Assembly (NCBI RefSeq): GCF_003952505.1
Contig: NZ_CP034450.1
Location: 5,415,001-5,479,000 of the forward strand
Length of the DNA: 64,000 nucleotides
DNA from: Mesorhizobium sp. M4B.F.Ca.ET.058.02.1.1
GTDB taxonomy: Bacteria; Pseudomonadota; Alphaproteobacteria; Rhizobiales; Rhizobiaceae
Reading direction: 5' to 3'
This document shows, piece by piece, positions 1 through 64,000 of the stretch. Position 1 is the first letter of the stretch; every line of letters begins with the position of its first letter. Both the position numbers and the translations under genes were made by a program. The notes under the pieces are model-generated. The model searched no databases, was not told the DNA's origin, and saw only the letters and a program-made list of their open reading frames with translations.

Positions 1-2440
<2,440 letters not shown>

Positions 2441-2623
2441 CTCATTCCTAATATCCATCTTTGTTCTCACTCACGCTTGTTCCGCCCTTCGGGCGGCGCT
2501 ACGTGGGTGCGGCGCATCGGCGCCGACGGCCGGTCGGCCTTGCGAAGCTTCGCTTCGAAAGGTGCCAGGCCAAATGAACATCCAAGGCACAAAAAACAGC
2601 TTCTCGAACAACGTGCGTTTCGC

Positions 2624-2743
2624 CGACCTGGTGGTTATGGCGGAGCGGCTGCACCCGATCCCATTCCGAACTCGGCCGTGAAACGCTCCAGCGCTGATGG
2701 TACTTCGTCTCAAGACGCGGGAGAGTAGGTCGCTGCCAGGTCT
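2624..2743 (+). rRNA. rrf: 5S ribosomal RNA
   Basis: The block has the 5S hallmarks: an opening CGACCTGGTGGTTATGGCGG, the central CCGATCCCATTCCGAACTCG, and a closing segment GTCGCTGCCAGGTC that pairs with the start. About 180 bases separate it from 23S rRNA. That spacer holds GC-rich stem-loop sequence (for example CCGCCCTTCGGGCGG near 2480) that probably belongs to the rRNA processing stems. Ends are accurate to a few bases. Confidence 0.96.
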
Positions 2744-2795
2744 GCCAAACGCACGTTCATCTTCTCATTACGATAGGCCCGCCAAACGGGATCCC

Positions 2796-2822
2796 GGGCC
2801 GCGCAAGCGGCCCTTTCATTTG
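2796..2822 (+). terminator. Hairpin with T-rich tail after 5S rRNA
   Basis: A 7-bp perfect stem, GGGCCGC / GCGGCCC, closes a GCAA tetraloop and is followed by TTTCATTT. It lies between 5S rRNA and the initiator tRNA, so it may act as a partial terminator or processing signal rather than a full stop. Confidence 0.6.
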
Positions 2823-2892
2823 GCAGGCCTCTTGATTCCGGTAAGCTCAAACTTACCTCTAAGGACGCAAGCTAACGCTTGCTCGTAGTTGA

Positions 2893-2969
<77 letters not shown>

Positions 2970-2974
2970 AATAC

Positions 2975-3008
2975 AAAACGGCCCGCCTCGCGCGGGCCGT
3001 TTTCGTTT
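2975..3008 (+). terminator. Rho-independent terminator of the rRNA operon
   Basis: The stem AACGGCCCGC / GCGGGCCGTT with a CTCGC loop is preceded by an A run and followed by TTTCGTTT, a strong intrinsic terminator starting six bases after the tRNA CCA end. Confidence 0.85.
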
Positions 3009-3114
3009 GTCACCCTACGGTCTTTCAGCTCGACTCGGCAGAACTTTGCAGCGATGGTCGGCGGCGTCGCGATGCCGCAGGTCCGGCCGCGCGGCTAAGC
3101 ATAAGGAGCGGAAG

Positions 3115-3756
3115 ATGCGGCAGGCACTGATCGTATGGGGCGGCTGGGAGGGCCATGAGCCGGAACTCGGCGCGCGCGCCGTCAAGACTATGCTCGAGGA
3201 AGAGGGATTTGCCGTTCGCGTCGAGACCTCGACCGCGGCATTCGCCGATCCCGCAATCGCCGATCTCAGCCTGATCGTGCCGATCTACACCATGTCCAAG
3301 CTTACCAAGGCCGAGGAGTCCAACCTCACCACCGCAATCGCGGGCGGCGTCGGCCTTGGCGGCTATCATGGCGGCATGGGCGACGCCTTTCGCGAATCGA
3401 CTGACTACCAGTTCATGTGCGGCGGCCAGTGGGTCGCCCATCCCGGCAACATCATCGACTACCGGGTCGACATCGCCCGCCGCGACGATCCGATCATGAG
3501 CGGCATCGACGATTTCCGCTACCGCTCCGAGCAGTACTACATGCATGTCGACCCCTCGAACGAGGTGCTGGCGACCACCACCTTCACCGGCGCGCACGCG
3601 CCGTGGATCGACGGCGTCGTCATGCCGGTGGTCTGGAAGCGCCGACACGGCGAGGGTCGGGTGTTCTACTCGTCGTTGGGGCATGTGGCCAAGGAGTTCG
3701 AGGTACCGCAGATGCGGACCATCCTGCGCCGCGGGCTGGCCTGGGCGGCACGCTGA
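3115..3756 (+). CDS. ThuA-like domain protein
   Basis: A 213-residue protein of the ThuA (trehalose utilisation-like) family, a class I glutamine-amidotransferase-like fold whose members sit beside sugar catabolic genes; the biochemical reaction is mostly undefined. It opens MRQALIVWGGWEGHEP, has the central GGVGLGGYHGG segment where amidotransferases carry their nucleophile region but without a catalytic Cys, and ends with HVAKEFEVPQMRTILRRG, all typical of the family. The ATG is chosen because AAGGAG lies just upstream; an in-frame TTG further upstream overlaps the rRNA terminator. The gene stands alone after the rRNA operon, so its substrate cannot be inferred from context. Confidence 0.85.
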   Translation: MRQALIVWGGWEGHEPELGARAVKTMLEEEGFAVRVETSTAAFADPAIADLSLIVPIYTMSKLTKAEESNLTTAIAGGVGLGGYHGGMGDAFRESTDYQFMCGGQWVAHPGNIIDYRVDIARRDDPIMSGIDDFRYRSEQYYMHVDPSNEVLATTTFTGAHAPWIDGVVMPVVWKRRHGEGRVFYSSLGHVAKEFEVPQMRTILRRGLAWAAR

Positions 3757-3866
3757 CGCCCGTGCCGAGCGCTGTGGCAATGCCGGCTTGAGATTCTATC
3801 ACCGCCGGCCCGTTCGGATGATCGCGATCGAACGTGCCGCGTATCTTGCTTCATGACACGCAGACC

Positions 3867-3902
3867 AGCGGGACCGGTACGACCGGTCCCGCTTTCTGCC
3901 TC
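3867..3902 (+). terminator. Rho-independent terminator after the ThuA-like gene
   Basis: A perfect 12-bp stem, AGCGGGACCGGT (3867-3878) and ACCGGTCCCGCT (3882-3893), closes a three-base loop and runs into TTTCTGCCTCTT. It sits between two convergent genes. Confidence 0.75.
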
Positions 3903-3962
3903 TTGCAGGTGCGTGCAGCCAAGGCGTCAGGTTTGGACGGCCTCAGGTGACGCGCAATGACC

Positions 3963-4313
3963 TCATCTCACTGCAACGCGGACGCCGTCGTCGTCGCGAA
4001 GGCGATCCACGCACAGGGCGCGAAGGACGAGCGCGGCATCGGCGTAGGTGATCGACCTTTCGCCGCCGGCGGGCAACATGCCGCCGACGGTGTCCAGGAC
4101 ATCGGCCTCGATGCGCCAAGGCAGGATGTCGGTGCAGGTCCGCATGCGACCGAAGACCGAGCTGATCGGGATCATACGGCCTTCGAACTCGACTTGCGGC
4201 TCGTCCGTGCCCGGAGTCCAGGCCTGGTAGGCTTCCAGAGCCTCGTCGAAGGCGCCATGCAACTGGATTGGGGCATGGCCCTCGTGCAGGGCGGGCAGCA
4301 GGCGTGTGGTCAT
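3963..4313 (-). CDS. Small protein of unknown function
   Basis: A soluble-looking protein of 116 residues that I do not recognise. It starts MTTRLLPALHEGHAPIQLHG and has no signal peptide, membrane segment or Cys pair. The start at 4313 is preferred over one nine codons upstream because GAGGAAACCG lies directly before it. A conserved-looking acidic and aromatic centre (FDEALEAYQAW, EFEGRMIPISSVFGR) suggests a folded domain. It runs the same way as the deaminase upstream but is 457 bases away, so co-transcription is unlikely. Confidence 0.6.
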   Translation of the reverse strand: MTTRLLPALHEGHAPIQLHGAFDEALEAYQAWTPGTDEPQVEFEGRMIPISSVFGRMRTCTDILPWRIEADVLDTVGGMLPAGGERSITYADAALVLRALCVDRLRDDDGVRVAVR

Positions 4314-4519
4314 CGGTTTCCTCCTCGATCGCGGCAGCAATCCATGCTGTCAACGCCCCCGCGCCCTTGGTGAATTGATTGGTCTATTGCACCGGCCTGA
4401 TGGTGATGGGATCTGGAACGATCTCCAGAAATGTCTGCGTCATCGTCATCTCCTGATCATTCGAACACGAATGCGAAAAGGCCAGGCACTGGAAGGGCAG
4501 TATGACTTGCTCCGACTCA

Positions 4520-4544
4520 AATGTCTATCAAACTTGTAGACATT
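4520..4544. promoter_or_regulatory. Inverted repeat, possible operator
   Basis: Perfect 8-bp arms AATGTCTA (4520-4527) and TAGACATT (4537-4544) are separated by nine bases in an AT-rich stretch. It is the clearest structured element in the 457-base gap 4314-4770 and lies upstream of the small unknown gene that begins at 4313. Which regulator would bind is unknown. The rest of that gap holds a probable gene relic and otherwise nothing I can name. Confidence 0.4.
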
Positions 4545-4614
4545 CGTTAGGCTAAGCTAAGATGACCTCAATCGCCTCGTCACTGACCTTGTCGAGAGGC
4601 CGGCAAGCGTCTGA

Positions 4615-4746
4615 TCACGATGAACCGGTATTTGGCTCCAGACGATAGCTCGCTCCATCGAAAACAAAGGCGTTGCCGCGTAGCCTGCCGCCGAACGGTA
4701 TCAGCGGAAAGCAAATGGGAATTCGGAGCGACGATCGTCCAGGGAG
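4615..4746 (-). pseudogene. Probable relic of an aldose 1-epimerase gene
   Basis: Read on the minus strand, this stretch encodes about 43 residues before a TGA at 4615-4617. They include CFPLIPFGGRLRGNAFVFDG and then ASYRLEPNTG. This resembles the N-terminal part of GalM-type mutarotases, which typically read like FPLVPYSNRI-G-F-F-G--Y-L--N. No start codon with a ribosome site is visible and the rest of the roughly 300-residue enzyme is absent. I read it as a leftover of a deleted gene. The match rests on motif memory over a short segment. Confidence 0.4.
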
Positions 4747-4770
4747 GACCGTCGCATGGCGTGGTGCTTG

Positions 4771-5241
4771 TTAGCGATTCCAGAAATCGCGATGTGGTGT
4801 GAGCAACTCGTCCGCGATTTCGGGGAAAGGGCCAAAGACCTCGATCTTTTTCTGGCCGGAGCCGAGTACGGTGCGCGAAGAAAGACTCATCGTCGGATTC
4901 TCCGGGTGATCCCCGGTGAGCGCCAGGAGGTCGGTCTCCTCGAAGCCGTAGACCAGCCGGCCGATATTCGCCCAGTAGAGCGTGCCTGTGCACATTGCGC
5001 AGGGCTCGCCCGTCGTGACCAACGTGCAGGTCCAGAGAAACTCTGGCCGGTAGGCGGTCGCTGCGCGCCGGGCGAGTTCGGTCTCGGCATGGCGCACCGT
5101 GTCGAGATTGCCCTGCCGCATCAGCACGCGGTCGTCCGGGCCGACCAGCACCGCACCGAACGGATGATGGCCATGCGCGGCCGTGTCGCGGGCAACGGCG
5201 TCAGCGGATCGGAGGTGAGCGAGCATCTGATCGCGGGTCAT
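4771..5241 (-). CDS. Nucleoside/nucleobase deaminase, cytidine deaminase fold
   Basis: A 156-residue zinc-dependent deaminase. The zinc site is complete: H51-A-E53 supplies the first ligand and the proton-shuttling Glu, and P80-C81-A-M-C84 gives the two Cys ligands. The length and the HPFGAVLVG start fit the guanine deaminase / tRNA-adenosine deaminase branch rather than small tetrameric cytidine deaminases. The exact base cannot be read from sequence. The true TadA is usually a housekeeping gene elsewhere, so a catabolic or salvage role is more likely. GAGGGG lies before the ATG. The next gene on this strand, a glutamine-synthetase-like ligase, is 148 bases upstream. Confidence 0.85.
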   Translation of the reverse strand: MTRDQMLAHLRSADAVARDTAAHGHHPFGAVLVGPDDRVLMRQGNLDTVRHAETELARRAATAYRPEFLWTCTLVTTGEPCAMCTGTLYWANIGRLVYGFEETDLLALTGDHPENPTMSLSSRTVLGSGQKKIEVFGPFPEIADELLTPHRDFWNR

Positions 5242-5389
5242 GGCAAAATCCCCTCACGCCGACACTCACTCCCATGCGCGGCTGTTGAGCTGAGATTGCT
5301 GCCAGGGGGCGCGATTGGCAAGAGCCAACCGTCGCTTGAGCGTCCACCTGCTGATGACAATCGCCGCCGAACCGTTTCCCGGAAATGCT

Positions 5390-6745
5390 CTAGACGCTCT
5401 CCAGGTAAGTCTCGATCTCGAAGTCGCTGACGTTGAGCGCGAAGGTGTTCAGTTCCTGGCGCTTGCAGGCGACGAAGGACTGGCGCAGCGTGGCCGGGAA
5501 GATCTCCGCCACCAGTGGCCCGCCTTCGAAGCTGGCGATGGCCGAGGCCCAGTCCGGCGGCAGCTTCGCCAGCGTGAGCCCTTGTCCCTCGCCGCCGGTC
5601 GGTTCGCCGGGCGACAGTTCTTTCTCGATGCCGATCAGCGCCGCGCCCAGGATTGCCGCCAGCACCAGGTAGGGATTGGCGTCGGCGCCGGAAACGCGAT
5701 GCTCGATGCGGCGCGCCGCGGAGGGCCCGCCGGGAATGCGGATCGCCACCATGCGGTTCTCGTAGCCCCAGGCAACCGCGGTCGGCGCGTAGGAGCGCGG
5801 CCGCAGCCGGCGATAGGAATTGAAGTGCGGGGCGAACACCAGCGTGCTCTCCGCCATCGCCGCAAGCAGCCCGCCGACTGCATGACGCATGGTGTCGGAG
5901 CCCTGGTCGCTGCCGTCGTCGAAAATGTTGCGGCCGTCCTTATCGATGACGCTGAAATGGACATGGAAGCCGTTGCCGGCGCGCTCCCCATAAGGCTTGG
6001 CCATGAAACAGGCGGCAAAGCCGTGCTTGCGGGCGATGCCCTTGACGGTGCGCTTGAACAGAACGGCGTCGTCGGCGGCGCGCAAGGCGTCCGGCACATG
6101 GTTGAGGTTGATCTCGAACTGGCCGACGCCGTTCTCGGCGATCGCGGTGTCGACGGGAATGCCTTGCATGCGGCAGGCCTCGTAGACGTCATGGATGAAG
6201 GCCTCGAAATCGTCGATCTCGTCGATCGAGAGCGCGGCATCGGAATCGAGGCGCCGGCCAGTGATCGGTGAAACCGGACCGACGGGGCGCTGCGACGTGG
6301 GGTCGACGAGGTAGAATTCGAGCTCGGTCGCGGTGACCGGGGTCAGGCCGAGCGCGGCGTAGCGGTCGAGAATGCGGGCGAGCGCGCGGCGCGGGTCGCC
6401 GAGATAGGGCGCGCCGTTTTCATCGGCGAGCCACAGCGGCAGAAGCGCTGTCGGATGCGCCGTCCAGTTGACGGGCAGGATGCCGCGCCCGGTCCACTGG
6501 CAAAGCCCGTCGGCGTCGCCGGTCGAGAAGACCTGCGCATTGCCTTCGATATCCTCGCCCCAGATGTCGAGCCCGATCAGCGAGTAGGGCATGCGCAGCT
6601 TGCCTTCGAGCGCCTTACGCGCCTGCTCGACGGGAATGCGCTTGCCGCGCATGATCCCGTTCAGATCGCACACCGCGGCCCTCAGGCTCTGGATGTCCTC
6701 CCTGCTTTCAAGCCAGTTCAAAACGTCCGCAATTGCATCGCTCAA
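5390..6745 (-). CDS. Glutamine synthetase family ligase (gamma-glutamylpolyamine synthetase-like)
   Basis: A 451-residue member of the GSI fold. Such proteins join glutamate's gamma-carboxyl to ammonia or an amine using ATP. Typical pieces are present in order: CDLNGIMRGKRIP near the N-terminus, ELEFYLVD, ENGVGQFEINLNHVPDAL, HVHFSVID, NSYRRLRP, and IRIPGGPSAARRIEHRVSGADANPYL split across the C-terminal lobe. It lacks the adenylylation-loop region of housekeeping GlnA and is closer to PuuA-type ligases. A GntR gene lies upstream on the same strand. A second paralogue is at 35518, in a clearer amine-catabolism setting; here the amine is unknown. Confidence 0.88.
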   Translation of the reverse strand: MSDAIADVLNWLESREDIQSLRAAVCDLNGIMRGKRIPVEQARKALEGKLRMPYSLIGLDIWGEDIEGNAQVFSTGDADGLCQWTGRGILPVNWTAHPTALLPLWLADENGAPYLGDPRRALARILDRYAALGLTPVTATELEFYLVDPTSQRPVGPVSPITGRRLDSDAALSIDEIDDFEAFIHDVYEACRMQGIPVDTAIAENGVGQFEINLNHVPDALRAADDAVLFKRTVKGIARKHGFAACFMAKPYGERAGNGFHVHFSVIDKDGRNIFDDGSDQGSDTMRHAVGGLLAAMAESTLVFAPHFNSYRRLRPRSYAPTAVAWGYENRMVAIRIPGGPSAARRIEHRVSGADANPYLVLAAILGAALIGIEKELSPGEPTGGEGQGLTLAKLPPDWASAIASFEGGPLVAEIFPATLRQSFVACKRQELNTFALNVSDFEIETYLESV

Positions 6746-6768
6746 TTTCCAGCCCCTTGGTTCTTTCT

Positions 6769-6785
6769 GTAGCCATCGCGGCTAC
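6769..6785. promoter_or_regulatory. Inverted repeat before the ligase gene
   Basis: GTAGCC (6769-6774) and GGCTAC (6780-6785) flank five bases, 24 bases upstream of the ligase start at 6745. The position suits an operator. The adjacent GntR protein is the obvious candidate, which is inference. The rest of 6746-6999 shows an A/T-rich tract at 6843-6870 and a weak CAAGCCG/CGGCTTG stem at 6947-6974 after the GntR gene. Confidence 0.35.
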
Positions 6786-6999
6786 GATATCCATTTTTCA
6801 GCTTGTGAGTTCATGAAAGGTCGCCATGGATGCTTCCAGGCAATTTTCCTTCATTTTTTCAATTTGCTAGCTGGGATATCGGGGGGCATTTCAGGTCCGT
6901 ATTGTGCGATCTGCGATCGCAACATAGCTGGATGACGCGGGAAAGCCAAGCCGTGATTTGGCGCCTTCGGCTTGTGCTCGAATGGGCCCTGCAGTCTGC

Positions 7000-7698
7000 C
7001 TAGTGGCGCAGGTCCGGGAATTTCACCTGGCCGAGGATATGTGTCGCACCCTCGTCGATGTCGCGCACGATGGCCGCGCGGGCCCGTTCGCCGTCCTGCG
7101 CCTCGATCGCCGCGACGACTTCCTCGTGATAGTCGATGCCGAGAATGCCGGCGAGGCCGTCCTCGAAGCCGATCGCCAGGTTCCTCAGGAACGGACCGAC
7201 CTGCATCCACACCGTCTCGATCAGGAAGATCATCTGCTCGTTGCCGCAGTGGCGGTAGATCGAGAATTTGAAGTCGTGGTTCTTGCGCAGATAGTCGTCG
7301 ATGTTTCCGCCGCGCGCGGCCTGGGTGAGCTCGGTGCAATGGCGGCGGATGGCGCGCAGATTGTTGCCGTTGATGCGTTTCGTGGCGAGCTCGGTGGCCG
7401 TACCTTCCAGGATGGTGCGCACGGCGGTCAATTGCGAGAAGCGTTCGGCCGAGATCAGCGGCACCTCGACGCTGCCGTTCGGCATCGGGCTCAGTGCCCT
7501 CAAGGCCTGCAGCCGGGTGAAGGCGCTGCGCACCGGCATGTCGCTGGTGCCGAGCTCCTTCGCGAGCTTGCGCGAGGTCAGCTTCTGGCCGGGCTGCAAC
7601 TGGCCCGACATCAGAGCCCGCACGAGCTCCAGATAGACTTTCTCATGCAACGGAACGGTATCGACAGCGGTCAGCCCGAATTGCGATTTGTCGGCCAT
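7000..7698 (-). CDS. GntR family transcriptional regulator, FCD domain
   Basis: A 232-residue regulator. Residues about 15-80 form a GntR winged helix with the recognition segment SRKLAKELGTSDMPVRSAFT. Residues about 95-220 form an all-helical FCD effector domain with the usual acidic and His metal or acid-binding positions. FCD members usually sense organic acids and repress neighbouring catabolic genes. Likely targets are the ligase downstream (254-base gap) and the SDR upstream on the same strand. Confidence 0.88.
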   Translation of the reverse strand: MADKSQFGLTAVDTVPLHEKVYLELVRALMSGQLQPGQKLTSRKLAKELGTSDMPVRSAFTRLQALRALSPMPNGSVEVPLISAERFSQLTAVRTILEGTATELATKRINGNNLRAIRRHCTELTQAARGGNIDDYLRKNHDFKFSIYRHCGNEQMIFLIETVWMQVGPFLRNLAIGFEDGLAGILGIDYHEEVVAAIEAQDGERARAAIVRDIDEGATHILGQVKFPDLRH

Positions 7699-7857
7699 TG
7701 GCGATGCGTTGCTTCACTCGTCCTGAAATCTGCCCGGTCGGCTCTGTCGGCGGCCCGGATGTGTTGCGAGCGGCTTTGGAACCACGATAGACGGTTACAG
7801 CGCGCCGCCGCAAGTGCGGGCTTTGGCGGCCATCCGGCCCGTTGCCAGCGATGCCCC

Positions 7858-8640
7858 CTAACCTACTCCAATGCCGGCCAGGAGGCCGCCATCGATCCTG
7901 TAGTCGGCGCCGGTGCAGAAGCTCGCCTTGGAGGAGCACAGGAAGGCGATGAGTTCAGCCACTTCCTCCGGCTCGCCGATGCGGCCGAGCGGATGCGCCT
8001 CGCCAAAGCGCTTGAAGGCTGCTTCTATATCGGCGTTCGGGTCGTCGCCGCGCGCGGCCCTTTCGAGGATCGGCGTGCGGATCGAACCCGGGCTGACCGA
8101 GTTCACGCGAATGCCCTGGCGGGCATAGTCGAGCGCCAGCGAGCGCGTCAGCGTGTGGATGGCGCCCTTGGTGGTGGCGTAGGCGGCGACATTCTGCTGG
8201 CAGGCAGTGCCCTGCACCGAGGCGACGTTGACGATGGCGCCGCCGCCGCGCCTGATCATCTCGGGGATGCCGTAGTGGGCGGTGAGGTAGATGGAACCGA
8301 CATTGACGGACATCGCCCGGTTCCAGGTCTCGAAGTCGGTGCTGGTCGCGGTGCCATAGGGATGCACCGCGGCGGAATTGACGATGACGTCCAGACCGCC
8401 GAAGCGGCCGACACCGGCGGCGATCGCCTGGGCGACCTGGTCCGGCACGGATACATCGACAGTCGCCACCAGCGCGGCGGCGCCGTTGCGGTCGAATTCG
8501 TCCTGCATCGCCGCATTGGCGCTCTCGTCGATACCGAGCGCGACGATCGCCGCTCCGCCCGCCGCGAGGCGCCTGGCGCTCGCCAGGCCGATCCCGGTCG
8601 TCCCAGTCACCAGGGCGATCTTGCCGTCGAAATCCTTCAT
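7858..8640 (-). CDS. Short-chain dehydrogenase/reductase
   Basis: A classical SDR of 260 residues that uses NAD(P)H. It has TGTTGIG at residues 12-18 for cofactor binding, the NSAA motif at 88-91, and the catalytic S141, Y154 and K158. The start at 8640 is set by GGAG eight bases upstream. It diverges from uxuA with 175 bases between, so it may be the partner oxidoreductase of hexuronate breakdown (fructuronate/mannonate step), a role that SDRs fill in some bacteria instead of UxuB. That assignment is inference from position only. Confidence 0.85.
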   Translation of the reverse strand: MKDFDGKIALVTGTTGIGLASARRLAAGGAAIVALGIDESANAAMQDEFDRNGAAALVATVDVSVPDQVAQAIAAGVGRFGGLDVIVNSAAVHPYGTATSTDFETWNRAMSVNVGSIYLTAHYGIPEMIRRGGGAIVNVASVQGTACQQNVAAYATTKGAIHTLTRSLALDYARQGIRVNSVSPGSIRTPILERAARGDDPNADIEAAFKRFGEAHPLGRIGEPEEVAELIAFLCSSKASFCTGADYRIDGGLLAGIGVG

Positions 8641-8758
8641 TGCCGAAACTCCGTGATTGTCGCCGGGATTTGCAGGCGCGGCGCCGTAGCCGATCCTCAT
8701 AATGCGCAGGATGACAGGCGACAAGAACGCGTATCCCGTCGGGCGGCGGCTGCCCGAT

Positions 8759-8787
8759 TTGACTCCCTGTCGCGGCCGACAATAAGG
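8759..8787 (+). promoter_or_regulatory. Candidate sigma-70 promoter for uxuA
   Basis: TTGACT at 8759-8764 is followed after 17 bases by ATAAGG, about 29 bases before the uxuA start. The -10 element is weak, so this is only a plausible candidate. Confidence 0.3.
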
Positions 8788-8815
8788 TCCCGCCGGAATC
8801 ACAAAAGAGGGTGTC

Positions 8816-10000
8816 ATGGAACAATGCTGGCGCTGGTACGGCCCTGACGATCCGGTCACGCTCGACCATATCAAGCAGGCCGGAGCGACCGGCATCGTAA
8901 CGGCACTGCACAACATCTATGACGGCAGCGCCTGGCCCCTGGATACTATCCTCGAGCGCAAGCGCATCATCGAGGCGGCCGGGCTGACCTGGTCGGTGGT
9001 GGAAAGCATTCCCGTCCATAACTCGATCAAGATCGGCGCGGCGGAACGGCAGCGTTACGCCGGCTGGTACAAGGACACGATCCGGGCGCTGGCCAAGGCC
9101 GGCATTTCCACCATCTGCTACAATTTCATGCCGGTGGTCGACTGGACGCGCACCGATCTCATGTACCGGCTGCCGACCACCGGCTATGCCTTGCGCTTCG
9201 ACGCGATCGACTTCGCCGCCTACGATGTCTTCGTGCTGAAGCGCAAGAATGCCGAGGCAAGCTACAGCCCGGCGCGTCTCAAGGAGGCGGAAGCGCGGCT
9301 GAAATCCCTGAGCGACGAGCAGATCGAAAAGGTCGAGCGCAACCTGATCGCCGGCCTGCCGGCCACCGAGCGCAAGTACAATCGCGACACGATGCGCGAC
9401 GCGCTCGCCGACTACGACGCCATCGGCCCGGCGGAACTGCGCGCCAACCTTGCCTGGTTCCTGAGCGAGATCATCCCGGTCGCCGAGGAGGTCGGGGCGC
9501 GCATGTGCATCCACCCGGACGATCCGCCCTTCTCGCTGTTCGGGCTGCCGCGGGTCGTCTCCACCGCCGCCGACGCGCGCTTCATCCTGGAGACGGTCGA
9601 CAGCCCGGCCAACGGCCTGACCTTCTGCACCGGCTCCTACGGCGTGCGCGCCGACAACGATCTGGTCGCGATGATCGGGGAATTCGCCTCAAGAATCCAT
9701 TTCGCGCATCTGCGCAACGTGACGCGCGAGGCGGACGGCTCCTTCTACGAGGCCGAGCACCTGGAAGGCTCGACCGACATGGCGGCGGTCATACTGGCGC
9801 TGATGAAGGAAGAGGCGCGCCGGCGCATGGCAGGCCGGTCCGACTGGCGTATCCCGATGCGCCCCGACCATGGCCACCTGCTTGCCGACGACATCGGCAA
9901 GACCAGGATCAATCCCGGCTACTCGCTGATCGGGCGGCTGAAAGGCCTCGCCGAACTGCGCGGCATCATGCGCGCGGTGGAGCGGTTCGAATTGGCCTGA
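8816..10000 (+). CDS. uxuA: Mannonate dehydratase
   Basis: A 394-residue UxuA enzyme that removes water from D-mannonate to give 2-keto-3-deoxygluconate in the hexuronate branch of sugar-acid catabolism. The family start [14 protein letters not shown] is present, as are [16 protein letters not shown], the metal-site stretches CIHPDDPP and HFAHLRN, and MRPDHGH near the C-terminus. Length agrees with the family. The start has AGAGGG upstream. No isomerase (UxaC), KdgK or KDPG aldolase gene is nearby, so the remaining steps must be encoded elsewhere. Confidence 0.95.
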
Positions 10001-10048
10001 GGCGCAACCTCCAGAGGCCCTAAGCCGGGCGGGCGGCGGGGCCCTCGT

Positions 10049-11878
10049 TCATCTGGAGGGAACGCTTTCCGGTTGCCGGCGCGCCTCGTGGGCCCTGGCG
10101 ACAAAATTGCGCCAGCCGCCATAGGCCGAGATATCCGTCGCCGCCAGCAGGCCGGCGGTTTCGGCAAGGAACCCTTTCGCCGATGTGCCGTCGTCGAGCT
10201 CGATGGTGCCGATTCCGAGCGGCGGCGGGATAGCGGCGACGAAACGGCCGAAGGCATCGGCGCAAAGCCGCCAGACCTCCACCTCGATAGCCGCGCCGCC
10301 GCTGCCGACCCGGACCAGCCCGGGCTTGGGTGGGATTTGGCCGGCAAGCTCATAGAGCTTGTAGGAAGGGCTCGTCCGCGTCGCCCGGCAGAAACGCGCT
10401 CCGGCATTCTTCAACTGGCCATTGAGCGGCATTCCCGAGAGGTGCGCGCCGACCACCACCAGTTCGATGCTGTCCTCGGCGGGCGCGGCGGCGGGCTGAG
10501 CACTTGGCTGCCGCCATCCGGTCGCGCCGAGGGTGAGATCGCTGGCTGAATGAAGGTCGCGCGCGACCGACGCGAGGAGGCCATCCTTTCCTGCCGCGGC
10601 CAACAGGGTCACGCTCATCGGCAGGCCGTCGGCGCGTGTGCCGGTCGGCACGGCGATTCCGCACATGTCGAGCAGATTGACGAAATTGGTGTAGGTGCCC
10701 AACCGGCTGTTGGTGGCGATCGGATCGGCAAGCACGGCATCGAGCGTGTAGTGGATTGGCGCCGTCGGCAGGCAGAACAGGTCGACGGAGGCGATGACCG
10801 GGGCGAGCCGCGCCTTATAAGCCTGCAGGGCATAGAACCCGCGGAAGGCGTCGGCGGCCGATAGGTTTCTGGCGCCGCCGATAATCTTGCGCGTCACGGG
10901 ATGGAGGGCCGCTTCGTTCACCTCGAAGAAGTCGCGGATCGCGGCATAGCGTTCCGCCACCCAGGCGCCCTCGTAGAGAAGATCGGCGGTGGCGTAGAAG
11001 TCGCCGAACGGGATCTCGACCAGGCGGCAGCCGAGCCGCGACAGCAAGGCCAGCGACGCCTCGAAACCAGCCTGCATTGCCGCATCGCCGAAGAATTTCA
11101 GGTCGGCTTTTGCCGGGATACCGACGCTCAGCGCCGGCGGGCGCGCCGCGAGCGATTGGACGGCGATGTCACGCGAATAGGGATCGGCCGCGTCGCGCGC
11201 GGCGGCGACGGAGAATACCGCATAGGCGTCGTCGACGGTCAGCGCGAAGACCGAGACGCAGTCGAGCGTCCGGCAGGCTGGCACGACGCCAGCCGTCGAC
11301 AGCGCGCCGACGCTCGGCTTCAGCCCGACGACGCTGTTGAGGCCGGCCGGAACGCGACCCGAGCCGGCGGTATCGGTGCCAAGCGCGAAGGAGACGATGC
11401 CGCGCGCCGTCGCCACGGCCGAGCCGGAGGAGGAGCCGCCGGGCACCAGTTTCGGATCGATCGCATTCCTCGGGATCGGCCACGGCGTGCGCACGCCGAC
11501 CAGACCGGTGGCGAACTGGTCGAGATTGGTCTTGCCGACGACCAGGGCGCCCGCGGCCCTGAGCCTCGCCACCACGGCGGCGTCCCTTGCGGGCGTGTAG
11601 GCATATTCGGCGCAGGCGGCCGTGGTCGGCATGCCGGCGACGTCGATATTGTCCTTGACGGCGAAGGGGATGCCCCAGAGCGGCCTGGCCACGGGGTCGA
11701 ACGGCCCGAGCGCGTCGGCCGCGGCCAGCATCTCGGCTCTCGTCGCAAGGTGGATGAAGATGCCGGGGTCGCCAGCGGCTTCGATGCGGGCCAGCACCGT
11801 ATCGATCACATCGGCGATGCCGATGCCGCTTTGGTAGGCCGCGTGCAGGCTGCCGATGTCGAAATGGATGTCGCTCAT
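10049..11878 (-). CDS. atzF: Allophanate hydrolase
   Basis: A 609-residue two-part enzyme that converts allophanate to two NH3 and two CO2. The N-terminal amidase domain has the Ser-cisSer-Lys triad at K75, S149 (in GGSSSGS) and S173 (in DTAGSG). The C-terminal region, from about residue 480, is the small allophanate hydrolase domain that performs the second decarboxylating step. Start 11878 overlaps the upstream cupin stop as ATGA, so it is translationally coupled. It is the last gene of an operon with biuret hydrolase, whose product is allophanate. Confidence 0.93.
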   Translation of the reverse strand: MSDIHFDIGSLHAAYQSGIGIADVIDTVLARIEAAGDPGIFIHLATRAEMLAAADALGPFDPVARPLWGIPFAVKDNIDVAGMPTTAACAEYAYTPARDAAVVARLRAAGALVVGKTNLDQFATGLVGVRTPWPIPRNAIDPKLVPGGSSSGSAVATARGIVSFALGTDTAGSGRVPAGLNSVVGLKPSVGALSTAGVVPACRTLDCVSVFALTVDDAYAVFSVAAARDAADPYSRDIAVQSLAARPPALSVGIPAKADLKFFGDAAMQAGFEASLALLSRLGCRLVEIPFGDFYATADLLYEGAWVAERYAAIRDFFEVNEAALHPVTRKIIGGARNLSAADAFRGFYALQAYKARLAPVIASVDLFCLPTAPIHYTLDAVLADPIATNSRLGTYTNFVNLLDMCGIAVPTGTRADGLPMSVTLLAAAGKDGLLASVARDLHSASDLTLGATGWRQPSAQPAAAPAEDSIELVVVGAHLSGMPLNGQLKNAGARFCRATRTSPSYKLYELAGQIPPKPGLVRVGSGGAAIEVEVWRLCADAFGRFVAAIPPPLGIGTIELDDGTSAKGFLAETAGLLAATDISAYGGWRNFVARAHEARRQPESVPSR

Positions 11879-12225
11879 CTCGTGTCCCCCAGAATGGTCA
11901 CCGGCAAATCCCACTGGATCAGCACGACGCAGCCGTCCTTCGTCCACACCGAATGCTCGGTGCCGACCGGATTGAGGATCACGCTGCCTGCCGGATAGTC
12001 GCCGTTCTCGTCGCTCTGCGTGCCTTCCAGCACGACGATGGTTTCCAGCCCGACATGACGGTGGCGCGGCACGCCGGCGCCCGGCTGGTATTTGAGCACC
12101 GCGACCGACGGTTCGACCGGACCGCCCTTGAGCAGCCAGTGCACGCCGATGCCGTCGCGGAAAGGCTCGAACACCAGGTCGCGCCAGCCGCCGTCGAGCA
12201 GGCCGGCAAAGGCAAGGTTAGGCAT
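11875..12225 (-). CDS. Cupin domain protein of the biuret/allophanate operon
   Basis: A 116-residue single-domain cupin. The first motif contains [16 protein letters not shown] (about residues 54-69), with two His and a Glu that would bind a metal, and the second contains the conserved N-P-GTEHSVW block. Such proteins are often isomerases, dioxygenases or small-molecule sensors; none of these can be chosen from sequence. The ATG at 12225 lies inside the end of the upstream hydrolase gene and has GAGGGA seven bases before it; a TTG two codons earlier is possible. It overlaps atzF by four bases, so it probably works in the same pathway. Confidence 0.82.
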
Positions 12226-12886
12226 TCGCAATTCCCTCGAGAACCTGATCGGTCGTCGCCGTCCAGCCGACGATCGCGCCCTGCGCCCGGATCATCGCCA
12301 GGGCGGCCGCCTTGAATTCGGGAAAGTAGCTTTCCGTCGCGTCCTCGGCGACGAGGCACTCGTAGCCGCGGTCGTTGGCCTCGCGCATCGTCGTCTGCAC
12401 GCAGACCTCGGTCGTCACGCCGGCAAAGATGAGTTGCCGGGCGCCGATCCGCTTCAGGTCTTCGCCGAGGCCGGTCGCGTAGAAGGCGCCCTTGCCGGGC
12501 TTCTCGATGACGATCTCGCCGGGCAGGGGCGCGAGCTCGTCGAGGATCGCGGTGCCCGGTTCGCCGGCGATCAGCACGCGCCCCATCGGACCGACATCGC
12601 CGATGCGGATCGACGCGTTGCCGCGGTCCCGCTTGGCGGGCGGCAGGTCCGACAGGTCGGGCCGATGGCACTCCATGGTGTGGATCACCGGCAGGCCGGC
12701 GGCGCGAAAGCCTTCGATCAGCCGCTTCACCGTGGGAACGATCGCGGTGATCCGGCTGACGTCGTTGCCGAGGCTGGCGCCGAAGCCGCCCGGCTCGGCG
12801 AAGTCGCGCTGCATGTCGATGACAATGAGCGCCGTCGCCTCGGGCTTGAAGGCGAAGGCGAAGGGCTGTGCTGCGATTTCCGCCAT
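12218..12886 (-). CDS. Isochorismatase-family cysteine hydrolase, biuret hydrolase paralogue
   Basis: A 222-residue cysteine amidohydrolase with the triad D24 (IVIDMQRDF), K129 (EKPGKG) and C162 (TTEVCVQTT). It shares the [15 protein letters not shown] segment with the biuret hydrolase encoded two genes upstream, which suggests an acyl-urea or ureide substrate. Its own specificity is unknown; candidates are biuret itself, N-carbamoyl compounds or ureidoacrylate. The start overlaps the ABC ATPase stop (TGATG). Having two such hydrolases in one operon is unusual. Confidence 0.85.
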
Positions 12887-14418
12887 CAGTGATGCCCCGC
12901 CATGTGCTCGCCGATCGTCTGCACGCTCGCCTGCGCGATCGGCGTCTCGTAGACGAGCGCGCCGTCGGACATCACGAGGATGCGGTCGGAGAGTTCCAGG
13001 AGTTCATCGAGGTCTTCCGACATCAGCAGCACCGCTGCCCCCGCATTGCGCGCCTTCATGATGCGGGCGCGGATTTCGGCGACGGCGGAGAAGTCGAGGC
13101 CGAAGCACGGGTTGGAGACGATCAGCAGGTCGACCTCGCCGGTGAGCTCGCGGGCGAGCACCGCGCGCTGCACGTTGCCGCCCGACAGCGAGGCGATGGG
13201 TGAGGAGAGCGAAGCCGTCTTGACCTTGAACTGCTCGACCAGCCGGGCGCTGAAGGATTTGATGGCGCCGGCGCTGATCCAGCTCACCGGCTTGCCGTTG
13301 CCGTCCACGTCGAAGGTGCGGAAGGCGATGTTCTCGGCGACTGTCATCCTCGGCGCGCAGGCATTCTTGAGCGGTTCCTCCGGGATCAGCCGCACGTTGA
13401 GGGCGCGCGCCTCTGCCCGCGTCGCCGCATAGGCGGAGCCGCGCACCATCACCTCGCCGCCATTGCGCGGGCGCTGCCCGGCCAGCACTTCGAGAAATTC
13501 CTTCTGGCCGTTGCCGGAGATGCCTGCGATGCCGACGATCTCCCCGGAGCGAACGCCGAGATCCGCGATGTCGATCGATTTGTGGCCGGTGCGGTCGGGC
13601 GCCCTCAGTGCCTTCACCTTGAGCACAATCTCGGCGTCCGGCTTAGGCTCGACGCGGCTGTCCAGGGCGGCGATCGGCTGGTCGCCGATCATCATCGCCG
13701 CCATCTCTCGGTGAGAAAGGTCGGCGACCTTGCTGGTCCCGGTGAGCCTGCCCTTGCGCAGCACCGTGATGTCGTCGGCGAATGCCGTGACCTCATGGAA
13801 TTTGTGGGAGATCATCAGCACGGTGAGATCGCCGGCCATGGTCATGCCGCGCACCAGGCCAAGCACTTCCTGCGCCTCGCCCGGGGTAAGCACGGATGTC
13901 GGCTCGTCCAGGACCAGGAAATTGCGGCCGAGGTAGAGCTGCTTGATGATCTCAAGCTTCTGTTTCTCGCCGGCGGCGAGCTCGGCCACCTTGACGTCGA
14001 GCGGCAGCTTGAAGGGCATGCGCTCCATGAATTGGGCAAGCGCGCCGCGCTCCTTGCGCCAGTCGATGACACCGGGCACCTTCTCGCGCGAGATGACCAG
14101 GTTCTCGGCGCCGGTCAGCGACGGGACGAGCGTGAAATGCTGGTAGACCATGCCGAGACCGAGCGCCGAGGCATCCCTGGGGCTGGCGATCGTCACCTCG
14201 CGTCCGTCGACCAGCATGTCGCCCGACGTTGGGTGGTAGAAACCCATCATGCATTTGACCAGCGTCGACTTGCCGGCGCCGTTCTCGCCGAGCAGGGCGT
14301 GGAAGGAGCCGGCCAGCACCTTGATCGAGACGTCGTCGAGCGCCGTGAAGGCGCCGAAGCGCATGGTCATGCCGATGGTCTCGACGCCGATCGCCTTGCG
14401 ATGGGGAGTTCCGCTCAT
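12886..14418 (-). CDS. ABC importer ATPase with two nucleotide-binding domains (nucleoside type)
   Basis: A 510-residue fused double ATPase like YufO/NupA and sugar-type RbsA. The first domain has Walker [10 protein letters not shown] at residues 44-52, a signature-like LAAGEKQK and Walker [11 protein letters not shown]. The second has a degenerate Walker A (GISGNGQKE) and a good LSGGNVQR signature, the usual asymmetry of this class. It powers the two permeases encoded upstream and works with the BmpA-type binding protein. It lies between two cysteine hydrolase genes, with 10 bases to biuH. Confidence 0.93.
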
Positions 14419-14428
14419 CGCCGGTCCC

Positions 14429-15130
14429 TCACGGCAATTGGGCGACGAGCGCGGCGGAATTCGACACCGCGCCGAAGACGCCGCCCTGCATCTTGATCAT
14501 CTTGATCGCCGCCAGATGGTTGCCGTAGTCGGTCGCCCCGCAGCAGTCCTCCAGCATCACGCATTCGAAGCCGCGATCGTTGGCCTCGCGCATGGTGGTG
14601 TGCACGCAGACATCGGTGGTGATGCCGGTGAGCACGATGTTTGCGATGCCGCGCTGGTTGAGGATCAGTTCGAGGTCGGTGGCGCAGAACGAACCCTTGC
14701 CGGGCTTGTCGATGATCGGCTCGCCCTCGGCCGGATAGAGGTCGGGGATGATGTCCCAGCCCGGCTCGCCGCGCACCAGGATGCGCCCGCAAGGGCCGGG
14801 GTCGCCGATGCCGGCATTGATGCGGCGCGAGCGCCAGCGCTTGTTGGCGGGAAGGTCGGCAAGGTCGGGGCGATGGCCCTCGCGCGTGTGGATGATGGTG
14901 TAACCCTTGGCCCGCATGGCGGAGAGCACCGACTTGATAGGCTCGATCGGCGCCCTGACCAGCGACAGGTCATAGCCCATATGGTCGACATAGCCCCCCG
15001 GTCCGCAGAAATCGGTCTGCATGTCGATGATGATCAGCGCCGTGTTGTCCGGCCCCAGATCGCCATTGTAGGGCCAGGGATAGGGATCGGCGTCGATGTA
15101 GCGCTGGGTGATCTCGGCTCTGGCGTTCAT
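14429..15130 (-). CDS. biuH: Biuret amidohydrolase
   Basis: A 233-residue cysteine hydrolase of the isochorismatase family that cleaves biuret to allophanate and ammonia. The catalytic positions D36, K142 and C175 fall exactly at the residue numbers I recall for the characterised Rhizobium enzyme, and the N-terminus ([13 protein letters not shown]), [20 protein letters not shown] and [14 protein letters not shown] read like it. The downstream allophanate hydrolase completes the path to ammonia and CO2. It lies inside the ABC importer operon, between a permease gene and the ATPase gene. Confidence 0.93.
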
Positions 15131-15167
15131 GGCAAAACTCCGGTCTCGCGAGCGGTTCCTGGGAGGG

Positions 15168-16094
15168 TCACTTGGTGATCGACAGTTCGCCCGGCGCGCC
15201 GGCGAGCGTGCGGCTCGGCGACGAGGTGGCGATCATGATGATGAGGGTGAGGATGTAGGGCGCGGCGTAGAACAGGTAGTAGCCTTGCGTCACGCCCACC
15301 GACTGCAGCGCAGGACCGAGGGCGCCGGCGCCGCCGAACAGCAGCGCGGCGGCGAAGCAGCCGAGCGGGTTCCAGCGCGCGAAGATGACCAGCGCCACCG
15401 CCATCAGCCCCTGGCCCGACGAGATGCGCTCCGTCCAGCTGCCGGGATAGTAGAGCGACAGGTAGGCGCCGCCGATGCCGGCCAGCGCGCCGCCGACGCC
15501 AGTGGCGAGCAGACGCACCGTGTTCGGGTTGAGGCCCATGGCGCGCGCGGCATCGGCGCTGTCGCCGACCACGCGCACGATCAGGCCGACACGGGTGTTG
15601 CGGAAGGCCCACCAGAGGAAGACGGCAAGCGCTGCTCCGATCAGGAACAGCACGTTGACGTTGAGCGCCGCCTGCACCTGCGGGATGTTCGACCAGGCAC
15701 CGAACGGGATCGCTGGCAGGTCCGGCGCCGAGGGCTGGATGAACGGCTTGCCGAAGAAGAAGGCTAGCCCAGAGCCGAACAGCATCAGGGCGATGCCGAT
15801 GGCGATGTCGTTGACCTTCGGGAATTTGCAGATCCAGCCATGGAAGAGACCGAAGCAGAGGCCGGCGATTGCCGCCGCAAAAAGGCCGAGCCATGGCGAG
15901 CCGGTCATCACGGCGACCGCGTAGGCGCTCATGGCGCCGAACACCAGCGTGCCCTCGAGGCCGAGATTGATGCGGCCGGAGCGCTCGGTGATGGCTTCGC
16001 CGAGCGACACGAAGATGAAGGGGGTGGAGACGCGGATGGCGCCGCCCAGTATGGCGAGCGGCACGCCCCAGAGGCCGATGTCGGTCGTTTCCAT
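15168..16094 (-). CDS. ABC importer permease, nucleoside type (second)
   Basis: A 308-residue inner-membrane protein of the LivH/YufQ-like permease class with about eight hydrophobic segments. The conserved [19 protein letters not shown] start and the [20 protein letters not shown] cytoplasmic loop that contacts the ATPase are present. Its start overlaps the stop of the upstream permease by one base. Together the two form the channel of the BmpA-dependent importer. Confidence 0.92.
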
Positions 16095-17236
16095 CAGGCG
16101 CTCCCCTTCAGGACATCAGGCCCCTGCCAGAGGTCCGGGTTGAAGGGCTTGAAGCGGCCGTAGAGGGTCTCGCTGAACAGGATGACGATGAAGAGCATGC
16201 CCTGCAGCACAAGCACGGTCGCATCGGGTAGGTCCATGCGGCGCTGGATCAGGCCGCCGGAGGCGTCGATGCCGCCGAGCAGGATGGCGACCGGGATGAT
16301 GGCGAGCGGATTGTGGCGGGCAAGGAAAGCAACGAGGATGCCGGTATAGCCGTAGCCGGCGGCGAGCGAGCCGTTGGCGCTGCCTTGCACGGCGGCGACC
16401 TCCAGCATTCCGGCAAGCCCGGCGAAGCCGCCGGCAAGCGCGGTGAAGCCGACGATCAGCGGGCCGACGGCAAGGCCCTGCACCTGCGCCGCCCTGACAT
16501 TGCCGCCGGCGATGCGAGCGGCGAAGCCCCAGCGGGTCTTCTCGATCAGCAGCCAGGAGAGCACGCAGGCGAGGATGCCGACGACGAGGCCCCAATGCAC
16601 CTCCATGCCCAGGATGTTGCCGATGCGGTAGATGTCGGCGAGCGGCTGGGTCGAGGGCTTGTTGAGCGAGGCCGGATCGCGCAGCGGGCCTTCAACCAGG
16701 TAATTCATCAGCGCGATGGCGATGTAGGCCATCAGCAGGCTGGAGATGGTCTCGTTGACGGCGCGGTAATGGCGGAGCGCGCCGACGGCACCAATCCAGA
16801 TGCCGCCGGCGGCCACGCCCCCCACGCCCATGAGGAGGATGACGAGAAAGGATGGCGCGCCATTCAGCACCACACCAATGGCGGCGGCGGCGACGCCGCC
16901 GAGCACGATCGCGCCCTCGCCGCCGATGACGACCAGCCCAAGGCGCGCGGGCAGCGCCACGCAGAGCGCCGCGAGCAGAAGCGGAGCGCCGCGCGACAGC
17001 GAGTTCTGGATCGAGAACCAGGACCCAAAGCCGCCCCGCCACATGGTCTCGTATAGCTGGACCGGCGACTTGCCGACCAGCGCCACGAACAGGCTGAACA
17101 GCACCATGCCGACGACCAGCGCCGCGAGCGGAATGACAAACGCCTCAGCTCGCCTGGCGGTCCATTCGAGCGCCGCCCGATATCCCTTGGCACCGAGAAT
17201 GGCCGGCATGTCCGCGCTGCTCACCGTGTCCGTCAT
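16094..17236 (-). CDS. ABC importer permease, nucleoside type (first)
   Basis: A 380-residue YufP-like permease with about nine hydrophobic segments, an N-terminal cytoplasmic tail, IGGEGAIVLGGVAAAAIG, and the long loop RVRAAQ-like region (AGGNVRAAQVQGLAVGPL). The start at 17236 is chosen for AGGGAG upstream; an in-frame upstream extension would run into the binding-protein gene. The gap to the binding-protein gene is 22 bases, in keeping with one operon. Confidence 0.92.
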   Translation of the reverse strand: MTDTVSSADMPAILGAKGYRAALEWTARRAEAFVIPLAALVVGMVLFSLFVALVGKSPVQLYETMWRGGFGSWFSIQNSLSRGAPLLLAALCVALPARLGLVVIGGEGAIVLGGVAAAAIGVVLNGAPSFLVILLMGVGGVAAGGIWIGAVGALRHYRAVNETISSLLMAYIAIALMNYLVEGPLRDPASLNKPSTQPLADIYRIGNILGMEVHWGLVVGILACVLSWLLIEKTRWGFAARIAGGNVRAAQVQGLAVGPLIVGFTALAGGFAGLAGMLEVAAVQGSANGSLAAGYGYTGILVAFLARHNPLAIIPVAILLGGIDASGGLIQRRMDLPDATVLVLQGMLFIVILFSETLYGRFKPFNPDLWQGPDVLKGSA

Positions 17237-17258
17237 CGTCCCGACTCCCTTAGTCGGC

Positions 17259-18386
17259 TCAGGCGGTCGAGCCGACGACGCCCTCGACGAGATAGTCCAT
17301 GCTTTCAAGCTCGATGGCGGTCTCGGCGAAGGCCTGGCCTCCAGTGGCGACGACGACGCCCTTGTTGCTCTTCAGCGGGCCCTTGATGACGGAGAAGCCG
17401 CCCTTCATCATGTCGGCTAGCGTGCCGTCGAACTGCTTGCGGGCCACTTCGTTCACGGCGGGCCCGAGCGGGCTCATCTTGACGAAGCCGTCGGCCAGGC
17501 CGCCGCGGGTGAAATTGGGCAGCGGCGTGCCGGCGATGAGGTCATCGACGAACATCTTGTAGACCTTGGCCCAGTTCCATTCCGCTCCGGTCAGGTATTT
17601 CTCCGGTGCCAGCGGGCTCTGGTTGGCGTGATAGCCGCAGACGAAGGCGCCGCGGCCGGCGGCCGTCTCGACCACCACCTTCGGGCTGTCGACATGGCAG
17701 GTGATGACGTCGGCGCCCTGGTCGACCAGCGCGTTGGTGGCCTCGGCCTCCTTGACCGCCAGCGACCATTCGCCGGTGAAGATCACCTGGCAGGTGATCG
17801 CCGGATCGACCGAACGGGCGCCGAGCAGGAAGGAATTGATGTTGAGCAGGACCTGCGGGATCGGCTTGGCGGCGACGAAGCCGAGCTTCTTCGATTTGGA
17901 GGCGTGACCGGCGACGACGCCGTTCAGATACTGGCCCATGCCGATATAGCCGAAATAGGAACCGGCGTTCATCGGGTGCTTGTCCTTGTTCCACATCCCG
18001 CCGCAATGGCGGAACTGCACGTCGGGGAACTTCGCGCACATGGCGAGCATATGCGGATCGAAATAGCCGAAGGAGGTCGGGAAGATCAGCGAGGCGCCGT
18101 CGAGGTTGATCATCGATTCCATCGTCTTCTGGACGTCGACCGTCTCGGGAACGTTCTCTTCCTCGACGACGGAAATGCCCTCGATGCTCTTCAGCGTCGC
18201 CGCGCCCTCTGCATGCGCCTGGTTGTAGCCGTAGTCGTCCTTCGGGCCGACATAGATGAAGCCGACGGTCGCCGACGCGGCGAACGCCCTGCGGATCGGA
18301 AAGGCTGCCGAGGCCAGACCGAGCGCCGCTCCGGCGGCGGAGGTCCTGAGCAGATCGCGGCGGCTAAGTTTGAATCTCGCGGTCAT
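17259..18386 (-). CDS. BmpA/Med-family substrate-binding protein
   Basis: A 375-residue periplasmic binding protein, first gene of the nitrogen-scavenging operon. It begins with a twin-arginine signal (LSRRDLLRTSAAGAALGLAS) ending near AFA. The mature part has GFIYVGPKDDYGYNQAHAEG, typical of BMP proteins that bind nucleosides or related compounds. With biuret and allophanate hydrolases in the same operon, biuret or a similar ureide is the likely ligand, which is inference. Control is probably by the divergent GntR through the two palindromes in the 290-base gap. Confidence 0.92.
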   Translation of the reverse strand: MTARFKLSRRDLLRTSAAGAALGLASAAFPIRRAFAASATVGFIYVGPKDDYGYNQAHAEGAATLKSIEGISVVEEENVPETVDVQKTMESMINLDGASLIFPTSFGYFDPHMLAMCAKFPDVQFRHCGGMWNKDKHPMNAGSYFGYIGMGQYLNGVVAGHASKSKKLGFVAAKPIPQVLLNINSFLLGARSVDPAITCQVIFTGEWSLAVKEAEATNALVDQGADVITCHVDSPKVVVETAAGRGAFVCGYHANQSPLAPEKYLTGAEWNWAKVYKMFVDDLIAGTPLPNFTRGGLADGFVKMSPLGPAVNEVARKQFDGTLADMMKGGFSVIKGPLKSNKGVVVATGGQAFAETAIELESMDYLVEGVVGSTA

Positions 18387-18441
18387 ATCGAATGCTCCCC
18401 TTTTTGGACCCGATCTCCGGGCCGGTTGCTATCCACTGGAA

Positions 18442-18452
18442 AAGTGCATGCA
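18442..18452. promoter_or_regulatory. GTGCATGC operator copy 1
   Basis: AAGTGCATGCA contains the 8-bp palindrome TGCATGCA (18445-18452). The same 11 bases recur 91 bases away in the same divergent gap. It lies 56-66 bases upstream of the BmpA start. Confidence 0.5.
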
Positions 18453-18532
18453 ATCACTGTGCCAGTTTCAAAGCTTGCTTTTTCGCAATAAAATCAATGT
18501 GTGGGTTTAGAGGCTCTGCATAAACGCAAGGC

Positions 18533-18546
18533 AAGTGCATGCACTT
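18533..18546. promoter_or_regulatory. GTGCATGC operator copy 2
   Basis: A perfect 14-bp palindrome, AAGTGCATGCACTT. With copy 1 it brackets the divergent promoter region between the importer operon and the GntR gene at 18677, a normal arrangement for an autoregulating GntR protein. Confidence 0.55.
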
Positions 18547-18676
18547 TTTGCCTGATAAATGACCAGTTTGACATTGAGGTTAAAATCTAGGCATACAGGT
18601 GCAGCCTTGAGTCGAAATTCAGCCCGGGAGCCGTCCACCTCGCGGGTCTGCCTGCAACAAACTGGACGGAGGAGAC

Positions 18677-19378
18677 GTGTCGGCAAAGCGCAGCTTGGTC
18701 AGGTCGGGCACGACCGTGGATCAGATGGTGAGGGCGATCGCGGACCGCATCGTCACCGGCTATCTGCGCCCCGGCGAAAGGCTCGACGAGGTCTCGCTAG
18801 CCGCCCGCTTCGACGTTTCGCGCACGCCCGTCCGCGAGGCGCTCGGCCATCTGAGCGCCATGGGGCTGGTCGAGAGGCGGCCCAACCGCGGCGCCATCGT
18901 CGCCGTGGTGACGCAGGAGCATCTCGCCTCGATGTTCGAAAGCATGGCCGAGCTGGAAGCGATCTGCGCGCGCTTCTCGGCCGAGCGCATGACCGGTGGC
19001 GAGCGCCGAGCGCTCGAGATGGAACATCAGGCCTCGGCGCGCCTGGTGCAGCTCGGCGCCGAGGAGGACTACGAGTATTTCAACACCGAGTTCCACAGCC
19101 GGCTTTATCGTGGCGCCCACAACGCGCATATCCAGGACCTGACCGTGACGACGCGCAGCCGGCTGGCGCCGTTCCGGCGGGCGCAGTTCATGCTGCCCGG
19201 CCGGCTGGCCAAATCCTGGCAGGAACACGATTTGATCGTCACCGCGATCATGCGCGGCGACGGCGCGGCGGCGGGCAAGGCCGCCAGGGATCATGTCTCG
19301 ATCGTCAGCGAGGCGAGCGCAGTGTTCGCGGCCGTCGAGCCGATGACCTCCGCGCTCAGCCGATCTGCGCGTCAATGA
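18677..19378 (+). CDS. GntR family regulator, FCD domain, likely controller of the biuret operon
   Basis: A 233-residue regulator with an N-terminal winged helix (DEVSLAARFDVSRTPVREAL as recognition region, about residues 40-60) and a C-terminal helical FCD domain with HH-E-like ligand positions (EFHSRLYRGAHN). The start is GTG, supported by ACGGAGGAGAC directly before it. It diverges from the BmpA operon and the gap carries two matching palindromes. Its 3' end overlaps the convergent LuxR-type gene by 23 bases. Confidence 0.88.
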   Translation: MSAKRSLVRSGTTVDQMVRAIADRIVTGYLRPGERLDEVSLAARFDVSRTPVREALGHLSAMGLVERRPNRGAIVAVVTQEHLASMFESMAELEAICARFSAERMTGGERRALEMEHQASARLVQLGAEEDYEYFNTEFHSRLYRGAHNAHIQDLTVTTRSRLAPFRRAQFMLPGRLAKSWQEHDLIVTAIMRGDGAAAGKAARDHVSIVSEASAVFAAVEPMTSALSRSARQ

Positions 19379-20168
19379 TCTCGACGAAGCGCGCGAAGAG
19401 GCCGGCCTGCGACTTGATCTTGAGCTTGCGGTAGATGTTGCGGCGGTGGACCTTGACGGTTCCCGGCACGATCCTGAGCGCCCGCGCGATCGATTCCGTC
19501 GAGTGGCCCTGAAGCACCAGGTCGACGACCTGCTTTTCGCGCGAGGTGAGCGACAGGCTCTTCCAGATATGCGCGCGGTCGAATTCGCTAGGAACAGCCG
19601 CCGCCTCGCCGCGCGGTGTCGTCGCCGGCTCGTCGGCCGGCAGGTTCGGCCAGCGCAGCCTGACCAGGCCGATCACCGCCGGGGCCATGTCGCGCAGCAG
19701 CCTGGCGTCGGCGGTGCCGAACGAACCCGAGGCGCGCAGCCGCATCAGCGACAGCACCAGCGCGTCCTTGCCCGGCAGCGGGACGAAGAAGCCGACCTCC
19801 TCGGCGAGCTTGGTCTGGCTGTAGTAGGAGCGGTAATACTCGCTGGCATAGAAGCGGTCCGGCGCCAGTTCGCGCATGCGCCAGAAGCCTTCCTTGCGCT
19901 CGACCGCCGCATGGTGGAACGGGTCGAGCAGGTAGGGGCCGTCCTGATAGAGCGCGACGAAGACGTGGCTCTCGGCCGGCGAGAAGGTCTCGAACAGCAG
20001 CGGCGGGCGCGCGGCGCCCCTATAGCCGAAGATGACGCAATGATCGAAGCTGACATGGCCGCGCAGCCAGCCGACGATGGCGCGGCCGAAATGATCGCTG
20101 CCAGCTTCGCGCGTCGCGGCGATGACGGCGCCGAGCCCGTTGTAGTCATCGCTGCGGGAAACGGCCAA
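19356..20168 (-). CDS. LuxR-type transcriptional regulator
   Basis: About 270 residues. The C-terminal 65 form a LuxR/FixJ HTH, including SLTSREKQVVDLVLQGHSTE and the recognition helix region VPGTVKVHRRNIYRKL. The N-terminal 190 residues resemble no receiver domain (no phosphoacceptor Asp block) and I cannot place the ligand domain. The TTG start at 20168 is preferred for AAGGGG six bases upstream; an ATG at 20234 would add 22 odd residues over a likely operator. It diverges from a polyamine-type importer, the likely target. No autoinducer synthase is nearby. Confidence 0.8.
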   Translation of the reverse strand: MAVSRSDDYNGLGAVIAATREAGSDHFGRAIVGWLRGHVSFDHCVIFGYRGAARPPLLFETFSPAESHVFVALYQDGPYLLDPFHHAAVERKEGFWRMRELAPDRFYASEYYRSYYSQTKLAEEVGFFVPLPGKDALVLSLMRLRASGSFGTADARLLRDMAPAVIGLVRLRWPNLPADEPATTPRGEAAAVPSEFDRAHIWKSLSLTSREKQVVDLVLQGHSTESIARALRIVPGTVKVHRRNIYRKLKIKSQAGLFARFVEIIDAQIG

Positions 20169-20200
20169 TTCATACCCCTTTAAATGATAAAATAGGCTAA

Positions 20201-20222
20201 ATATACCACCGGCGAGGTATAT
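20201..20222. promoter_or_regulatory. Inverted repeat in the LuxR/importer gap
   Basis: ATATACC (20201-20207) and GGTATAT (20216-20222) flank eight bases, midway between the divergent LuxR-type gene and the importer ATPase gene. The spacing suits binding of a dimeric regulator. Confidence 0.45.
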
Positions 20223-20279
20223 ACTAGCCGGCATTGGCTCTGGTAGCGTTTCGAAATCAACTCGCCCTGGAGCCCGCCT

Positions 20280-21416
20280 TTGACTGCAGCGCCCGATATC
20301 GAGTTTCGCGCGGTCACCAAACGCTACGGCGCGGTCATCGCGGTCAGCGGCATTGACCTTGCGATCCCGCCCTCCGCCTTTGTCGCTTTGCTCGGGCCGT
20401 CCGGATGCGGCAAGACGACCTGCCTGCGCATGATCGGCGGCTTCGAGCAGCCGAGCGAAGGCCAGGTGCTGATCCGCGGCCGCGACATGGCAGGCACGCC
20501 GCCCTACCGGCGGCCGGTCAACATGGTGTTCCAGCAATACGCGCTGTTTCCGCATCTCGATGTCGAGGACAACATCGCCTACGGGCTGCGCCAGGCGAGG
20601 CCCAGGCTGTCGTCGCGCGAGATCTCCTTGAGGGCCGGCGAGGCGCTGGCCATGGTGCGGCTCGCCGGCTATGGCCGCCGCAAGATCCACGAGCTTTCCG
20701 GCGGCCAGCAGCAGCGTGTCGCGCTGGCCCGCGCGCTGGTCAACAAGCCAGCGGTGCTTCTGCTCGACGAGCCGCTGGCGGCGCTCGACAAGAAGCTGCG
20801 CACCGACATGCAGATCGAGCTGCAGAACCTGCAGCGCGAGATCGGCATCACCTTCGTGCTGGTCACGCACGACCAGGAGGAAGCGCTGTCGATGAGCGAC
20901 CTCGTCTGTGTCATGAATGGCGGCCGCATCGTCCAGCTCGGACAGCCGAACGAGATCTACGACGAGCCGGCCGACCTCTTCGTCGCCGATTTCGTCGGCA
21001 AGACCAATCTGTTGAGCGGCACGGTGGCGGGCCTGTCGGGCGACCTCGTCGATGTCGCGCTGGCCGACGGCACGGTGATCGCGGCGCGCAAGCGGGCGCC
21101 GCTCAGCCGGGGCGAGCGGGTGTCGGTGTCGCTGCGGCCCGAAACGCTCAGCCTCGGCTTGGCCGGAAACGGCAGCCTGAAGGGCATCGTGCGCAACCGC
21201 ATCTTCCTGGGCGCGACCGCAGAATACGCCATCGAGGTCCAGGGTATCGGATCACTGCTCGCCAAGGCCGATCACCAGATTGGCCGCGACAACCTCTTCA
21301 AGCCGGGCGAACCCGTCGCCATCGGCTTTGCCGCCGGGGCGCCGCTGGCGTTTCCGCAACCCAAGAACAACGGGACCAACCAGAGGGAAAACCACCATGT
21401 CGAAATCCTATCGTGA
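20280..21416 (+). CDS. ABC importer ATPase, spermidine/putrescine type (first system)
   Basis: A 378-residue PotA-like ATPase. Walker A GPSGCGKTT is at residues 39-47, followed by the Q-loop region VFQQYALFPHL, signature LSGGQQQR, Walker B LLLLDEPLAALD and the H-loop LVTHDQEEA. The C-terminal third is a TOBE-type regulatory domain. The start is TTG with GGAG eight bases upstream. It leads a four-gene importer operon and overlaps the binding-protein gene by 20 bases. Confidence 0.92.
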   Translation: MTAAPDIEFRAVTKRYGAVIAVSGIDLAIPPSAFVALLGPSGCGKTTCLRMIGGFEQPSEGQVLIRGRDMAGTPPYRRPVNMVFQQYALFPHLDVEDNIAYGLRQARPRLSSREISLRAGEALAMVRLAGYGRRKIHELSGGQQQRVALARALVNKPAVLLLDEPLAALDKKLRTDMQIELQNLQREIGITFVLVTHDQEEALSMSDLVCVMNGGRIVQLGQPNEIYDEPADLFVADFVGKTNLLSGTVAGLSGDLVDVALADGTVIAARKRAPLSRGERVSVSLRPETLSLGLAGNGSLKGIVRNRIFLGATAEYAIEVQGIGSLLAKADHQIGRDNLFKPGEPVAIGFAAGAPLAFPQPKNNGTNQRENHHVEILS

Positions 21417-22560
21417 CGGACTGCCGATAAGCCCCGAGAAATTCGTCGACCAACTGATGCGCCTGAAGCGCGGCTCGATCGGCCGGCGCGAATTCCTCGG
21501 CCTCACCGGCCTTGGCGTCGCCACCGCGGTGATGGCGCGCGAGCTCGGCATCATGCCGACGCCGGCCTACGCCGCCGAAAACCTCGGCGACCGCATGTCG
21601 ATCGCCACCTGGCCGAACTATCACGACCCCGCGACGTTCGAGAGCTTCAAGGCCGAGACCGGCGTTGCCGTCGAGGTCAACGTCTTCGGCTCGAACGAGG
21701 AGATGCTGGCCAAGCTGCAGGCCGGCGGCTCGGGCTGGAGCCTGTTCGTGCCGACCAACTACACGATCTCGACCTACAAGAAGCTCGACATCATCGAAGC
21801 GCTCGACATGGCCAAGCTCGGCAATTTCGACGGTTCGCAGGAGGATCCGCGCTTTACCTCGGAAGGCACGATCGACGGGACGATCTACGCCGTGCCGAAG
21901 AACTGGGGCACCACCGGCATCGCGATCAACACCAAGAAGCTGACCAAGCCGATGACGAGCTGGAAGGAGTTCTGGGACACAGCCATGGCGGAAGGCGACG
22001 GCCGCACCATGGTGCATGACTATCAGCTCACCACGATCGGCAATGCGCTGAAATATTACGGCTATTCCTTCAACTCGCTGAAGCCGGACGAGCTCGCCAA
22101 GGCCGAGGAACTGCTGCTCAAGGTCAAGCCGCATCTGTTCGCGGTGTCGAGCGACTATCAGCCGTCGATGCGCGCCGGCGATGCCTGGATGACGATGTGC
22201 TGGACCAATGACGGGGCGCAACTCCATCGCGACATCCCGGAGATCGCCTATGTGCTCGGCAAGGAAGGCGGCGAGATCTGGACCGACTTCTACGCCATCC
22301 CGAAGGACGCGCCGAACAAGCCGGCCGGCTACGCGCTGCTCAACTACCTGATGAACCCGAAGGTCGCGGTGAAGGAGCACTTGGCCAATGGCGCGCCCTC
22401 GATCGATGCGCGCGTCAACGCGCTGCTGCCGAAGGAGGTGATGGACAATCCGATCCTCTACCCGGCGGCGGACCTGTTGAAGCCGCTGGAGTTCGGCGCC
22501 GCCGCGACGCTCACCGATCCGGGGCGCGCCGAGCTGATGGCGCGCTTCAAGTCGGCTTGA
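21397..22560 (+). CDS. Extracellular substrate-binding protein, PotD-like (first system)
   Basis: A 387-residue binding protein of the spermidine/putrescine class. The N-terminus carries a long leader with a twin-arginine-like stretch (GRREFLGLTGLGVATAVMA) and a cleavage site near AYAAE. The mature part has MSIATWPNYHDPATFESFKA, VFGSNEEMLAKLQAGGSGW and PKNWGTTGIAINT, all PotD-like. The ligand could be a polyamine or another cationic or amino compound. ATG at 21397 has GAGGG upstream and lies inside the ATPase end. Confidence 0.9.
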   Translation: MSKSYRDGLPISPEKFVDQLMRLKRGSIGRREFLGLTGLGVATAVMARELGIMPTPAYAAENLGDRMSIATWPNYHDPATFESFKAETGVAVEVNVFGSNEEMLAKLQAGGSGWSLFVPTNYTISTYKKLDIIEALDMAKLGNFDGSQEDPRFTSEGTIDGTIYAVPKNWGTTGIAINTKKLTKPMTSWKEFWDTAMAEGDGRTMVHDYQLTTIGNALKYYGYSFNSLKPDELAKAEELLLKVKPHLFAVSSDYQPSMRAGDAWMTMCWTNDGAQLHRDIPEIAYVLGKEGGEIWTDFYAIPKDAPNKPAGYALLNYLMNPKVAVKEHLANGAPSIDARVNALLPKEVMDNPILYPAADLLKPLEFGAAATLTDPGRAELMARFKSA

Positions 22561-22596
22561 GCGGAACCGGCCACAAACCCGATCCAGGCAACGCGA

Positions 22597-22618
22597 CCGG
22601 CGGGCAATTGCCCGCCGG
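22597..22618 (+). other. Intercistronic hairpin after the binding-protein gene
   Basis: A perfect 22-bp palindrome with 11-base arms reading CCGGCGGGCAA, between the binding-protein stop and the first permease. No T run follows, so it is not a terminator. Such hairpins often stabilise the binding-protein part of the mRNA and give more of it than of the permeases. Its presence is one reason to start the permease at 22638. Confidence 0.6.
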
Positions 22619-22637
22619 CACCGAAGCGGCTTTTTCG

Positions 22638-23501
22638 ATGCGCGGCACCCTCCTTCGCAAAAATCTTACGACCGCGCTGCTGCTCGCGCCGGCGACGCTG
22701 TGGCTGGTGGTATTCCTGGTCCTGCCGTTCGTCGCCATCGCCATCTTCAGCGTCGGCGAGCGGGCGCCCGAGGGAGGCTACCAGGCAGCTTTCACGCTTG
22801 CGCAATACGCCAACCTGCCGGCGCGGGCGACCGCGTTCTGGAACACGATGGTACTGGCGCCGGTCGGCGCCTTCGCCTGCCTGCTCGTCGCCTATCCGGT
22901 CGCCTACTATCTGGCGCTGCGCGCGCCGGAGCGCTGGCGGCTGATCCTGCTGGCGCTCGTCGTCATCCCGTTCTGGACCAGCCTTTTGATGCGCACCTAT
23001 GCCTGGATGTATGTGCTGGGTGGCCGCGGCATTCCGGCCCTGCTCGCCGATGTCGGCATCGAGGACGTCAGGCTGATCAACACGCCGGGCGCGGTGCTGC
23101 TCGGCATCGTCTACGGCTATCTGCCGCTGATGATCCTGCCGATCTATGTCAGCCTGGAGCGGCTCGACCGCAGGCTGCTGGAAGCCTCTGCCGATCTCGG
23201 CGCGACGCCGCTGTCGACCTTCCTCGGTGTCACGCTCCGGCTTTCGCTGCCGGGCGTGATGACCGGCTTCTCGCTGGTGATGATCCTCCTGCTCGGCGAA
23301 TATCTGATCCCGACGCTGCTCGGCGGCGGCAAGGTGTTCTTTATCGGCAACGCGCTGGTCGACCTGTTCCTGCAGTCGCGCAACTGGCCGTTCGGTTCGG
23401 CCATCGCCATCACGCTGGTGCTGGTCTCGGTGGTGGTGCTGATTGCCGCCAACCGCATCTCGGCCCGGCTGTCGGGCGCGCGCCGGGTGGACCTGATCTG
23501 A
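22638..23501 (+). CDS. ABC importer permease, PotB-like (first system)
   Basis: A 287-residue inner-membrane permease with six hydrophobic segments and the cytoplasmic EAA loop near EASADLGATPLSTFLGVTLR. The ATG at 22638 (MRGTLLRKN) is chosen because the upstream alternative, a TTG overlapping the previous stop, would translate through the hairpin and has no ribosome site; it would give 314 residues. Even here the ribosome site is weak. The stop overlaps the next permease start (TGATG). Confidence 0.88.
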   Translation: MRGTLLRKNLTTALLLAPATLWLVVFLVLPFVAIAIFSVGERAPEGGYQAAFTLAQYANLPARATAFWNTMVLAPVGAFACLLVAYPVAYYLALRAPERWRLILLALVVIPFWTSLLMRTYAWMYVLGGRGIPALLADVGIEDVRLINTPGAVLLGIVYGYLPLMILPIYVSLERLDRRLLEASADLGATPLSTFLGVTLRLSLPGVMTGFSLVMILLLGEYLIPTLLGGGKVFFIGNALVDLFLQSRNWPFGSAIAITLVLVSVVVLIAANRISARLSGARRVDLI

Positions 23502-24307
23502 TGCGCGCCTTCGTCGTTGCCGTCTTTGCCTTCCTCTACCTGCCGATCGCGCTGGTGGTGCTGTTCTCCTTCAACGCCGGCCACCATGCCAGCGAGTTCA
23601 CCGGCTTCTCGACGCAATGGTACGGCAAGACGCTGTCCAACCCGTTCCTGGTCGAGGCGCTGAAGAACAGCTTGTTCATCGCCACCACCAGCGCGCTTTT
23701 GGCGGCGGTCGCCGGCACCGCCGCCGCGCTCGGCCTGCAGCGCGTCGGGGCGCGGACACGAGCGGTCTTCGATGGGCTGCTGGGCGCGGCAATCGTCGTT
23801 CCGGGCGTCGTCATCGGCATCTCGACGCTGGTCGCGCTCGTGCAGCTGTTCGGCGTCGTCAATCCGTTCGTCGCCGAATTGTGGCCGGGCGACCAGCCGC
23901 CGCGCCTGGCACTCGGCTACGGCTCGATCATCGCCGCGCATGGCCTGTTCTCGATGGCGCTGGTGGCGATGATCGTCGGCACGCGCCTTGGCAGTCTCGA
24001 CCGCAACCTGGTCGAGGCGTCGAGCGATCTCTACGCCACGCCGCTGACGACGTTCCGCTCGATTGTGCTGCCGCAGATCATGCCGGCGGTGATCGCCGGC
24101 TTCCTGCTCGCATTCACCTTTTCGTTCGACGACTTCATCATCGCCTTCTTCGTCGCCGGCGCGCAGACGACGCTGCCGATCTATGTCTTCGCCTCGATCC
24201 GCCGCGGCGTGACGCCGGAAATCAACGCCGTCGCGACCATCGTGCTCGTCGCCTCGGTGCTGCTCGTGGTGCTTGCCCAGTGGCAGCTGCGCCGAAGAAA
24301 ACAGTGA
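23501..24307 (+). CDS. ABC importer permease, PotC-like (first system)
   Basis: A 268-residue permease with six hydrophobic segments and the EAA loop EASSDLYATPLTTFRSIVLP. FDDFIIAFFVAG and the closing RRGVTPEINAVATI are typical of PotC. It completes the importer encoded from 20280. Ten bases separate it from the SDR gene that follows. Confidence 0.92.
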   Translation: MRAFVVAVFAFLYLPIALVVLFSFNAGHHASEFTGFSTQWYGKTLSNPFLVEALKNSLFIATTSALLAAVAGTAAALGLQRVGARTRAVFDGLLGAAIVVPGVVIGISTLVALVQLFGVVNPFVAELWPGDQPPRLALGYGSIIAAHGLFSMALVAMIVGTRLGSLDRNLVEASSDLYATPLTTFRSIVLPQIMPAVIAGFLLAFTFSFDDFIIAFFVAGAQTTLPIYVFASIRRGVTPEINAVATIVLVASVLLVVLAQWQLRRRKQ

Positions 24308-24317
24308 AAGACCGATC

Positions 24318-25078
24318 ATGATCCTGAAAGACCGCATCGCCGTGGTGACCGGAGCCGGGTCCGGCATCGGGCGCGCCGGCGCCATGATCATGGGCAGGGA
24401 AGGGGCGACAGTGGTGATCGCCGACCGCGATCGGGCCGCCGGCGAGGCCGTTGCCTCCGACATCCGCGAAGCCGGCGGCCGCGCCGAAGCGGTCACGACC
24501 GACGTCGGCAACGACACCGCGGTCGAGGCGCTCATCGTCGGCACGCTCGGCAGGCATGGGCGGATCGACATATTGCACAACCATGCCGGCATCCAGGTCG
24601 GCGGCACGCTCACCGAAGTTGGCGTCGACGGCATGGATGCGTCGTGGCGGATCAATGTGCGGGCGCAGTTCGTTGGCGCCAAGATCGTGATGCCGGCGAT
24701 GATCGCGCAGGGCGGCGGCGTCATCCTCAACACCGCCTCGAATTCGGGGTCTTCTACGACCGCGAGATGATCGCCTATGCGACGTCGAAACATGCCGTGG
24801 TGGCGATGACCAGGCAGATGTCGCTCGACTACGCCCGCTACAATGTCCGCATCAACGCGCTTTGCCCGGGCTGGGTCGACACGCCGTTCAACGAGCCGTT
24901 CATCGCCCAGATGGGCGGGCGCGACGCGATCGAAAACTATGTCCGGACCAAGATCCCGATGGGGCGCTGGGCAAGCGCCGACGAGATCGCCGAAGCGATC
25001 CTGTTCCTCGTCTCCGACCGCTCCTCCTTCATGACCGGACAGGCGCTGGTGGTCGACGGTGGCGAAAGCATCGGCTGA
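24318..25078 (+). pseudogene. Short-chain dehydrogenase with a one-base frameshift
   Basis: The 5' frame encodes an SDR N-terminus (GAGSGIGRAG cofactor motif, NHAG, and VILNTASNSG). It then shifts at the GGGG run 24746-24749. A different frame continues with FYDREMIAYATSKHAVVAM, holding the catalytic Y and K, to a normal C-terminus (SSFMTGQALVVDGGESIG). Adding one G restores an SDR of about 253 residues with every motif intact. That, and two similar shifts elsewhere in this window, makes a sequencing error likelier than true decay. It follows the polyamine-type importer and may act on its substrate. Confidence 0.8.
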
Positions 25079-25101
25079 GCCAGGGCGTCCCCCGGCTCGC
25101 C

Positions 25102-26610
25102 TTACACGTGCTTGCGGCCACCGGTGTCGCGAAACCAGCTGTCCGGGTAAGGGTACCACCAGCCCTGGATCTCGGGCTTGTGGTCGATGATCACCATCTT
25201 CGAGCGGCGGAAGGCGTCGAGCCCCTGGCGGCCGAGCTCGCGGCCGAGGCCGGAAGCCTTCCAGCCGCCGAAAGGCAGCGCGTCGTTGTCGATCAGCGGA
25301 TTGTTGACCCAGACCATGCCGGCCTCGAGCCGCTCGGCCGCCTCGTGCGCTTCGGCGAGGTCGGTGGTGAACACCGAGGCGCCGAGGCCGAAGGGACTAT
25401 CGTTGGCGAGCCTGATCGCCTCGTCGAAATCCTTCACGCGACAGATGGCGGCGACCGGCCCGAAACACTCCTCGCGCACGATCGCCATGTCCGGGGTGAC
25501 GCCGGTGAGGATCGTCGGCTCGTAGAACCAGCCGGTGTTGTGCGCCGGCGGAATGCACCCGCCGGTCACCGCCTTCGCGCCGTTGCGAACCGCGTCGTCG
25601 ACCAGACGCATCACCTTGGCCCGTGCGGCTTCGCTGACCAGCGGGCCGATCTCGGTCCTGTCCAGGCCGTTACCGATCCTCAGTGCGCGGGTCTTTGCGG
25701 CGAAGAGATCGACGAAGCGGTCGTGCACGGCATCGACGACGAAGAAGCGCTCGGCCGAGGTGCAGACCTGGCCGGTGAGGTGGAAGGCGGCGGTGACGGA
25801 GCCGGCCGCCGCGACGTCGAGTGGGGCGTGTTGCGAGATGATCAGCGGATCGCTGCCGCCGGCCTCGATGACGCAAGGCTTCATGCGCTCGGCGCACGCC
25901 ACCGCGACGGCCTTGCCGGCGGCAACCGAGCCGGTGAAGGCGACGGTATGGGTGCGGTCGGACCCGATCAGCGCCTGCGCCGTCGCAGCGCCGCCGGGCA
26001 GGCAGGAGACGAGGCCTTCGGGCAGTGAACGGAACACCGTCATGTAGTCGAGCGTCGACAATGTCGTCGCCTCGGCAGGCTTGATGACGCAGGCATTGCC
26101 GGCGGCGAGCGAGGCGGCCACCGTCCAGCACATCAGCAGGATCGGGAAGTTATAGGGCATGATGTGGACGGAGACGCCGTAGGGCTCGTAGCGCGCGTAC
26201 TGGAAGGAACCCGCCTGCGTCATGCCGGCGACCTTGCCGGCCTCGTCGCGCGCCATCTCGGCATAGTAGCGGAAGATCGGTGCGCAATTGGCGATCTCGC
26301 CAATCGCTTCCGGATAGGGCTTGCCCATCTCGCGCACCATCAGCTCGGCGCAGCGGGTGAAGTCCGCCGCCTCGATGGCATTGGCCACCGCGTGCAAATG
26401 TTTGGCGCGGCTCTTGGCGTCGAGTTTTTTCCATGCCGCCTGCGCTGCGGTCGCGGTGGTCAACGCGGCGTCGATCTCACCATCGCTGGCGGCGGCGATG
26501 GTGCCCACCGTTTCGAGCGTCGCCGGATCGATCACCGGCTTTTGCGCACCGGTCGTCGGCCGGTAGTCCGGATTGACGAAGTATACCGGACGGTCGGGCG
26601 AGAACTGCAT
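25102..26610 (-). CDS. NAD(P)-dependent aldehyde dehydrogenase
   Basis: A 502-residue ALDH that oxidises an aldehyde to the acid. Catalytic C283 (GQVCTSAERFF) and E249 (IEAGGSDP) are present, as are N154 (MPYNFP) and K177 (IKPAE) of the active site and cofactor pocket. It is probably the PuuC-equivalent step, acting on an aldehyde made by the PuuB-like oxidase at 36906, though the link is inference. It closes the leftward operon with cupins, glycosyltransferase and importer; GGGAGG precedes the ATG. Confidence 0.92.
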   Translation of the reverse strand: MQFSPDRPVYFVNPDYRPTTGAQKPVIDPATLETVGTIAAASDGEIDAALTTATAAQAAWKKLDAKSRAKHLHAVANAIEAADFTRCAELMVREMGKPYPEAIGEIANCAPIFRYYAEMARDEAGKVAGMTQAGSFQYARYEPYGVSVHIMPYNFPILLMCWTVAASLAAGNACVIKPAEATTLSTLDYMTVFRSLPEGLVSCLPGGAATAQALIGSDRTHTVAFTGSVAAGKAVAVACAERMKPCVIEAGGSDPLIISQHAPLDVAAAGSVTAAFHLTGQVCTSAERFFVVDAVHDRFVDLFAAKTRALRIGNGLDRTEIGPLVSEAARAKVMRLVDDAVRNGAKAVTGGCIPPAHNTGWFYEPTILTGVTPDMAIVREECFGPVAAICRVKDFDEAIRLANDSPFGLGASVFTTDLAEAHEAAERLEAGMVWVNNPLIDNDALPFGGWKASGLGRELGRQGLDAFRRSKMVIIDHKPEIQGWWYPYPDSWFRDTGGRKHV

Positions 26611-26631
26611 GGAATGATCCTCCCGGTCCGC

Positions 26632-26976
26632 TCAGCGGATCATGTAGACCTTCTTGATCGTCTCATGCACGGTGCAGACGCCCTTCCAGTCCTGCGGGAA
26701 GAACGCCGCCGTGTCGGGTTCGATCTCGATCACCTCGCCGGATTCATGCACATAGGTGCAGCGTCCCTCGAGGAAGTGGCAGAACTCGTCGCGGGTGACG
26801 TGGCAGTGCCATTTGCCCGGCGTGCAGATCCAGAGCCCGCATTCCGAGCGGCCTTCCGGCCCCTTGTAGAGGAGCTTGCCAGAGGTGTGGGACTGTCCCT
26901 CGATCATGGTCGGGATGACGCCCCAGTCGACGAGGTCGGTGATGGCGAGCGGCGATTGCATGGTCGGCGTGGTCAT
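26632..26976 (-). CDS. Cupin, first of three tandem copies
   Basis: A 114-residue single-domain cupin of the DUF861/EutQ-like kind. Key segments are LLYKGPEGRSECGLWICTPG, RDEFCHFLEGRCTYVHESG and AAFFPQDWKG. The central E-F-C-H motif supplies likely metal or substrate ligands. It is about half identical by eye to the next two genes on this strand, so the three come from tandem duplication. Function in this operon is unknown; binding of an amine or acid intermediate is possible. Confidence 0.85.
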   Translation of the reverse strand: MTTPTMQSPLAITDLVDWGVIPTMIEGQSHTSGKLLYKGPEGRSECGLWICTPGKWHCHVTRDEFCHFLEGRCTYVHESGEVIEIEPDTAAFFPQDWKGVCTVHETIKKVYMIR

Positions 26977-27004
26977 CGATTTTATCCTGGATTTCGTTGC
27001 GTGC

Positions 27005-27346
27005 TTACCGGCACATGAAGGCCTTGGTCAGCGTTTCTGTGATTTTAGAAGTGCCGGTCCAGCCGGCTGGGAAGAAGACCAGTGTCCCGGCCTCGACCGG
27101 GATCGTCTCGCCATTCTCGTGGATGTAGGTGCCGCGCCCCGACAGGAAATGGCAGAATTCGTCAACCGCGAAGGTGATGTGGCGCGTGCCGGGCGTGCAC
27201 GACCAAAGCCCGCATTCGCTCGATCCGTCCGCGTGCTGGAACAGGACCTTGCCCGACGCACGCGGCGAGCCGGCGATAGGGTCGGCGCCGGCACCCCAGT
27301 CGTCCAGTTGCACGGTCGAGGCCTTTGGCCAGTGCGGTGTCGGCAT
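27005..27346 (-). CDS. Cupin, second of three tandem copies
   Basis: A 113-residue paralogue of the neighbouring cupins with the same landmarks: VLFQHADGSSECGLWSCTPG, VDEFCHFLSGRGTYIHENG and LVFFPAGWTG. GAGGAA precedes the ATG at 27346. Gaps of 28 and 14 bases to its neighbours show a continuous operon. Confidence 0.85.
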   Translation of the reverse strand: MPTPHWPKASTVQLDDWGAGADPIAGSPRASGKVLFQHADGSSECGLWSCTPGTRHITFAVDEFCHFLSGRGTYIHENGETIPVEAGTLVFFPAGWTGTSKITETLTKAFMCR

Positions 27347-27360
27347 GTCGAGTTCCTCGG

Positions 27361-27712
27361 TTACGCCAGCATGTAGATGTTGCGCATGGTCTTATGCACG
27401 GTGCATTCGCCGCTCCAGCCGGCCGGGAACAGCACCACCGTCCCGGCTGTCACCTCTATCACCTCGCTGTCGTCGGATTTGTAGGTGGCGCGACCTGAGA
27501 CGAAGTGGCAGAGCTCGTCGCGCGGGATCTTGAGCCGCCAGCGTCCAGGCGTGCAGACCCAGATGCCAGATTCCGGCTGGTTGTTCGGACCCCTTGTGCA
27601 CCAGCCTGCCGGTCGAGTGCGAAGCGCCCTCCAGCGCGTCAGGCTGCGCGCCCCAGTCGACGAGATCGGCGCGGGTCGAGGCCTGGTGGAGGTGCGGCGC
27701 GGAGGAGGTCAC
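27361..27712 (-). pseudogene. Cupin, third tandem copy, with a one-base frameshift
   Basis: The GTG start at 27712 overlaps the glycosyltransferase stop as GTGA. The first 42 residues (ADLVDWGAQPDALEG, RLVHKG) match the sister cupins, then the frame shifts in the CCCC run 27590-27593. One fewer base restores GPNNQPESGIWVCTPGRW, RDELCHFVSGRATYKSDD and an end MRNIYMLA with TAA at 27361-27363. As the rest of the frame is intact, either a sequencing error or a very recent mutation fits. Intact length would be about 116 residues. Confidence 0.8.
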
Positions 27713-28983
27713 AGCAGCTGCTCCAGCAGCCCGGCAGCCTTCTCGGGGCCGTTCTGCGACTGCATCTGCGCCGATGCCCTGGCGAGCTTGGCCTTGATCG
27801 CCGGATCGGTGAGGCAGGCCTCGATCTTCGCGATCAGCTCGGCATCGCTCCAGTCATAGCGCGGCATGCCGAAGCCGCAGCCGATCTCGCCGACGCGGGT
27901 GGCATTGTCGTGACCGTCCCAGACATAGGGCATGATGATCGCCGGCTTGCCGAAATAGAGGCACTCGGTGAAGGAGTTGTTGCCGCCATGGTGGATCACC
28001 GCATCGACCTGCGGGATCACCGAAGGTTGCGGGAACCAGCTGTCGACAATGACGTTGCCGGGCACGTCGGTGTACTGGTCCTTGTAGCCGCCGACATTGA
28101 CCAGCGCCCGGTAGCGCGTCTTGCCGAGCGCCGCGATGATGCGCTTCAGGAGGTCGACGTCGCCGGCCCCCAGGCTGCCGAAGGAGACGTAGAGCAGCGG
28201 CCCGTCATTGTTCTTCGCAAAGGTCGGTATTGCGTAGGGCTTCTCCTGCCGCACGCAGCCCTCGAGATACTGGAATTTCGCCGGGTCGAGCGGATGCCGG
28301 CGGTTGAACTTCGCCGCCTGCGGATAGAGCAGCAGGTTGAGGTAGGGCGAGGCCTCGAAGAACTGGCCGATCGGATAGGGCGCCTCGCCATTGGCGGCGA
28401 GGAAGGCGTTGAAGTCGTCATGGATCGGCTTGATCACCGCGTTGAAATGGTCGCGGTAGCGCTTGTGGCCGGCGTGGTCGTCCTCGGCGCAGCCGGAAAG
28501 ATGCGGCGGGATGTCCTCGTCCTCGATCTCGTTTTCCGAGCAGGAGATGACCCGCACCCAGGGCTTGCCATACTGCTTGATAGCGGGAAACAGGATGACG
28601 TTGTCGACCGAGATGACGTCGGGCTTGATCTTCGCGAGCACCCCGGCCAGATCCTTCTGTGCCCATTTGGCGCTATCGACGATCGCCGTCCAGCAGTCCT
28701 TCACGTAGTTGTCGACCTGGTCGTAGGGCGACTTGCGGAAATTCGGGATGTGGCCGTTGATGAAGTCCTCCCAGAACTTGGCCATCTGCTCCGGCGGCAT
28801 CGGCTCGGAGAGGTTCACCGGGTGCGCCTCGAAGCCGTAGCCCTTGTAGACGTCGACAAATCCGGGGTCGGACAGGAACACCGCCCTGTGGCCGCGCGCC
28901 TCGACCGCCTGGGCGATGCCGACGGAATTGAGCGCCGGCCCGAAGGCCGCTTCCGGGAAAAACGCGATGGTCTTCTGCGCCAT
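27709..28983 (-). CDS. UDP-glycosyltransferase family protein, copy 1
   Basis: A 424-residue GT1-type (UGT/MGT fold) enzyme, which would move a sugar from a nucleotide donor to a small acceptor. The N-terminal domain opens KTIAFFPEAAFGPALNSVGI; the donor domain has LLYVSFGSLGAGD, the WFPQPSVIPQVDAVIHHGG nucleotide-binding block, NNSFTECLYFGKPAIIMP and DGHDNATR. ATG 28983 (MAQKTIAFF) has GGAG upstream; another ATG five codons earlier overlaps the importer ATPase stop. The close paralogue at 34230 lies in the opposite operon. Glycosyltransferases are unexpected in an amine-catabolism cluster, and neither donor nor acceptor can be predicted. Confidence 0.88.
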   Translation of the reverse strand: MAQKTIAFFPEAAFGPALNSVGIAQAVEARGHRAVFLSDPGFVDVYKGYGFEAHPVNLSEPMPPEQMAKFWEDFINGHIPNFRKSPYDQVDNYVKDCWTAIVDSAKWAQKDLAGVLAKIKPDVISVDNVILFPAIKQYGKPWVRVISCSENEIEDEDIPPHLSGCAEDDHAGHKRYRDHFNAVIKPIHDDFNAFLAANGEAPYPIGQFFEASPYLNLLLYPQAAKFNRRHPLDPAKFQYLEGCVRQEKPYAIPTFAKNNDGPLLYVSFGSLGAGDVDLLKRIIAALGKTRYRALVNVGGYKDQYTDVPGNVIVDSWFPQPSVIPQVDAVIHHGGNNSFTECLYFGKPAIIMPYVWDGHDNATRVGEIGCGFGMPRYDWSDAELIAKIEACLTDPAIKAKLARASAQMQSQNGPEKAAGLLEQLL

Positions 28984-28997
28984 GGTTTCAATCTCCA

Positions 28998-30071
28998 TCA
29001 ATCTGCGAAAATTCTGACATCGGCGGCGTCCCAGCCGAGCTCGATCCGGTCGCCGGCGGCAACCGGCCGGCGGTCGGCGGCATCGGCGGTGACGCGCACC
29101 AGGAACGGCTTTTGCGAAAGAGTGGTGCGGACATGCACCTGCAGGTCGAGACCCTGATAGGCGAGCGCCTCGACCGTGCCGGCAACGCGGTTGGCGGTGT
29201 CGGGCGACGGAAACAGCCGGATACGTTCGGGCCGCACAGCGGCGACAGCCGAGGCGCCCGACGAAAGTGTCGCCGAAACCTTACCGGTGATCTTCGTGCC
29301 ATTCGTCGCCTGGACGCCGTTGCCGTCAGCACGACCGGGAACAAAATTCATCACGCCGATAAAGTCGGCGACGAAGCGGTCGGAAGGATGTTCGTAGATC
29401 GCGTGCGGCGTATCGCATTGCAACAGCCTGCCATCCTTCAGCACCGCCATGCGGTCGGCCATGACCAGCGATTCCTCCTGGTCGTGGGTGACGATGACGA
29501 AGGTGATGCCGACCTCGTGCTGCAGGCGCTTCAATTCGAGCTGCATGGCGCCGCGCAGCTTTTTGTCGAGCGCGCCGAGCGGCTCGTCGAGCAACAGCAG
29601 GCGCGGCCGCTTGACCAAGGCCCGGGCGAGCGCGACGCGCTGCTTCTGGCCGCCCGACAATTGCTCAGGCTTGCGATCGGCGAAGGGCACCAGCTCGGTG
29701 GTCGCCAGGATGGCGTCGACACGGCTGCGGATTTCGGCCGCCGGTAGGCGCTCCATTTCGAGCCCATAGGAGACATTGGCCCTGACGCTCATATGCGGAA
29801 ACAGCGCGTAGGACTGGAACATCAGATTGACCGGCCGCTTGTTGGGCGGCGTGCGGGCGATATCGCGCCCGTCGAGCAGGATCTGGCCGTCGCTCGGCGT
29901 CTCGAAGCCGGCCAGCATGCGCAACAGCGTGGTCTTGCCGCAGCCGGAGGGGCCGAGCAGGGCGAAGAATTCGTTCTCGCGGATGTCGAGCGAAATGCCG
30001 TCGACGGCTCTCACGCGGCCGAAATTCTTCGACACGCGATCGATCCGAAGCAGCGTGCGCGGTTCGCTCAT
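28998..30071 (-). CDS. ABC importer ATPase, spermidine/putrescine type (second system)
   Basis: A 357-residue PotA-like ATPase with Walker A GPSGCGKTT at residues 40-48, MFQSYALFPHM, signature LSGGQKQR, Walker B LLLLDEPLGALD and IVTHDQEES. A TOBE domain fills the C-terminal third. The start at 30071 overlaps the permease stop as ATGA; reading further upstream only translates the permease gene out of frame. It belongs to the second Pot-type importer of the window. Confidence 0.92.
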   Translation of the reverse strand: MSEPRTLLRIDRVSKNFGRVRAVDGISLDIRENEFFALLGPSGCGKTTLLRMLAGFETPSDGQILLDGRDIARTPPNKRPVNLMFQSYALFPHMSVRANVSYGLEMERLPAAEIRSRVDAILATTELVPFADRKPEQLSGGQKQRVALARALVKRPRLLLLDEPLGALDKKLRGAMQLELKRLQHEVGITFVIVTHDQEESLVMADRMAVLKDGRLLQCDTPHAIYEHPSDRFVADFIGVMNFVPGRADGNGVQATNGTKITGKVSATLSSGASAVAAVRPERIRLFPSPDTANRVAGTVEALAYQGLDLQVHVRTTLSQKPFLVRVTADAADRRPVAAGDRIELGWDAADVRIFAD

Positions 30072-30859
30072 TGGCCGATAACCCCACGATTGAGCCGCTG
30101 CGAAAGGGTCAGCGCGGTGATCGAAACCGCCATGACGATGGTCGCCAGCGCGTTGATCTCCGGCGTGATGCCGAAGCGGATCATCGAATAGATCTGCATC
30201 GGCAGCGTGGTCGAGGCGCGGCCGGCGCCGGCGGTGAAGAAGGCGATGATGAACTCGTCCACCGAGAGCGTGAAGGCGAGCAGCGCGCCGGCGACGACCG
30301 CCGGCAGGATGACCGGCAGCGTCACCCGCCGGAAGGTGGTGAGCGCGGAGGCGCCGAGATCGGCGGAGGCCTCGACGATCGACCAGTCGAAGCTCTTCAG
30401 CCGCGCGCGCACTACCGAGCAGACGAAGGCAAGGTTGAAGACGACATGGGCGAGGACGATGGTGTGTAGGCCCATGGTGACATCGAGCAGCGAGAAGAAC
30501 GACAGCAGCGCGATGGCGAGCACGATGTCTGGAATGATCATCGGCGCGAAGATCAGTGCTTCCAGACCCTTTCCGTATTGCCGGCGCATCTCGATGCCGA
30601 TCGCCAGCAGCGTGCCGAGCAGCGTGGCGATGGCGGTCGAGACCAGCGCCACGATCAGCGTGTTGAGGGCAGCCTGCAGGATCGCCGCATTGCCGGCGAG
30701 CGAAGCGTACCATTTCAGCGAGAAGCCCGACCATGCCGTCGGCAGCCCGCCGGCGTTGAAGGAGAGCGCCACCAGGACGGCGATCGGGATGTAGAGGAAG
30801 GCGAAGACCAGGACGAGGATCGTCCGCAAGCCGAGGGTGCGGGCAGGCGACGAAGTCAT
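30068..30859 (-). CDS. ABC importer permease, PotC-like (second system)
   Basis: A 263-residue inner-membrane permease with six hydrophobic segments, the EAA loop EASADLGASALTTFRRVTLP and the closing RFGITPEINALATIVMAV. CGGAGGGC precedes the ATG at 30859. A palindromic repeat of about 180 bases separates it from the PotB-like gene upstream, so the operon is interrupted by a mobile-type repeat but probably still co-transcribed. Confidence 0.92.
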   Translation of the reverse strand: MTSSPARTLGLRTILVLVFAFLYIPIAVLVALSFNAGGLPTAWSGFSLKWYASLAGNAAILQAALNTLIVALVSTAIATLLGTLLAIGIEMRRQYGKGLEALIFAPMIIPDIVLAIALLSFFSLLDVTMGLHTIVLAHVVFNLAFVCSVVRARLKSFDWSIVEASADLGASALTTFRRVTLPVILPAVVAGALLAFTLSVDEFIIAFFTAGAGRASTTLPMQIYSMIRFGITPEINALATIVMAVSITALTLSQRLNRGVIGQ

Positions 30860-30901
30860 GGCTGCCCTCCGATGGTCAGGAGGCGAGCGGTCGTACAGCC
30901 T

Positions 30902-31027
30902 CCTTCTCCCCATTCACGGGGAGAAGATGTTGGCAGGCAGATGAGGGGCAACGCTGAGCGTCGCAAAGGCTGGCGCCGCCCCTCATCCGCCCTTCGGGGC
31001 ACCTTCTCCCCGTGAACGGGGAGAAGG
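30902..31027. repeat. Interspersed palindromic repeat between permease genes
   Basis: Two hairpins, CTTCTCCCC-attcac-GGGGAGAAG (30903-30926) and CCTTCTCCCC-gtgaac-GGGGAGAAGG (31002-31027), flank a core holding GATGAGGGG and CCCCTCATC segments. Closely related hairpins occur at 45778-45927, and both share parts with elements at 40113 and 42387. The look is that of rhizobial intergenic mosaic-type repeats. It fills most of the 182-base gap. Confidence 0.75.
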
Positions 31028-31041
31028 AAGCAAGGGAGCGC

Positions 31042-31965
31042 TCAGCCATCGGCACCTCCCTCAGCTTCCTTGGCTCGGCCGGCGGCGCGGTCGGCAAGCA
31101 GGGCCTGCGCCATCAGGACCGCGAGCATGATGGCGATCAGCGCCATGGCGAGGGCGGCGCCAAACGGCCAGTCATTGGCGGTCAGGAACTGGTCGTAGAC
31201 CAGGTTGCCGATCATCTGGAAGCGGCCGCCGCCGAGCAGAGCGGGGGTGACGAAATTGCCGATCGACAGCACGAAGACGAAGACCGCGCCGGCGGCGATG
31301 CCGGGCACCGTCAGGGGCAGGATGACGCGGCGAAAGGTGGTCAGCGCCGAGGCGCCGAGGTCGCGCGAAGCCTCGGCGAGTTCCGGATTGAGCCGCGACA
31401 GCGGCGCGTAACAGGCGAGGATGACGAAGGGCAGGTAGTTGTAGACCAGGCCGGCGATGACGGCGCCCTCGGTGTAGAGCATCGACGGCGGCTCGCCCGT
31501 GTAGCCCATCCAGCGCAGCAACTGGGTGACGAGGCCCTCGCGGTTGAGGAGCACGATCCAGGCATAGGTGCGGATCAGATAGTTCGACCAGAACGGCAGC
31601 ACGGCGAAGAACAGAAATACCGGCTGCAGCCGGCGTGGCGCCGCGGCAATCGCATAGGCAGCGGCGTAGCCGATGATGACCGCGATCAGTGTCGCGGCGC
31701 CGGCGATGCGCGCCGAGTTGAGGAAGATGCCGGCATAGAGCGGGTCGAGGACCTGGCCGAAATTCTCCAGCGTGAAAGTGTATTCGATCCCGCCATAGAT
31801 GCCGCGCCGGAAGAAGGCGAGCGCAAGCACCAGCGCGCATGGCACGACCATGAGCGCGGTCAGCCAGGCCAAAGCCGGCGCCATCAGCAGGTTGGAGCGA
31901 AGTCTGGTCTGGGACAATTTTCGATACCGCTCAGCGGCCGACGGCGGCAGCCCGCCATCGGCCAT
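31042..31965 (-). CDS. ABC importer permease, PotB-like (second system)
   Basis: A 307-residue permease with a cytoplasmic N-terminal tail and six or so hydrophobic segments, the loop EASRDLGASALTTFRRVILP and FVTPALLGGGRFQMIGNLVY, typical of PotB. It is 20 bases downstream of the binding-protein gene and pairs with the PotC-like protein after the repeat. Confidence 0.92.
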   Translation of the reverse strand: MADGGLPPSAAERYRKLSQTRLRSNLLMAPALAWLTALMVVPCALVLALAFFRRGIYGGIEYTFTLENFGQVLDPLYAGIFLNSARIAGAATLIAVIIGYAAAYAIAAAPRRLQPVFLFFAVLPFWSNYLIRTYAWIVLLNREGLVTQLLRWMGYTGEPPSMLYTEGAVIAGLVYNYLPFVILACYAPLSRLNPELAEASRDLGASALTTFRRVILPLTVPGIAAGAVFVFVLSIGNFVTPALLGGGRFQMIGNLVYDQFLTANDWPFGAALAMALIAIMLAVLMAQALLADRAAGRAKEAEGGADG

Positions 31966-31985
31966 TGTCTCTGGGCTGCAAGCGC

Positions 31986-33047
31986 CTACTGCGCGGCCTT
32001 GATCTCGCTAACGATCTTGGAGTAGTCGCGCTGGGCGTCGCCGACGTCGCGCAACTGCTCGAACTTGACGAGGTCGGCCACCGGCATCGCCATGTTGGGG
32101 AACTTGGCCAGGAAGTCGGCCGGCAGGCTCTCCATCGCCGGCTTGTTCGGCACCTTGTAGTCGATGTTCTGCGCCGCCCAGGCGTGGTTCTTGGCGTCGA
32201 GCATGAAGTTGATGAACTTGAAGGCGGCGTCCTTGTGCTCGGAAGCCTTCATCACCACCATCGTGTCGACCCAGAGGTCCGAGCCTTCCTTCGGAATGAC
32301 GTATTTGATCTCGGGCTTCTCGGCGATGCCGTAGTTGCACCAGCCGTCCCAGGCCTGCACCAGCAGCGCCTCGCCGGACACCAGCTTCGAATAGAAGGTG
32401 GTGTCGTCATAGGCGAGGAGGGTCTTCTTGGCCGAGATCAGCAGGTCCTTGACCTCGGCCATCTTGGCCGGGTCGGTCTCGTTGACGGAGAAACCCTTGT
32501 CGAGCTGGCCCGCGGCCAGCAGCCAGCGGTCGGTGGCCAGCATGGTGGTCTTGCCCTTGAGATCGTCGGAAGGCGCGAGCAGGTCGCTCCAGCTTGTCGG
32601 CGCCGTCTTGATCAGGTCCGAACGATAGCAGAGGCCGGTCGTGCCCCAGGTGTAGGGCACCGAGAAGGCGTTGCCGACATCGTGCGGCAGCTTGGTCGCT
32701 TCCGGATAGAGATTGGCGAGGTTGGGGACCTGGGCATGGTCGATCGGCTCGGTCAGGCCGAGCTTGTTCAGCACCTCGGCGAAGGGCGAGGAGACGAAGA
32801 CCACGTCATAGCCCTTGCCGCCGGAGGCGACGAGCTTGCCCATGATCTCCTCATTGGTGGCGTGGACCACGACCTCGCCGGCAACACCGGTCGCGGTCTT
32901 GAAGGCGGCCATGGCGTCGGGCGCCATATAGCCGTCCCAGTTGGAGATGACGAGGTCGGCGGCGGCCGCCGGCGCCGAAAGCGTCAGAGCGAAGCCGAGC
33001 GCGATTGAAGACGTTCTGAACGAACGGTGCTGCAGGGCGGTGGTCAT
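31986..33047 (-). CDS. Extracellular substrate-binding protein, PotD-like (second system)
   Basis: A 353-residue periplasmic protein with a Sec signal (MTTALQHRSFRTSSIALGFA... cleaved near APAAAA). Mature segments LVISNWDGYMAPDAMAAFKT, VVFVSSPFAEVLNKLGLTEP and PYTWGTTGLCYRSDL fit the polyamine-binding class. It leads the leftward operon that ends with the aldehyde dehydrogenase, so the imported compound is presumably the catabolic substrate. GGGAG lies before the ATG. Confidence 0.92.
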   Translation of the reverse strand: MTTALQHRSFRTSSIALGFALTLSAPAAAADLVISNWDGYMAPDAMAAFKTATGVAGEVVVHATNEEIMGKLVASGGKGYDVVFVSSPFAEVLNKLGLTEPIDHAQVPNLANLYPEATKLPHDVGNAFSVPYTWGTTGLCYRSDLIKTAPTSWSDLLAPSDDLKGKTTMLATDRWLLAAGQLDKGFSVNETDPAKMAEVKDLLISAKKTLLAYDDTTFYSKLVSGEALLVQAWDGWCNYGIAEKPEIKYVIPKEGSDLWVDTMVVMKASEHKDAAFKFINFMLDAKNHAWAAQNIDYKVPNKPAMESLPADFLAKFPNMAMPVADLVKFEQLRDVGDAQRDYSKIVSEIKAAQ

Positions 33048-33153
33048 GGCAGTCTCCCATTACGGTTGATGGTCAAATTCATTGGCAGACCGGCATTCGC
33101 GGTTCCCGCCACGGGCTCGATCCTGTTCCCCGGTCTTTTGTTGCCGATTGCAG

Positions 33154-33184
33154 TGACAGTACTATTGCAGAAAAAAGTACGTCA
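33154..33184. promoter_or_regulatory. Imperfect inverted repeat in the divergent gap
   Basis: TGACAGTAC and GTACGTCA form an imperfect inverted repeat around an A-rich centre, in the 232-base gap between the binding-protein gene and the GntR gene. ATTGCAG also occurs twice here (33148-33154, 33164-33170). It is a candidate operator for the double-HTH regulator. Confidence 0.3.
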
Positions 33185-33279
33185 ATCCATAATTTGGCGG
33201 GCGGCTCCGGAATCTGGCCGATTGCCTCGGCGGGGACGATCGGCCAAACCGGGGTCGCACCGATCCACGAGAACAAGTC

Positions 33280-34218
33280 ATGCAAGCGGCAGCCAGGCGA
33301 CCTCGCACCAACCATCTCGATCTTGCGCAGCGCATCCTGGACGTTGCCAGGCAGCGCGGCTTCGCGCCCGGCGCGCACCTTCCCGAGCAACAGATCGCCT
33401 CGCTCTGCAGCGTTTCGCGGACTCCGGTGCGGGCGGCGCTGCGCCTGCTCACCGAACAGGGCGTGGTGCGCTGGGAAGCCGCCACAGGCTACCGCCTTGC
33501 CATCGACCTCGCGGCGCAAGGGGCTGTCGCCGCCGAATTGCCGAATACGGAGGAAGACGAACTGGCCGAGGCGATCCTGCGCGACCGCTCGGCGCGGCGG
33601 CTGGACCAGACGGTGACCGTCAGCGGGCTGATGCGGCGCTACGATGCTGAACGCAAGACGGTACTAAAAGCGCTTCAGAGACTGACGGAAGAGAATCTCG
33701 TCGACCGCGCGCCGGGCCAATCCTGGCTGTTTCGCCGGGCGCCCGACGATCCCGAGGCGCAGGGCGAGAGCTACGACTTCCGGCTGTTGCTGGAGCCCGC
33801 CGCCATATTGACGCCGGGCTTCAGCCTCGACGGCGCGCGGGCGGCGGCGCTGCGCCAGGGCATGGAGGCGCTGATGGCGCAGCCCGATGCGGCCTTCGAC
33901 ACCAGGGAATTCCAACGGCTGGACATCGAGTTCCACGGCATGATCGCCGACGGCTCGGCCAACCGGTTCGTCACCGACGCGCTGTCCGATCATCTCCGGT
34001 TGCGCCGGCTGCCTGGCATCTATGCGGGCGTCAACGTGTTCCGGCTCAAGCAGTCGCTGCGCGAGCACCTCACCATACTCGACCATCTGGAAAGCCGGCA
34101 GTATGAGGTTGCCGCTGATCTGCTGCGTGTGCATCTGAGGCTGTCGCGCAGCCAGCGGCCGCGGGCGGCGAGCCGCGGCGCGCCGGCGCTGTTCGGCATG
34201 ATCAGCCGGCCGGATTGA
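33280..34218 (+). CDS. GntR-type regulator with two winged-helix domains
   Basis: A 312-residue regulator. Residues about 14-70 form a first GntR winged helix (LPEQQIASLCSVSRTPVRAA). Residues about 90-150 look like a second one (LMRRYDAERKTVLKALQRL with TEENLVDR). The last 150 residues are helical with FHGMIADGSANRF, like an FCD domain. Two DNA-binding domains in one chain are uncommon for the family and would let one dimer hold four half-sites. It lies between the two divergent amine operons and is the likely controller of both. Confidence 0.8.
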   Translation: MQAAARRPRTNHLDLAQRILDVARQRGFAPGAHLPEQQIASLCSVSRTPVRAALRLLTEQGVVRWEAATGYRLAIDLAAQGAVAAELPNTEEDELAEAILRDRSARRLDQTVTVSGLMRRYDAERKTVLKALQRLTEENLVDRAPGQSWLFRRAPDDPEAQGESYDFRLLLEPAAILTPGFSLDGARAAALRQGMEALMAQPDAAFDTREFQRLDIEFHGMIADGSANRFVTDALSDHLRLRRLPGIYAGVNVFRLKQSLREHLTILDHLESRQYEVAADLLRVHLRLSRSQRPRAASRGAPALFGMISRPD

Positions 34219-34229
34219 CCGAGGACATC

Positions 34230-35513
34230 GTGACGCGCAAAGCCAGCCCGACCATCGCGCTGTTTCCCGAAGCGAGCTTCGGCGCGGCGCTCAATTGCGT
34301 CGGCATCGCGCAGGCCTTGCGAGCCAGGGGCGCCCGGCCGGTCTTCATCTGCCATGCCGGCTTTTCCGGCGTCTTCGCCGATTACGGCTTTCAGGAATAC
34401 CAGCTGCCGACCGACGATCCGCTGAGCGACAGCGAGCGGCAGAGCTACTGGCAGGCCTTCGTGCGCCGCCACCTGCCGCATTTCCGGCTGAGCCCGCTCG
34501 ACCAGCTCGAAACCTATGTCGCGCCGACATGGCAGGCAATCGTCGACACGGCGGCCCACGCCGAGGCGCCGCTCAGGCAATTGCTGGCGCGGCTGAAGCC
34601 CGACGCCGTCGTCCTCGACAATGTCATCATGTTTCCGGCGATCGCCGGCGCCGGCTGCCCGTGGGTGCGCGTCGTCTCATGCGCCGAGACGGAATTGCCC
34701 GACGCCAAGGTGCCGCCCTATCTTTCCGGCCTTGCCGCCGACGACCCTGGGCGCGCCGCCTTCGAGGCGCGCTACCTCGCGGCGGTCGCCCCGGCGCATG
34801 AGCGGTTCAACCGGCTGCGCGCCAATGCAGGTCTCGCGCCGCTGCCGAAGGGCCTGTTCCTGGAGACTTCGCCCGATCTCAACCTGCTGCTGACACCGGC
34901 CATCGTGCGCCGCGAACGCGCGGCGCCGCTCGACCCCGTGCGCTTCACCTATCTTGAGGGCTGCGTCCGCTCCGAGGGGCCGTTCGAGGTGCCGGTCTTT
35001 CCGCGCAACAGCGGGCCACTGGTCTATCTCAGCTTCGGCAGCCTTGGTGCCATGGATGTCGGGCTGATCCAGCGCATGCTGGCGGTGTTCGACAGGCTGC
35101 CCGCCCGCTTCATCGTCAATGTCGGCGGCCTGCGCGACGCCTATCGCGCGGTGCCGGACAATGTCTATCTCGGCGCCTGGTTCCCGCAGCCCTCGGTGGT
35201 GGCGAAATCGGATCTCTTCATCCATCACGGCGGCAACAATAGTTTTTGCGAGGCGCTGCGCTTCGGCGTGCCGTCGCTGATCATGCCCTATTGCTGGGAC
35301 GGACACGACAATGCGCGGCGCGCCGAGGAGACCGGCGTCGGCAACCATATCGGCCGTGATGGCTGGACCGAAGGAGTACTGGAGCGAGCGATCCTCGGCC
35401 TGTTGGCCGACGATGCGATGCGCGCCCGCCTGAAGGACAATGCAGCGCAGATGGCGCTGAAGCCCGGAACGGATGTGGCCGCCGAAGCGATCCTCTCTTT
35501 GATACGGATGTGA
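34230..35513 (+). CDS. UDP-glycosyltransferase family protein, copy 2
   Basis: A 427-residue paralogue of the glycosyltransferase at 27709. Matching landmarks are TIALFPEASFGAALNCVGIA, PLVYLSFGSLGAMD, WFPQPSVVAKSDLFIHHGG, NNSFCEALRFGVPSLIMP and DGHDNARR. The GTG at 34230 has GAGGACATC before it; a TTG that overlaps the regulator stop is a weaker choice. It is followed after four bases by the glutamine-synthetase-like gene, so glycosyl transfer and gamma-glutamylation are co-expressed. Confidence 0.88.
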   Translation: MTRKASPTIALFPEASFGAALNCVGIAQALRARGARPVFICHAGFSGVFADYGFQEYQLPTDDPLSDSERQSYWQAFVRRHLPHFRLSPLDQLETYVAPTWQAIVDTAAHAEAPLRQLLARLKPDAVVLDNVIMFPAIAGAGCPWVRVVSCAETELPDAKVPPYLSGLAADDPGRAAFEARYLAAVAPAHERFNRLRANAGLAPLPKGLFLETSPDLNLLLTPAIVRRERAAPLDPVRFTYLEGCVRSEGPFEVPVFPRNSGPLVYLSFGSLGAMDVGLIQRMLAVFDRLPARFIVNVGGLRDAYRAVPDNVYLGAWFPQPSVVAKSDLFIHHGGNNSFCEALRFGVPSLIMPYCWDGHDNARRAEETGVGNHIGRDGWTEGVLERAILGLLADDAMRARLKDNAAQMALKPGTDVAAEAILSLIRM

Positions 35514-35517
35514 CCAA

Positions 35518-36903
35518 ATGCCTGAAAACCACCTGACGACCCTGCCGCCGACGAGCGGCGCCAACGACCCGAAAAGCTGGCTGGCCGCGCACGCGATCAG
35601 CGAAGTCGAATGCCTGGTGCCCGACATGAACGGCGTGCTGCGCGGCAAGGCGCTGCCGGCGGCGAAGTTCCTGAAGGCGCTGGAAGACCGCGCGCTCTAT
35701 CTGCCGAGCAGCGCCTTCCTGGTCAGCATTGACGGCCGCTATTCCGGCTCGATCGACGAAGGCTTCGCCTATTCGGACCCGGACATGCGCATGGTGCCGG
35801 ATGTCTCGACACTTTGCCTGGCGCCCGGCGGCGGGCCCGGCAAGGCCTATGTCTTTGCCGATGCCTTCCACATGGACGACCGTCCATGGATGGCCTCGCC
35901 GCGTCACGTCTTGCGGGCGGTGCTCGATCTCTATCGCCAGCGCGGCTGGCGGGCGGTGGTGGCGCCGGAGCTCGAATTCTATCTCACCGCGCCAAATCCC
36001 GATCCGGACCAGCCGCTGACCGCCCCGGCCGGGCGCAACGGCCGCGCCGAAAGCGTGCAGCATCCTTATGACATGGCGGCGCTGGAGGAGTTCGAGCCGG
36101 TGATCCAGCGCATCTACGCGCATGCGGCGGCCGCGGGGTTGCCGCTCGATACGCTGATCCATGAGTCGGGCACGGCGCAATTGGAGATCAACTTCCTGCA
36201 CGGCGATGCGCTGGCGCTGGCCGACAAGGTGCTGTTGTTCAAGCGCCTGACCAGGCAGGCGGCTCAGGCGAGCGGCATGCACGCCACCTTCATGGCCAAG
36301 CCGATCGCGGCGCAGGCCGGCTCCTCGATGCATCTGCACATGTCCATTGTCGACGAGGCTGGCAACACGCTGTTTGCCGGCGGCGACGATGCCGACACCG
36401 CGATGTTCGGCCACTTCATCGGCGGCTTGCAGAGATATGTTCCGGAAATCATGCCGCTGTTTGCGCCGAACGTGAATTCGTACCGGCGCATTCGTCCTAA
36501 CCACAGCGCGCCGGCCAATATCGAATGGTCGCACGACAACCGCTCCTGCGGCCTGCGCGTGCCGGCCGGCGGCCGCGCCGCGCGGCGGGTGGAGAACCGG
36601 CTGCCGGGAGCCGACGCCAATCCCTATCTGGCGATCGCCGGCTCGCTGCTCGCGGGCTATCTCGGCGTGGAGGAGAAGATCGCGCGCTCGGCGGAAGCGT
36701 CTGGCAATGCCTACAAGATCAAGAGCACGCTGCCGAAGACCATGGAGGAGGCGCTCGACCGCTTCACCGCCTGCGCTCCCGTGCGGGCGCTGCTCGGCGA
36801 GGATTTCTTCCAGACCTATCTGCGCGTCAAGAGCGTCGAGCTCGACCTGTTCCAGAGCGTGGTGACGTCCTGGGAACGCGACCACCTTTTGCTCAAGGTG
36901 TGA
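35518..36903 (+). CDS. Glutamine synthetase family ligase, gamma-glutamylamine type
   Basis: A 461-residue GSI-fold ligase, likely joining glutamate to an amine (PuuA-like first step). Visible landmarks: VPDMNGVLRGKALP, APELEFYLT, HESGTAQLEINFLHGDAL, HLHMSIVDEAG, NSYRRIRPNHSAP, and the VPAGGRAARRVENRLPGADA / NPYL block. It lies two bases ahead of a PuuB-like oxidase, the enzyme that acts next in the Puu route, which supports the reading. It is distinct from the copy at 5390. Confidence 0.9.
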   Translation: MPENHLTTLPPTSGANDPKSWLAAHAISEVECLVPDMNGVLRGKALPAAKFLKALEDRALYLPSSAFLVSIDGRYSGSIDEGFAYSDPDMRMVPDVSTLCLAPGGGPGKAYVFADAFHMDDRPWMASPRHVLRAVLDLYRQRGWRAVVAPELEFYLTAPNPDPDQPLTAPAGRNGRAESVQHPYDMAALEEFEPVIQRIYAHAAAAGLPLDTLIHESGTAQLEINFLHGDALALADKVLLFKRLTRQAAQASGMHATFMAKPIAAQAGSSMHLHMSIVDEAGNTLFAGGDDADTAMFGHFIGGLQRYVPEIMPLFAPNVNSYRRIRPNHSAPANIEWSHDNRSCGLRVPAGGRAARRVENRLPGADANPYLAIAGSLLAGYLGVEEKIARSAEASGNAYKIKSTLPKTMEEALDRFTACAPVRALLGEDFFQTYLRVKSVELDLFQSVVTSWERDHLLLKV

Positions 36904-36905
36904 CC

Positions 36906-38207
36906 ATGGTTTCCAGTTCGACGGGTTTCAATTCCGGTCTCGGTATCGGCAAATCCTACTATGTCGCCACCGCCCATCCGGCGCCGGATCATCCGGCGCT
37001 CATCGACGATGCCGAAGCCGACCTTGTGGTCGTCGGCGGCGGCTGCACCGGACTGTCGGCGGCGCTCCACGCCGCCCAACGCGGGCTGAAGGTTGTGCTG
37101 CTCGAAGGCGGCAGGATCGGCTGGGGCGCATCGGGCCGCAATGGCGGCCAGATGATCCCAGGCCTGCGCAAGGGCGCCAAGGGCCTGGTCAAGGCCTTCG
37201 GGCCGGAACGGGCGAAGGCGCTGTTCGACCTCGCTTTCGAGGCGCGCGGGCTGGTGCTCGACATCATCGAGCGCAATGGCATCGACTGCGACCTCAGGCT
37301 CGGCGGCCATCTGGTCGGCGCGGTGAACAGCTCCGACCTCAAGGATCTTGAAGATGAGGCCGAGTGCCTGGCCAGCGTGATGAATTTCCGCGACGTCGAG
37401 ATCCTGTCGGCGGCGGAAGCGCGCGGCAAGGTCGACACGCCCTATCACGGCGCCATGTACGAGCCGCTCGGCGGCCATATGCATCCGCTGAACTACACGC
37501 TGGGGCTTGCCCGCGCGGCGGTCGCGGCCGGCGTCACCATCCACGAGAATTCGGTCGCCGTGCGGCTGGAGCGGGAGCCTTCGATCAAGGTCTCGACGGC
37601 AAAGGGATCTGTGCGGGCGAAACATGTCGTGCTGGCCGGCGACGCGTTGCTGCAAGGACTGGAGCCGCGCGTCAACAGTCGCATCATGCCGGTCGGCAAC
37701 TACATCGTCGCCACCGAGCCGCTGGAGGGCAAGCGCAATGTCATCCCGGCCAATGTCGCGGTGTCGGACACGCGCTTCGTGGTTAACTACTACCGGATGT
37801 CGGCGGATGGGCGCCTGTTGTTCGGCGGCGGCGAACGCTACACGCCGTCGCCGCCGGCCGACATCGCCGGCTTCGTGCGGCCGCACATGGAACAGACCTT
37901 CCCGCAACTGAAGGGCTGCCGCATCGACCATGCCTGGGGCGGGCTGGTGTCGGTGACGACGTCACGCCTGCCGCATGTCGGGCACTATGGCGAGGTCTAT
38001 TTCGCGCATGGCTATTCCGGCAAGGGCGTCATCCTGTCGACACTGTCCGGCAAACTGCTGGCCGAGGCGATCACCGGCGATTCCGCGCGGCTCGACCTGT
38101 TCTCGACGCTTAGCCCGCTGCCGTTCCCGGGCGGCACGGCGCTGCGCGGTCCGCTCTATGTGCTCGGCATGCTGTGGTATGCGATGCGCGACCGCATCAA
38201 GCACTGA
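36906..38207 (+). CDS. FAD-dependent oxidoreductase, gamma-glutamylputrescine oxidase-like
   Basis: A 433-residue DAO-family flavoprotein similar to PuuB, which oxidises the gamma-glutamylated amine to an aldehyde with release of ammonia and hydrogen peroxide. The dinucleotide motif is VVVGGGCTGLSAALHA (GxGxxG at residues 44-49, E67 for the ribose). GASGRNGGQ follows, typical of the family. The C-terminus keeps HVGHYGEVYFAHGYSGKGV. Probable pathway order is importer, ligase (35518), this oxidase, aldehyde dehydrogenase (25102). Confidence 0.9.
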   Translation: MVSSSTGFNSGLGIGKSYYVATAHPAPDHPALIDDAEADLVVVGGGCTGLSAALHAAQRGLKVVLLEGGRIGWGASGRNGGQMIPGLRKGAKGLVKAFGPERAKALFDLAFEARGLVLDIIERNGIDCDLRLGGHLVGAVNSSDLKDLEDEAECLASVMNFRDVEILSAAEARGKVDTPYHGAMYEPLGGHMHPLNYTLGLARAAVAAGVTIHENSVAVRLEREPSIKVSTAKGSVRAKHVVLAGDALLQGLEPRVNSRIMPVGNYIVATEPLEGKRNVIPANVAVSDTRFVVNYYRMSADGRLLFGGGERYTPSPPADIAGFVRPHMEQTFPQLKGCRIDHAWGGLVSVTTSRLPHVGHYGEVYFAHGYSGKGVILSTLSGKLLAEAITGDSARLDLFSTLSPLPFPGGTALRGPLYVLGMLWYAMRDRIKH

Positions 38208-38231
38208 GCGCGCGGGAGGACGGTAAGCTGG

Positions 38232-38738
38232 CTAACCGGCATCCCTGTTGGTAAGCGCGATGTGGCAGCAGCCGGAACCGTGGCCCGGCGTCCAGGTGAC
38301 GTTTTCGAAGCGCACGCCGGTCGCCTCGAACAGGCCGCGGTCGAAGGCGCCGGCGATGCGGCAGAGCGTGGCGAGCTTCTCCTCGCCGACGCCGGCCTCG
38401 ACCCAGGCGTCCTTCAGCGGGCAGCGCCTTACCTTGAAGGCGATGTGGGTCGCGTCGCGCTCGACATCGGTCGGGTACATGCGGCCGCCATCGGGGCTGA
38501 CGGCCAGAAACGCCTCGCCGATCGCCGGCGCGTCGTTGGGTCCGAAATCAGCGAAAGCCGCGGCCGCGACTTCCCTGCCGCGCTGCTCGATGGTGCGGAT
38601 CATGACCGCCTCGGCCCTTTCGGCGCCGAGTTCCGCGGTCAGTTCATCGAGGAAGAGGCGGTAGAGATCGGCCCGGTTGCGGAAAGCGGAATCGAGCTCG
38701 CGCGACAGTTTTTCGGCTCTGGTTTCTGGGTCGGTCAT
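38232..38738 (-). CDS. L-2-amino-thiazoline-4-carboxylate (ATC) hydrolase family protein
   Basis: A 168-residue protein resembling ATC hydrolases, which open aminothiazoline carboxylate on the way to cysteine. The family-like segments are KVRRCPLKDAW (about residues 101-111), LCRIAGAFDRG and the C-terminal GSGCCHIAL with adjacent Cys residues. It is the last gene of an oligopeptide-type importer operon and its start overlaps the ATPase stop as ATGA, so the imported solute may be a thiazoline or related cyclic amide. The family call is from motif memory. Confidence 0.72.
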   Translation of the reverse strand: MTDPETRAEKLSRELDSAFRNRADLYRLFLDELTAELGAERAEAVMIRTIEQRGREVAAAAFADFGPNDAPAIGEAFLAVSPDGGRMYPTDVERDATHIAFKVRRCPLKDAWVEAGVGEEKLATLCRIAGAFDRGLFEATGVRFENVTWTPGHGSGCCHIALTNRDAG

Positions 38739-39514
38739 GGTGTTGCGGTCCTGTTCAGTTTCGGCGTTGCCGCCACAAGCGCCTTGCCGATCGCCGATTG
38801 CGGGTTGCCGATGACGGCCCGCGCCTCGCCGCTCTCGGCGACCCGTCCGGCATCGAGGATGACGAGGCGGTGGGCGACGGCGCGGACGACGCCGAGATCG
38901 TGCGAAATGAAAAGGTAGGCGATCCGTTCCTCGCGCTGCAGGTCAAGCAGCAGGTCCAGGATCTGACCGCGCACCGATACGTCGAGCGCCGACACGGCCT
39001 CATCGAGCACGATCAGCGACGGTCTGGTGGCGATGGCGCGGGCAATGGCGACGCGCTGGCGCTGGCCGCCGGAGATCTCGTGGATGGCGCGCGGCGCGAG
39101 ATCGGCGCCAAGGCCAACCCGTTCCAGCAGGGCGGCGATGCGGCGCGGGCGTTCGGTGCGCGAGGCGATGCCGTGGATACGCAAGGGGTCGTCCAGCACG
39201 CGCGCCACCGTGGCGCGCGGATTGAAGGCGGCGAGCGGATCCTGGAACACCATCTGCAGCCGCGCTCGCCTGGCGCGCAGGGCCGCTCCGCCCAGCGAGA
39301 GGAAGTCTGCGCCCTCGAACCGGATGGTGCCGGCGTCCGGCTCGATCAGCCTGAGCACCAGCCGGGCGATGGTCGACTTGCCGCTGCCGGACGGGCCGGC
39401 AAGCGCCAGCGTCTCGCCGGGCCCGATCGCCAAGGAGACGCCATCGACGGCGGAGACGGTTCTGCCGCCGCGGCGATAGTGCTTGGTGAGACCGGAGACG
39501 GTGAGCAGGCTCAT
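38735..39514 (-). CDS. ABC importer ATPase, DppF/OppF-like
   Basis: A 259-residue peptide-type ATPase with Walker A GPSGSGKST, the Q-loop MVFQDPLAAFNPR, signature ISGGQRQR, Walker B LIVLDEAVSALD and FISHDLGVV. It lacks the C-terminal extension of many OppF proteins. It pairs with the ATPase encoded upstream; start and stop codons overlap by four bases on both sides. Confidence 0.92.
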   Translation of the reverse strand: MSLLTVSGLTKHYRRGGRTVSAVDGVSLAIGPGETLALAGPSGSGKSTIARLVLRLIEPDAGTIRFEGADFLSLGGAALRARRARLQMVFQDPLAAFNPRATVARVLDDPLRIHGIASRTERPRRIAALLERVGLGADLAPRAIHEISGGQRQRVAIARAIATRPSLIVLDEAVSALDVSVRGQILDLLLDLQREERIAYLFISHDLGVVRAVAHRLVILDAGRVAESGEARAVIGNPQSAIGKALVAATPKLNRTATP

Positions 39515-40518
39515 GCCGGCGCTCCGGTCTGCCGCAACTGTCCGGCATCGAGGCCGAGATGAGCGTCGAGCAGCGCGCGCGTATAGGCGTGGCGCGGGGC
39601 GTTGACGATCTCCGCCGTCGTGCCGAGCTCGAGCAGTTCGCCATGGCGGAACACAGCGATGCGCTCGGCAAGCTCGGCGGCGAGCGCGATGTCGTGGTTG
39701 ATGAACAGCAGCGTCATGCCGTCCTCGGCCACCAGCCGCCGGATGAGCGACACGATCTCGGCCTGCACGATGGTGTCGAGCGCGCTGGTCGCCTCGTCGG
39801 CGATCAGCAGTTTCGGACCGGCGGCTATTGCCGCGGCGATCGCGACGCGCTGCTTCTGGCCGCCGGATAGCTGGTGCGGGTAAGCGCGCATGGACGTGTC
39901 CGGATCGGGTAAGCGGACGCGTTCGAGCAGGGTCTTGGCTTTGGCGAAAGCCTGCGCCCAGGTGAGTTTGAGATGGGTGCGTGCGACCTCGGCGATCTGG
40001 TTGCCGACCGGCATGACCGGGTCGAGGCTCGAGGAGGGGTCCTGGAAGACGAAGCCGATGTCACGGCCGAGGAGGACAGTTTTCTCACGAACGGGGAGAG
40101 GTTGGCGTTCTGTCGCGCCCCCCTCTGTCCTGCCGGACATCTCCCCCACTTGGGGGGAGATTGGCAGCGTCGCCGGCGACTCTCCTTCTCCAGCCTCGGA
40201 GATTGGCGAAAGCGGATATGAGGGTCTGATCTCCCCCCTTGTGGGGGAGATGTCCGGCAGGACAGAGGGGGGCGCGAAGGAATGAGACGATGGAGATTCC
40301 GGAATTTGCCACTCGATCTCACCGTCAATCCTGGCAGACCTTGGCAGCAACCCAGCGATCGCCAGCGCCAGCGTGCTCTTGCCCGAACCGCTTTCGCCGA
40401 TGATCGCTAGGCGCTCACCGGCCTCGATCTCCAGGCTGACACCCTTCAGCGCCGGCACCTCGCGGCCGTTGCCGCGGTAGGCGACCGTGAGGTCGCGCAT
40501 GGAAAGCAGCGCCGTCAC
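39511..40518 (-). CDS. ABC importer ATPase, DppD/OppD-like, with an in-frame repeat insertion
   Basis: A 335-residue ATPase. Walker A GESGSGKST is at residues 41-49, Q-loop FVFQDPSSSLDP near 157-168, then LSGGQKQR, LLIADEATSALD and INHD. Between Walker A and the Q-loop, residues about 72-147 ([20 protein letters not shown] and onward) match nothing in the family and are encoded by the palindromic repeat at 40113-40277 plus edges. The frame stays open through it. GTG at 40518 overlaps the permease stop as GTGA. Whether the enlarged enzyme works is unknown; all catalytic motifs remain. Confidence 0.88.
   Translation of the reverse strand: MTALLSMRDLTVAYRGNGREVPALKGVSLEIEAGERLAIIGESGSGKSTLALAIAGLLPRSARIDGEIEWQIPESPSSHSFAPPSVLPDISPTRGEIRPSYPLSPISEAGEGESPATLPISPQVGEMSGRTEGGATERQPLPVREKTVLLGRDIGFVFQDPSSSLDPVMPVGNQIAEVARTHLKLTWAQAFAKAKTLLERVRLPDPDTSMRAYPHQLSGGQKQRVAIAAAIAAGPKLLIADEATSALDTIVQAEIVSLIRRLVAEDGMTLLFINHDIALAAELAERIAVFRHGELLELGTTAEIVNAPRHAYTRALLDAHLGLDAGQLRQTGAPA
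40113..40277. repeat. Palindromic repeat inserted inside an ATPase gene
   Basis: Perfect 37-base inverted arms lie at 40113-40149 and 40241-40277, each carrying CTGTCCTGCCGGACATCTCC or its complement. The 91-base centre holds smaller stems. The same arm sequence bounds the intergenic element at 42387-42524. The inserted tract, about 165 bases plus short flanks, adds roughly 75 codons without a stop. Confidence 0.9.
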
Positions 40519-41345
40519 GACAGACTTCTCCGCACCGCTGTCGTCTCGACGATGCCTTCGCCGGCGAGGTAGACGCCGAGCACGGTCAGCACCAGCGCGA
40601 TGCCGGGGATGATCGACAGGAAAGGCGCGGTGCGCAAAACAGCACGGCCTTCGGCGATCATGCCGCCCCAGGTGACGAGGTTGGGGTCGCCTAGGCCGAG
40701 AAAGGACAGGGCGGCTTCCGTCAGGATCGCCGCCGCGACGATCACCGAGGACAGTGCCAGCACCGGCGGCAGCGCGTTTGGGAGCACTTCGCGAAAGGCG
40801 ATCTCGAGCGGATGCATGCCGATGACACGGGCGCCGGCGACATAGTCGCGTTCGCGGATCGACAGCACTTCGGCGCGCGCGACGCGCGCCGGTCCCGTCC
40901 AGGCGCCAAGCGCGATGGCCGCAACGACCACACCGAGGGAAGGGCCGACAATGCTGACGAAGGCCAGGGCCAGCAGGAAGCCGGGCACGGTCTGGAAGGC
41001 ATCGGTAATGCGCATCAGCACCTCGTCGATCAGCCCGCCGGCAAAGCCGGCCAGCGTGCCGACCACCGCGCCAATGACCAGCGCGGCAGCGGCCGCCGCC
41101 AGACCGACGGCCAGCGAGGTGCGGGCGCCGTGGAAAAGCTCGGCCAGCACGTCGCGGCCGAGCCGATCGGTGCCGAGCGGCAGCGACCAGTTTTGGAATG
41201 GCGACAGCAATGCCGGACCTGCAATGGCTTGCGGATCGCCGGGAAAGAGCAGCGGCGCGGTAAGCGCCATGGCGAAGAGCGTCGCAAAAATGACGGCGCC
41301 GGCGACCGCTTCCGGCGTGCAGAAGAAGCGATGCAGCCGGCTCAT
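40515..41345 (-). CDS. ABC importer permease, DppC/OppC-like
   Basis: A 276-residue peptide-type permease with an N-terminal anchor segment and five further hydrophobic stretches. LGTDRLGRDVLAELFHGART and the EAA-type loop REVLPNALPPVLAL are family features. Four-base overlaps join it to the genes on each side. Confidence 0.93.
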   Translation of the reverse strand: MSRLHRFFCTPEAVAGAVIFATLFAMALTAPLLFPGDPQAIAGPALLSPFQNWSLPLGTDRLGRDVLAELFHGARTSLAVGLAAAAAALVIGAVVGTLAGFAGGLIDEVLMRITDAFQTVPGFLLALAFVSIVGPSLGVVVAAIALGAWTGPARVARAEVLSIRERDYVAGARVIGMHPLEIAFREVLPNALPPVLALSSVIVAAAILTEAALSFLGLGDPNLVTWGGMIAEGRAVLRTAPFLSIIPGIALVLTVLGVYLAGEGIVETTAVRRSLS

Positions 41346-42328
41346 GCGCCGGCCTCGCTGGCGCCGACGCGGGGGTCGAGCAGGGCGTAGGCGAGGTCAA
41401 CCAGGAGGTTGATGAGGATGACGAGCACTGCGCTGACCAGGATGATGCCGAGAAGCAGCGGCGTGTCACGTCCCGCGACGGCCTCCTGCGCCAGCCGGCC
41501 GAGGCCGGGCACGGCAAAGACGCTTTCGATGACGACGCTGCCGCCGAGCATCTGCGCCGACTGCAGGCCGAGCATAGTGACCAGCGGCAGGAGCGCGTTG
41601 CGGGCGACGTGGGCGAGCACGATGCGACGCCGCGACAGCCCCCTGGCGCGGGCGGCGAGGACAAAGTCCTGCCGCCAGGCCTCGGCCATGCCGGCGCGCG
41701 TCATGCGCAGGTAAAGCGCGAGATAGATGAAACCGAGCGCGGCGACCGGCAGCACGAGATGGGCGGCAATGTCGGCGGCCCGCGACAGCCCGGTCCTGCC
41801 GGAGGCGATGGTCTCGATGCCGCCGATCGGCAGCCAGCGCAGGTCGACGGCGAAGATGACGATCAGCACCAGGCCGAGCCAGAAGCCCGGCACGGCATAG
41901 AGCGCCAATGAGCCGATCGACAGGAAACGGTCGCGAAAGCTGCCAGGCCGCGCGCCGGCATAGATGCCGAGCGCCGAACCGAGGCCGAAGGAGAGCGCGG
42001 TGGCGCTGCCCATCAGGAGAAGCGTGGTCGGCAAGCGTTCGAGGATGACGTCACGGATCGGCCTGGAGAAGGTGACGGACTGGCCGAGGTCGAGATGCAG
42101 CAGCGCCCAGAGATAGTTGGCGAGCCGCGTCATTTCCGACTGGTCCAGGCCCCAGCGATGGCGCAGCACCTCGATCATGCCGGCATCGCCGCCGGTCGAG
42201 ACGATATAGGCGTCGACCGCGTCGCCGGGGGCTGCCTCGAGCAGGAGGAAGGTGCCGATGACGACGATCAGCAGCACGAAGACGCTGCCGAGGAGACGGC
42301 GGCGGATGAGGGTGAGGGCGCGGGTCAT
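41342..42328 (-). CDS. ABC importer permease, DppB/OppB-like
   Basis: A 328-residue permease with six hydrophobic segments, [20 protein letters not shown], the loop [20 protein letters not shown] and ending in the family's ALLDPRV. It is the first of five coupled genes downstream of the binding protein; a palindromic repeat separates it from that gene. Confidence 0.93.
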
Positions 42329-42386
42329 GCGCGCCTCGGTGGGTTGGCGATATGCTGGTTATGAGAAATGCCGCGCCTGAGCACCT

Positions 42387-42524
42387 CCCTCTGTCCTGCC
42401 GGACATCTCCCCCTCAAGGGGGGAGATTGGCTGTCGCCTCTGCCTTCGCCAATCTTCAACGTTTCAGAATTGGCGAGACAGACAAGCTGCTGATCTCCGG
42501 GGAGATGTCCGGCAGGACAGAGGG
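42387..42524. repeat. Palindromic repeat between importer genes
   Basis: Inverted 26-base arms at 42387-42412 and 42499-42524 match the ends of the element inside the ATPase gene at 40113-40277. The centre differs in detail but keeps the small stems. It occupies most of the 255-base gap between binding-protein stop and permease start and could lower expression of the permeases relative to the binding protein. Confidence 0.85.
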
Positions 42525-42583
42525 GGCCCTCGTAGAACTCAACGCCTACGATAATTTCGCGAATTCTCATCCGCGCAAATGTG

Positions 42584-44194
42584 TCACGATTCCAGATAAG
42601 TGTCCGCCCAGTTCGACACCGCCCAGCGCGGGTTGTTGGCGATGTTGCCGACCGTATCGCGGGCGACGCTGATGAAGCTCCATTCTGCGACGTTGATCAG
42701 CGGGAGATCCGCCGCGACCTTCTTCTGGAATTCCTTGTAGAGCTCGGTGCGGGCGGCGGTATCGAGCGTCTCCGACGCCTTGGCGATCAGCGCATCCAGT
42801 TCCACGTTCCTGTAGCCGCCCTGGTTGGAGAAGGGCACGCCATCCGGGATGCCGCTCTGTACGAGAATGGTGGTCGAGATCGCCGGGTCGCCGCGGAACA
42901 CCGGCGGGCCGACGGCGAGGTCGAAGGCATGGTCAGTGTAGACGGCCTTGATGTGGGCGGGAGAGTCGTTGTTGACCAGTTCGGCGTCGATACCGACGGC
43001 GGCGAGCGCCTGGCGCAGATAGTCGCCGAACTGCTTGGTCTCGTTGAAGTAAGGCGCCGGCAGGAGCTTCAGCGAGAAGCGGTTGCCGTCGGGGCCTTTC
43101 TTGTAGCCGGCCTCGTCGAGAAGCGCATTGGCCTTGGCGACGTCGAATGCATAGGTCGGCACGTCGGCGGTGTAGAACTGCGGATCGTTCTTCGGCACCG
43201 GGCCGGTCGCGGTGGCGGCGTAGCCGAGGAAGATCGTCTTGACGACGAAGTCCTTGTCGATGGCATGCGCGATCGCCTGGCGCACTTTCAGATCGGCCAG
43301 CTCCTTGCGGCGGTGGTTGATCTCGACGACGAGCTGGTAGGTCAGGCCTTCATAGCCCTTGGTGATCACCTTCAGGCCAGGCACCTTGGAGATGCGGTCG
43401 AGGTCGGCGAGCGGCACTGCGGAAAAGGCGGCGAGCTGGATTTCTTCCGCCTCGAGCGCCGCGGCCGCCGACGTGCGGTCCGGCAGCACCTGGTAGACGA
43501 TCTCATCGAGATAGGGCTCGCCCTTGCCCCAATAGTCGGCGTTCTTCGCCAGCCGGTAGTACTGGCCGGCCTTGTATTCGGCGAATTTGTACGGGCCGGT
43601 GCCGACCGGCGCGTTGTTGGCCGGGTTCTCCTCGATCTTGCCGCTCTCATAGACATGCTTCGGCACGACGCTCGAAAGCGCCGGCAGGGCATTGCGGATC
43701 AGCTGGAACGGCGTCGGCTTGGCGAATTTGAAGATGGCGGTCAACTCGTCCGGCGTTTCGACCGCCGTCAGGTCCTTGAACACTGTGCGGCCGAGATTCT
43801 GCAGCGGCTTCCATACCTGCAGCGCCGAGAAGGCGACGTCGGCGGAGGTGAATGGTTTGCCGTCATGCCACTTGACGCCGTCGCGCAGCTTGAACGTCAC
43901 CGAGAGGCCATCGGCGGCGCCTTCCCATGAAAGTGCCAGGCGCGGCTGGAGCCCGTCCTTGCCGTCGAAGGAGGATTCGGCCAGCGTTTCCACCACCTTG
44001 CTGGAAATGAAGAAAACGCCGTTGGAGGCGACGATCGCCGGGTTGAGGTTGCGCGGCTCGGAGTCGGCGGCTACGACCAGCCGGCCGCCCTTCTTCGGCG
44101 TCTGCGCGCGGCCGATCACCGGCAGCGCGGTGGAGGCGAGCAGCGCCGCCGAGCCGGCAAGCACGGTGCGCCTGGAAATGGTGAGAGCTGACAT
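42584..44194 (-). CDS. Oligopeptide-type ABC substrate-binding protein (SBP family 5)
   Basis: A 536-residue periplasmic protein of the DppA/OppA class. The leader has a twin-arginine-like [20 protein letters not shown] with cleavage near GRAQ. The mature protein shows [36 protein letters not shown] and [18 protein letters not shown], standard for the family. Ligand could be a peptide or a small cyclic amide, given the ATC hydrolase gene in the operon. GGAGG precedes the ATG at 44194. FadR-like operators lie in the 384-base divergent gap upstream. Confidence 0.93.
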
Positions 44195-44386
44195 GATCGA
44201 CCTCCGTCCTCCGCGCCACCCGCTCGGGCGCCAATCCCTTGACGCCAGCTTGTCCACGAGCGTCGTTGCGGCAGCGATTATGAGCCTCGCCAAGGGTTTC
44301 GCCAGAGACGGATTTGGCGCATTCTGGCGTGGCTTTGAAATTTCCGTCCGCTGGACCAGTCGTTAGGCAAGCGGTTCAGTCGAACA

Positions 44387-44403
44387 ATCTGGTAGGACCA
44401 GAT
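44387..44403. promoter_or_regulatory. FadR-like operator, site A
   Basis: Perfect palindrome ATCTGGT-AGG-ACCAGAT in the 384-base gap 44195-44578 between the peptide-type binding-protein gene and the M24 peptidase gene. It has the TGGT-N3-ACCA core of FadR-subfamily GntR operators and is repeated almost exactly at 49225-49241. The gap otherwise shows site B and an isolated CTGGACCAG at 44351-44359. Confidence 0.65.
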
Positions 44404-44462
44404 GTTGCTATTGACGCGCGAGAACGCGGCATTGTGACAATCGATGACGGCCGGAAGCTGAT

Positions 44463-44479
44463 TTCTGGCTGGACCAGAG
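44463..44479. promoter_or_regulatory. FadR-like operator, site B
   Basis: TTCTGGC-TGG-ACCAGAG keeps the spacing of site A, with three mismatches to the ATCTGGT-N3-ACCAGAT pattern, 100 bases before the peptidase start. Confidence 0.5.
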
Positions 44480-44578
44480 TAGCCAAAGTGATGCAGATTT
44501 AGCCGACAGCCAAATGATCAGCCACAAAACCAGCCGGCGAGCCGGCCCGATCGGCCAGCACATTCAGGGAGAGAAAAA

Positions 44579-45766
44579 ATGAACATCGCCCCGGGCAAGA
44601 ATGCGGTCGCCATTCCATTCGACCAGGCCAGGCTGGACGGGCTGATGGAGGAAGCCGGCATCGACGTGCTGCTCGCCACCTCCAAGCACAACACGCAATA
44701 TCTGCTCGGCGGCTACAAGTTCATCTTCTTCGCCGCCATGGATGCGATCGGCCACAGCCGCTACCTGCCGATCGTTGTCTACGAGAAGGGTGGGCCAGAC
44801 CGCGCTGCCTATATCGGCAACCGTATGGAGGGCGCCGAGCACCAGAACAACCCGTTCTGGACACCGACCTTGCACGCCGCCTGCTGGGGCACACTGGATG
44901 CCGCCAATCTCGCCGTTGAGCATGTGCAGAAGATCGGCAAGGGCGAGGCGCGCATCGGCATCGAGCCGGCCTTCCTGCCGTCGGATGCCTACACGCTGGT
45001 TCGCAAGGCGCTGCCGGATGCGAAGCTGATCGATGCGACCGGCATGCTGGAGCGCATGCGCGCCATCAAGACCGACGCCGAGCTCGAGAGGCTGCGTGTC
45101 GCCTCCGAGCTGATCACCGATTCGATGCTGGCGACCATCCAATGGGCGCGCGAAGGCACGACCAAGACCGAGATCATCGAGCAGCTGAGGCGCGAGGAGA
45201 CCAATCGCGGCGCGCATTTCGAATATTGCCTGCTGACCCTGGGCTCCAGTCACAACCGCGCGGCCTCGCCGCAAGCGTGGAAGCAGGGCGAGGTGTTGTC
45301 GATCGATTCCGGCGGCAACTACCACGGCTATATCGGCGACCTCTGCCGCATGGGGATTCTCGGCGAGCCGGACGCAGAGCTGGAGGATCTGCTGGCTGAG
45401 GTGGACGTCGTGCAGCAGGCGGCGTTTTCGAAGGTCAGGGCGGGCACGCTCGGTGGCGATATGATCGCCCATGCGGAGGGCGTGCTGAAGGCCTCGAAGG
45501 TCTCGCCTTACACGGATTTCTTCGCCCACGGCATGGGGCTCATCACGCATGAAGCGCCCTTCCTGATGACCAACCATCCGGTCACCTATGAAGGCACCTA
45601 TGCCGGGAAGCCGCTGGAAAAGAACATGGTGCTGTCGGTCGAGACGACCATGCTTCACCCGACACGCGGCTTCATCAAGTTGGAGGATACTGTCGCGGTG
45701 ACGGATAATGGCTACGCGATGTTCGGCGACCGGGCCAGGGGATGGAACAGGGGCGGGATTTCATAA
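44579..45766 (+). CDS. M24 family metallopeptidase (Xaa-Pro dipeptidase-like)
   Basis: A 395-residue pita-bread-fold enzyme. The five metal ligands are in place by motif: the two Asp in SIDSGG and YIGDL, the His in FAHGMGL, and the Glu in SVETT and KLEDT. The N-terminal creatinase-like domain covers about residues 10-155. Members cleave Xaa-Pro dipeptides or related amides such as creatine. It diverges from a peptide-type importer and shares its operators, so it probably hydrolyses the imported compound. AGGGAG lies before the ATG. Confidence 0.9.
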   Translation: MNIAPGKNAVAIPFDQARLDGLMEEAGIDVLLATSKHNTQYLLGGYKFIFFAAMDAIGHSRYLPIVVYEKGGPDRAAYIGNRMEGAEHQNNPFWTPTLHAACWGTLDAANLAVEHVQKIGKGEARIGIEPAFLPSDAYTLVRKALPDAKLIDATGMLERMRAIKTDAELERLRVASELITDSMLATIQWAREGTTKTEIIEQLRREETNRGAHFEYCLLTLGSSHNRAASPQAWKQGEVLSIDSGGNYHGYIGDLCRMGILGEPDAELEDLLAEVDVVQQAAFSKVRAGTLGGDMIAHAEGVLKASKVSPYTDFFAHGMGLITHEAPFLMTNHPVTYEGTYAGKPLEKNMVLSVETTMLHPTRGFIKLEDTVAVTDNGYAMFGDRARGWNRGGIS

Positions 45767-45777
45767 GGCCGAAAGTC

Positions 45778-45927
45778 GGCGCCGCCCCTCATCCGCCTGC
45801 CGGCACCTTCTCCCCGTAGAACGGGGAGAAGAAGGCAGCTTCGGCGATTTGCGAAATCGTTGATGAAGGCGTCTTTCTCCCCGTTCTACGGGGAGAAATG
45901 TCCGGCAGGACAATGAGGGGCGGCGCC
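45778..45927. repeat. Interspersed palindromic repeat after the M24 peptidase gene
   Basis: Outer 15-base inverted arms at 45778-45792 and 45913-45927 enclose two hairpins, TTCTCCCCGTAGAACGGGGAGAA-type at 45808-45830 and 45876-45898. The hairpins match the element at 30902-31027, while ATGTCCGGCAGGACA near the right end matches the elements at 40113 and 42387, so this copy links the two forms. It sits between convergent genes and could act as a transcription stop. Confidence 0.8.
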
Positions 45928-45939
45928 AGCCTCGAAGGT

Positions 45940-46356
45940 TCACTCCCCTGCCGGCAGCACCCTGAAATCCGGCAGGTCGCGCAGCGCCAGTTCCGGGCCG
46001 GCCGGCGAATAGACGACGAAGAGCTGCATCGGCTGGTCGCCGGTGTTGAGCGTCGAATGGAAGCGGCTCTCGGGCACATAGACTGTGCAGCCGGGGCCGA
46101 CTTTCGCGACCACCGGATTGCCGTCCTCGTCCTCGACCATCTGCTCGCCATGGCCGGAGATGACGAAGATGATTTCTTCGGCGCCGGGATGGTTGTGGCG
46201 GGTGTGGCCCTTGCCGGAGGGCAGGTCGACGACGCCGCCGGAAAAACGCTCCGCACCATTCACTTCGGGCGCGACCGTCAGGGCCAGCCTGCCCCAGTCG
46301 AAGCCAAAGGCGCTGACGTCCTTCGGATACACGAACATCTTGCTCTTGTCGGTCAT
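45940..46356 (-). CDS. Cupin domain protein of the Tm-1-like operon
   Basis: A 138-residue cupin. Residues about 54-72 (HTRHNHPGAEEIIFVISGHG) give the His-His-Glu metal site and SRFHSTLNTGDQP the second His motif. The ATG at 46356 lies four bases after the stop of the upstream gene and no good alternative exists. It is co-transcribed with a TIM-barrel protein and a Tm-1-like protein and may act on the same unknown metabolite. Confidence 0.85.
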   Translation of the reverse strand: MTDKSKMFVYPKDVSAFGFDWGRLALTVAPEVNGAERFSGGVVDLPSGKGHTRHNHPGAEEIIFVISGHGEQMVEDEDGNPVVAKVGPGCTVYVPESRFHSTLNTGDQPMQLFVVYSPAGPELALRDLPDFRVLPAGE

Positions 46357-46360
46357 CGTC

Positions 46361-47227
46361 TCATCCCTTCTTTTTCTTGATGGTCGCCTTGCCGCGGCCG
46401 ATCGCGACCGCCTTGAAATCCGCCGTCTGTTTGGCGATTGCGGCCTCCGCCGGCAGCCGTTCCATCGAGCTCGCGCCATAGAAGCCATGCAGCCCTTCGC
46501 AGCGCTCGAGGATGTAGCGGGCATCGTCCGGCATCGAGATCGGCCCGCCATGGCAAAGCAGGATGACGTCCTTGCGCACCGAGCGCGCGGCGTCGGCGAT
46601 AGCGTCGATCTCCTTCACGCAGTGGTCGAGCGACTTCGCCGACGTGGCGCCGATCGAGCCGCCGGTCGTCACGCCCATATGGGCAACAATGATGTCGGCG
46701 CCGGCCTTTGTCATGGCGCGCGCCTCGTCGGGGTTGAAGACATAGGGCGTGGTCAGGAGGTCGAGCTTGTGCGCCTCGGCGATCATGTCGACCTCGAGCC
46801 CAAAACCCATGCCGGTTTCCTCGAAGCTCTGCCGCATGGTGCCGTCGAACAGGCCGATGGTGGGAAAGTTCTGCACACCGGAAAAGCCCATCGTCTTCAA
46901 TTCGGCCAGGAACAGCGGCATGATGACGAAGGGATCGGTACCGTTGACGCCGGCCAGAACCGGCGTCTTCTTGACCACGGGCAGCACCTCATAGGCCATC
47001 TCCTTGACGATCTCGTTGGCGTTGCCATAGGCGAGCAGGCCGGCCGCCGAGCCGCGCCCGGCCATGCGGTAGCGGCCGGAATTGTAGATGATGATGAGGT
47101 CGATGCCGCCGGCTTCCTCGGCCTTGGCCGACAGGCCGGTGCCGGCGCCGCCGCCGACGATCGGCACGCCATCGGCGAGCATCTTGCGGAACTTCTCCAG
47201 TATTGTCTTGCGCGAAATTGCGGCCAT
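46361..47227 (-). CDS. PEP hydrolase-like TIM-barrel protein (Tm-1 C-terminal half homologue)
   Basis: A 288-residue protein of the phosphoenolpyruvate hydrolase-like TIM-barrel family. Landmarks: [63 protein letters not shown], and [13 protein letters not shown]. It ends with a Lys-rich tail. The gene pair with 47239 mirrors the domain order of plant Tm-1 (N-terminal UPF0261, C-terminal barrel). The reaction is not established to my knowledge. Confidence 0.83.
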
Positions 47228-47238
47228 GCGTCCGGGTC

Positions 47239-48435
47239 TCACTTCTTGACGATATCGAGGAAGGCCGCGGTCGCGGCCCTGGCGAATTCGGGATCGTTGA
47301 TGTGCAGCGGCAAGCGCGTCACGATGCGTGTTGCCGTCGGACGGATCGTGCGTTCGATGGCCTCGAACAGCGCGGCATCCGCTTCCGGATCGAAGAAGGC
47401 GCCGCCGTCGATGTCGAGCGCCGAGACGCCCTTTTCGGGGATAAGGAAGCGGACCGGACCCTCGCAGCGGCTCAGCTTTTCGCCGATCCATTCGCCGATC
47501 TTGCGGCATTCGTCCGGCGTCGTGCGCATCAGCGTCACGTTGGAATTGTGTTCGTAGAGCAGGCGTCCGCGATAATGCTCCGGAATGGTCGGCGGCGCCC
47601 AGAAGTTGACCATGTCGAGCGCGCCGGCCGAGCCGACATAGGGAAGTTTCGTGCGAGCGGCGGCGCCGAAGCGATCCTGCGTCGCCGGCAGCACGCCGCC
47701 GAACAGCAGGTCGCAGACCTCCGTCGTGGTTATGTCGATGATGCCGGCGAGCAAGCCCGAGTCGGCGAGCTTCTCCATCGTGCGGCCGCCGGTGCCGGTG
47801 GCGTGGAAAACCATGCAGTCATAGTTGGCGCGCAGATGGTCGGCGATGGCCGTCACGCATGGGGTGGTGACACCGAACATGGTAAGCCCAAGCGACGGTT
47901 TGCCGTCGGCGGATGGGGCCGGGTTCCCCACCATGCCCGAGATCGCCTGGGCGGCATTGTGCAGCACGATGCGCGACAGGCGGTTGAGGCCCGCCATGTC
48001 GGTCACCGATGGCATCATGACAATGTCGGAGACGTCGACATAGGGTGCGGTGTCCCCGGAGGCGAGCGTCGAGACCATGACCTTGGGCAGGCCGAGCGGC
48101 AGTGTGCGCATGGCCGATGTGACGATCGAGGTGCCGCCGCCGCCGCCGATACCGATCATGCCGGATATGTCGCCGCGCGACTGGACGAAGCGGGCGAGGG
48201 CGAAGGCCATCGCTGCGACCGACCTGCCGCGGTCGTCGTTGCCGAGCACGGCGTCGCGGCCCTCGGGGTGATGGGCGGCTACCTCTTCGGCTGACACATC
48301 GACCGGCACGGTGGTAGCGCGCGTTCCGACGTCGACGCGGGTCACGGTAGCGCCGGTGGCGGCGATCGCGTCCGCCAGGAAGGCAAGCTCCTCGCCCTTG
48401 GTGTCGGCGGTGCCCACCACGTAGATGCGCTTCAT
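47239..48435 (-). CDS. Tm-1-like (UPF0261) ATP-binding domain protein
   Basis: A 398-residue UPF0261 protein. It opens [20 protein letters not shown], has the Gly-rich nucleotide loop [18 protein letters not shown] (about residues 92-109), [34 protein letters not shown], and the C-terminal [20 protein letters not shown]. The family matches the N-terminal half of tomato Tm-1, an ATP-dependent inhibitor of tobamovirus RNA replication; bacterial members are thought to be metabolic. A gap of 11 bases joins it to the barrel gene. A TetR gene diverges from it. Confidence 0.88.
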
Positions 48436-48538
48436 CGCGTTCCCCCGTTCCCTGGCATGTCTGGGCGCCGCCCGCCGCCACTCGTTGCCCGGTCACCAAG
48501 ACCATTGCAATTTTTTGAGACGCGCGTATCGTATTGAC

Positions 48539-49219
48539 ATGGATGTCTCACGTCAACAAGCCGCGCCGAACGACGACACCGGTGAGGGCCGAGCGGCCGA
48601 GCGTGGCGCGCGCGCCCGCACCAGGCGGCTGATGCTGGAGACGGCCACCAGGCTGATGCAGGGCGGCGCCACACCTTCCGTGAGCGAGGTCGCCGAGGCG
48701 GCCGAAGTGTCGCGCGCAACCGCCTATCGATATTTCCCGAGCCAGGCAGCACTGGTGCAGGCAGTGGTCGATGAGGGGCTCGGCCCTATCCTCACCTGGC
48801 GCTCGGCGTCGGACGATCCGGAGCGCAGGGTCGCCGAACTCTACGCCACCGCGATGCCGCGTATCGAGGCTTTCGAGGCGACGTTCAAGGCGGCGCTGAA
48901 ACTGTCGCTGGATCAGTGGGCCAGGCGCCAGGCAGGCACGCTGGGCAATGAGCCGGCCTTCACGCGCGGGCATCGCATCGACCTCCTGAAGGATGCGTTA
49001 GCGCCGCTCAAGGGCCGTTTGCCGCCGCGCGAGTTCAAGCGTCTGGCGCAGGCGCTGTCGCTGATGTTCGGCGTCGAGGTGCTGATTGTATTGAAGGACA
49101 TATGGGGCCTGGACAGTCGTCGCATGATGGCGGTCGCGCAGTGGGCGGCGGGCGCGCTGGTGCGGGCGGCCGTGGCGGAATCGGAAGGCGACGCCACATC
49201 GGCGGCAACCGCAAAATAA
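48539..49219 (+). CDS. TetR family transcriptional regulator
   Basis: A 226-residue regulator. Residues about 28-75 form the TetR HTH (PSVSEVAEAAEVSRATAYRY, FPSQAALVQAVVDE). The C-terminal ligand domain is unclassified. It diverges from the Tm-1-like operon with 103 bases between; TGAGAC (48516-48521) and GTCTCA (48545-48550) form a wide inverted repeat over its own start, a possible autoregulatory site. Confidence 0.87.
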   Translation: MDVSRQQAAPNDDTGEGRAAERGARARTRRLMLETATRLMQGGATPSVSEVAEAAEVSRATAYRYFPSQAALVQAVVDEGLGPILTWRSASDDPERRVAELYATAMPRIEAFEATFKAALKLSLDQWARRQAGTLGNEPAFTRGHRIDLLKDALAPLKGRLPPREFKRLAQALSLMFGVEVLIVLKDIWGLDSRRMMAVAQWAAGALVRAAVAESEGDATSAATAK

Positions 49220-49224
49220 CACAA

Positions 49225-49241
49225 ATCTGGTTGGACCAGAT
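49225..49241. promoter_or_regulatory. FadR-like operator, site C
   Basis: Perfect palindrome ATCTGGT-TGG-ACCAGAT, differing from site A at 44387 only in the three spacer bases. It lies five bases after the TetR stop in the 360-base gap before the carbohydrate-type binding-protein gene. Confidence 0.65.
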
Positions 49242-49385
49242 CGCGAAGTCAGTTATGCATAATAGTCCCGATGAGATGATCGAAACAAGGCCCGCGCGTA
49301 TCAAGGAGTAGGAAAATTAAGGTAAAACAGGCAGATACCGCTGCAAATGGCTTGCCTGACCGTTCCTGATCGCTCAAGAAAGGGC

Positions 49386-49418
49386 TTGACGTCCCTTTAG
49401 AATTGGTAATACCAGATT
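49386..49418 (+). promoter_or_regulatory. Promoter with overlapping FadR-like operator, site D
   Basis: TTGACG (49386-49391) and AATACC (49408-49413), 16 bases apart, form a plausible sigma-70 promoter. The palindrome AATTGGT-AAT-ACCAGAT (49401-49417) covers its -10 region, the position expected for repression. The remaining gap to the binding-protein gene (49419-49579) shows only a GC-rich, untranslated-looking leader and GGGAGGAAA as ribosome site. Confidence 0.5.
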
Positions 49419-49579
49419 AAGGCTGACAACGCGGATCGAAAGTGAGGGCTGCGATCCATTTTTCCGCCGGGCGGGGAGGCGCCCAAACCGGAAGAGTGCC
49501 ATCACTGGAGGAACTACCAGGGCCGGCCTCGCCGCCGGCTCGCATGACACGGTAGAATGCGCACAAGGGAGGAAACATT

Positions 49580-50896
49580 ATGCGCAAGATAGTGACCAGC
49601 GTCATTGCTGGTATCGGCTTAGTGCTCGCCTGTGGAACGTCTTCTTACGCGCAGGACAAGGAACTCACCATCTTCTGGGCGGAATGGGATCCGGCAAACT
49701 ATCTGCAGGAACTCGTCAACGACTACACGGCCGAGACCGGGGTGAAGGTCACCGTACAGACGACGCCATGGCCAGATTTCCAGACCAAGGCCTTTACCGA
49801 GTTCAACGCGCATGGCGACGCCTACGACATGGTGGTCGGCGACTCGCAATGGCTTGGTGCCGGTTCGACGCAAGGCCACTATGTCGACCTGACGGACTTC
49901 TTCAACAAGCACAAGCTTGGCGATGTGATGGCGCCCGCTACTGTAAAGTATTATGCCGAATACCCTGGCGGTTCCGGAAAATACTGGGCGATCCCGCTTG
50001 AAGGCGATGCGATCGGCTGGTCCTATCGCAAGGACTGGTTCGAGGATCCGAAGGAGAAGGAAGCCTTCAAGGCGAAGTACAACTACGACCTCGACGTGCC
50101 GAAGACCTATGCGCAGCTGCGCGACATCGCCGAGTTCTTCCACCGTCCGGACCAGAAGCGGTACGGCGTCGCCATCTACACCGACAATTCCTATGACGCG
50201 ATGGCGATGGGCGTCGAAAGCGCTATCTTCAGCTATGGCGGCGACCTCGGCGACTACGCAACTTACAAGGTCGACGGCATCACCAATTCGAAAGAGGCCG
50301 CCGCCGGCCTCGACATGTACAAGGAACTCTACAAGTTCACGCCTCCCGGTTGGGGCAAGACCTTCTTCGTGGAAGACAACCAGGCGATCACCGGCGGCCT
50401 CGCCGCGATGAGCATGAATTTCTTCGCCTTCTTCCCGCCGCTGGTAAACAAGGCCACCAACCCGTACGCCGACGTGACCGGCTTCTTCGCCAATCCGGCC
50501 GGCCCGGACGGCAAGCGCTTCGCCGCTCTCGGCGGCCAGGGAATTTCCATCGTCTCGTACTCGAAGAACCAGGAAGAGGCGACGAAGTTCCTGGAGTGGT
50601 TCATCAAGGACGAGACCCAGAAGAAGTGGGCGGACCTTGGCGGCTACACCTGCAGCCAGGCCGTGCTGAAATCGGAAGCGTTCCAGAACGCTACGCCTTA
50701 CAACAAGGCGTTCTATGACACGATGTTCATGGTCAAGGACTTCTGGGCGACGCCGGAATACGCCGAGGTGCTAGATCAGCTGAACCAGAACATCTATCCG
50801 TTCGTGGTCGGCGGGAAAGGCACCGCCCAGGAAGCGCTCGACAAGACCGCCGCCGAATGGAAGGCGACGTTCACCAAGTACAATCGCTACAAATAA
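49580..50896 (+). CDS. Extracellular substrate-binding protein, carbohydrate type (SBP family 1)
   Basis: A 438-residue periplasmic protein with a Sec signal (MRKIVTSVIAGIGLVLACGT, cleavage near SYAQD). Mature segments LTIFWAEWDPANYLQELVND, TPWPDFQTKAFTEFNAHGDA and YDMVVGDSQWLG are like sugar and polyol binding proteins. It leads a six-gene importer operon. The promoter carries FadR-like operators. A strong ribosome site GGGAGGAAAC precedes the ATG. Confidence 0.92.
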   Translation: MRKIVTSVIAGIGLVLACGTSSYAQDKELTIFWAEWDPANYLQELVNDYTAETGVKVTVQTTPWPDFQTKAFTEFNAHGDAYDMVVGDSQWLGAGSTQGHYVDLTDFFNKHKLGDVMAPATVKYYAEYPGGSGKYWAIPLEGDAIGWSYRKDWFEDPKEKEAFKAKYNYDLDVPKTYAQLRDIAEFFHRPDQKRYGVAIYTDNSYDAMAMGVESAIFSYGGDLGDYATYKVDGITNSKEAAAGLDMYKELYKFTPPGWGKTFFVEDNQAITGGLAAMSMNFFAFFPPLVNKATNPYADVTGFFANPAGPDGKRFAALGGQGISIVSYSKNQEEATKFLEWFIKDETQKKWADLGGYTCSQAVLKSEAFQNATPYNKAFYDTMFMVKDFWATPEYAEVLDQLNQNIYPFVVGGKGTAQEALDKTAAEWKATFTKYNRYK

Positions 50897-50908
50897 GCAT
50901 CACATTCA

Positions 50909-50941
50909 GAATGCCGGAGGAGGGTTTCCCCTCCGGCATTC
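50909..50941 (+). other. Hairpin between binding-protein and permease genes
   Basis: A 12-bp stem, GAATGCCGGAGG (50909-50920) with CCTCCGGCATTC (50930-50941), is followed by CTGTTTCAG rather than a T run. It probably protects the binding-protein mRNA or attenuates read-through, giving more binding protein than permease. Confidence 0.7.
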
Positions 50942-50961
50942 CTGTTTCAGGGAGACGCTCG

Positions 50962-51867
50962 TTGGCTTCGGTAGCCCTCACACATCTCGATCCTGCCTCA
51001 AGGGCCGCAGCGCGCGGCTGGTCGGATCTGACCATCCGCAACCTGTTCATCATCCCGACGCTGGTGTTCCTGATCGTTTTCAACATCTTCCCGCTGATCT
51101 ATTCGCTGGGCTATTCCTTCACGAACTTCGCGGCGAACCGGAGCGAGCCTTGGCAGTTCGTCGGCTTGCAGAATTACCGTGAGCTGCTTAGCGACGATCA
51201 CATCTGGTCGAATTTCATCATCACGGCGAAATACGTCATCGTTTCGGTGGCCGGCCAGATGATCGTTGGCTTCGGCCTCGCGCTGCTGCTCAACCGCAGC
51301 TTTCCGATGAAGGGCCTCATCACCACGCTGCTGCTATTGCCGATGATGATGTCGGCAGCTGTCGTCGGCCTGTTCTGGCAACTGCTCTACAGCCCGTCAT
51401 GGGGCCCGATCAACTACGTCTTCGGCCTGGGCGACTTCGCCTGGCTGTCCAACCCCGACAGCGCGCTCTACGCCGTCGCGATCACCGATATCTGGATGTG
51501 GTCGCCCTTCGTCATGCTGCTTTCGCTCGCCGGCCTGTCGGCCGTGCCGCAGCACCTCTACGAGGCCGCGGCGATCGACCGCGCCGGTTGGTGGTACACC
51601 TTCACCCGCATCACCTTGCCGCTGGTCTCGCCGATTCTTTTGATCGCGCTGATCTTCCGCACCATGGAAGCCTTCAAGACCTTCGACATCGCCTACACGA
51701 TGACGACCCAGCCGACCGCCGAACTGATTGCGATCCGGCTCTACAAGCAGGCGTTCCAGCAATGGGATACCGGCAAGTCCTGCGCGCTGGCCTACATCGT
51801 GCTGATCATGGTGCTGGCCATCACCAACCTCTACGTGAAGTACCTCAACAAGGTGAAGGAGCGCTGA
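50962..51867 (+). CDS. ABC importer permease, sugar type (MalF/UgpA-like)
   Basis: A 301-residue permease with six hydrophobic segments and the EAA loop EAAAIDRAGWWYTFTRITLP. TTG at 50962 is taken as start because GGGAG lies seven bases upstream and no ATG or GTG exists before the first membrane segment; reading further upstream would translate the hairpin. One base separates its stop from the next start. Confidence 0.9.
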   Translation: MASVALTHLDPASRAAARGWSDLTIRNLFIIPTLVFLIVFNIFPLIYSLGYSFTNFAANRSEPWQFVGLQNYRELLSDDHIWSNFIITAKYVIVSVAGQMIVGFGLALLLNRSFPMKGLITTLLLLPMMMSAAVVGLFWQLLYSPSWGPINYVFGLGDFAWLSNPDSALYAVAITDIWMWSPFVMLLSLAGLSAVPQHLYEAAAIDRAGWWYTFTRITLPLVSPILLIALIFRTMEAFKTFDIAYTMTTQPTAELIAIRLYKQAFQQWDTGKSCALAYIVLIMVLAITNLYVKYLNKVKER

Positions 51868-51868
51868 G

Positions 51869-52825
51869 ATGGCCGCCGTCCGCACTTCTTCCGAGATTGC
51901 CCTCAACCGCGCGGCAATCGTTGCGGTGCTTATCGCGACGCTGATCTTCCTCGCGCCGATCTACTGGATCGCCTCCACTGCGTTCAAGCCGAAGGAGTTG
52001 GCGGTCAGCGTGCCGCCCACCGTCCTTTTCCAGCCGGAAGTCACCCCCTTCATCCGTCTGTTCACCAAGCGCGTGCAGATGCAGAAGCCTGTCGACCCGC
52101 AAGTCTACGAGGCCGCGCCCTGGTGGGAGAAGCGCATCTATGACGGCGGCGAGCGGGTGCTGAAGGTTGGCAAGGACGTGCAGCTTTCGCAGTATCCCAA
52201 CCGGTTCATGAACAGCCTGATCGTGGCGGTCATCAGCACGGTGCTCGCCGTCGGCATGGGGACCTTCACCGCCTACGGCTTCTCGCGCTTCAAGATCGCA
52301 GGCGAGGCGGACCTTCTCTTCTTCATCCTGTCAACACGCATGCTGCCGCCGGTGGTCGTGGCGATCCCGATGTTCCTGATGTACCGGATGGTCGGCCTCA
52401 ACGACTCGCATATCGGCCTGATCATCCTCTACGTCGCCTTCAACCTGTCCTTCTCAGTCTGGCTGATGAAGGGCTTCATGGACGAGATCCCGAAGGAATA
52501 CGAGGAGGCGGCGCTGGTCGACGGCTACACCCGCATGCAGGCCTTCTTCAAGATCGTGCTGCCGGAAGCGGCGACCGGTATCGCTGCCACCGCGGTGTTC
52601 TGCTTCATCACAGCCTGGAACGAGTACGCCTTTGCGCTGATCATGACCAACCGACGCGCCCAGACGGCGCCGCCCTTCATCCCCAGCCAGATTGGCTCGG
52701 GCCTGCCGGACTGGACCACGATCGCCGCGGGCACCTTCCTGTTCCTGCTGCCGGTCGCAATCTTCACCTTCCTGTTGCGCAACCACCTGCTTCGCGGCGT
52801 CACCTTCGGAGCGATCCGCAAATGA
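51869..52825 (+). CDS. ABC importer permease, sugar type (MalG/UgpE-like)
   Basis: A 318-residue permease with six hydrophobic segments. A periplasmic insertion of about 80 residues follows the first segment (KRVQMQKPVDPQVYEAAPWW), longer than usual. The loop EAALVDGYTRMQAFFKIVLP contacts the ATPase. Its stop overlaps the small membrane-protein gene as ATGA. Confidence 0.92.
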   Translation: MAAVRTSSEIALNRAAIVAVLIATLIFLAPIYWIASTAFKPKELAVSVPPTVLFQPEVTPFIRLFTKRVQMQKPVDPQVYEAAPWWEKRIYDGGERVLKVGKDVQLSQYPNRFMNSLIVAVISTVLAVGMGTFTAYGFSRFKIAGEADLLFFILSTRMLPPVVVAIPMFLMYRMVGLNDSHIGLIILYVAFNLSFSVWLMKGFMDEIPKEYEEAALVDGYTRMQAFFKIVLPEAATGIAATAVFCFITAWNEYAFALIMTNRRAQTAPPFIPSQIGSGLPDWTTIAAGTFLFLLPVAIFTFLLRNHLLRGVTFGAIRK

Positions 52826-53043
52826 GTTTTCGCGCGGTCAACCAGAAATACCTGTTGCCGGCCTCGCAGATTCTCATGGTGCTGGGCATCATTGCGCTCT
52901 GCCAGCCATGGAGCCTCGGCCTGCATTCCTATGGCGTGACGATCATCCTGATCGGCCTGATCGGCTTCAACATCACGTCAAAGATAGCGCCGGAGCGCCC
53001 GGAGGAAACCGGCGCCGCGATGCACGAGGGGGCACGGCAGTGA
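52822..53043 (+). CDS. Small membrane protein of the importer operon
   Basis: A 73-residue protein with two hydrophobic segments (about residues 12-27 and 37-52: LPASQILMVLGIIALCQPW, YGVTIILIGLIGFNI) and a charged tail ending EGARQ. It is coupled on both sides by four-base overlaps (ATGA, GTGA), so it is made with the permeases and ATPases. An extra small membrane subunit recalls GlpU in the rhizobial glycerol importer GlpSTPQUV, but I cannot show homology. Role unknown; a channel or assembly subunit is plausible. Confidence 0.82.
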   Translation: MSFRAVNQKYLLPASQILMVLGIIALCQPWSLGLHSYGVTIILIGLIGFNITSKIAPERPEETGAAMHEGARQ

Positions 53044-54146
53044 CGCAGATCGAACTTCGCGGCATCGAGAAATTCTTCGGCGCCGTTCAGGTCATCCACA
53101 ATCTGAACCTCGCCATCGCCGACAACGAGTTTATCGTGCTGCTTGGCCAGTCGGGCTGCGGCAAGACCACGACGCTGCGTGCGATTGCGGGGCTCGAAAC
53201 GATCGACCAGGGCGACATCCTGATCGACGGCAAGGCCGTGCAGCACCTCAAGGCTGCCGACCGCGACATCGCCATGGTGTTCCAGTCGTTTTCGCTCTAC
53301 CCGCACATGACGGTGTTCGAGAATATCGCCTTTCCGTTGCGCGCAACGCGCATGGGAAGCGGCGAGGTCGACACGTCGGTTCGCGAGGTCGCCCGGGTTC
53401 TGCGGATCACCGACCTGCTCGGCAAGAGGCCGTCGGCGCTATCCGGCGGCGACATGCAGCGCGTGGCGATCGGCCGGGCGCTGGTGCGGCGCCCGAAGGC
53501 GATGCTGATGGACGAACCGATCGGCGCGCTCGACGCCAAGCTGCGCGAGGAGATGCGGGCCGAGATCAAGCGGCTGCACATCAAGCAGGGTTCGACCACG
53601 ATCTACGTCACGCACGACCAGATCGAGGCGATGAGCCTGGCCGACCGCATCGTCATCATGCATGAAGGATTCATCCAGCAGGTTGGCACGCCGGACGAGG
53701 TCTATTCGCATCCCGCCAACCTGTTCGTGGCCCAGTTCGTCGGCAGTCCAGTGATGAACGTCGCCGAAGCGTCTGTCTCCGAAAAGGCGTCGGCCGCCTC
53801 GGTCACCGTCGGCGATGCGCCCGCGGGTTTCGAGTTCCCGAGCGCGCTCTTGTCGAAGCTCAACGGCCACGCAGCCAATGGCGGCCTGACGCTGGGTATC
53901 CGGCCGGAAGGCGTGCTCGTCCGGCGCGATGCTGCGCCGGGCTACATGCCGGTGGAGGCGCATATCATCGAACCGCTTGGCTCCTTCGACATCGTCGATC
54001 TCAAGGTCGGCTCCCAGATGCTGCGCGCCCGCACCAAGGCCGGCTACGTCGCCGGACCGGGCGAAAAGGTCCACGCCCGCATCGATCCGGAGCAGGCGCA
54101 TTTCTTCGATACGGCAAGCGGCAAGTCGCTAGGAGTAAGGCTGTAA
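53040..54146 (+). CDS. ABC importer ATPase, sugar type (first of two)
   Basis: A 368-residue MalK/UgpC-like ATPase. Walker [11 protein letters not shown]-loop [12 protein letters not shown], signature LSGGDMQR, Walker [11 protein letters not shown] and YVTHDQIEA are intact; a TOBE domain forms the last 120 residues. The GTG start overlaps the small membrane-protein stop. With its neighbour it probably forms a heterodimer. Confidence 0.92.
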
Positions 54147-55227
54147 TGGCCCATATCGAACTCAAGAACATCACCAAGACGTTCGGCAATCACACCGCAC
54201 TGACGGGCCTCGACCTCGAAATCGCCGACGGCGAGTTCTTCGTGCTGCTCGGCGAGACCGGCGCCGGCAAGACGACGACGCTGCGACTGATTGCCGGGCT
54301 CGAGAAGCCGACCGAAGGCCAGGTCTTCATCGACGGCGTCGATGTCGCCGACTGGGGGCGGCCGAGCGCGACGTGGCGCTGGTGCTGCAGCAATATTCGC
54401 TCTACCCGCGCTACACGGTGCGCGAGAACCTTGAATTCCCGCTGAAGCCGAAGATCCGCCGTCTGCCGGACGCCGAGATCAAGGATCGCGTCGCGCGCGC
54501 CGCCCGCACGCTCCGCATCGAGCATCTGCTCGACCGCAAGACCGACCGGCTGTCAGGCGGCGAGATGCAGCGCGTCTCGATCGGCCGGGCCATCGTGCGC
54601 AAGCCGCGCGTGTTCCTGATGGACGAGCCGCTGTCGGCGCTCGACGCCAAATTGCGCGAGGCGCTGCGCACCGAACTGAAGAACCTGCAGATGCAGCTCG
54701 GCGCCACCTTCCTCTTCGTCACCCACGACCAGATCGAGGCGATGTCGATGGGTGACAAGGTCGGCGTGCTCAATCATGGCCGCATCGTCCAGACCGGCAC
54801 GCCGCAGGAGATCTACAACAATCCGCGCGACACCTATGTGGCGAGCTTCGTCGGCTCGCCGCCGATGAACCTTATCGACGGCAAGCTGGTCGACAACCGG
54901 GCAGTGATGGCGCCGATGAATTTCGAACTGCCGCTTTCAGGGGGAGGAGCCGGCAATGCGGTCGACGGTCGCCCGCTCGTCTTCGGCATCCGTCCGGAGG
55001 ACGTCTATCTGGAGAGCGGCGCGCCGGTCGAGGCACGCGTCCACGACGTCGAGAACCACGGCGTCGAAAAGATCGTGACGCTGAGAGTCGGCGACGCGAT
55101 GCTGAGAGCCACTGTGCCGGCAAGGACTGCCGTCGAGATCGAACAGCCTGTGCGCTTTGCCTGGAATCCGGACAAGGTGGTGATGTTCGACAAGGGCAGC
55201 GGCGTGAGTCTGCGGCACGCCAGCTAG
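54146..55227 (+). pseudogene. ABC importer ATPase, sugar type (second of two), with a one-base frameshift
   Basis: The start overlaps the first ATPase stop as TAATG. The first frame gives a normal N-terminus with Walker [10 protein letters not shown] and [11 protein letters not shown]. It shifts in the GGGGG run 54354-54358, and the next frame continues with [17 protein letters not shown], signature LSGGEMQR, Walker [19 protein letters not shown] and a TOBE domain. Adding one G gives a complete enzyme of 360 residues. All motifs are kept and selection elsewhere looks normal, so a sequencing error is the best reading. Confidence 0.85.
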
Positions 55228-55280
55228 GCGGACGGTCCCTTCAAGCTACCGGGGCAGGCAGGCGCGCGGGCCCCTTTGCC

Positions 55281-55712
55281 CTACCTCGGCAGATAGGTCT
55301 CGTACGGCGTGTCGTTGATCAGCAGGATCACGCACTCCGTGTCCGAGAGGCAGGCATCGTCGTGCATCTCATTGGCCTTCTGGGTCCAGTAGGACCCTGG
55401 CGGCAACGCGACCTTGGTCGCCTCGCCGCCATCCATCTGCCAGTGCGCCCACAGCCCCTGAATGACCACGGCGCGATAGTCCGCGGTATGCGCGTGAACA
55501 GGCGCGCGCCAGTTGCCGGGAACTTTGAGCAAGGTTCCCGCCGGGCCCTTTGCACGCTCGCCCCATAGCGGGCCGAGGCGCTGCGGCTGGTCAGGCGCCT
55601 CGACAGCATAAGGGATCTTGCTCGCCGGCAGGTAGCTGTCTTCGAGGGCGAATGCCCGCCCCGGAAAGACGGTGAGCGCGGCGAGCGCAAGCAAGGCTGG
55701 GTGATTGACCAT
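55281..55712 (-). CDS. Secreted cupin-like protein
   Basis: A 143-residue protein with a signal peptide (MVNHPALLALAALTVFPGRA, cleaved near AFA), so periplasmic. The mature part has cupin features: VPGNWRAPVHAHTADYRAVV, then GSYWTQKANEMHDDACLSDT and a VILLINDTPYETYLP end. His-rich positions suggest metal binding. Standing alone between the importer operon and the AraC gene, it gives no hint of substrate. Confidence 0.75.
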   Translation of the reverse strand: MVNHPALLALAALTVFPGRAFALEDSYLPASKIPYAVEAPDQPQRLGPLWGERAKGPAGTLLKVPGNWRAPVHAHTADYRAVVIQGLWAHWQMDGGEATKVALPPGSYWTQKANEMHDDACLSDTECVILLINDTPYETYLPR

Positions 55713-55817
55713 GGCGGGTTCCTCCGCCGGCCAGCTTAAGCTGCCCCCGCCGGCAGGGAATGACGCTGCGTCCAAAACACTTGGCAATTCCTCCAGGCGA
55801 CAGGAACCGACCCGCGT

Positions 55818-56795
55818 TCAGGCGACCGGGCTGTCGTCGCCGTCGCCGGTGTTGCGCAGATGGCTCGGCGCCACGCCCATGACGCGCTTGAAGGCGCGGC
55901 TGAAGGACGCCTCGGAATCATAGCCCAGCCTTGTCGCGGCCACCGAAACCCGCATGCCGTCGCGGGCCAGCCATTGCCGCGCCTGGTGCATGCGAACGCT
56001 GAGCACATATTTGGCCGGCGTCTCGCCGACCACGGTGGCGAAGCGCTGGGCGAAGGCGGAACGCGAGGCTCCCATCATCCGCGCCAGCGCCTCGACCGTC
56101 CAGTCGCGGTCCGGCTGCAGGTGGATGGCGGCCAGCACCTTGCCGACATCCGGACTGCGGACGGCGGCGATCCATCCGGTGGCATCGCCGCAGCCGTTCT
56201 CCACCCAGGAGCGGATGATGGTGGCGGCCAGCACATCGGCAAGGCGCGCCAGGATGCCGCCGGAGCCGACCCGGTCCATCGTCACCTCGCCGGCCATCGC
56301 ATCGAGCAGGTGCTGGATGCCCGGAGCGTTCGCCATCAGCTTACGTGCCTGCATCAGGTCCGGCATCATGTCGAGCAGCGGATGCGAGCCGTCGAGATTG
56401 AAATGCATGCTGCCGCAGAACAGCAGGGTCTTGCAGCCATCGCAGCCATTGGAGACGTCGTAGATGTTCTCGCAAACCGGCTCGATGCTGTAGCGGCCGA
56501 TCGGCACGGCAGGCACGCCCGGCGCGCTGGCCAGAACGTGCTCGTCGCCGCGCGGGATCAGCAGCGCGTCGCCGACCGACAGCTCGATCCATTCCTTCGC
56601 CGGCGAGAACAGCCAGCAGCCTTGCTGGCCGATGAAGTGGAAGCGCGCCGCCTTCTGCGCGGGAAAGGACACCGCCCAGGGTTCCCCCAGCACGCAGCGA
56701 CCATAGTCGACGCCGTCGAGGCGGAGGCCGCGTAGCATGTCGGTCAAAGGATCGCCGGAAGCCGGCAGTGCGGTTCTGGACGAATTGTAATTCAT
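55818..56795 (-). CDS. AraC family transcriptional regulator
   Basis: A 325-residue regulator. The C-terminal 100 residues hold two HTH motifs (WTVEALARMMGASRSAFAQR and VSVAATRLGYDSEASFSRAF). The N-terminal cupin-type domain resembles the Cupin_6 group and carries C108, C118, C121 and C127 (NGCDGCKTLLFCG), a cluster fit for metal or oxidant sensing. It diverges from an MFS exporter gene across 172 bases, which is its likely target. Confidence 0.87.
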   Translation of the reverse strand: MNYNSSRTALPASGDPLTDMLRGLRLDGVDYGRCVLGEPWAVSFPAQKAARFHFIGQQGCWLFSPAKEWIELSVGDALLIPRGDEHVLASAPGVPAVPIGRYSIEPVCENIYDVSNGCDGCKTLLFCGSMHFNLDGSHPLLDMMPDLMQARKLMANAPGIQHLLDAMAGEVTMDRVGSGGILARLADVLAATIIRSWVENGCGDATGWIAAVRSPDVGKVLAAIHLQPDRDWTVEALARMMGASRSAFAQRFATVVGETPAKYVLSVRMHQARQWLARDGMRVSVAATRLGYDSEASFSRAFKRVMGVAPSHLRNTGDGDDSPVA

Positions 56796-56967
56796 TTCGG
56801 CGTTTCTAGCATGGAAACTCCATCGCGTCACTTCCTATGTTGCATGTCAGCCAAATGTTGCGCCGCAAACAAGTCGGACTGGCAGAGCGCGCCCGCGAAG
56901 CATGTAACGGGTGGAGGCCGAGCCGGTCATTTCCTAAGTGGCGCGCAAACAGATCGGAGATTTAGCC

Positions 56968-58182
56968 ATGACCGAACCCACCACGGGCGTCATCGACGCC
57001 GCTGTTCTAGACAGCGCCGACTCTCAAGAACGATCAGAGCCTGCTTGGGGCGCGGTGGTGTCGCTGGCGCTCGGGGTGTTCGGCCTTGTGACTGCGGAAT
57101 TCCTGCCGGCCAGCCTGCTGACGCGGCTGGCGCAGGACCTCGGCGTCAGCGAGGGCGCGGCCGGGCAAGCGGTGACGGCGACGGCGGTGGTCGGCGCGAT
57201 CGCGGCGCCGACCATGGCCATCGTCACCAAGCGGCTCGACCGCCGGCTGGTGATGTGGATGCTGACGGTTCTGCTCATCGTCTCCAATCTGCTCGCAGCC
57301 TTTGCTTCCTCGCTGACCATGCTGCTTCTGGCCCGGGTGGTTCTCGGCGTCGCGCTCGGCGGCTTCTGGTCGATGTCGGCGGCGATGGCGCTGAGGCTCG
57401 TGCCGATGCGGCTGATGCCGCGCGCCATGTCGATCATCCTCACCGGCGTTTCGGTCGCCACCGTCACCGCCGCGCCGGTCGGCGCCTATGTCGGCGATGT
57501 CTGGGGCTGGCGCACCGCCTTCATGATCGCGGCCGTCGTCGGCGCGCTGGCGCTCTTGGTGCAGCTTGCCACCATCCCGCGGCTGCCGCCGGCCGGCGTG
57601 GCCAGCGTGCGCACCTTGCTGGAGGTCTTGAAGCGGCCGATGATCAGGGCGGCGCTGCTGGTCGTGCTGCTGGTCGCCTCGGGTCACTTTGCCGGCTTCA
57701 CCTATGTGCGCCCGTATCTCGAGGTGGTTCCGGTGCTGCCGATCGAGACGATCTCGCTGGTGCTGCTCGGCTACGGCATCGGCGGCTTCTTCGGCAACTT
57801 CGCCGGCGGCTTCATGGCCGAGCGCAACCTGAAGGCCGCGGTCGCCCTGGCGCCGCTGCTGATTGCCGTGTCGGCGCTGGTGCTGCTCACCCTTGGCGCC
57901 TCGCCGGTGACGGCGGCGATCGCCGTCGCCGCCTGGGGCTTCGCCTTCGGCGCGGTGCCGGTCGGGCTGCAGACCTGGCTGGTGCGCGCGGCGCCGGACG
58001 AGGCCGAAAGCGCCGGCGGGCTGATGGTCGCCACGTTCCAGGTGGCGATCGCGCTCGGCGCCGTCTTCGGCGGCCTGCTGGTCGACCATGCCGGCGTCGC
58101 CAGCGCCTTCGCCTATTGCGGCATCGCAACGCTGCTGGCGGCCCTGGTGGCGGTGCTGATGGGGCCGAAGCGCGCGGGCTAG
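56968..58182 (+). CDS. MFS exporter
   Basis: A 404-residue major facilitator protein with 12 predicted membrane segments after an N-terminal tail of about 30 residues. LGVFGLVTAEFLPASLLTRL and the loop KRLDRRLVM with RVVLGVALGGFWS motifs place it near AraJ/YdhP-type sugar or drug efflux proteins. ATG 56968 has GGAG upstream; a GTG ten codons earlier is a weaker option. The AraC-type gene diverges from it. Confidence 0.9.
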   Translation: MTEPTTGVIDAAVLDSADSQERSEPAWGAVVSLALGVFGLVTAEFLPASLLTRLAQDLGVSEGAAGQAVTATAVVGAIAAPTMAIVTKRLDRRLVMWMLTVLLIVSNLLAAFASSLTMLLLARVVLGVALGGFWSMSAAMALRLVPMRLMPRAMSIILTGVSVATVTAAPVGAYVGDVWGWRTAFMIAAVVGALALLVQLATIPRLPPAGVASVRTLLEVLKRPMIRAALLVVLLVASGHFAGFTYVRPYLEVVPVLPIETISLVLLGYGIGGFFGNFAGGFMAERNLKAAVALAPLLIAVSALVLLTLGASPVTAAIAVAAWGFAFGAVPVGLQTWLVRAAPDEAESAGGLMVATFQVAIALGAVFGGLLVDHAGVASAFAYCGIATLLAALVAVLMGPKRAG

Positions 58183-58202
58183 CCAGCCCCCGCGCGATCA
58201 TC

Positions 58203-58805
58203 CTACATCGGCCCGGCAGCCGCCCGGGCCGATGTCGCCGTGATCGCCGCCACGAAGCGCTCCAGGCTGTGCTCGACATAGGCGGTCAGGTCCATTTCGG
58301 GATCGAAGCTCCACCACAGCAGCGAGCCCTGCCAGTGCGACGCCATCAGCAGGCCGATGTCCTGAGGCATGCCGGGTATACCGGCGAAACAGTCGGCGAG
58401 CACCTTGCTTAGCGCCGCTTTCCAGGCGGCGCCACGTGCCCGCAGCACGGGATCGCGCAGGTCCTCGCGCAGCACCAGCAAACCTTCGGCATAGGATTCG
58501 ATGTCGCCATAGCCGCTGGATAGACCACCCAACAACCGGATGGCCCCGGCCGGGGTCCTCGGCGTCGAGGCGGACAGCGCTTCGGTTTTCCGGTCGAGCC
58601 CATCCCAGGCATAAAGCAGCGTGCGTTGCTTCAGCTGCGCCTTGCTCCCGAAGCGCTGCACCAGCGTCGACCCCGATAGGCCGCATGCCCGCGCCAGCCG
58701 CTCGAAGGTCAGCGCCTCCGGGCCTTCGGCGTGCATCAGCCGGTAGGCGACCTCCAGCACCTGCTCGTCGGGTTGCGTTTTCGGCCGGGTCATCTTGACA
58801 TCCAT
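58203..58805 (-). CDS. TetR family transcriptional regulator
   Basis: A 200-residue regulator with an N-terminal HTH (LTFERLARACGLSGSTLVQR, FGSKAQLKQ) and a helical ligand domain. Start could be 58805 or the ATG four codons inside (MTRPKTQ); neither has a strong ribosome site. It diverges from an SDR gene and the shared gap contains two copies of CATTTATAAA. Confidence 0.87.
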   Translation of the reverse strand: MDVKMTRPKTQPDEQVLEVAYRLMHAEGPEALTFERLARACGLSGSTLVQRFGSKAQLKQRTLLYAWDGLDRKTEALSASTPRTPAGAIRLLGGLSSGYGDIESYAEGLLVLREDLRDPVLRARGAAWKAALSKVLADCFAGIPGMPQDIGLLMASHWQGSLLWWSFDPEMDLTAYVEHSLERFVAAITATSARAAAGPM

Positions 58806-58830
58806 TTATAAACGAATGATCATTTATAAA
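58803..58830. promoter_or_regulatory. Repeated operator between TetR and SDR genes
   Basis: CATTTATAAA occurs at 58803-58812 and 58821-58830, an 18-base period, with the palindrome AATGATCATT (58815-58824) bridging them. TTTATAAA is itself symmetric, so the block is also nearly palindromic. It overlaps the TetR start, as for autorepression. Confidence 0.5.
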
Positions 58831-58886
58831 TTAGGAGCGCAGCAGGCGCCAGCCCTCGTTGTGGTGTTTTGGTTCGGGAGGTTTCG

Positions 58887-59795
58887 ATGATGCTTGAAGG
58901 GAAGGTCGCCCTTGTCGCCGGCGCAACGCGCGGTGCCGGCCGTGGCATCGCGGTCGAGCTCGGCGCCGCCGGCGCCACCGTCTATGTCACCGGGCGCACG
59001 ACGCGGACGCAACAGTCGGACTATGGCCGTCCGGAGACGATCGAGGAAACGGCTGAGCTGGTCACGGCGCAAGGCGGCAAGGGCATTGCCGTCCAGGTCG
59101 ATCATCTGATTGCTGACGATGTGCGCGAACTGGTCGAGCGTATCCGTGCCGAGCAGGGCCGTCTCGATGTCCTGGTCAACGATCTGTGGGGCGGCGAGAA
59201 GCTGTTCGAGTGGAACAAGCCGGTCTGGGACCACGATCTCGAGAACGGCTTGCGCCTGCTGCGCCTGGCCATCGACACGCATCTGATCACCGCGCACCAC
59301 GCGCTGCCGCTGATGATCGAGCGGCCGGGCGGGCTGCATGTCGAAGTCACCGACGGCACGGCCGAATACAATGCAGACCACTACCGGCTGTCGCCATTCT
59401 ACGACCTCGCCAAGGTGGCGGCGACGCGCATGGCATGGGCGCACGCCAAGGACCTCGCGCCACATGGCGCCACGTCGGTCTCGCTGACGCCCGGCTGGCT
59501 GCGTTCCGAAATGATGCTGGAGGCCTTCGGCGTCAGCGAGGCGAACTGGCGCGACGCGACCGCCAAGGTACCGCATTTCGTCATTTCGGAGACGCCGCGC
59601 TTCGTCGGCCGCGCCGTCGTGGCGCTGGCCGCGGATCCGGAGCGGTCGCGCTGGAACGGGCAGTCGCTGTCCAGCGGCGGGCTGGCGCAAGTCTATGGCT
59701 TCACCGATCTCGATGGTTCGCGCCCGGATGCCTGGCGCTATGTCCCGGAGGTCCAGGATGCCGGCAAGCCGGCCGATGCGACCGGGTATCGCTAG
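58887..59795 (+). CDS. Short-chain dehydrogenase/reductase, atypical
   Basis: A 302-residue SDR. Cofactor motif GATRGAGRG is at residues 12-20 and Y172-x3-K176 forms the catalytic pair. The usual NNAG is VNDLWGG and the catalytic Ser region is VEVTDGTAEYN, so Ser is replaced by Thr or Asp. This resembles the DHRS1-like subgroup with a C-terminal extension (about 40 residues ending GYR). GGGAGG lies five bases before the first of two adjacent ATGs. Probably repressed by the divergent TetR. Confidence 0.85.
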   Translation: MMLEGKVALVAGATRGAGRGIAVELGAAGATVYVTGRTTRTQQSDYGRPETIEETAELVTAQGGKGIAVQVDHLIADDVRELVERIRAEQGRLDVLVNDLWGGEKLFEWNKPVWDHDLENGLRLLRLAIDTHLITAHHALPLMIERPGGLHVEVTDGTAEYNADHYRLSPFYDLAKVAATRMAWAHAKDLAPHGATSVSLTPGWLRSEMMLEAFGVSEANWRDATAKVPHFVISETPRFVGRAVVALAADPERSRWNGQSLSSGGLAQVYGFTDLDGSRPDAWRYVPEVQDAGKPADATGYR

Positions 59796-59802
59796 AATTG
59801 CG

Positions 59803-60150
59803 CTAGGCCGAGCGACCGTCGAAGTCGAAGATCTGGACGGAGGCAAGGTCGATCCCGTCGAGGCAATTGATGTTGACATAGGCGCTGCGTTCGCTGCCGT
59901 CGCCGACGTCCTCGGCGAAGGGATGGATGCCGCAAAAGCGGCAGAAGCGATGGGCGATGGCGCCCTTGCCAAAGGTGTAACGGCCGAGGTCGTCGCCCCA
60001 GGCGAGCAGCCGCAGGTTCCGATGCGGCACCGCCCAGAGCAATGCCGCCTTGCGGGCGCAGATCGAGCAGTTGCAGCGCACGGCCCCGCCGAGCTCGCCT
60101 TCGACCTCGAACGCCACCTTGCCGCAGTGGCAGCCGCCTTTGTAGAGCAT
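59803..60150 (-). CDS. GFA/CENP-V domain zinc protein
   Basis: A 115-residue protein of the glutathione-dependent formaldehyde-activating enzyme-like family. The two zinc sites are seen as C7-H-C9, C26-N-C28-x2-C31 and C70-x2-C73. The family name overstates what is known; most members have no proven activity. Seven bases separate its stop from the convergent SDR stop. Confidence 0.9.
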   Translation of the reverse strand: MLYKGGCHCGKVAFEVEGELGGAVRCNCSICARKAALLWAVPHRNLRLLAWGDDLGRYTFGKGAIAHRFCRFCGIHPFAEDVGDGSERSAYVNINCLDGIDLASVQIFDFDGRSA

Positions 60151-60208
60151 CGTTCCTTCTCCCCTTCGGCCCGGCAGTGCAAATATGCCTGATCCAACTC
60201 ATTGTTGG

Positions 60209-60255
60209 AGCATGATCTTTCCGAAAACCGGTTCCCACTTCTCGGGATCATGCTC
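60209..60255. repeat. Short rhizobial intergenic palindrome
   Basis: GAGCATGATC (60209-60218) and GATCATGCTC (60246-60255) are perfect inverted ends around a centre with CCGAAAACCGG. I recognise this as a common dispersed intergenic repeat of Rhizobiales genomes. Only one copy is in this window. It occupies the gap between the GFA-type gene and the amidase gene. Confidence 0.7.
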
Positions 60256-60292
60256 TAAAGACGCTGCAGCCTTGCGGAGTCCGACACCGAAA

Positions 60293-61585
60293 ATGCAATC
60301 AGTCCGCGATCATCTCGAAATTCTGCTGTCGCGTCTCGCGACCCGCGCGAGCGACGAGTGCGTGTTCGTGCGACTGTACCCGGAGGCAGCGCGAGCAGCC
60401 GCCGACGCCAGCGATGCGCGGCGGAAGGCCGGCGTGACGCTCGGACCGCTCGACGGCACGATCGTCTCGATCAAGGACCTGTTCGACGTCGCCGGCGAGG
60501 CGACCACGGCCGGATCGCTGATGCTCAAGACCGCCGCGCCCGCCTTGCGCGACGCCGCCGTCGTCAGCCGGCTGCGCCAGGCGGGCGCGGTCATCCTCGG
60601 CAAGACCAACATGACCGAGTTCGCCTTCACCGCGATCGGTACCAACCAGCATTACGGCACGCCCGGCAATGCCACCGACGCCAGCCTGATACCGGGCGGT
60701 TCGTCCTCGGGCGCCGGCGTCTCGGTCGGCGAAGGTACCTGTGACATCGCCATCGGCTCCGACACCGGCGGTTCGGTGCGCATACCGGCATCGCTGAACG
60801 GCGTCATCGGTTTCAAGCCAACGGCGCGTCGGGTGCCGCTGACGGGTGCCTATCCGTTGTCCGCGACGCTGGATTCGATCGGACCGCTGGCGCTGAGCGT
60901 CGCCGCCTGTGCCGTCGCCGATGCGGTGATGGCGGCTGAGGAGGTGCCCCCGCTGCATCTGCCGTTGCCACTTGCCGGACTTCGTGTCGGTATCCCGCGC
61001 GGCGTTCCTTTCGAGGACACCGAAAGCGAGGTGGCGACCGCGTTCGAAAGATGCCTGGGCCAGGTCGAGCGGGCCGGCGCGCGGGTTGCGGACCTGTCGA
61101 TCGACGACCTGCTCGCCGAGATGCGGGCGGCGACCAGGCGCGCGACGATCGCGTCAATGGAAGGCGCCGAGGTCCATGCCGACTGGCTGGCGACAGGCGC
61201 TTCCGTGCCGGTCGATCCGCATGTCAGCGGGCCGTTGTCGCGCGCGCTGGCCATCCCCGCGTCGGTCTATATCCGGACAATCCGGCGCCGCAAGGCGCTG
61301 GCCTCAGCGATGGACGAGCGGCTGGCCGCGGTCGATGTGCTGGCCCTGCCGACGACGCCGGTGGCGGCGCCGACCATCGCCTTGATGGCTAGCGACGCGG
61401 CGCTGCGCGAGCGGACCGAAGGCCTGCTGTTGCGCAACACCCAGGTCGCCAACCAGTTCGATCTCTGCGCCATCTCTGTGCCGATGCCTGGAACGGCGCG
61501 TCCGGCCGGGTTGATGCTGGTGGCCCGCAACGGCCATGACCGCCATCTGCTGCGCATCGCGGCAGAAATGGAGCGGCTGCTCTGA
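60293..61585 (+). CDS. Amidase signature family hydrolase
   Basis: A 430-residue amidase. The triad is K61 (VSIKDLFD), S137 (GGSSSGAG, cis-Ser) and nucleophile S161 (DTGGSV), with the 24-residue Ser spacing typical of the family. Substrate is not predictable; it is not paired with a glutamyl-tRNA amidotransferase subunit. The ATG at 60293 is taken since upstream codons translate the dispersed repeat; the ribosome site is poor. Confidence 0.88.
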   Translation: MQSVRDHLEILLSRLATRASDECVFVRLYPEAARAAADASDARRKAGVTLGPLDGTIVSIKDLFDVAGEATTAGSLMLKTAAPALRDAAVVSRLRQAGAVILGKTNMTEFAFTAIGTNQHYGTPGNATDASLIPGGSSSGAGVSVGEGTCDIAIGSDTGGSVRIPASLNGVIGFKPTARRVPLTGAYPLSATLDSIGPLALSVAACAVADAVMAAEEVPPLHLPLPLAGLRVGIPRGVPFEDTESEVATAFERCLGQVERAGARVADLSIDDLLAEMRAATRRATIASMEGAEVHADWLATGASVPVDPHVSGPLSRALAIPASVYIRTIRRRKALASAMDERLAAVDVLALPTTPVAAPTIALMASDAALRERTEGLLLRNTQVANQFDLCAISVPMPGTARPAGLMLVARNGHDRHLLRIAAEMERLL

Positions 61586-61606
61586 CGAGCAGCGTGCCCA
61601 CGGCAA

Positions 61607-61984
61607 TCAGTGCGCCGCGCAGCGCCTGCGCTCGGCTTTGCCAGAGGCGCGTTCGATACGCGTAACGACCAGCATGGGCGGCTCGTTCGGCTCACCGCGA
61701 TGCTGGATCGATCCTCTGACGACGAGCTTTCCCGCGTGGAGCTTGTCTGATGTATCGGGTGCGGCCCTGTCTTGCAGCGGCAATTCGGTGGTGTTGAGTG
61801 CCACGCCTTTGACGACCTTGCCGGTGCCCAGATCCAGCGCGTTGCCTGAGGGACAAGGGGCTCTGAAGCAGACGAGTCCATTGCTGCAGTAGACATAGTC
61901 GCTGCTCTCTGTCGCAGCGAGTGTGGGCGAGGCCGCGATCGAACATGCGGCGAGAACCAAGGATGCCAAGCGACGATTCAACAT
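61607..61984 (-). CDS. Secreted protein of unknown function
   Basis: A 125-residue protein with a clear Sec signal (MLNRRLASLVLAACSIAASP, cleaved near TLAA). The mature part starts ESSDYVYCSNGLVCFRAPCP, with three Cys within 15 residues and a fourth near the C-terminus (RRRCAAH), so disulphides in the periplasm are likely. The remainder is rich in beta-type sequence. I do not recognise the family. Confidence 0.7.
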   Translation of the reverse strand: MLNRRLASLVLAACSIAASPTLAATESSDYVYCSNGLVCFRAPCPSGNALDLGTGKVVKGVALNTTELPLQDRAAPDTSDKLHAGKLVVRGSIQHRGEPNEPPMLVVTRIERASGKAERRRCAAH

Positions 61985-62027
61985 GGCTTCAGCGTCACCA
62001 AGAATTGAGGCGGAAGCGCGGTGCATT

Positions 62028-63008
62028 TCACCTGTCGGCCGGAAACCGTCGACGGTAGTGGTCGACCACGTCCGGATTGCGCAGATTTGCCGGCAGCTTG
62101 CCGGCCAGCACCAGCAGCGCCTCGCCCGCCGCGCCGACGCCCATGCGCATCATCGACTCCTCGGTGATCCCGGCCATATGCGGGGTGACGATGACATTGT
62201 CGAAGCTGAAATAGGGATGGTTCGGCGGCAGCGGCTGCGTCGCAAAGACGTCGAGCGCGGCACCGCCGATGCTGCCCTTGCGCAAGGCTTCGATCAGCGC
62301 ATCGTCGTCGACCACCGGCCCGCGCGAGACGTTGATCAGCAGTGCGTTCGGCTTCATGCGCGAAATGCGCTCGCGGCTGATCAGGCCGCGCGTCTCCGGC
62401 GTCAGCGGACAGCAAAGCACGATGATGTCGCTCTGCTCGACCAGCGCGTCGATCGACAGGAAACCGACCTTGTCGGGCGCCGGGCGCATACTGCGCGTCG
62501 TTGCCACGACATTGAGGTCGAAGCCGTGCGCGGCGATATGGCCGACCGCCTGGCCGACCGCTCCGAGGCCGACAATGCCGATGGTCTTACCGGCGAGCTC
62601 GGTGTTGGCGTTGGCATGGTCGCGTCCGGCGAGCCAGCCCTTGGCGCGCAGGTCGCGGTCGACCATGCGAAAACGCCGAAGCAAGGCCAGCGTCACGAAC
62701 ATCACGTGCTCGGCGACCGAGCGCGCATTGACCGCCGGCACGTTCGCCACCAGCACGCCGGCTGACGTTGCCGCCTCGACCGGGATCATGTCCAGCCCAG
62801 CGCCATGACGGATCGCGGCGCGCAGCTTCGCGGCGCCGCCGAAGAGCTCAGGTGGCAGCGGCGCACGGACGATGACGATATCAGCATCCTTCGCCTCGGC
62901 GGCAAGCGTTTTGCCATCGAGGGCGGAAGCGACGACCAGCTTGCCTGCCCCGGCCAGCATGGCGGAGGCGCGCGGATGCAGCGGGTGCGTCGACAGGATT
63001 CTGGGCAT
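62028..63008 (-). CDS. D-2-hydroxyacid dehydrogenase
   Basis: A 326-residue NAD(P)-dependent enzyme of the D-isomer-specific 2-hydroxyacid dehydrogenase family. GIVGLGAVGQAVG is the cofactor motif, and INVSRGPVVDDDAL and TPHMAGITEES supply the Arg and His active-site positions. The start at 63008 has GGGAG four bases upstream. It lies downstream of a GntR gene and an enolase-superfamily gene, so it may act in sugar-acid catabolism, for example as a 2-keto or 3-phosphoglycerate-like dehydrogenase; substrate unknown. Confidence 0.9.
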   Translation of the reverse strand: MPRILSTHPLHPRASAMLAGAGKLVVASALDGKTLAAEAKDADIVIVRAPLPPELFGGAAKLRAAIRHGAGLDMIPVEAATSAGVLVANVPAVNARSVAEHVMFVTLALLRRFRMVDRDLRAKGWLAGRDHANANTELAGKTIGIVGLGAVGQAVGHIAAHGFDLNVVATTRSMRPAPDKVGFLSIDALVEQSDIIVLCCPLTPETRGLISRERISRMKPNALLINVSRGPVVDDDALIEALRKGSIGGAALDVFATQPLPPNHPYFSFDNVIVTPHMAGITEESMMRMGVGAAGEALLVLAGKLPANLRNPDVVDHYRRRFPADR

Positions 63009-63073
63009 GTGGCTCCCGTTTGTTTGCCGCATTTCTGCGATGCCAAGCGATGCCGCTTGGGCTGCAAAATGCT

Positions 63074-63790
63074 CTAGGCCTTTTCGAGCGCCGGGCTTGT
63101 CGGCTCCGTCCCACGCCCCTCGATCAGGCCCTTCCAATAGCTTTCGGCGCCTTGCAGATGGGCGTTCATCAGCGCCTGGGCGAGGTTGCCGTCGCGGCGC
63201 AGCAGCGCCTCGTAGATCTGGATATGCTCTGCATGCGAGCGCACGCTGCGCTCGGGATCGTTGAAATAGATCGGCAGGCGCTGCTCGCCCATCAGGTAGT
63301 AGACGCTGCAGATGTTGTGGAAGATGCCGTTCTTGGTGGCGCGCACGATCTCGAGGTGGAACTCGCGGTCTTCCTTGGCCAGACCCTCGCCGGCGGCGAT
63401 ACGCTCCTCCGAGGCTTTCAGGATCTCGCGCAGCCGCTCGAAATTCTCCTCGGTGGCGCGTGAGCAGGCAAGCTCGGCGGCCTTGATCTCGTGGATCTTG
63501 CGCAACTCGACCGTTTCGTAGATCTGGATCGGATCGAGCGGCAGGCCGGCGCGGGCGAAAAGGGCCAACGCCTCGACGCTCGCCTGCTTGGTGTCGACAT
63601 AGATGCCGGATTTGGCGCGGCGTTCGACGATCCGCATGGCTTCCAGGATGGCCAGCGCTTCGCGGATCTGGCCGCGGCTGACGGCGAAGTGCTCGGCCAG
63701 TTCGCGCTCCGACGGCGTGCGACCCGTCTCCTTGTCCGATTTGGAGAACAGATAGGCGGCGAGTTCCGCGAGAAGGTTCTTTTCTTTCAT
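63074..63790 (-). CDS. GntR family transcriptional regulator, FCD domain
   Basis: A 238-residue FadR/PdhR-like regulator. The winged helix spans about residues 10-75 (TPSERELAEHFAVSRGQIRE) and the FCD domain follows, with DREFHLEIVRATKNGIFHN carrying ligand-site residues. It lies between the enolase-superfamily gene (2 bases upstream) and the dehydrogenase (65 bases downstream). FadR-type members bind TGGT-N3-ACCA operators, so it is one candidate for sites A-D, though distant from them. Confidence 0.88.
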   Translation of the reverse strand: MKEKNLLAELAAYLFSKSDKETGRTPSERELAEHFAVSRGQIREALAILEAMRIVERRAKSGIYVDTKQASVEALALFARAGLPLDPIQIYETVELRKIHEIKAAELACSRATEENFERLREILKASEERIAAGEGLAKEDREFHLEIVRATKNGIFHNICSVYYLMGEQRLPIYFNDPERSVRSHAEHIQIYEALLRRDGNLAQALMNAHLQGAESYWKGLIEGRGTEPTSPALEKA

Positions 63791-63792
63791 CG

Positions 63793-64000
63793 TCAGCAGC
63801 GTTGCGCGTTCGCCTCCAGGAATCGCTCCGAGATTGTGAATCCCAATCCGGGCTTTTCAGGGATCGCTATCATACCGTCCTTTGCTTCGACAGTCTCTTC
63901 GATAAGATCGTGGATCATCGGGTTGGCGCCGAGCGAGTATTCGACGGTGAAGCTCGCCGGCGAGGCGGCGCAGACATGCAGACCGGCAAAGAAGCAGGGC
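63793..64000 (-). CDS. Enolase superfamily enzyme (mandelate racemase/muconate lactonizing type), C-terminal fragment
   Basis: The last 68 codons of a gene that continues beyond the window, ending at a TGA at 63793-63795. The sequence FTVEYSLGANPMIHDLIEET and then AIPEKPGLGFTISERFLE is the typical C-terminal capping segment of MR/MLE enzymes such as sugar-acid dehydratases. The catalytic barrel is outside the window. Its stop lies two bases before the GntR start, so the two genes are one operon. Confidence 0.72.
   Translation of the reverse strand, partial: PCFFAGLHVCAASPASFTVEYSLGANPMIHDLIEETVEAKDGMIAIPEKPGLGFTISERFLEANAQRC

Follow-up and report, generated by a model that had tools for sequence, protein, structure and literature searches.

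The presence of two glycosyltransferases inside what otherwise resembles an amine-catabolism locus raises the question of whether these enzymes take part in the route or simply travel with it. GT1 enzymes are best known for roles in biosynthesis and detoxification. We have addressed this question in a stretch of 64,000 nucleotides (the window), which corresponds to positions 5,415,001–5,479,000 of the 6.46 Mb single-contig genome of Mesorhizobium sp. M4B.F.Ca.ET.058.02.1.1. All the genes that had been predicted from the DNA alone were present, i.e., an importer, a glycosyltransferase, cupins and an aldehyde dehydrogenase on one side, and a second glycosyltransferase, a GS-family ligase and an oxidase on the other. 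From the ORF calls and the Pfam and NCBIfam searches, the minus-strand operon contains, in this order, a PotD-like periplasmic binding protein (SBP, 31986..33047), a PotB-type permease (31042..31965), a PotC-type permease (30068..30859, putative start, with an in-frame ATG also at 30913), a PotA-type ATPase (28998..about 30071, putative start), the glycosyltransferase GT-A (27709..28983), three cupins and an aldehyde dehydrogenase (ALDH) of a cluster-specific type (25102..26610; Pfam Aldedh, 492 bits). Three cupins had been predicted and three copies are there, but only two of them, both EutQ-like, are intact (27005..27346 and 26632..26976, the latter being the most conserved copy; Pfam Cupin_3 61 and 63.5 bits, cut-off 23.5). 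The one adjoining GT-A (27367..27712) is split over two frames, giving two overlapping matches, and one frame has no Pfam match; the same gene is open in the nearest relative (L003, GT-A 98% identical) and in others.

The plus-strand operon diverges from the former and consists of a GntR/FCD regulator (33280..34218; Pfam GntR and FCD), the second glycosyltransferase GT-B (34215..35513), a GS-family (gamma-glutamyl) ligase (35518..36903; Pfam Gln-synt_C, 350.8 bits) and a DAO-family FAD oxidase, PuuB/AmaA-like (36906..38207; Pfam DAO, 254 bits). The original prediction of two divergent operons around one GntR gene was right about the divergence. GntR, however, shares a 4-base overlap with GT-B, and it appears to open the plus-strand operon rather than to stand apart in the middle. 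A scan of the divergent region for promoters and terminators found none.

The ligase, the oxidase and the ALDH had been assigned to the Puu polyamine route (PuuA-PuuB-PuuC-PuuD), with which this locus has in common the Pot-type import, a GS ligase, a DAO oxidase and an ALDH, all in one place. The curated family models do not sustain this assignment. The ligase reached 187.8 bits against the GGputSyn (PuuA) model (cut-off 650) and matched four NCBIfam models in all, each below its cut-off, so that it can be placed in the GS family only. The ALDH reached 244.2 bits against the PuuC model (cut-off 850), its best NCBIfam match being BADH (379.3 bits, cut-off 668.6). The oxidase clearly belongs to the DAO family; its best NCBIfam match was L-pipecolate oxidase (194, cut-off 600), and there was no PuuB model among the 25 NCBIfam matches listed out of 48. 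As for the importer, the ATPase passed the PotA model (TIGR01187, 376.1 bits, cut-off 355.6), and the binding protein fell below those of PotD (127.8, cut-off 582) and PotF (114.3, cut-off 636), its nearest solved structures being spermidine/putrescine-type binders (best E 3.4e-43). A genome-wide search for PuuD (PF07722) gave four matches, none of them in the window. Because the ligase and the ALDH remain below their cut-offs and PuuD has no match in the window, the locus is not a Puu route by curated scores. The best PuuD-like gene (247 bits, at 3,752,359) is located 1.7 Mb from the window and 11 kb from another GS, and this site (3.74–3.75 Mb) would be the likelier place of the standard Puu route.

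To see which genes stay together, 110 loci were compared, 80 from one genome collection, 26 from further genomes and 4 from annotated plasmids. They were chosen as best matches, so Mesorhizobium, to which the nearest loci in the collection belong (among the matches listed), is heavily over-represented, and the groups were therefore counted apart. No two loci had more than 90% of their 25-mers in common, and no two of the 11 Pseudomonas loci more than 30% (the label Pseudomonas rests partly on 97% identity to a protein with the name P. multiresinivorans). One locus (L150, G051) was excluded, and two fragments, a 111-base ALDH (L137) and a 156-base GS remnant (L040), are included in the totals. 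Identity cut-offs were 45% for the Pot genes, 40% for GS and 50% for ALDH, which hides more distant genes; the transporter genes near L136, L138 and L140 are an example of this.

A cupin was found directly after the glycosyltransferase in 102 of the 110 loci, a range that spans Mesorhizobium, Pseudomonas and haloarchaeal plasmids. Seven of the eight others stop within 420 bases of the glycosyltransferase; the eighth (L162), in a genome of the Pseudomonas class, lacks the cupin there, and its glycosyltransferase is closely preceded, in the same orientation, by an aldehyde:ferredoxin oxidoreductase gene (Pfam AFOR_N, AFOR_C). These cupins have the fold and the Pfam family of the EutQ-like/DUF861 proteins (3bcw) and differ from them in being diverged tandem copies with a fixed glycosyltransferase partner. 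The cluster-type ALDH was located downstream in 94 of the 99 loci with room for it: 37/37 with GT-A at least 90% identical, 38/38 other close alphaproteobacteria, 11/11 Pseudomonas, 4/4 of one further alphaproteobacterial genus, 2/2 haloarchaea and 2/7 distant loci (one of these being the L137 fragment). In the ten bacterial loci listed it was 53–63% identical to the ALDH of Natrialba. Each Pot gene, the two permeases included, occupied its upstream position in 89 of the 97 loci with room, and in none of six distant and two haloarchaeal ones at the 45% cut-off; in Natronorubrum, annotated permeases and a spermidine/putrescine-type binding protein appear from ~6 kb downstream of the glycosyltransferase. 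GntR was present in 82 and two glycosyltransferases in 83 of the 92 loci with room upstream, and a glycosyltransferase follows GntR in 91 of 92 loci holding the regulator, the exception (L061) ending at a contig end. The distant members keep the glycosyltransferase and the cupin, with close Pot genes in 0/6 and ALDH in 2/7. Since the same order recurs across many genomes, the arrangement is far beyond chance. The conserved core of the cluster is thus the glycosyltransferases and not the Puu-type genes, and the view of the former as an integral part of an amine-type cluster, with Pot importer and ALDH, is borne out.

The ligase and the window-type oxidase follow a different pattern. A neighborhood pairing them with the glycosyltransferases does exist among the 43 loci whose GT-A reaches 90% identity or more (GS in 41, counting the remnant, and oxidase in 40; one locus, L017, ends at a contig end), but it hardly extends further. 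The 40 other close alphaproteobacterial loci include 3 with GS, elsewhere in the cluster, and none with this oxidase; neither was found in the 11 Pseudomonas loci (40% cut-off for GS). In those three (L044, L048, L049) GS is located directly after ALDH and is 65–68% identical; therefore the ligase has either entered the cluster repeatedly or changed its place. In one alphaproteobacterial genus, all four loci carry a different DAO (31–33%) after ALDH together with an XRE-cupin regulator, presumably PuuR-like by its architecture, and no GS at the 40% cut-off. Within 119 Mesorhizobium genomes, GS was present in 100 and a glycosyltransferase match in 64. It was located within 300 bp of GT-B in 63 of these 64 (in 4 of the 63 beside a mere fragment of 264–405 bases), and 37 of the 55 genomes with no glycosyltransferase match keep it. 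As GS occurs without glycosyltransferases and glycosyltransferases without GS, each can exist without the other. For the most part, GS and oxidase are additions seen in Mesorhizobium, and most of the loci seen beyond this genus lack both, a further difference from the Puu pathway, together with a core made of two glycosyltransferases and cupins.

It could still be argued that all these genes together form an ordinary gamma-glutamyl putrescine route in which the glycosyltransferases are unrelated passengers. GS and DAO do come directly after GT-B, and Natrialba has a GS-family gene (35% identical) 7 kb from the glycosyltransferase and GS, oxidases, an amidotransferase and an aminotransferase within 9 kb of it. 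For another haloarchaeal GS, GlnA-2 of Haloferax, glutamate-putrescine ligase activity has been demonstrated (PMC8394153). However, the glycosyltransferases are among the most conserved parts of the cluster and GS and DAO the least, and the best PuuD-like gene sits beside another GS far from the window, which makes this explanation very improbable.

What kind of enzymes are then GT-A and GT-B? They are 48% identical paralogues, with GT-B in a clade of its own (comparison of 58 out of 164 sequences kept after thinning), and they belong to one discrete GT1-like subfamily of which no other member was found in the 6.46 Mb genome. The predicted fold is that of GT1 enzymes (the fold also named GT-B). 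Like the GT1 enzymes of the MGT/OleD/OleI type and the UGT203A2 and UGT202A2 of the spider mite Tetranychus, which are their nearest solved relatives, they have the nucleotide motif and the dyad Asp. Unlike them, they lack the catalytic His of the first loop, have DG instead of the D/E-Q pair and carry an invariant Glu12, and they sit inside a transport and oxidation operon. The His, at a position aligned to that of UGT203A2 and OleI, is absent in 180 out of 180 members read; it is replaced by Pro in 99 and by Ala in 58 of 157, and by Ala in 23/23 further members (GT-B of the window has Ala). In the main count, 24 of 179 places were left out, one fragment and 23 GT-B matches whose extension stopped immediately; these 23, read separately, gave the same residues. 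The Glu12 of the loop, near the missing His, is found in 180/180, the dyad Asp (D128) in 157/157 and 23/23, and the nucleotide-binding motif (H333-G-G-N-N-S-F and E341) in 157/157, with T for S in the haloarchaeal sequences. The D/E-Q pair, which in GT1 enzymes contacts the donor sugar, is replaced by DG in 157/157 plus 22/22 readable members, and actinobacterial relatives retain DQ. To judge from these residues, the replacement could mean another donor or no sugar binding at all.

The simultaneous loss of the catalytic His and the donor Gln might indicate that these proteins are relics of the fold that no longer transfer anything and act as ligand sensors or as partners of GntR, the cupin or the transporter. 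The overlap of GT-B with GntR and the constancy of the pair across loci would fit such a role. The invariance of the dyad Asp and the nucleotide motif does not, nor would such a role explain the sugar-salvage genes described below, and we regard it as decidedly unlikely. Slightly less so, although still quite unlikely, is a protective function, in which the enzymes would conjugate a toxic side product of the route (an aldehyde, a phenol or an amine) and so render it harmless in the manner of xenobiotic UGTs, outside of the route itself. UGT202A2 was crystallised with flavonoids, macrolide-GT models of NCBIfam match as well, and in human UGT1A4 and UGT2B10, detoxifying enzymes that N-glucuronidate amines, the catalytic His is not conserved either (PMC5075577, PMC8781437). 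For this reason the loss of His by itself does not favor a catabolic role; it is also the only trait in common with the human enzymes, the bacterial side being known from sequence. A specific substrate is suggested, on the other hand, by GT-A relatives that are 78–92% identical (among the matches listed) and by a gene order that is fixed with respect to the importer, the cupin and ALDH.

That a sugar does pass through the route and gets reused is indicated most strongly by the salvage genes found in other lineages. All 11 Pseudomonas loci and one Hyphomicrobiales MAG (L045, 52%) have an APH-fold kinase between the cupin and ALDH. Its best model is AmgK, the N-acetylmuramate/N-acetylglucosamine kinase; with this enzyme it shares the APH fold (the APH Pfam is passed) and a score of 243.4 bits, but it stays below the equivalog cut-off of 500 and is located in a glycosyltransferase cluster. 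AmgK phosphorylates the anomeric position. In the two haloarchaeal loci, a ROK kinase and a phosphohexomutase come after ALDH (2/2). The former has glucokinase as its best model and glucokinases as nearest solved relatives, the latter matches best the archaeal GlmM model, and between the two genera they are 74% and 82% identical, respectively. If these families act like their relatives, both sets could take a free sugar to sugar-1-phosphate, from which nucleotide-sugar donors are made. Most loci lack them (the AmgK-like gene is present in 12/99, ROK kinase plus mutase in 2/110), and there genes elsewhere in the genome would have to rebuild the sugar-1-phosphate. The original prediction that the amine is glycosylated along the route gains support here as to the sugar step, by genes in or next to the operon; its link to the Puu route, as originally drawn, does not.

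The same kinases might be read in the opposite direction, that is, a sugar-conjugated amine is imported and cleaved by the GT-fold protein and the cupin, with the sugar going to the kinases and the amine to the ALDH branch. A lost transfer base, a lost Gln in the D/E-Q pair and an invariant loop Glu would all suit a degradative enzyme. Nevertheless, a plain hydrolase would have no use for the HGGNNSF..E nucleotide motif, invariant in 157/157, and both kinase sets can give sugar-1-phosphate, the form used for donors, so we consider a degradative role unlikely, without being negligible.

Our tentative reading, somewhat short of an even chance, is that of an amine uptake and oxidation module with transient glycosylation by the base-less GT1 subfamily and recycling of the sugar. 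From the observed gene content, conservation and residue changes and the predicted fold, we infer the following steps. The Pot-type ABC importer would take up a cationic amine, and GT-A, probably also GT-B, would use a nucleotide donor to place a sugar on the nitrogen of this amine, or on that of a product, with no His base. The oxidase or another enzyme would yield an aldehyde that the cluster ALDH, judging by its family, would oxidise. Cleavage of the sugar conjugate, to which the cupins may contribute (a guess as to their role), would then free the sugar, and the AmgK-like kinase in Pseudomonas or the ROK kinase and phosphohexomutase in haloarchaea would return it to sugar-1-phosphate for the donor. 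In Mesorhizobium, the attached GS ligase and DAO oxidase may process the same amine by gamma-glutamylation. A rather doubtful extension is a single route in bacteria and haloarchaea with the sugar as a recyclable protecting group: N-glycosylation of the amine by the base-less GT1 enzyme, oxidation, release by the cupin and return to sugar-1-phosphate by the kinase. By analogy, the sugar would take there the job that gamma-glutamylation has in the Puu route.

A literature search by title and start of abstract found nothing joining this glycosyltransferase family with amine catabolism among the papers listed, and its most direct queries gave no paper at all, with subscription journals thinly covered so that absence from print is not established. 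If the proposal is true, the fold would have a new use in a conserved transport and oxidation operon centred on base-less GT1 enzymes, and, given the parallel with UGT1A4 and UGT2B10, the operon would lend itself to studying how N-glycosylation proceeds without His. Recycling a sugar as protecting group would likewise be a second way around the difficulty for which the Puu route uses glutamate. The family names seen are generic (glycosyltransferase, MGT family, UDP:flavonoid glycosyltransferase), and a proven function would give meaning to hundreds of such genes, at least 571 relatives being encoded in one genome collection. The combination of an amine importer, aldehyde oxidation and these unusual glycosyltransferases occurs in bacteria of soil and sea as well as in some halophilic archaea, and these organisms may sugar-tag an amine during its breakdown.

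In four Mesorhizobium genomes (G051, G1243, G1255 and G1258), glycosyltransferase (GT) remnants of 264-405 bases lie next to an intact copy of the cluster's GS-family ligase (GS; 35518-36903, plus strand), a pattern indicating ongoing loss of the GT module with retention of the ligase. In two other Mesorhizobium genomes (G1330 and G1332) the match to GT-A (27709-28983, minus strand) contained one in-frame TGA each.

Two split genes lie close together in the window. The cupin adjoining GT-A (27367-27712) occupies two frames, and the same gene is open in relatives such as the closest one, L003; the short-chain dehydrogenase (24273-25078) gave two Pfam pieces, each in a different frame. They are either pseudogenes or sequencing errors. 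The dehydrogenase follows a second Pot-type transporter (both within 21280-25078), with a binding protein at 29% identity. Of the 43 loci closest to the window (GT-A at least 90% identical), 19 have PotB and PotC genes resembling those of this transporter next to the cluster.

Elsewhere in the window we found a further GS-family ligase (5390-6745, 33% to the cluster GS), a BMP/PnrA-type binding protein with an ABC ATPase and two isochorismatase-type hydrolases (12218-18386), possibly a nucleobase or ureide route, an ATC-hydrolase-family protein adjoining ABC transporter genes of peptide-type appearance (38232-42328), and a UPF0261 protein with both its N- and C-terminal Pfam domains (47239-48435).

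In two loci of this GT family, L144 and L145, a single cupin accompanies two GTs. Between the cupin and the aldehyde dehydrogenase of L145 lies a GcvT-type protein (best models GcvT and TMAO-demethylase), hinting at an N-methylated substrate. An aldehyde:ferredoxin oxidoreductase gene was located near the GT in L152 (2260-4107) and adjoins it in L162 (4151-5857), from a genome of the Pseudomonas class; no aldehyde dehydrogenase was found at the L162 locus, and an AstE/AspA-type deacylase is also beside the GT there.

The two solved GTs closest to GT-A are both from spider mites (PDB 7lvy and 6pnt): UGT203A2 scored 190 bits and UGT202A2 scored 112 bits, the next best GT reaching 70 bits. A bacterial origin is supposed for the mite UGTs. 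Therefore, the GT-A clade may be close to their donor lineage.
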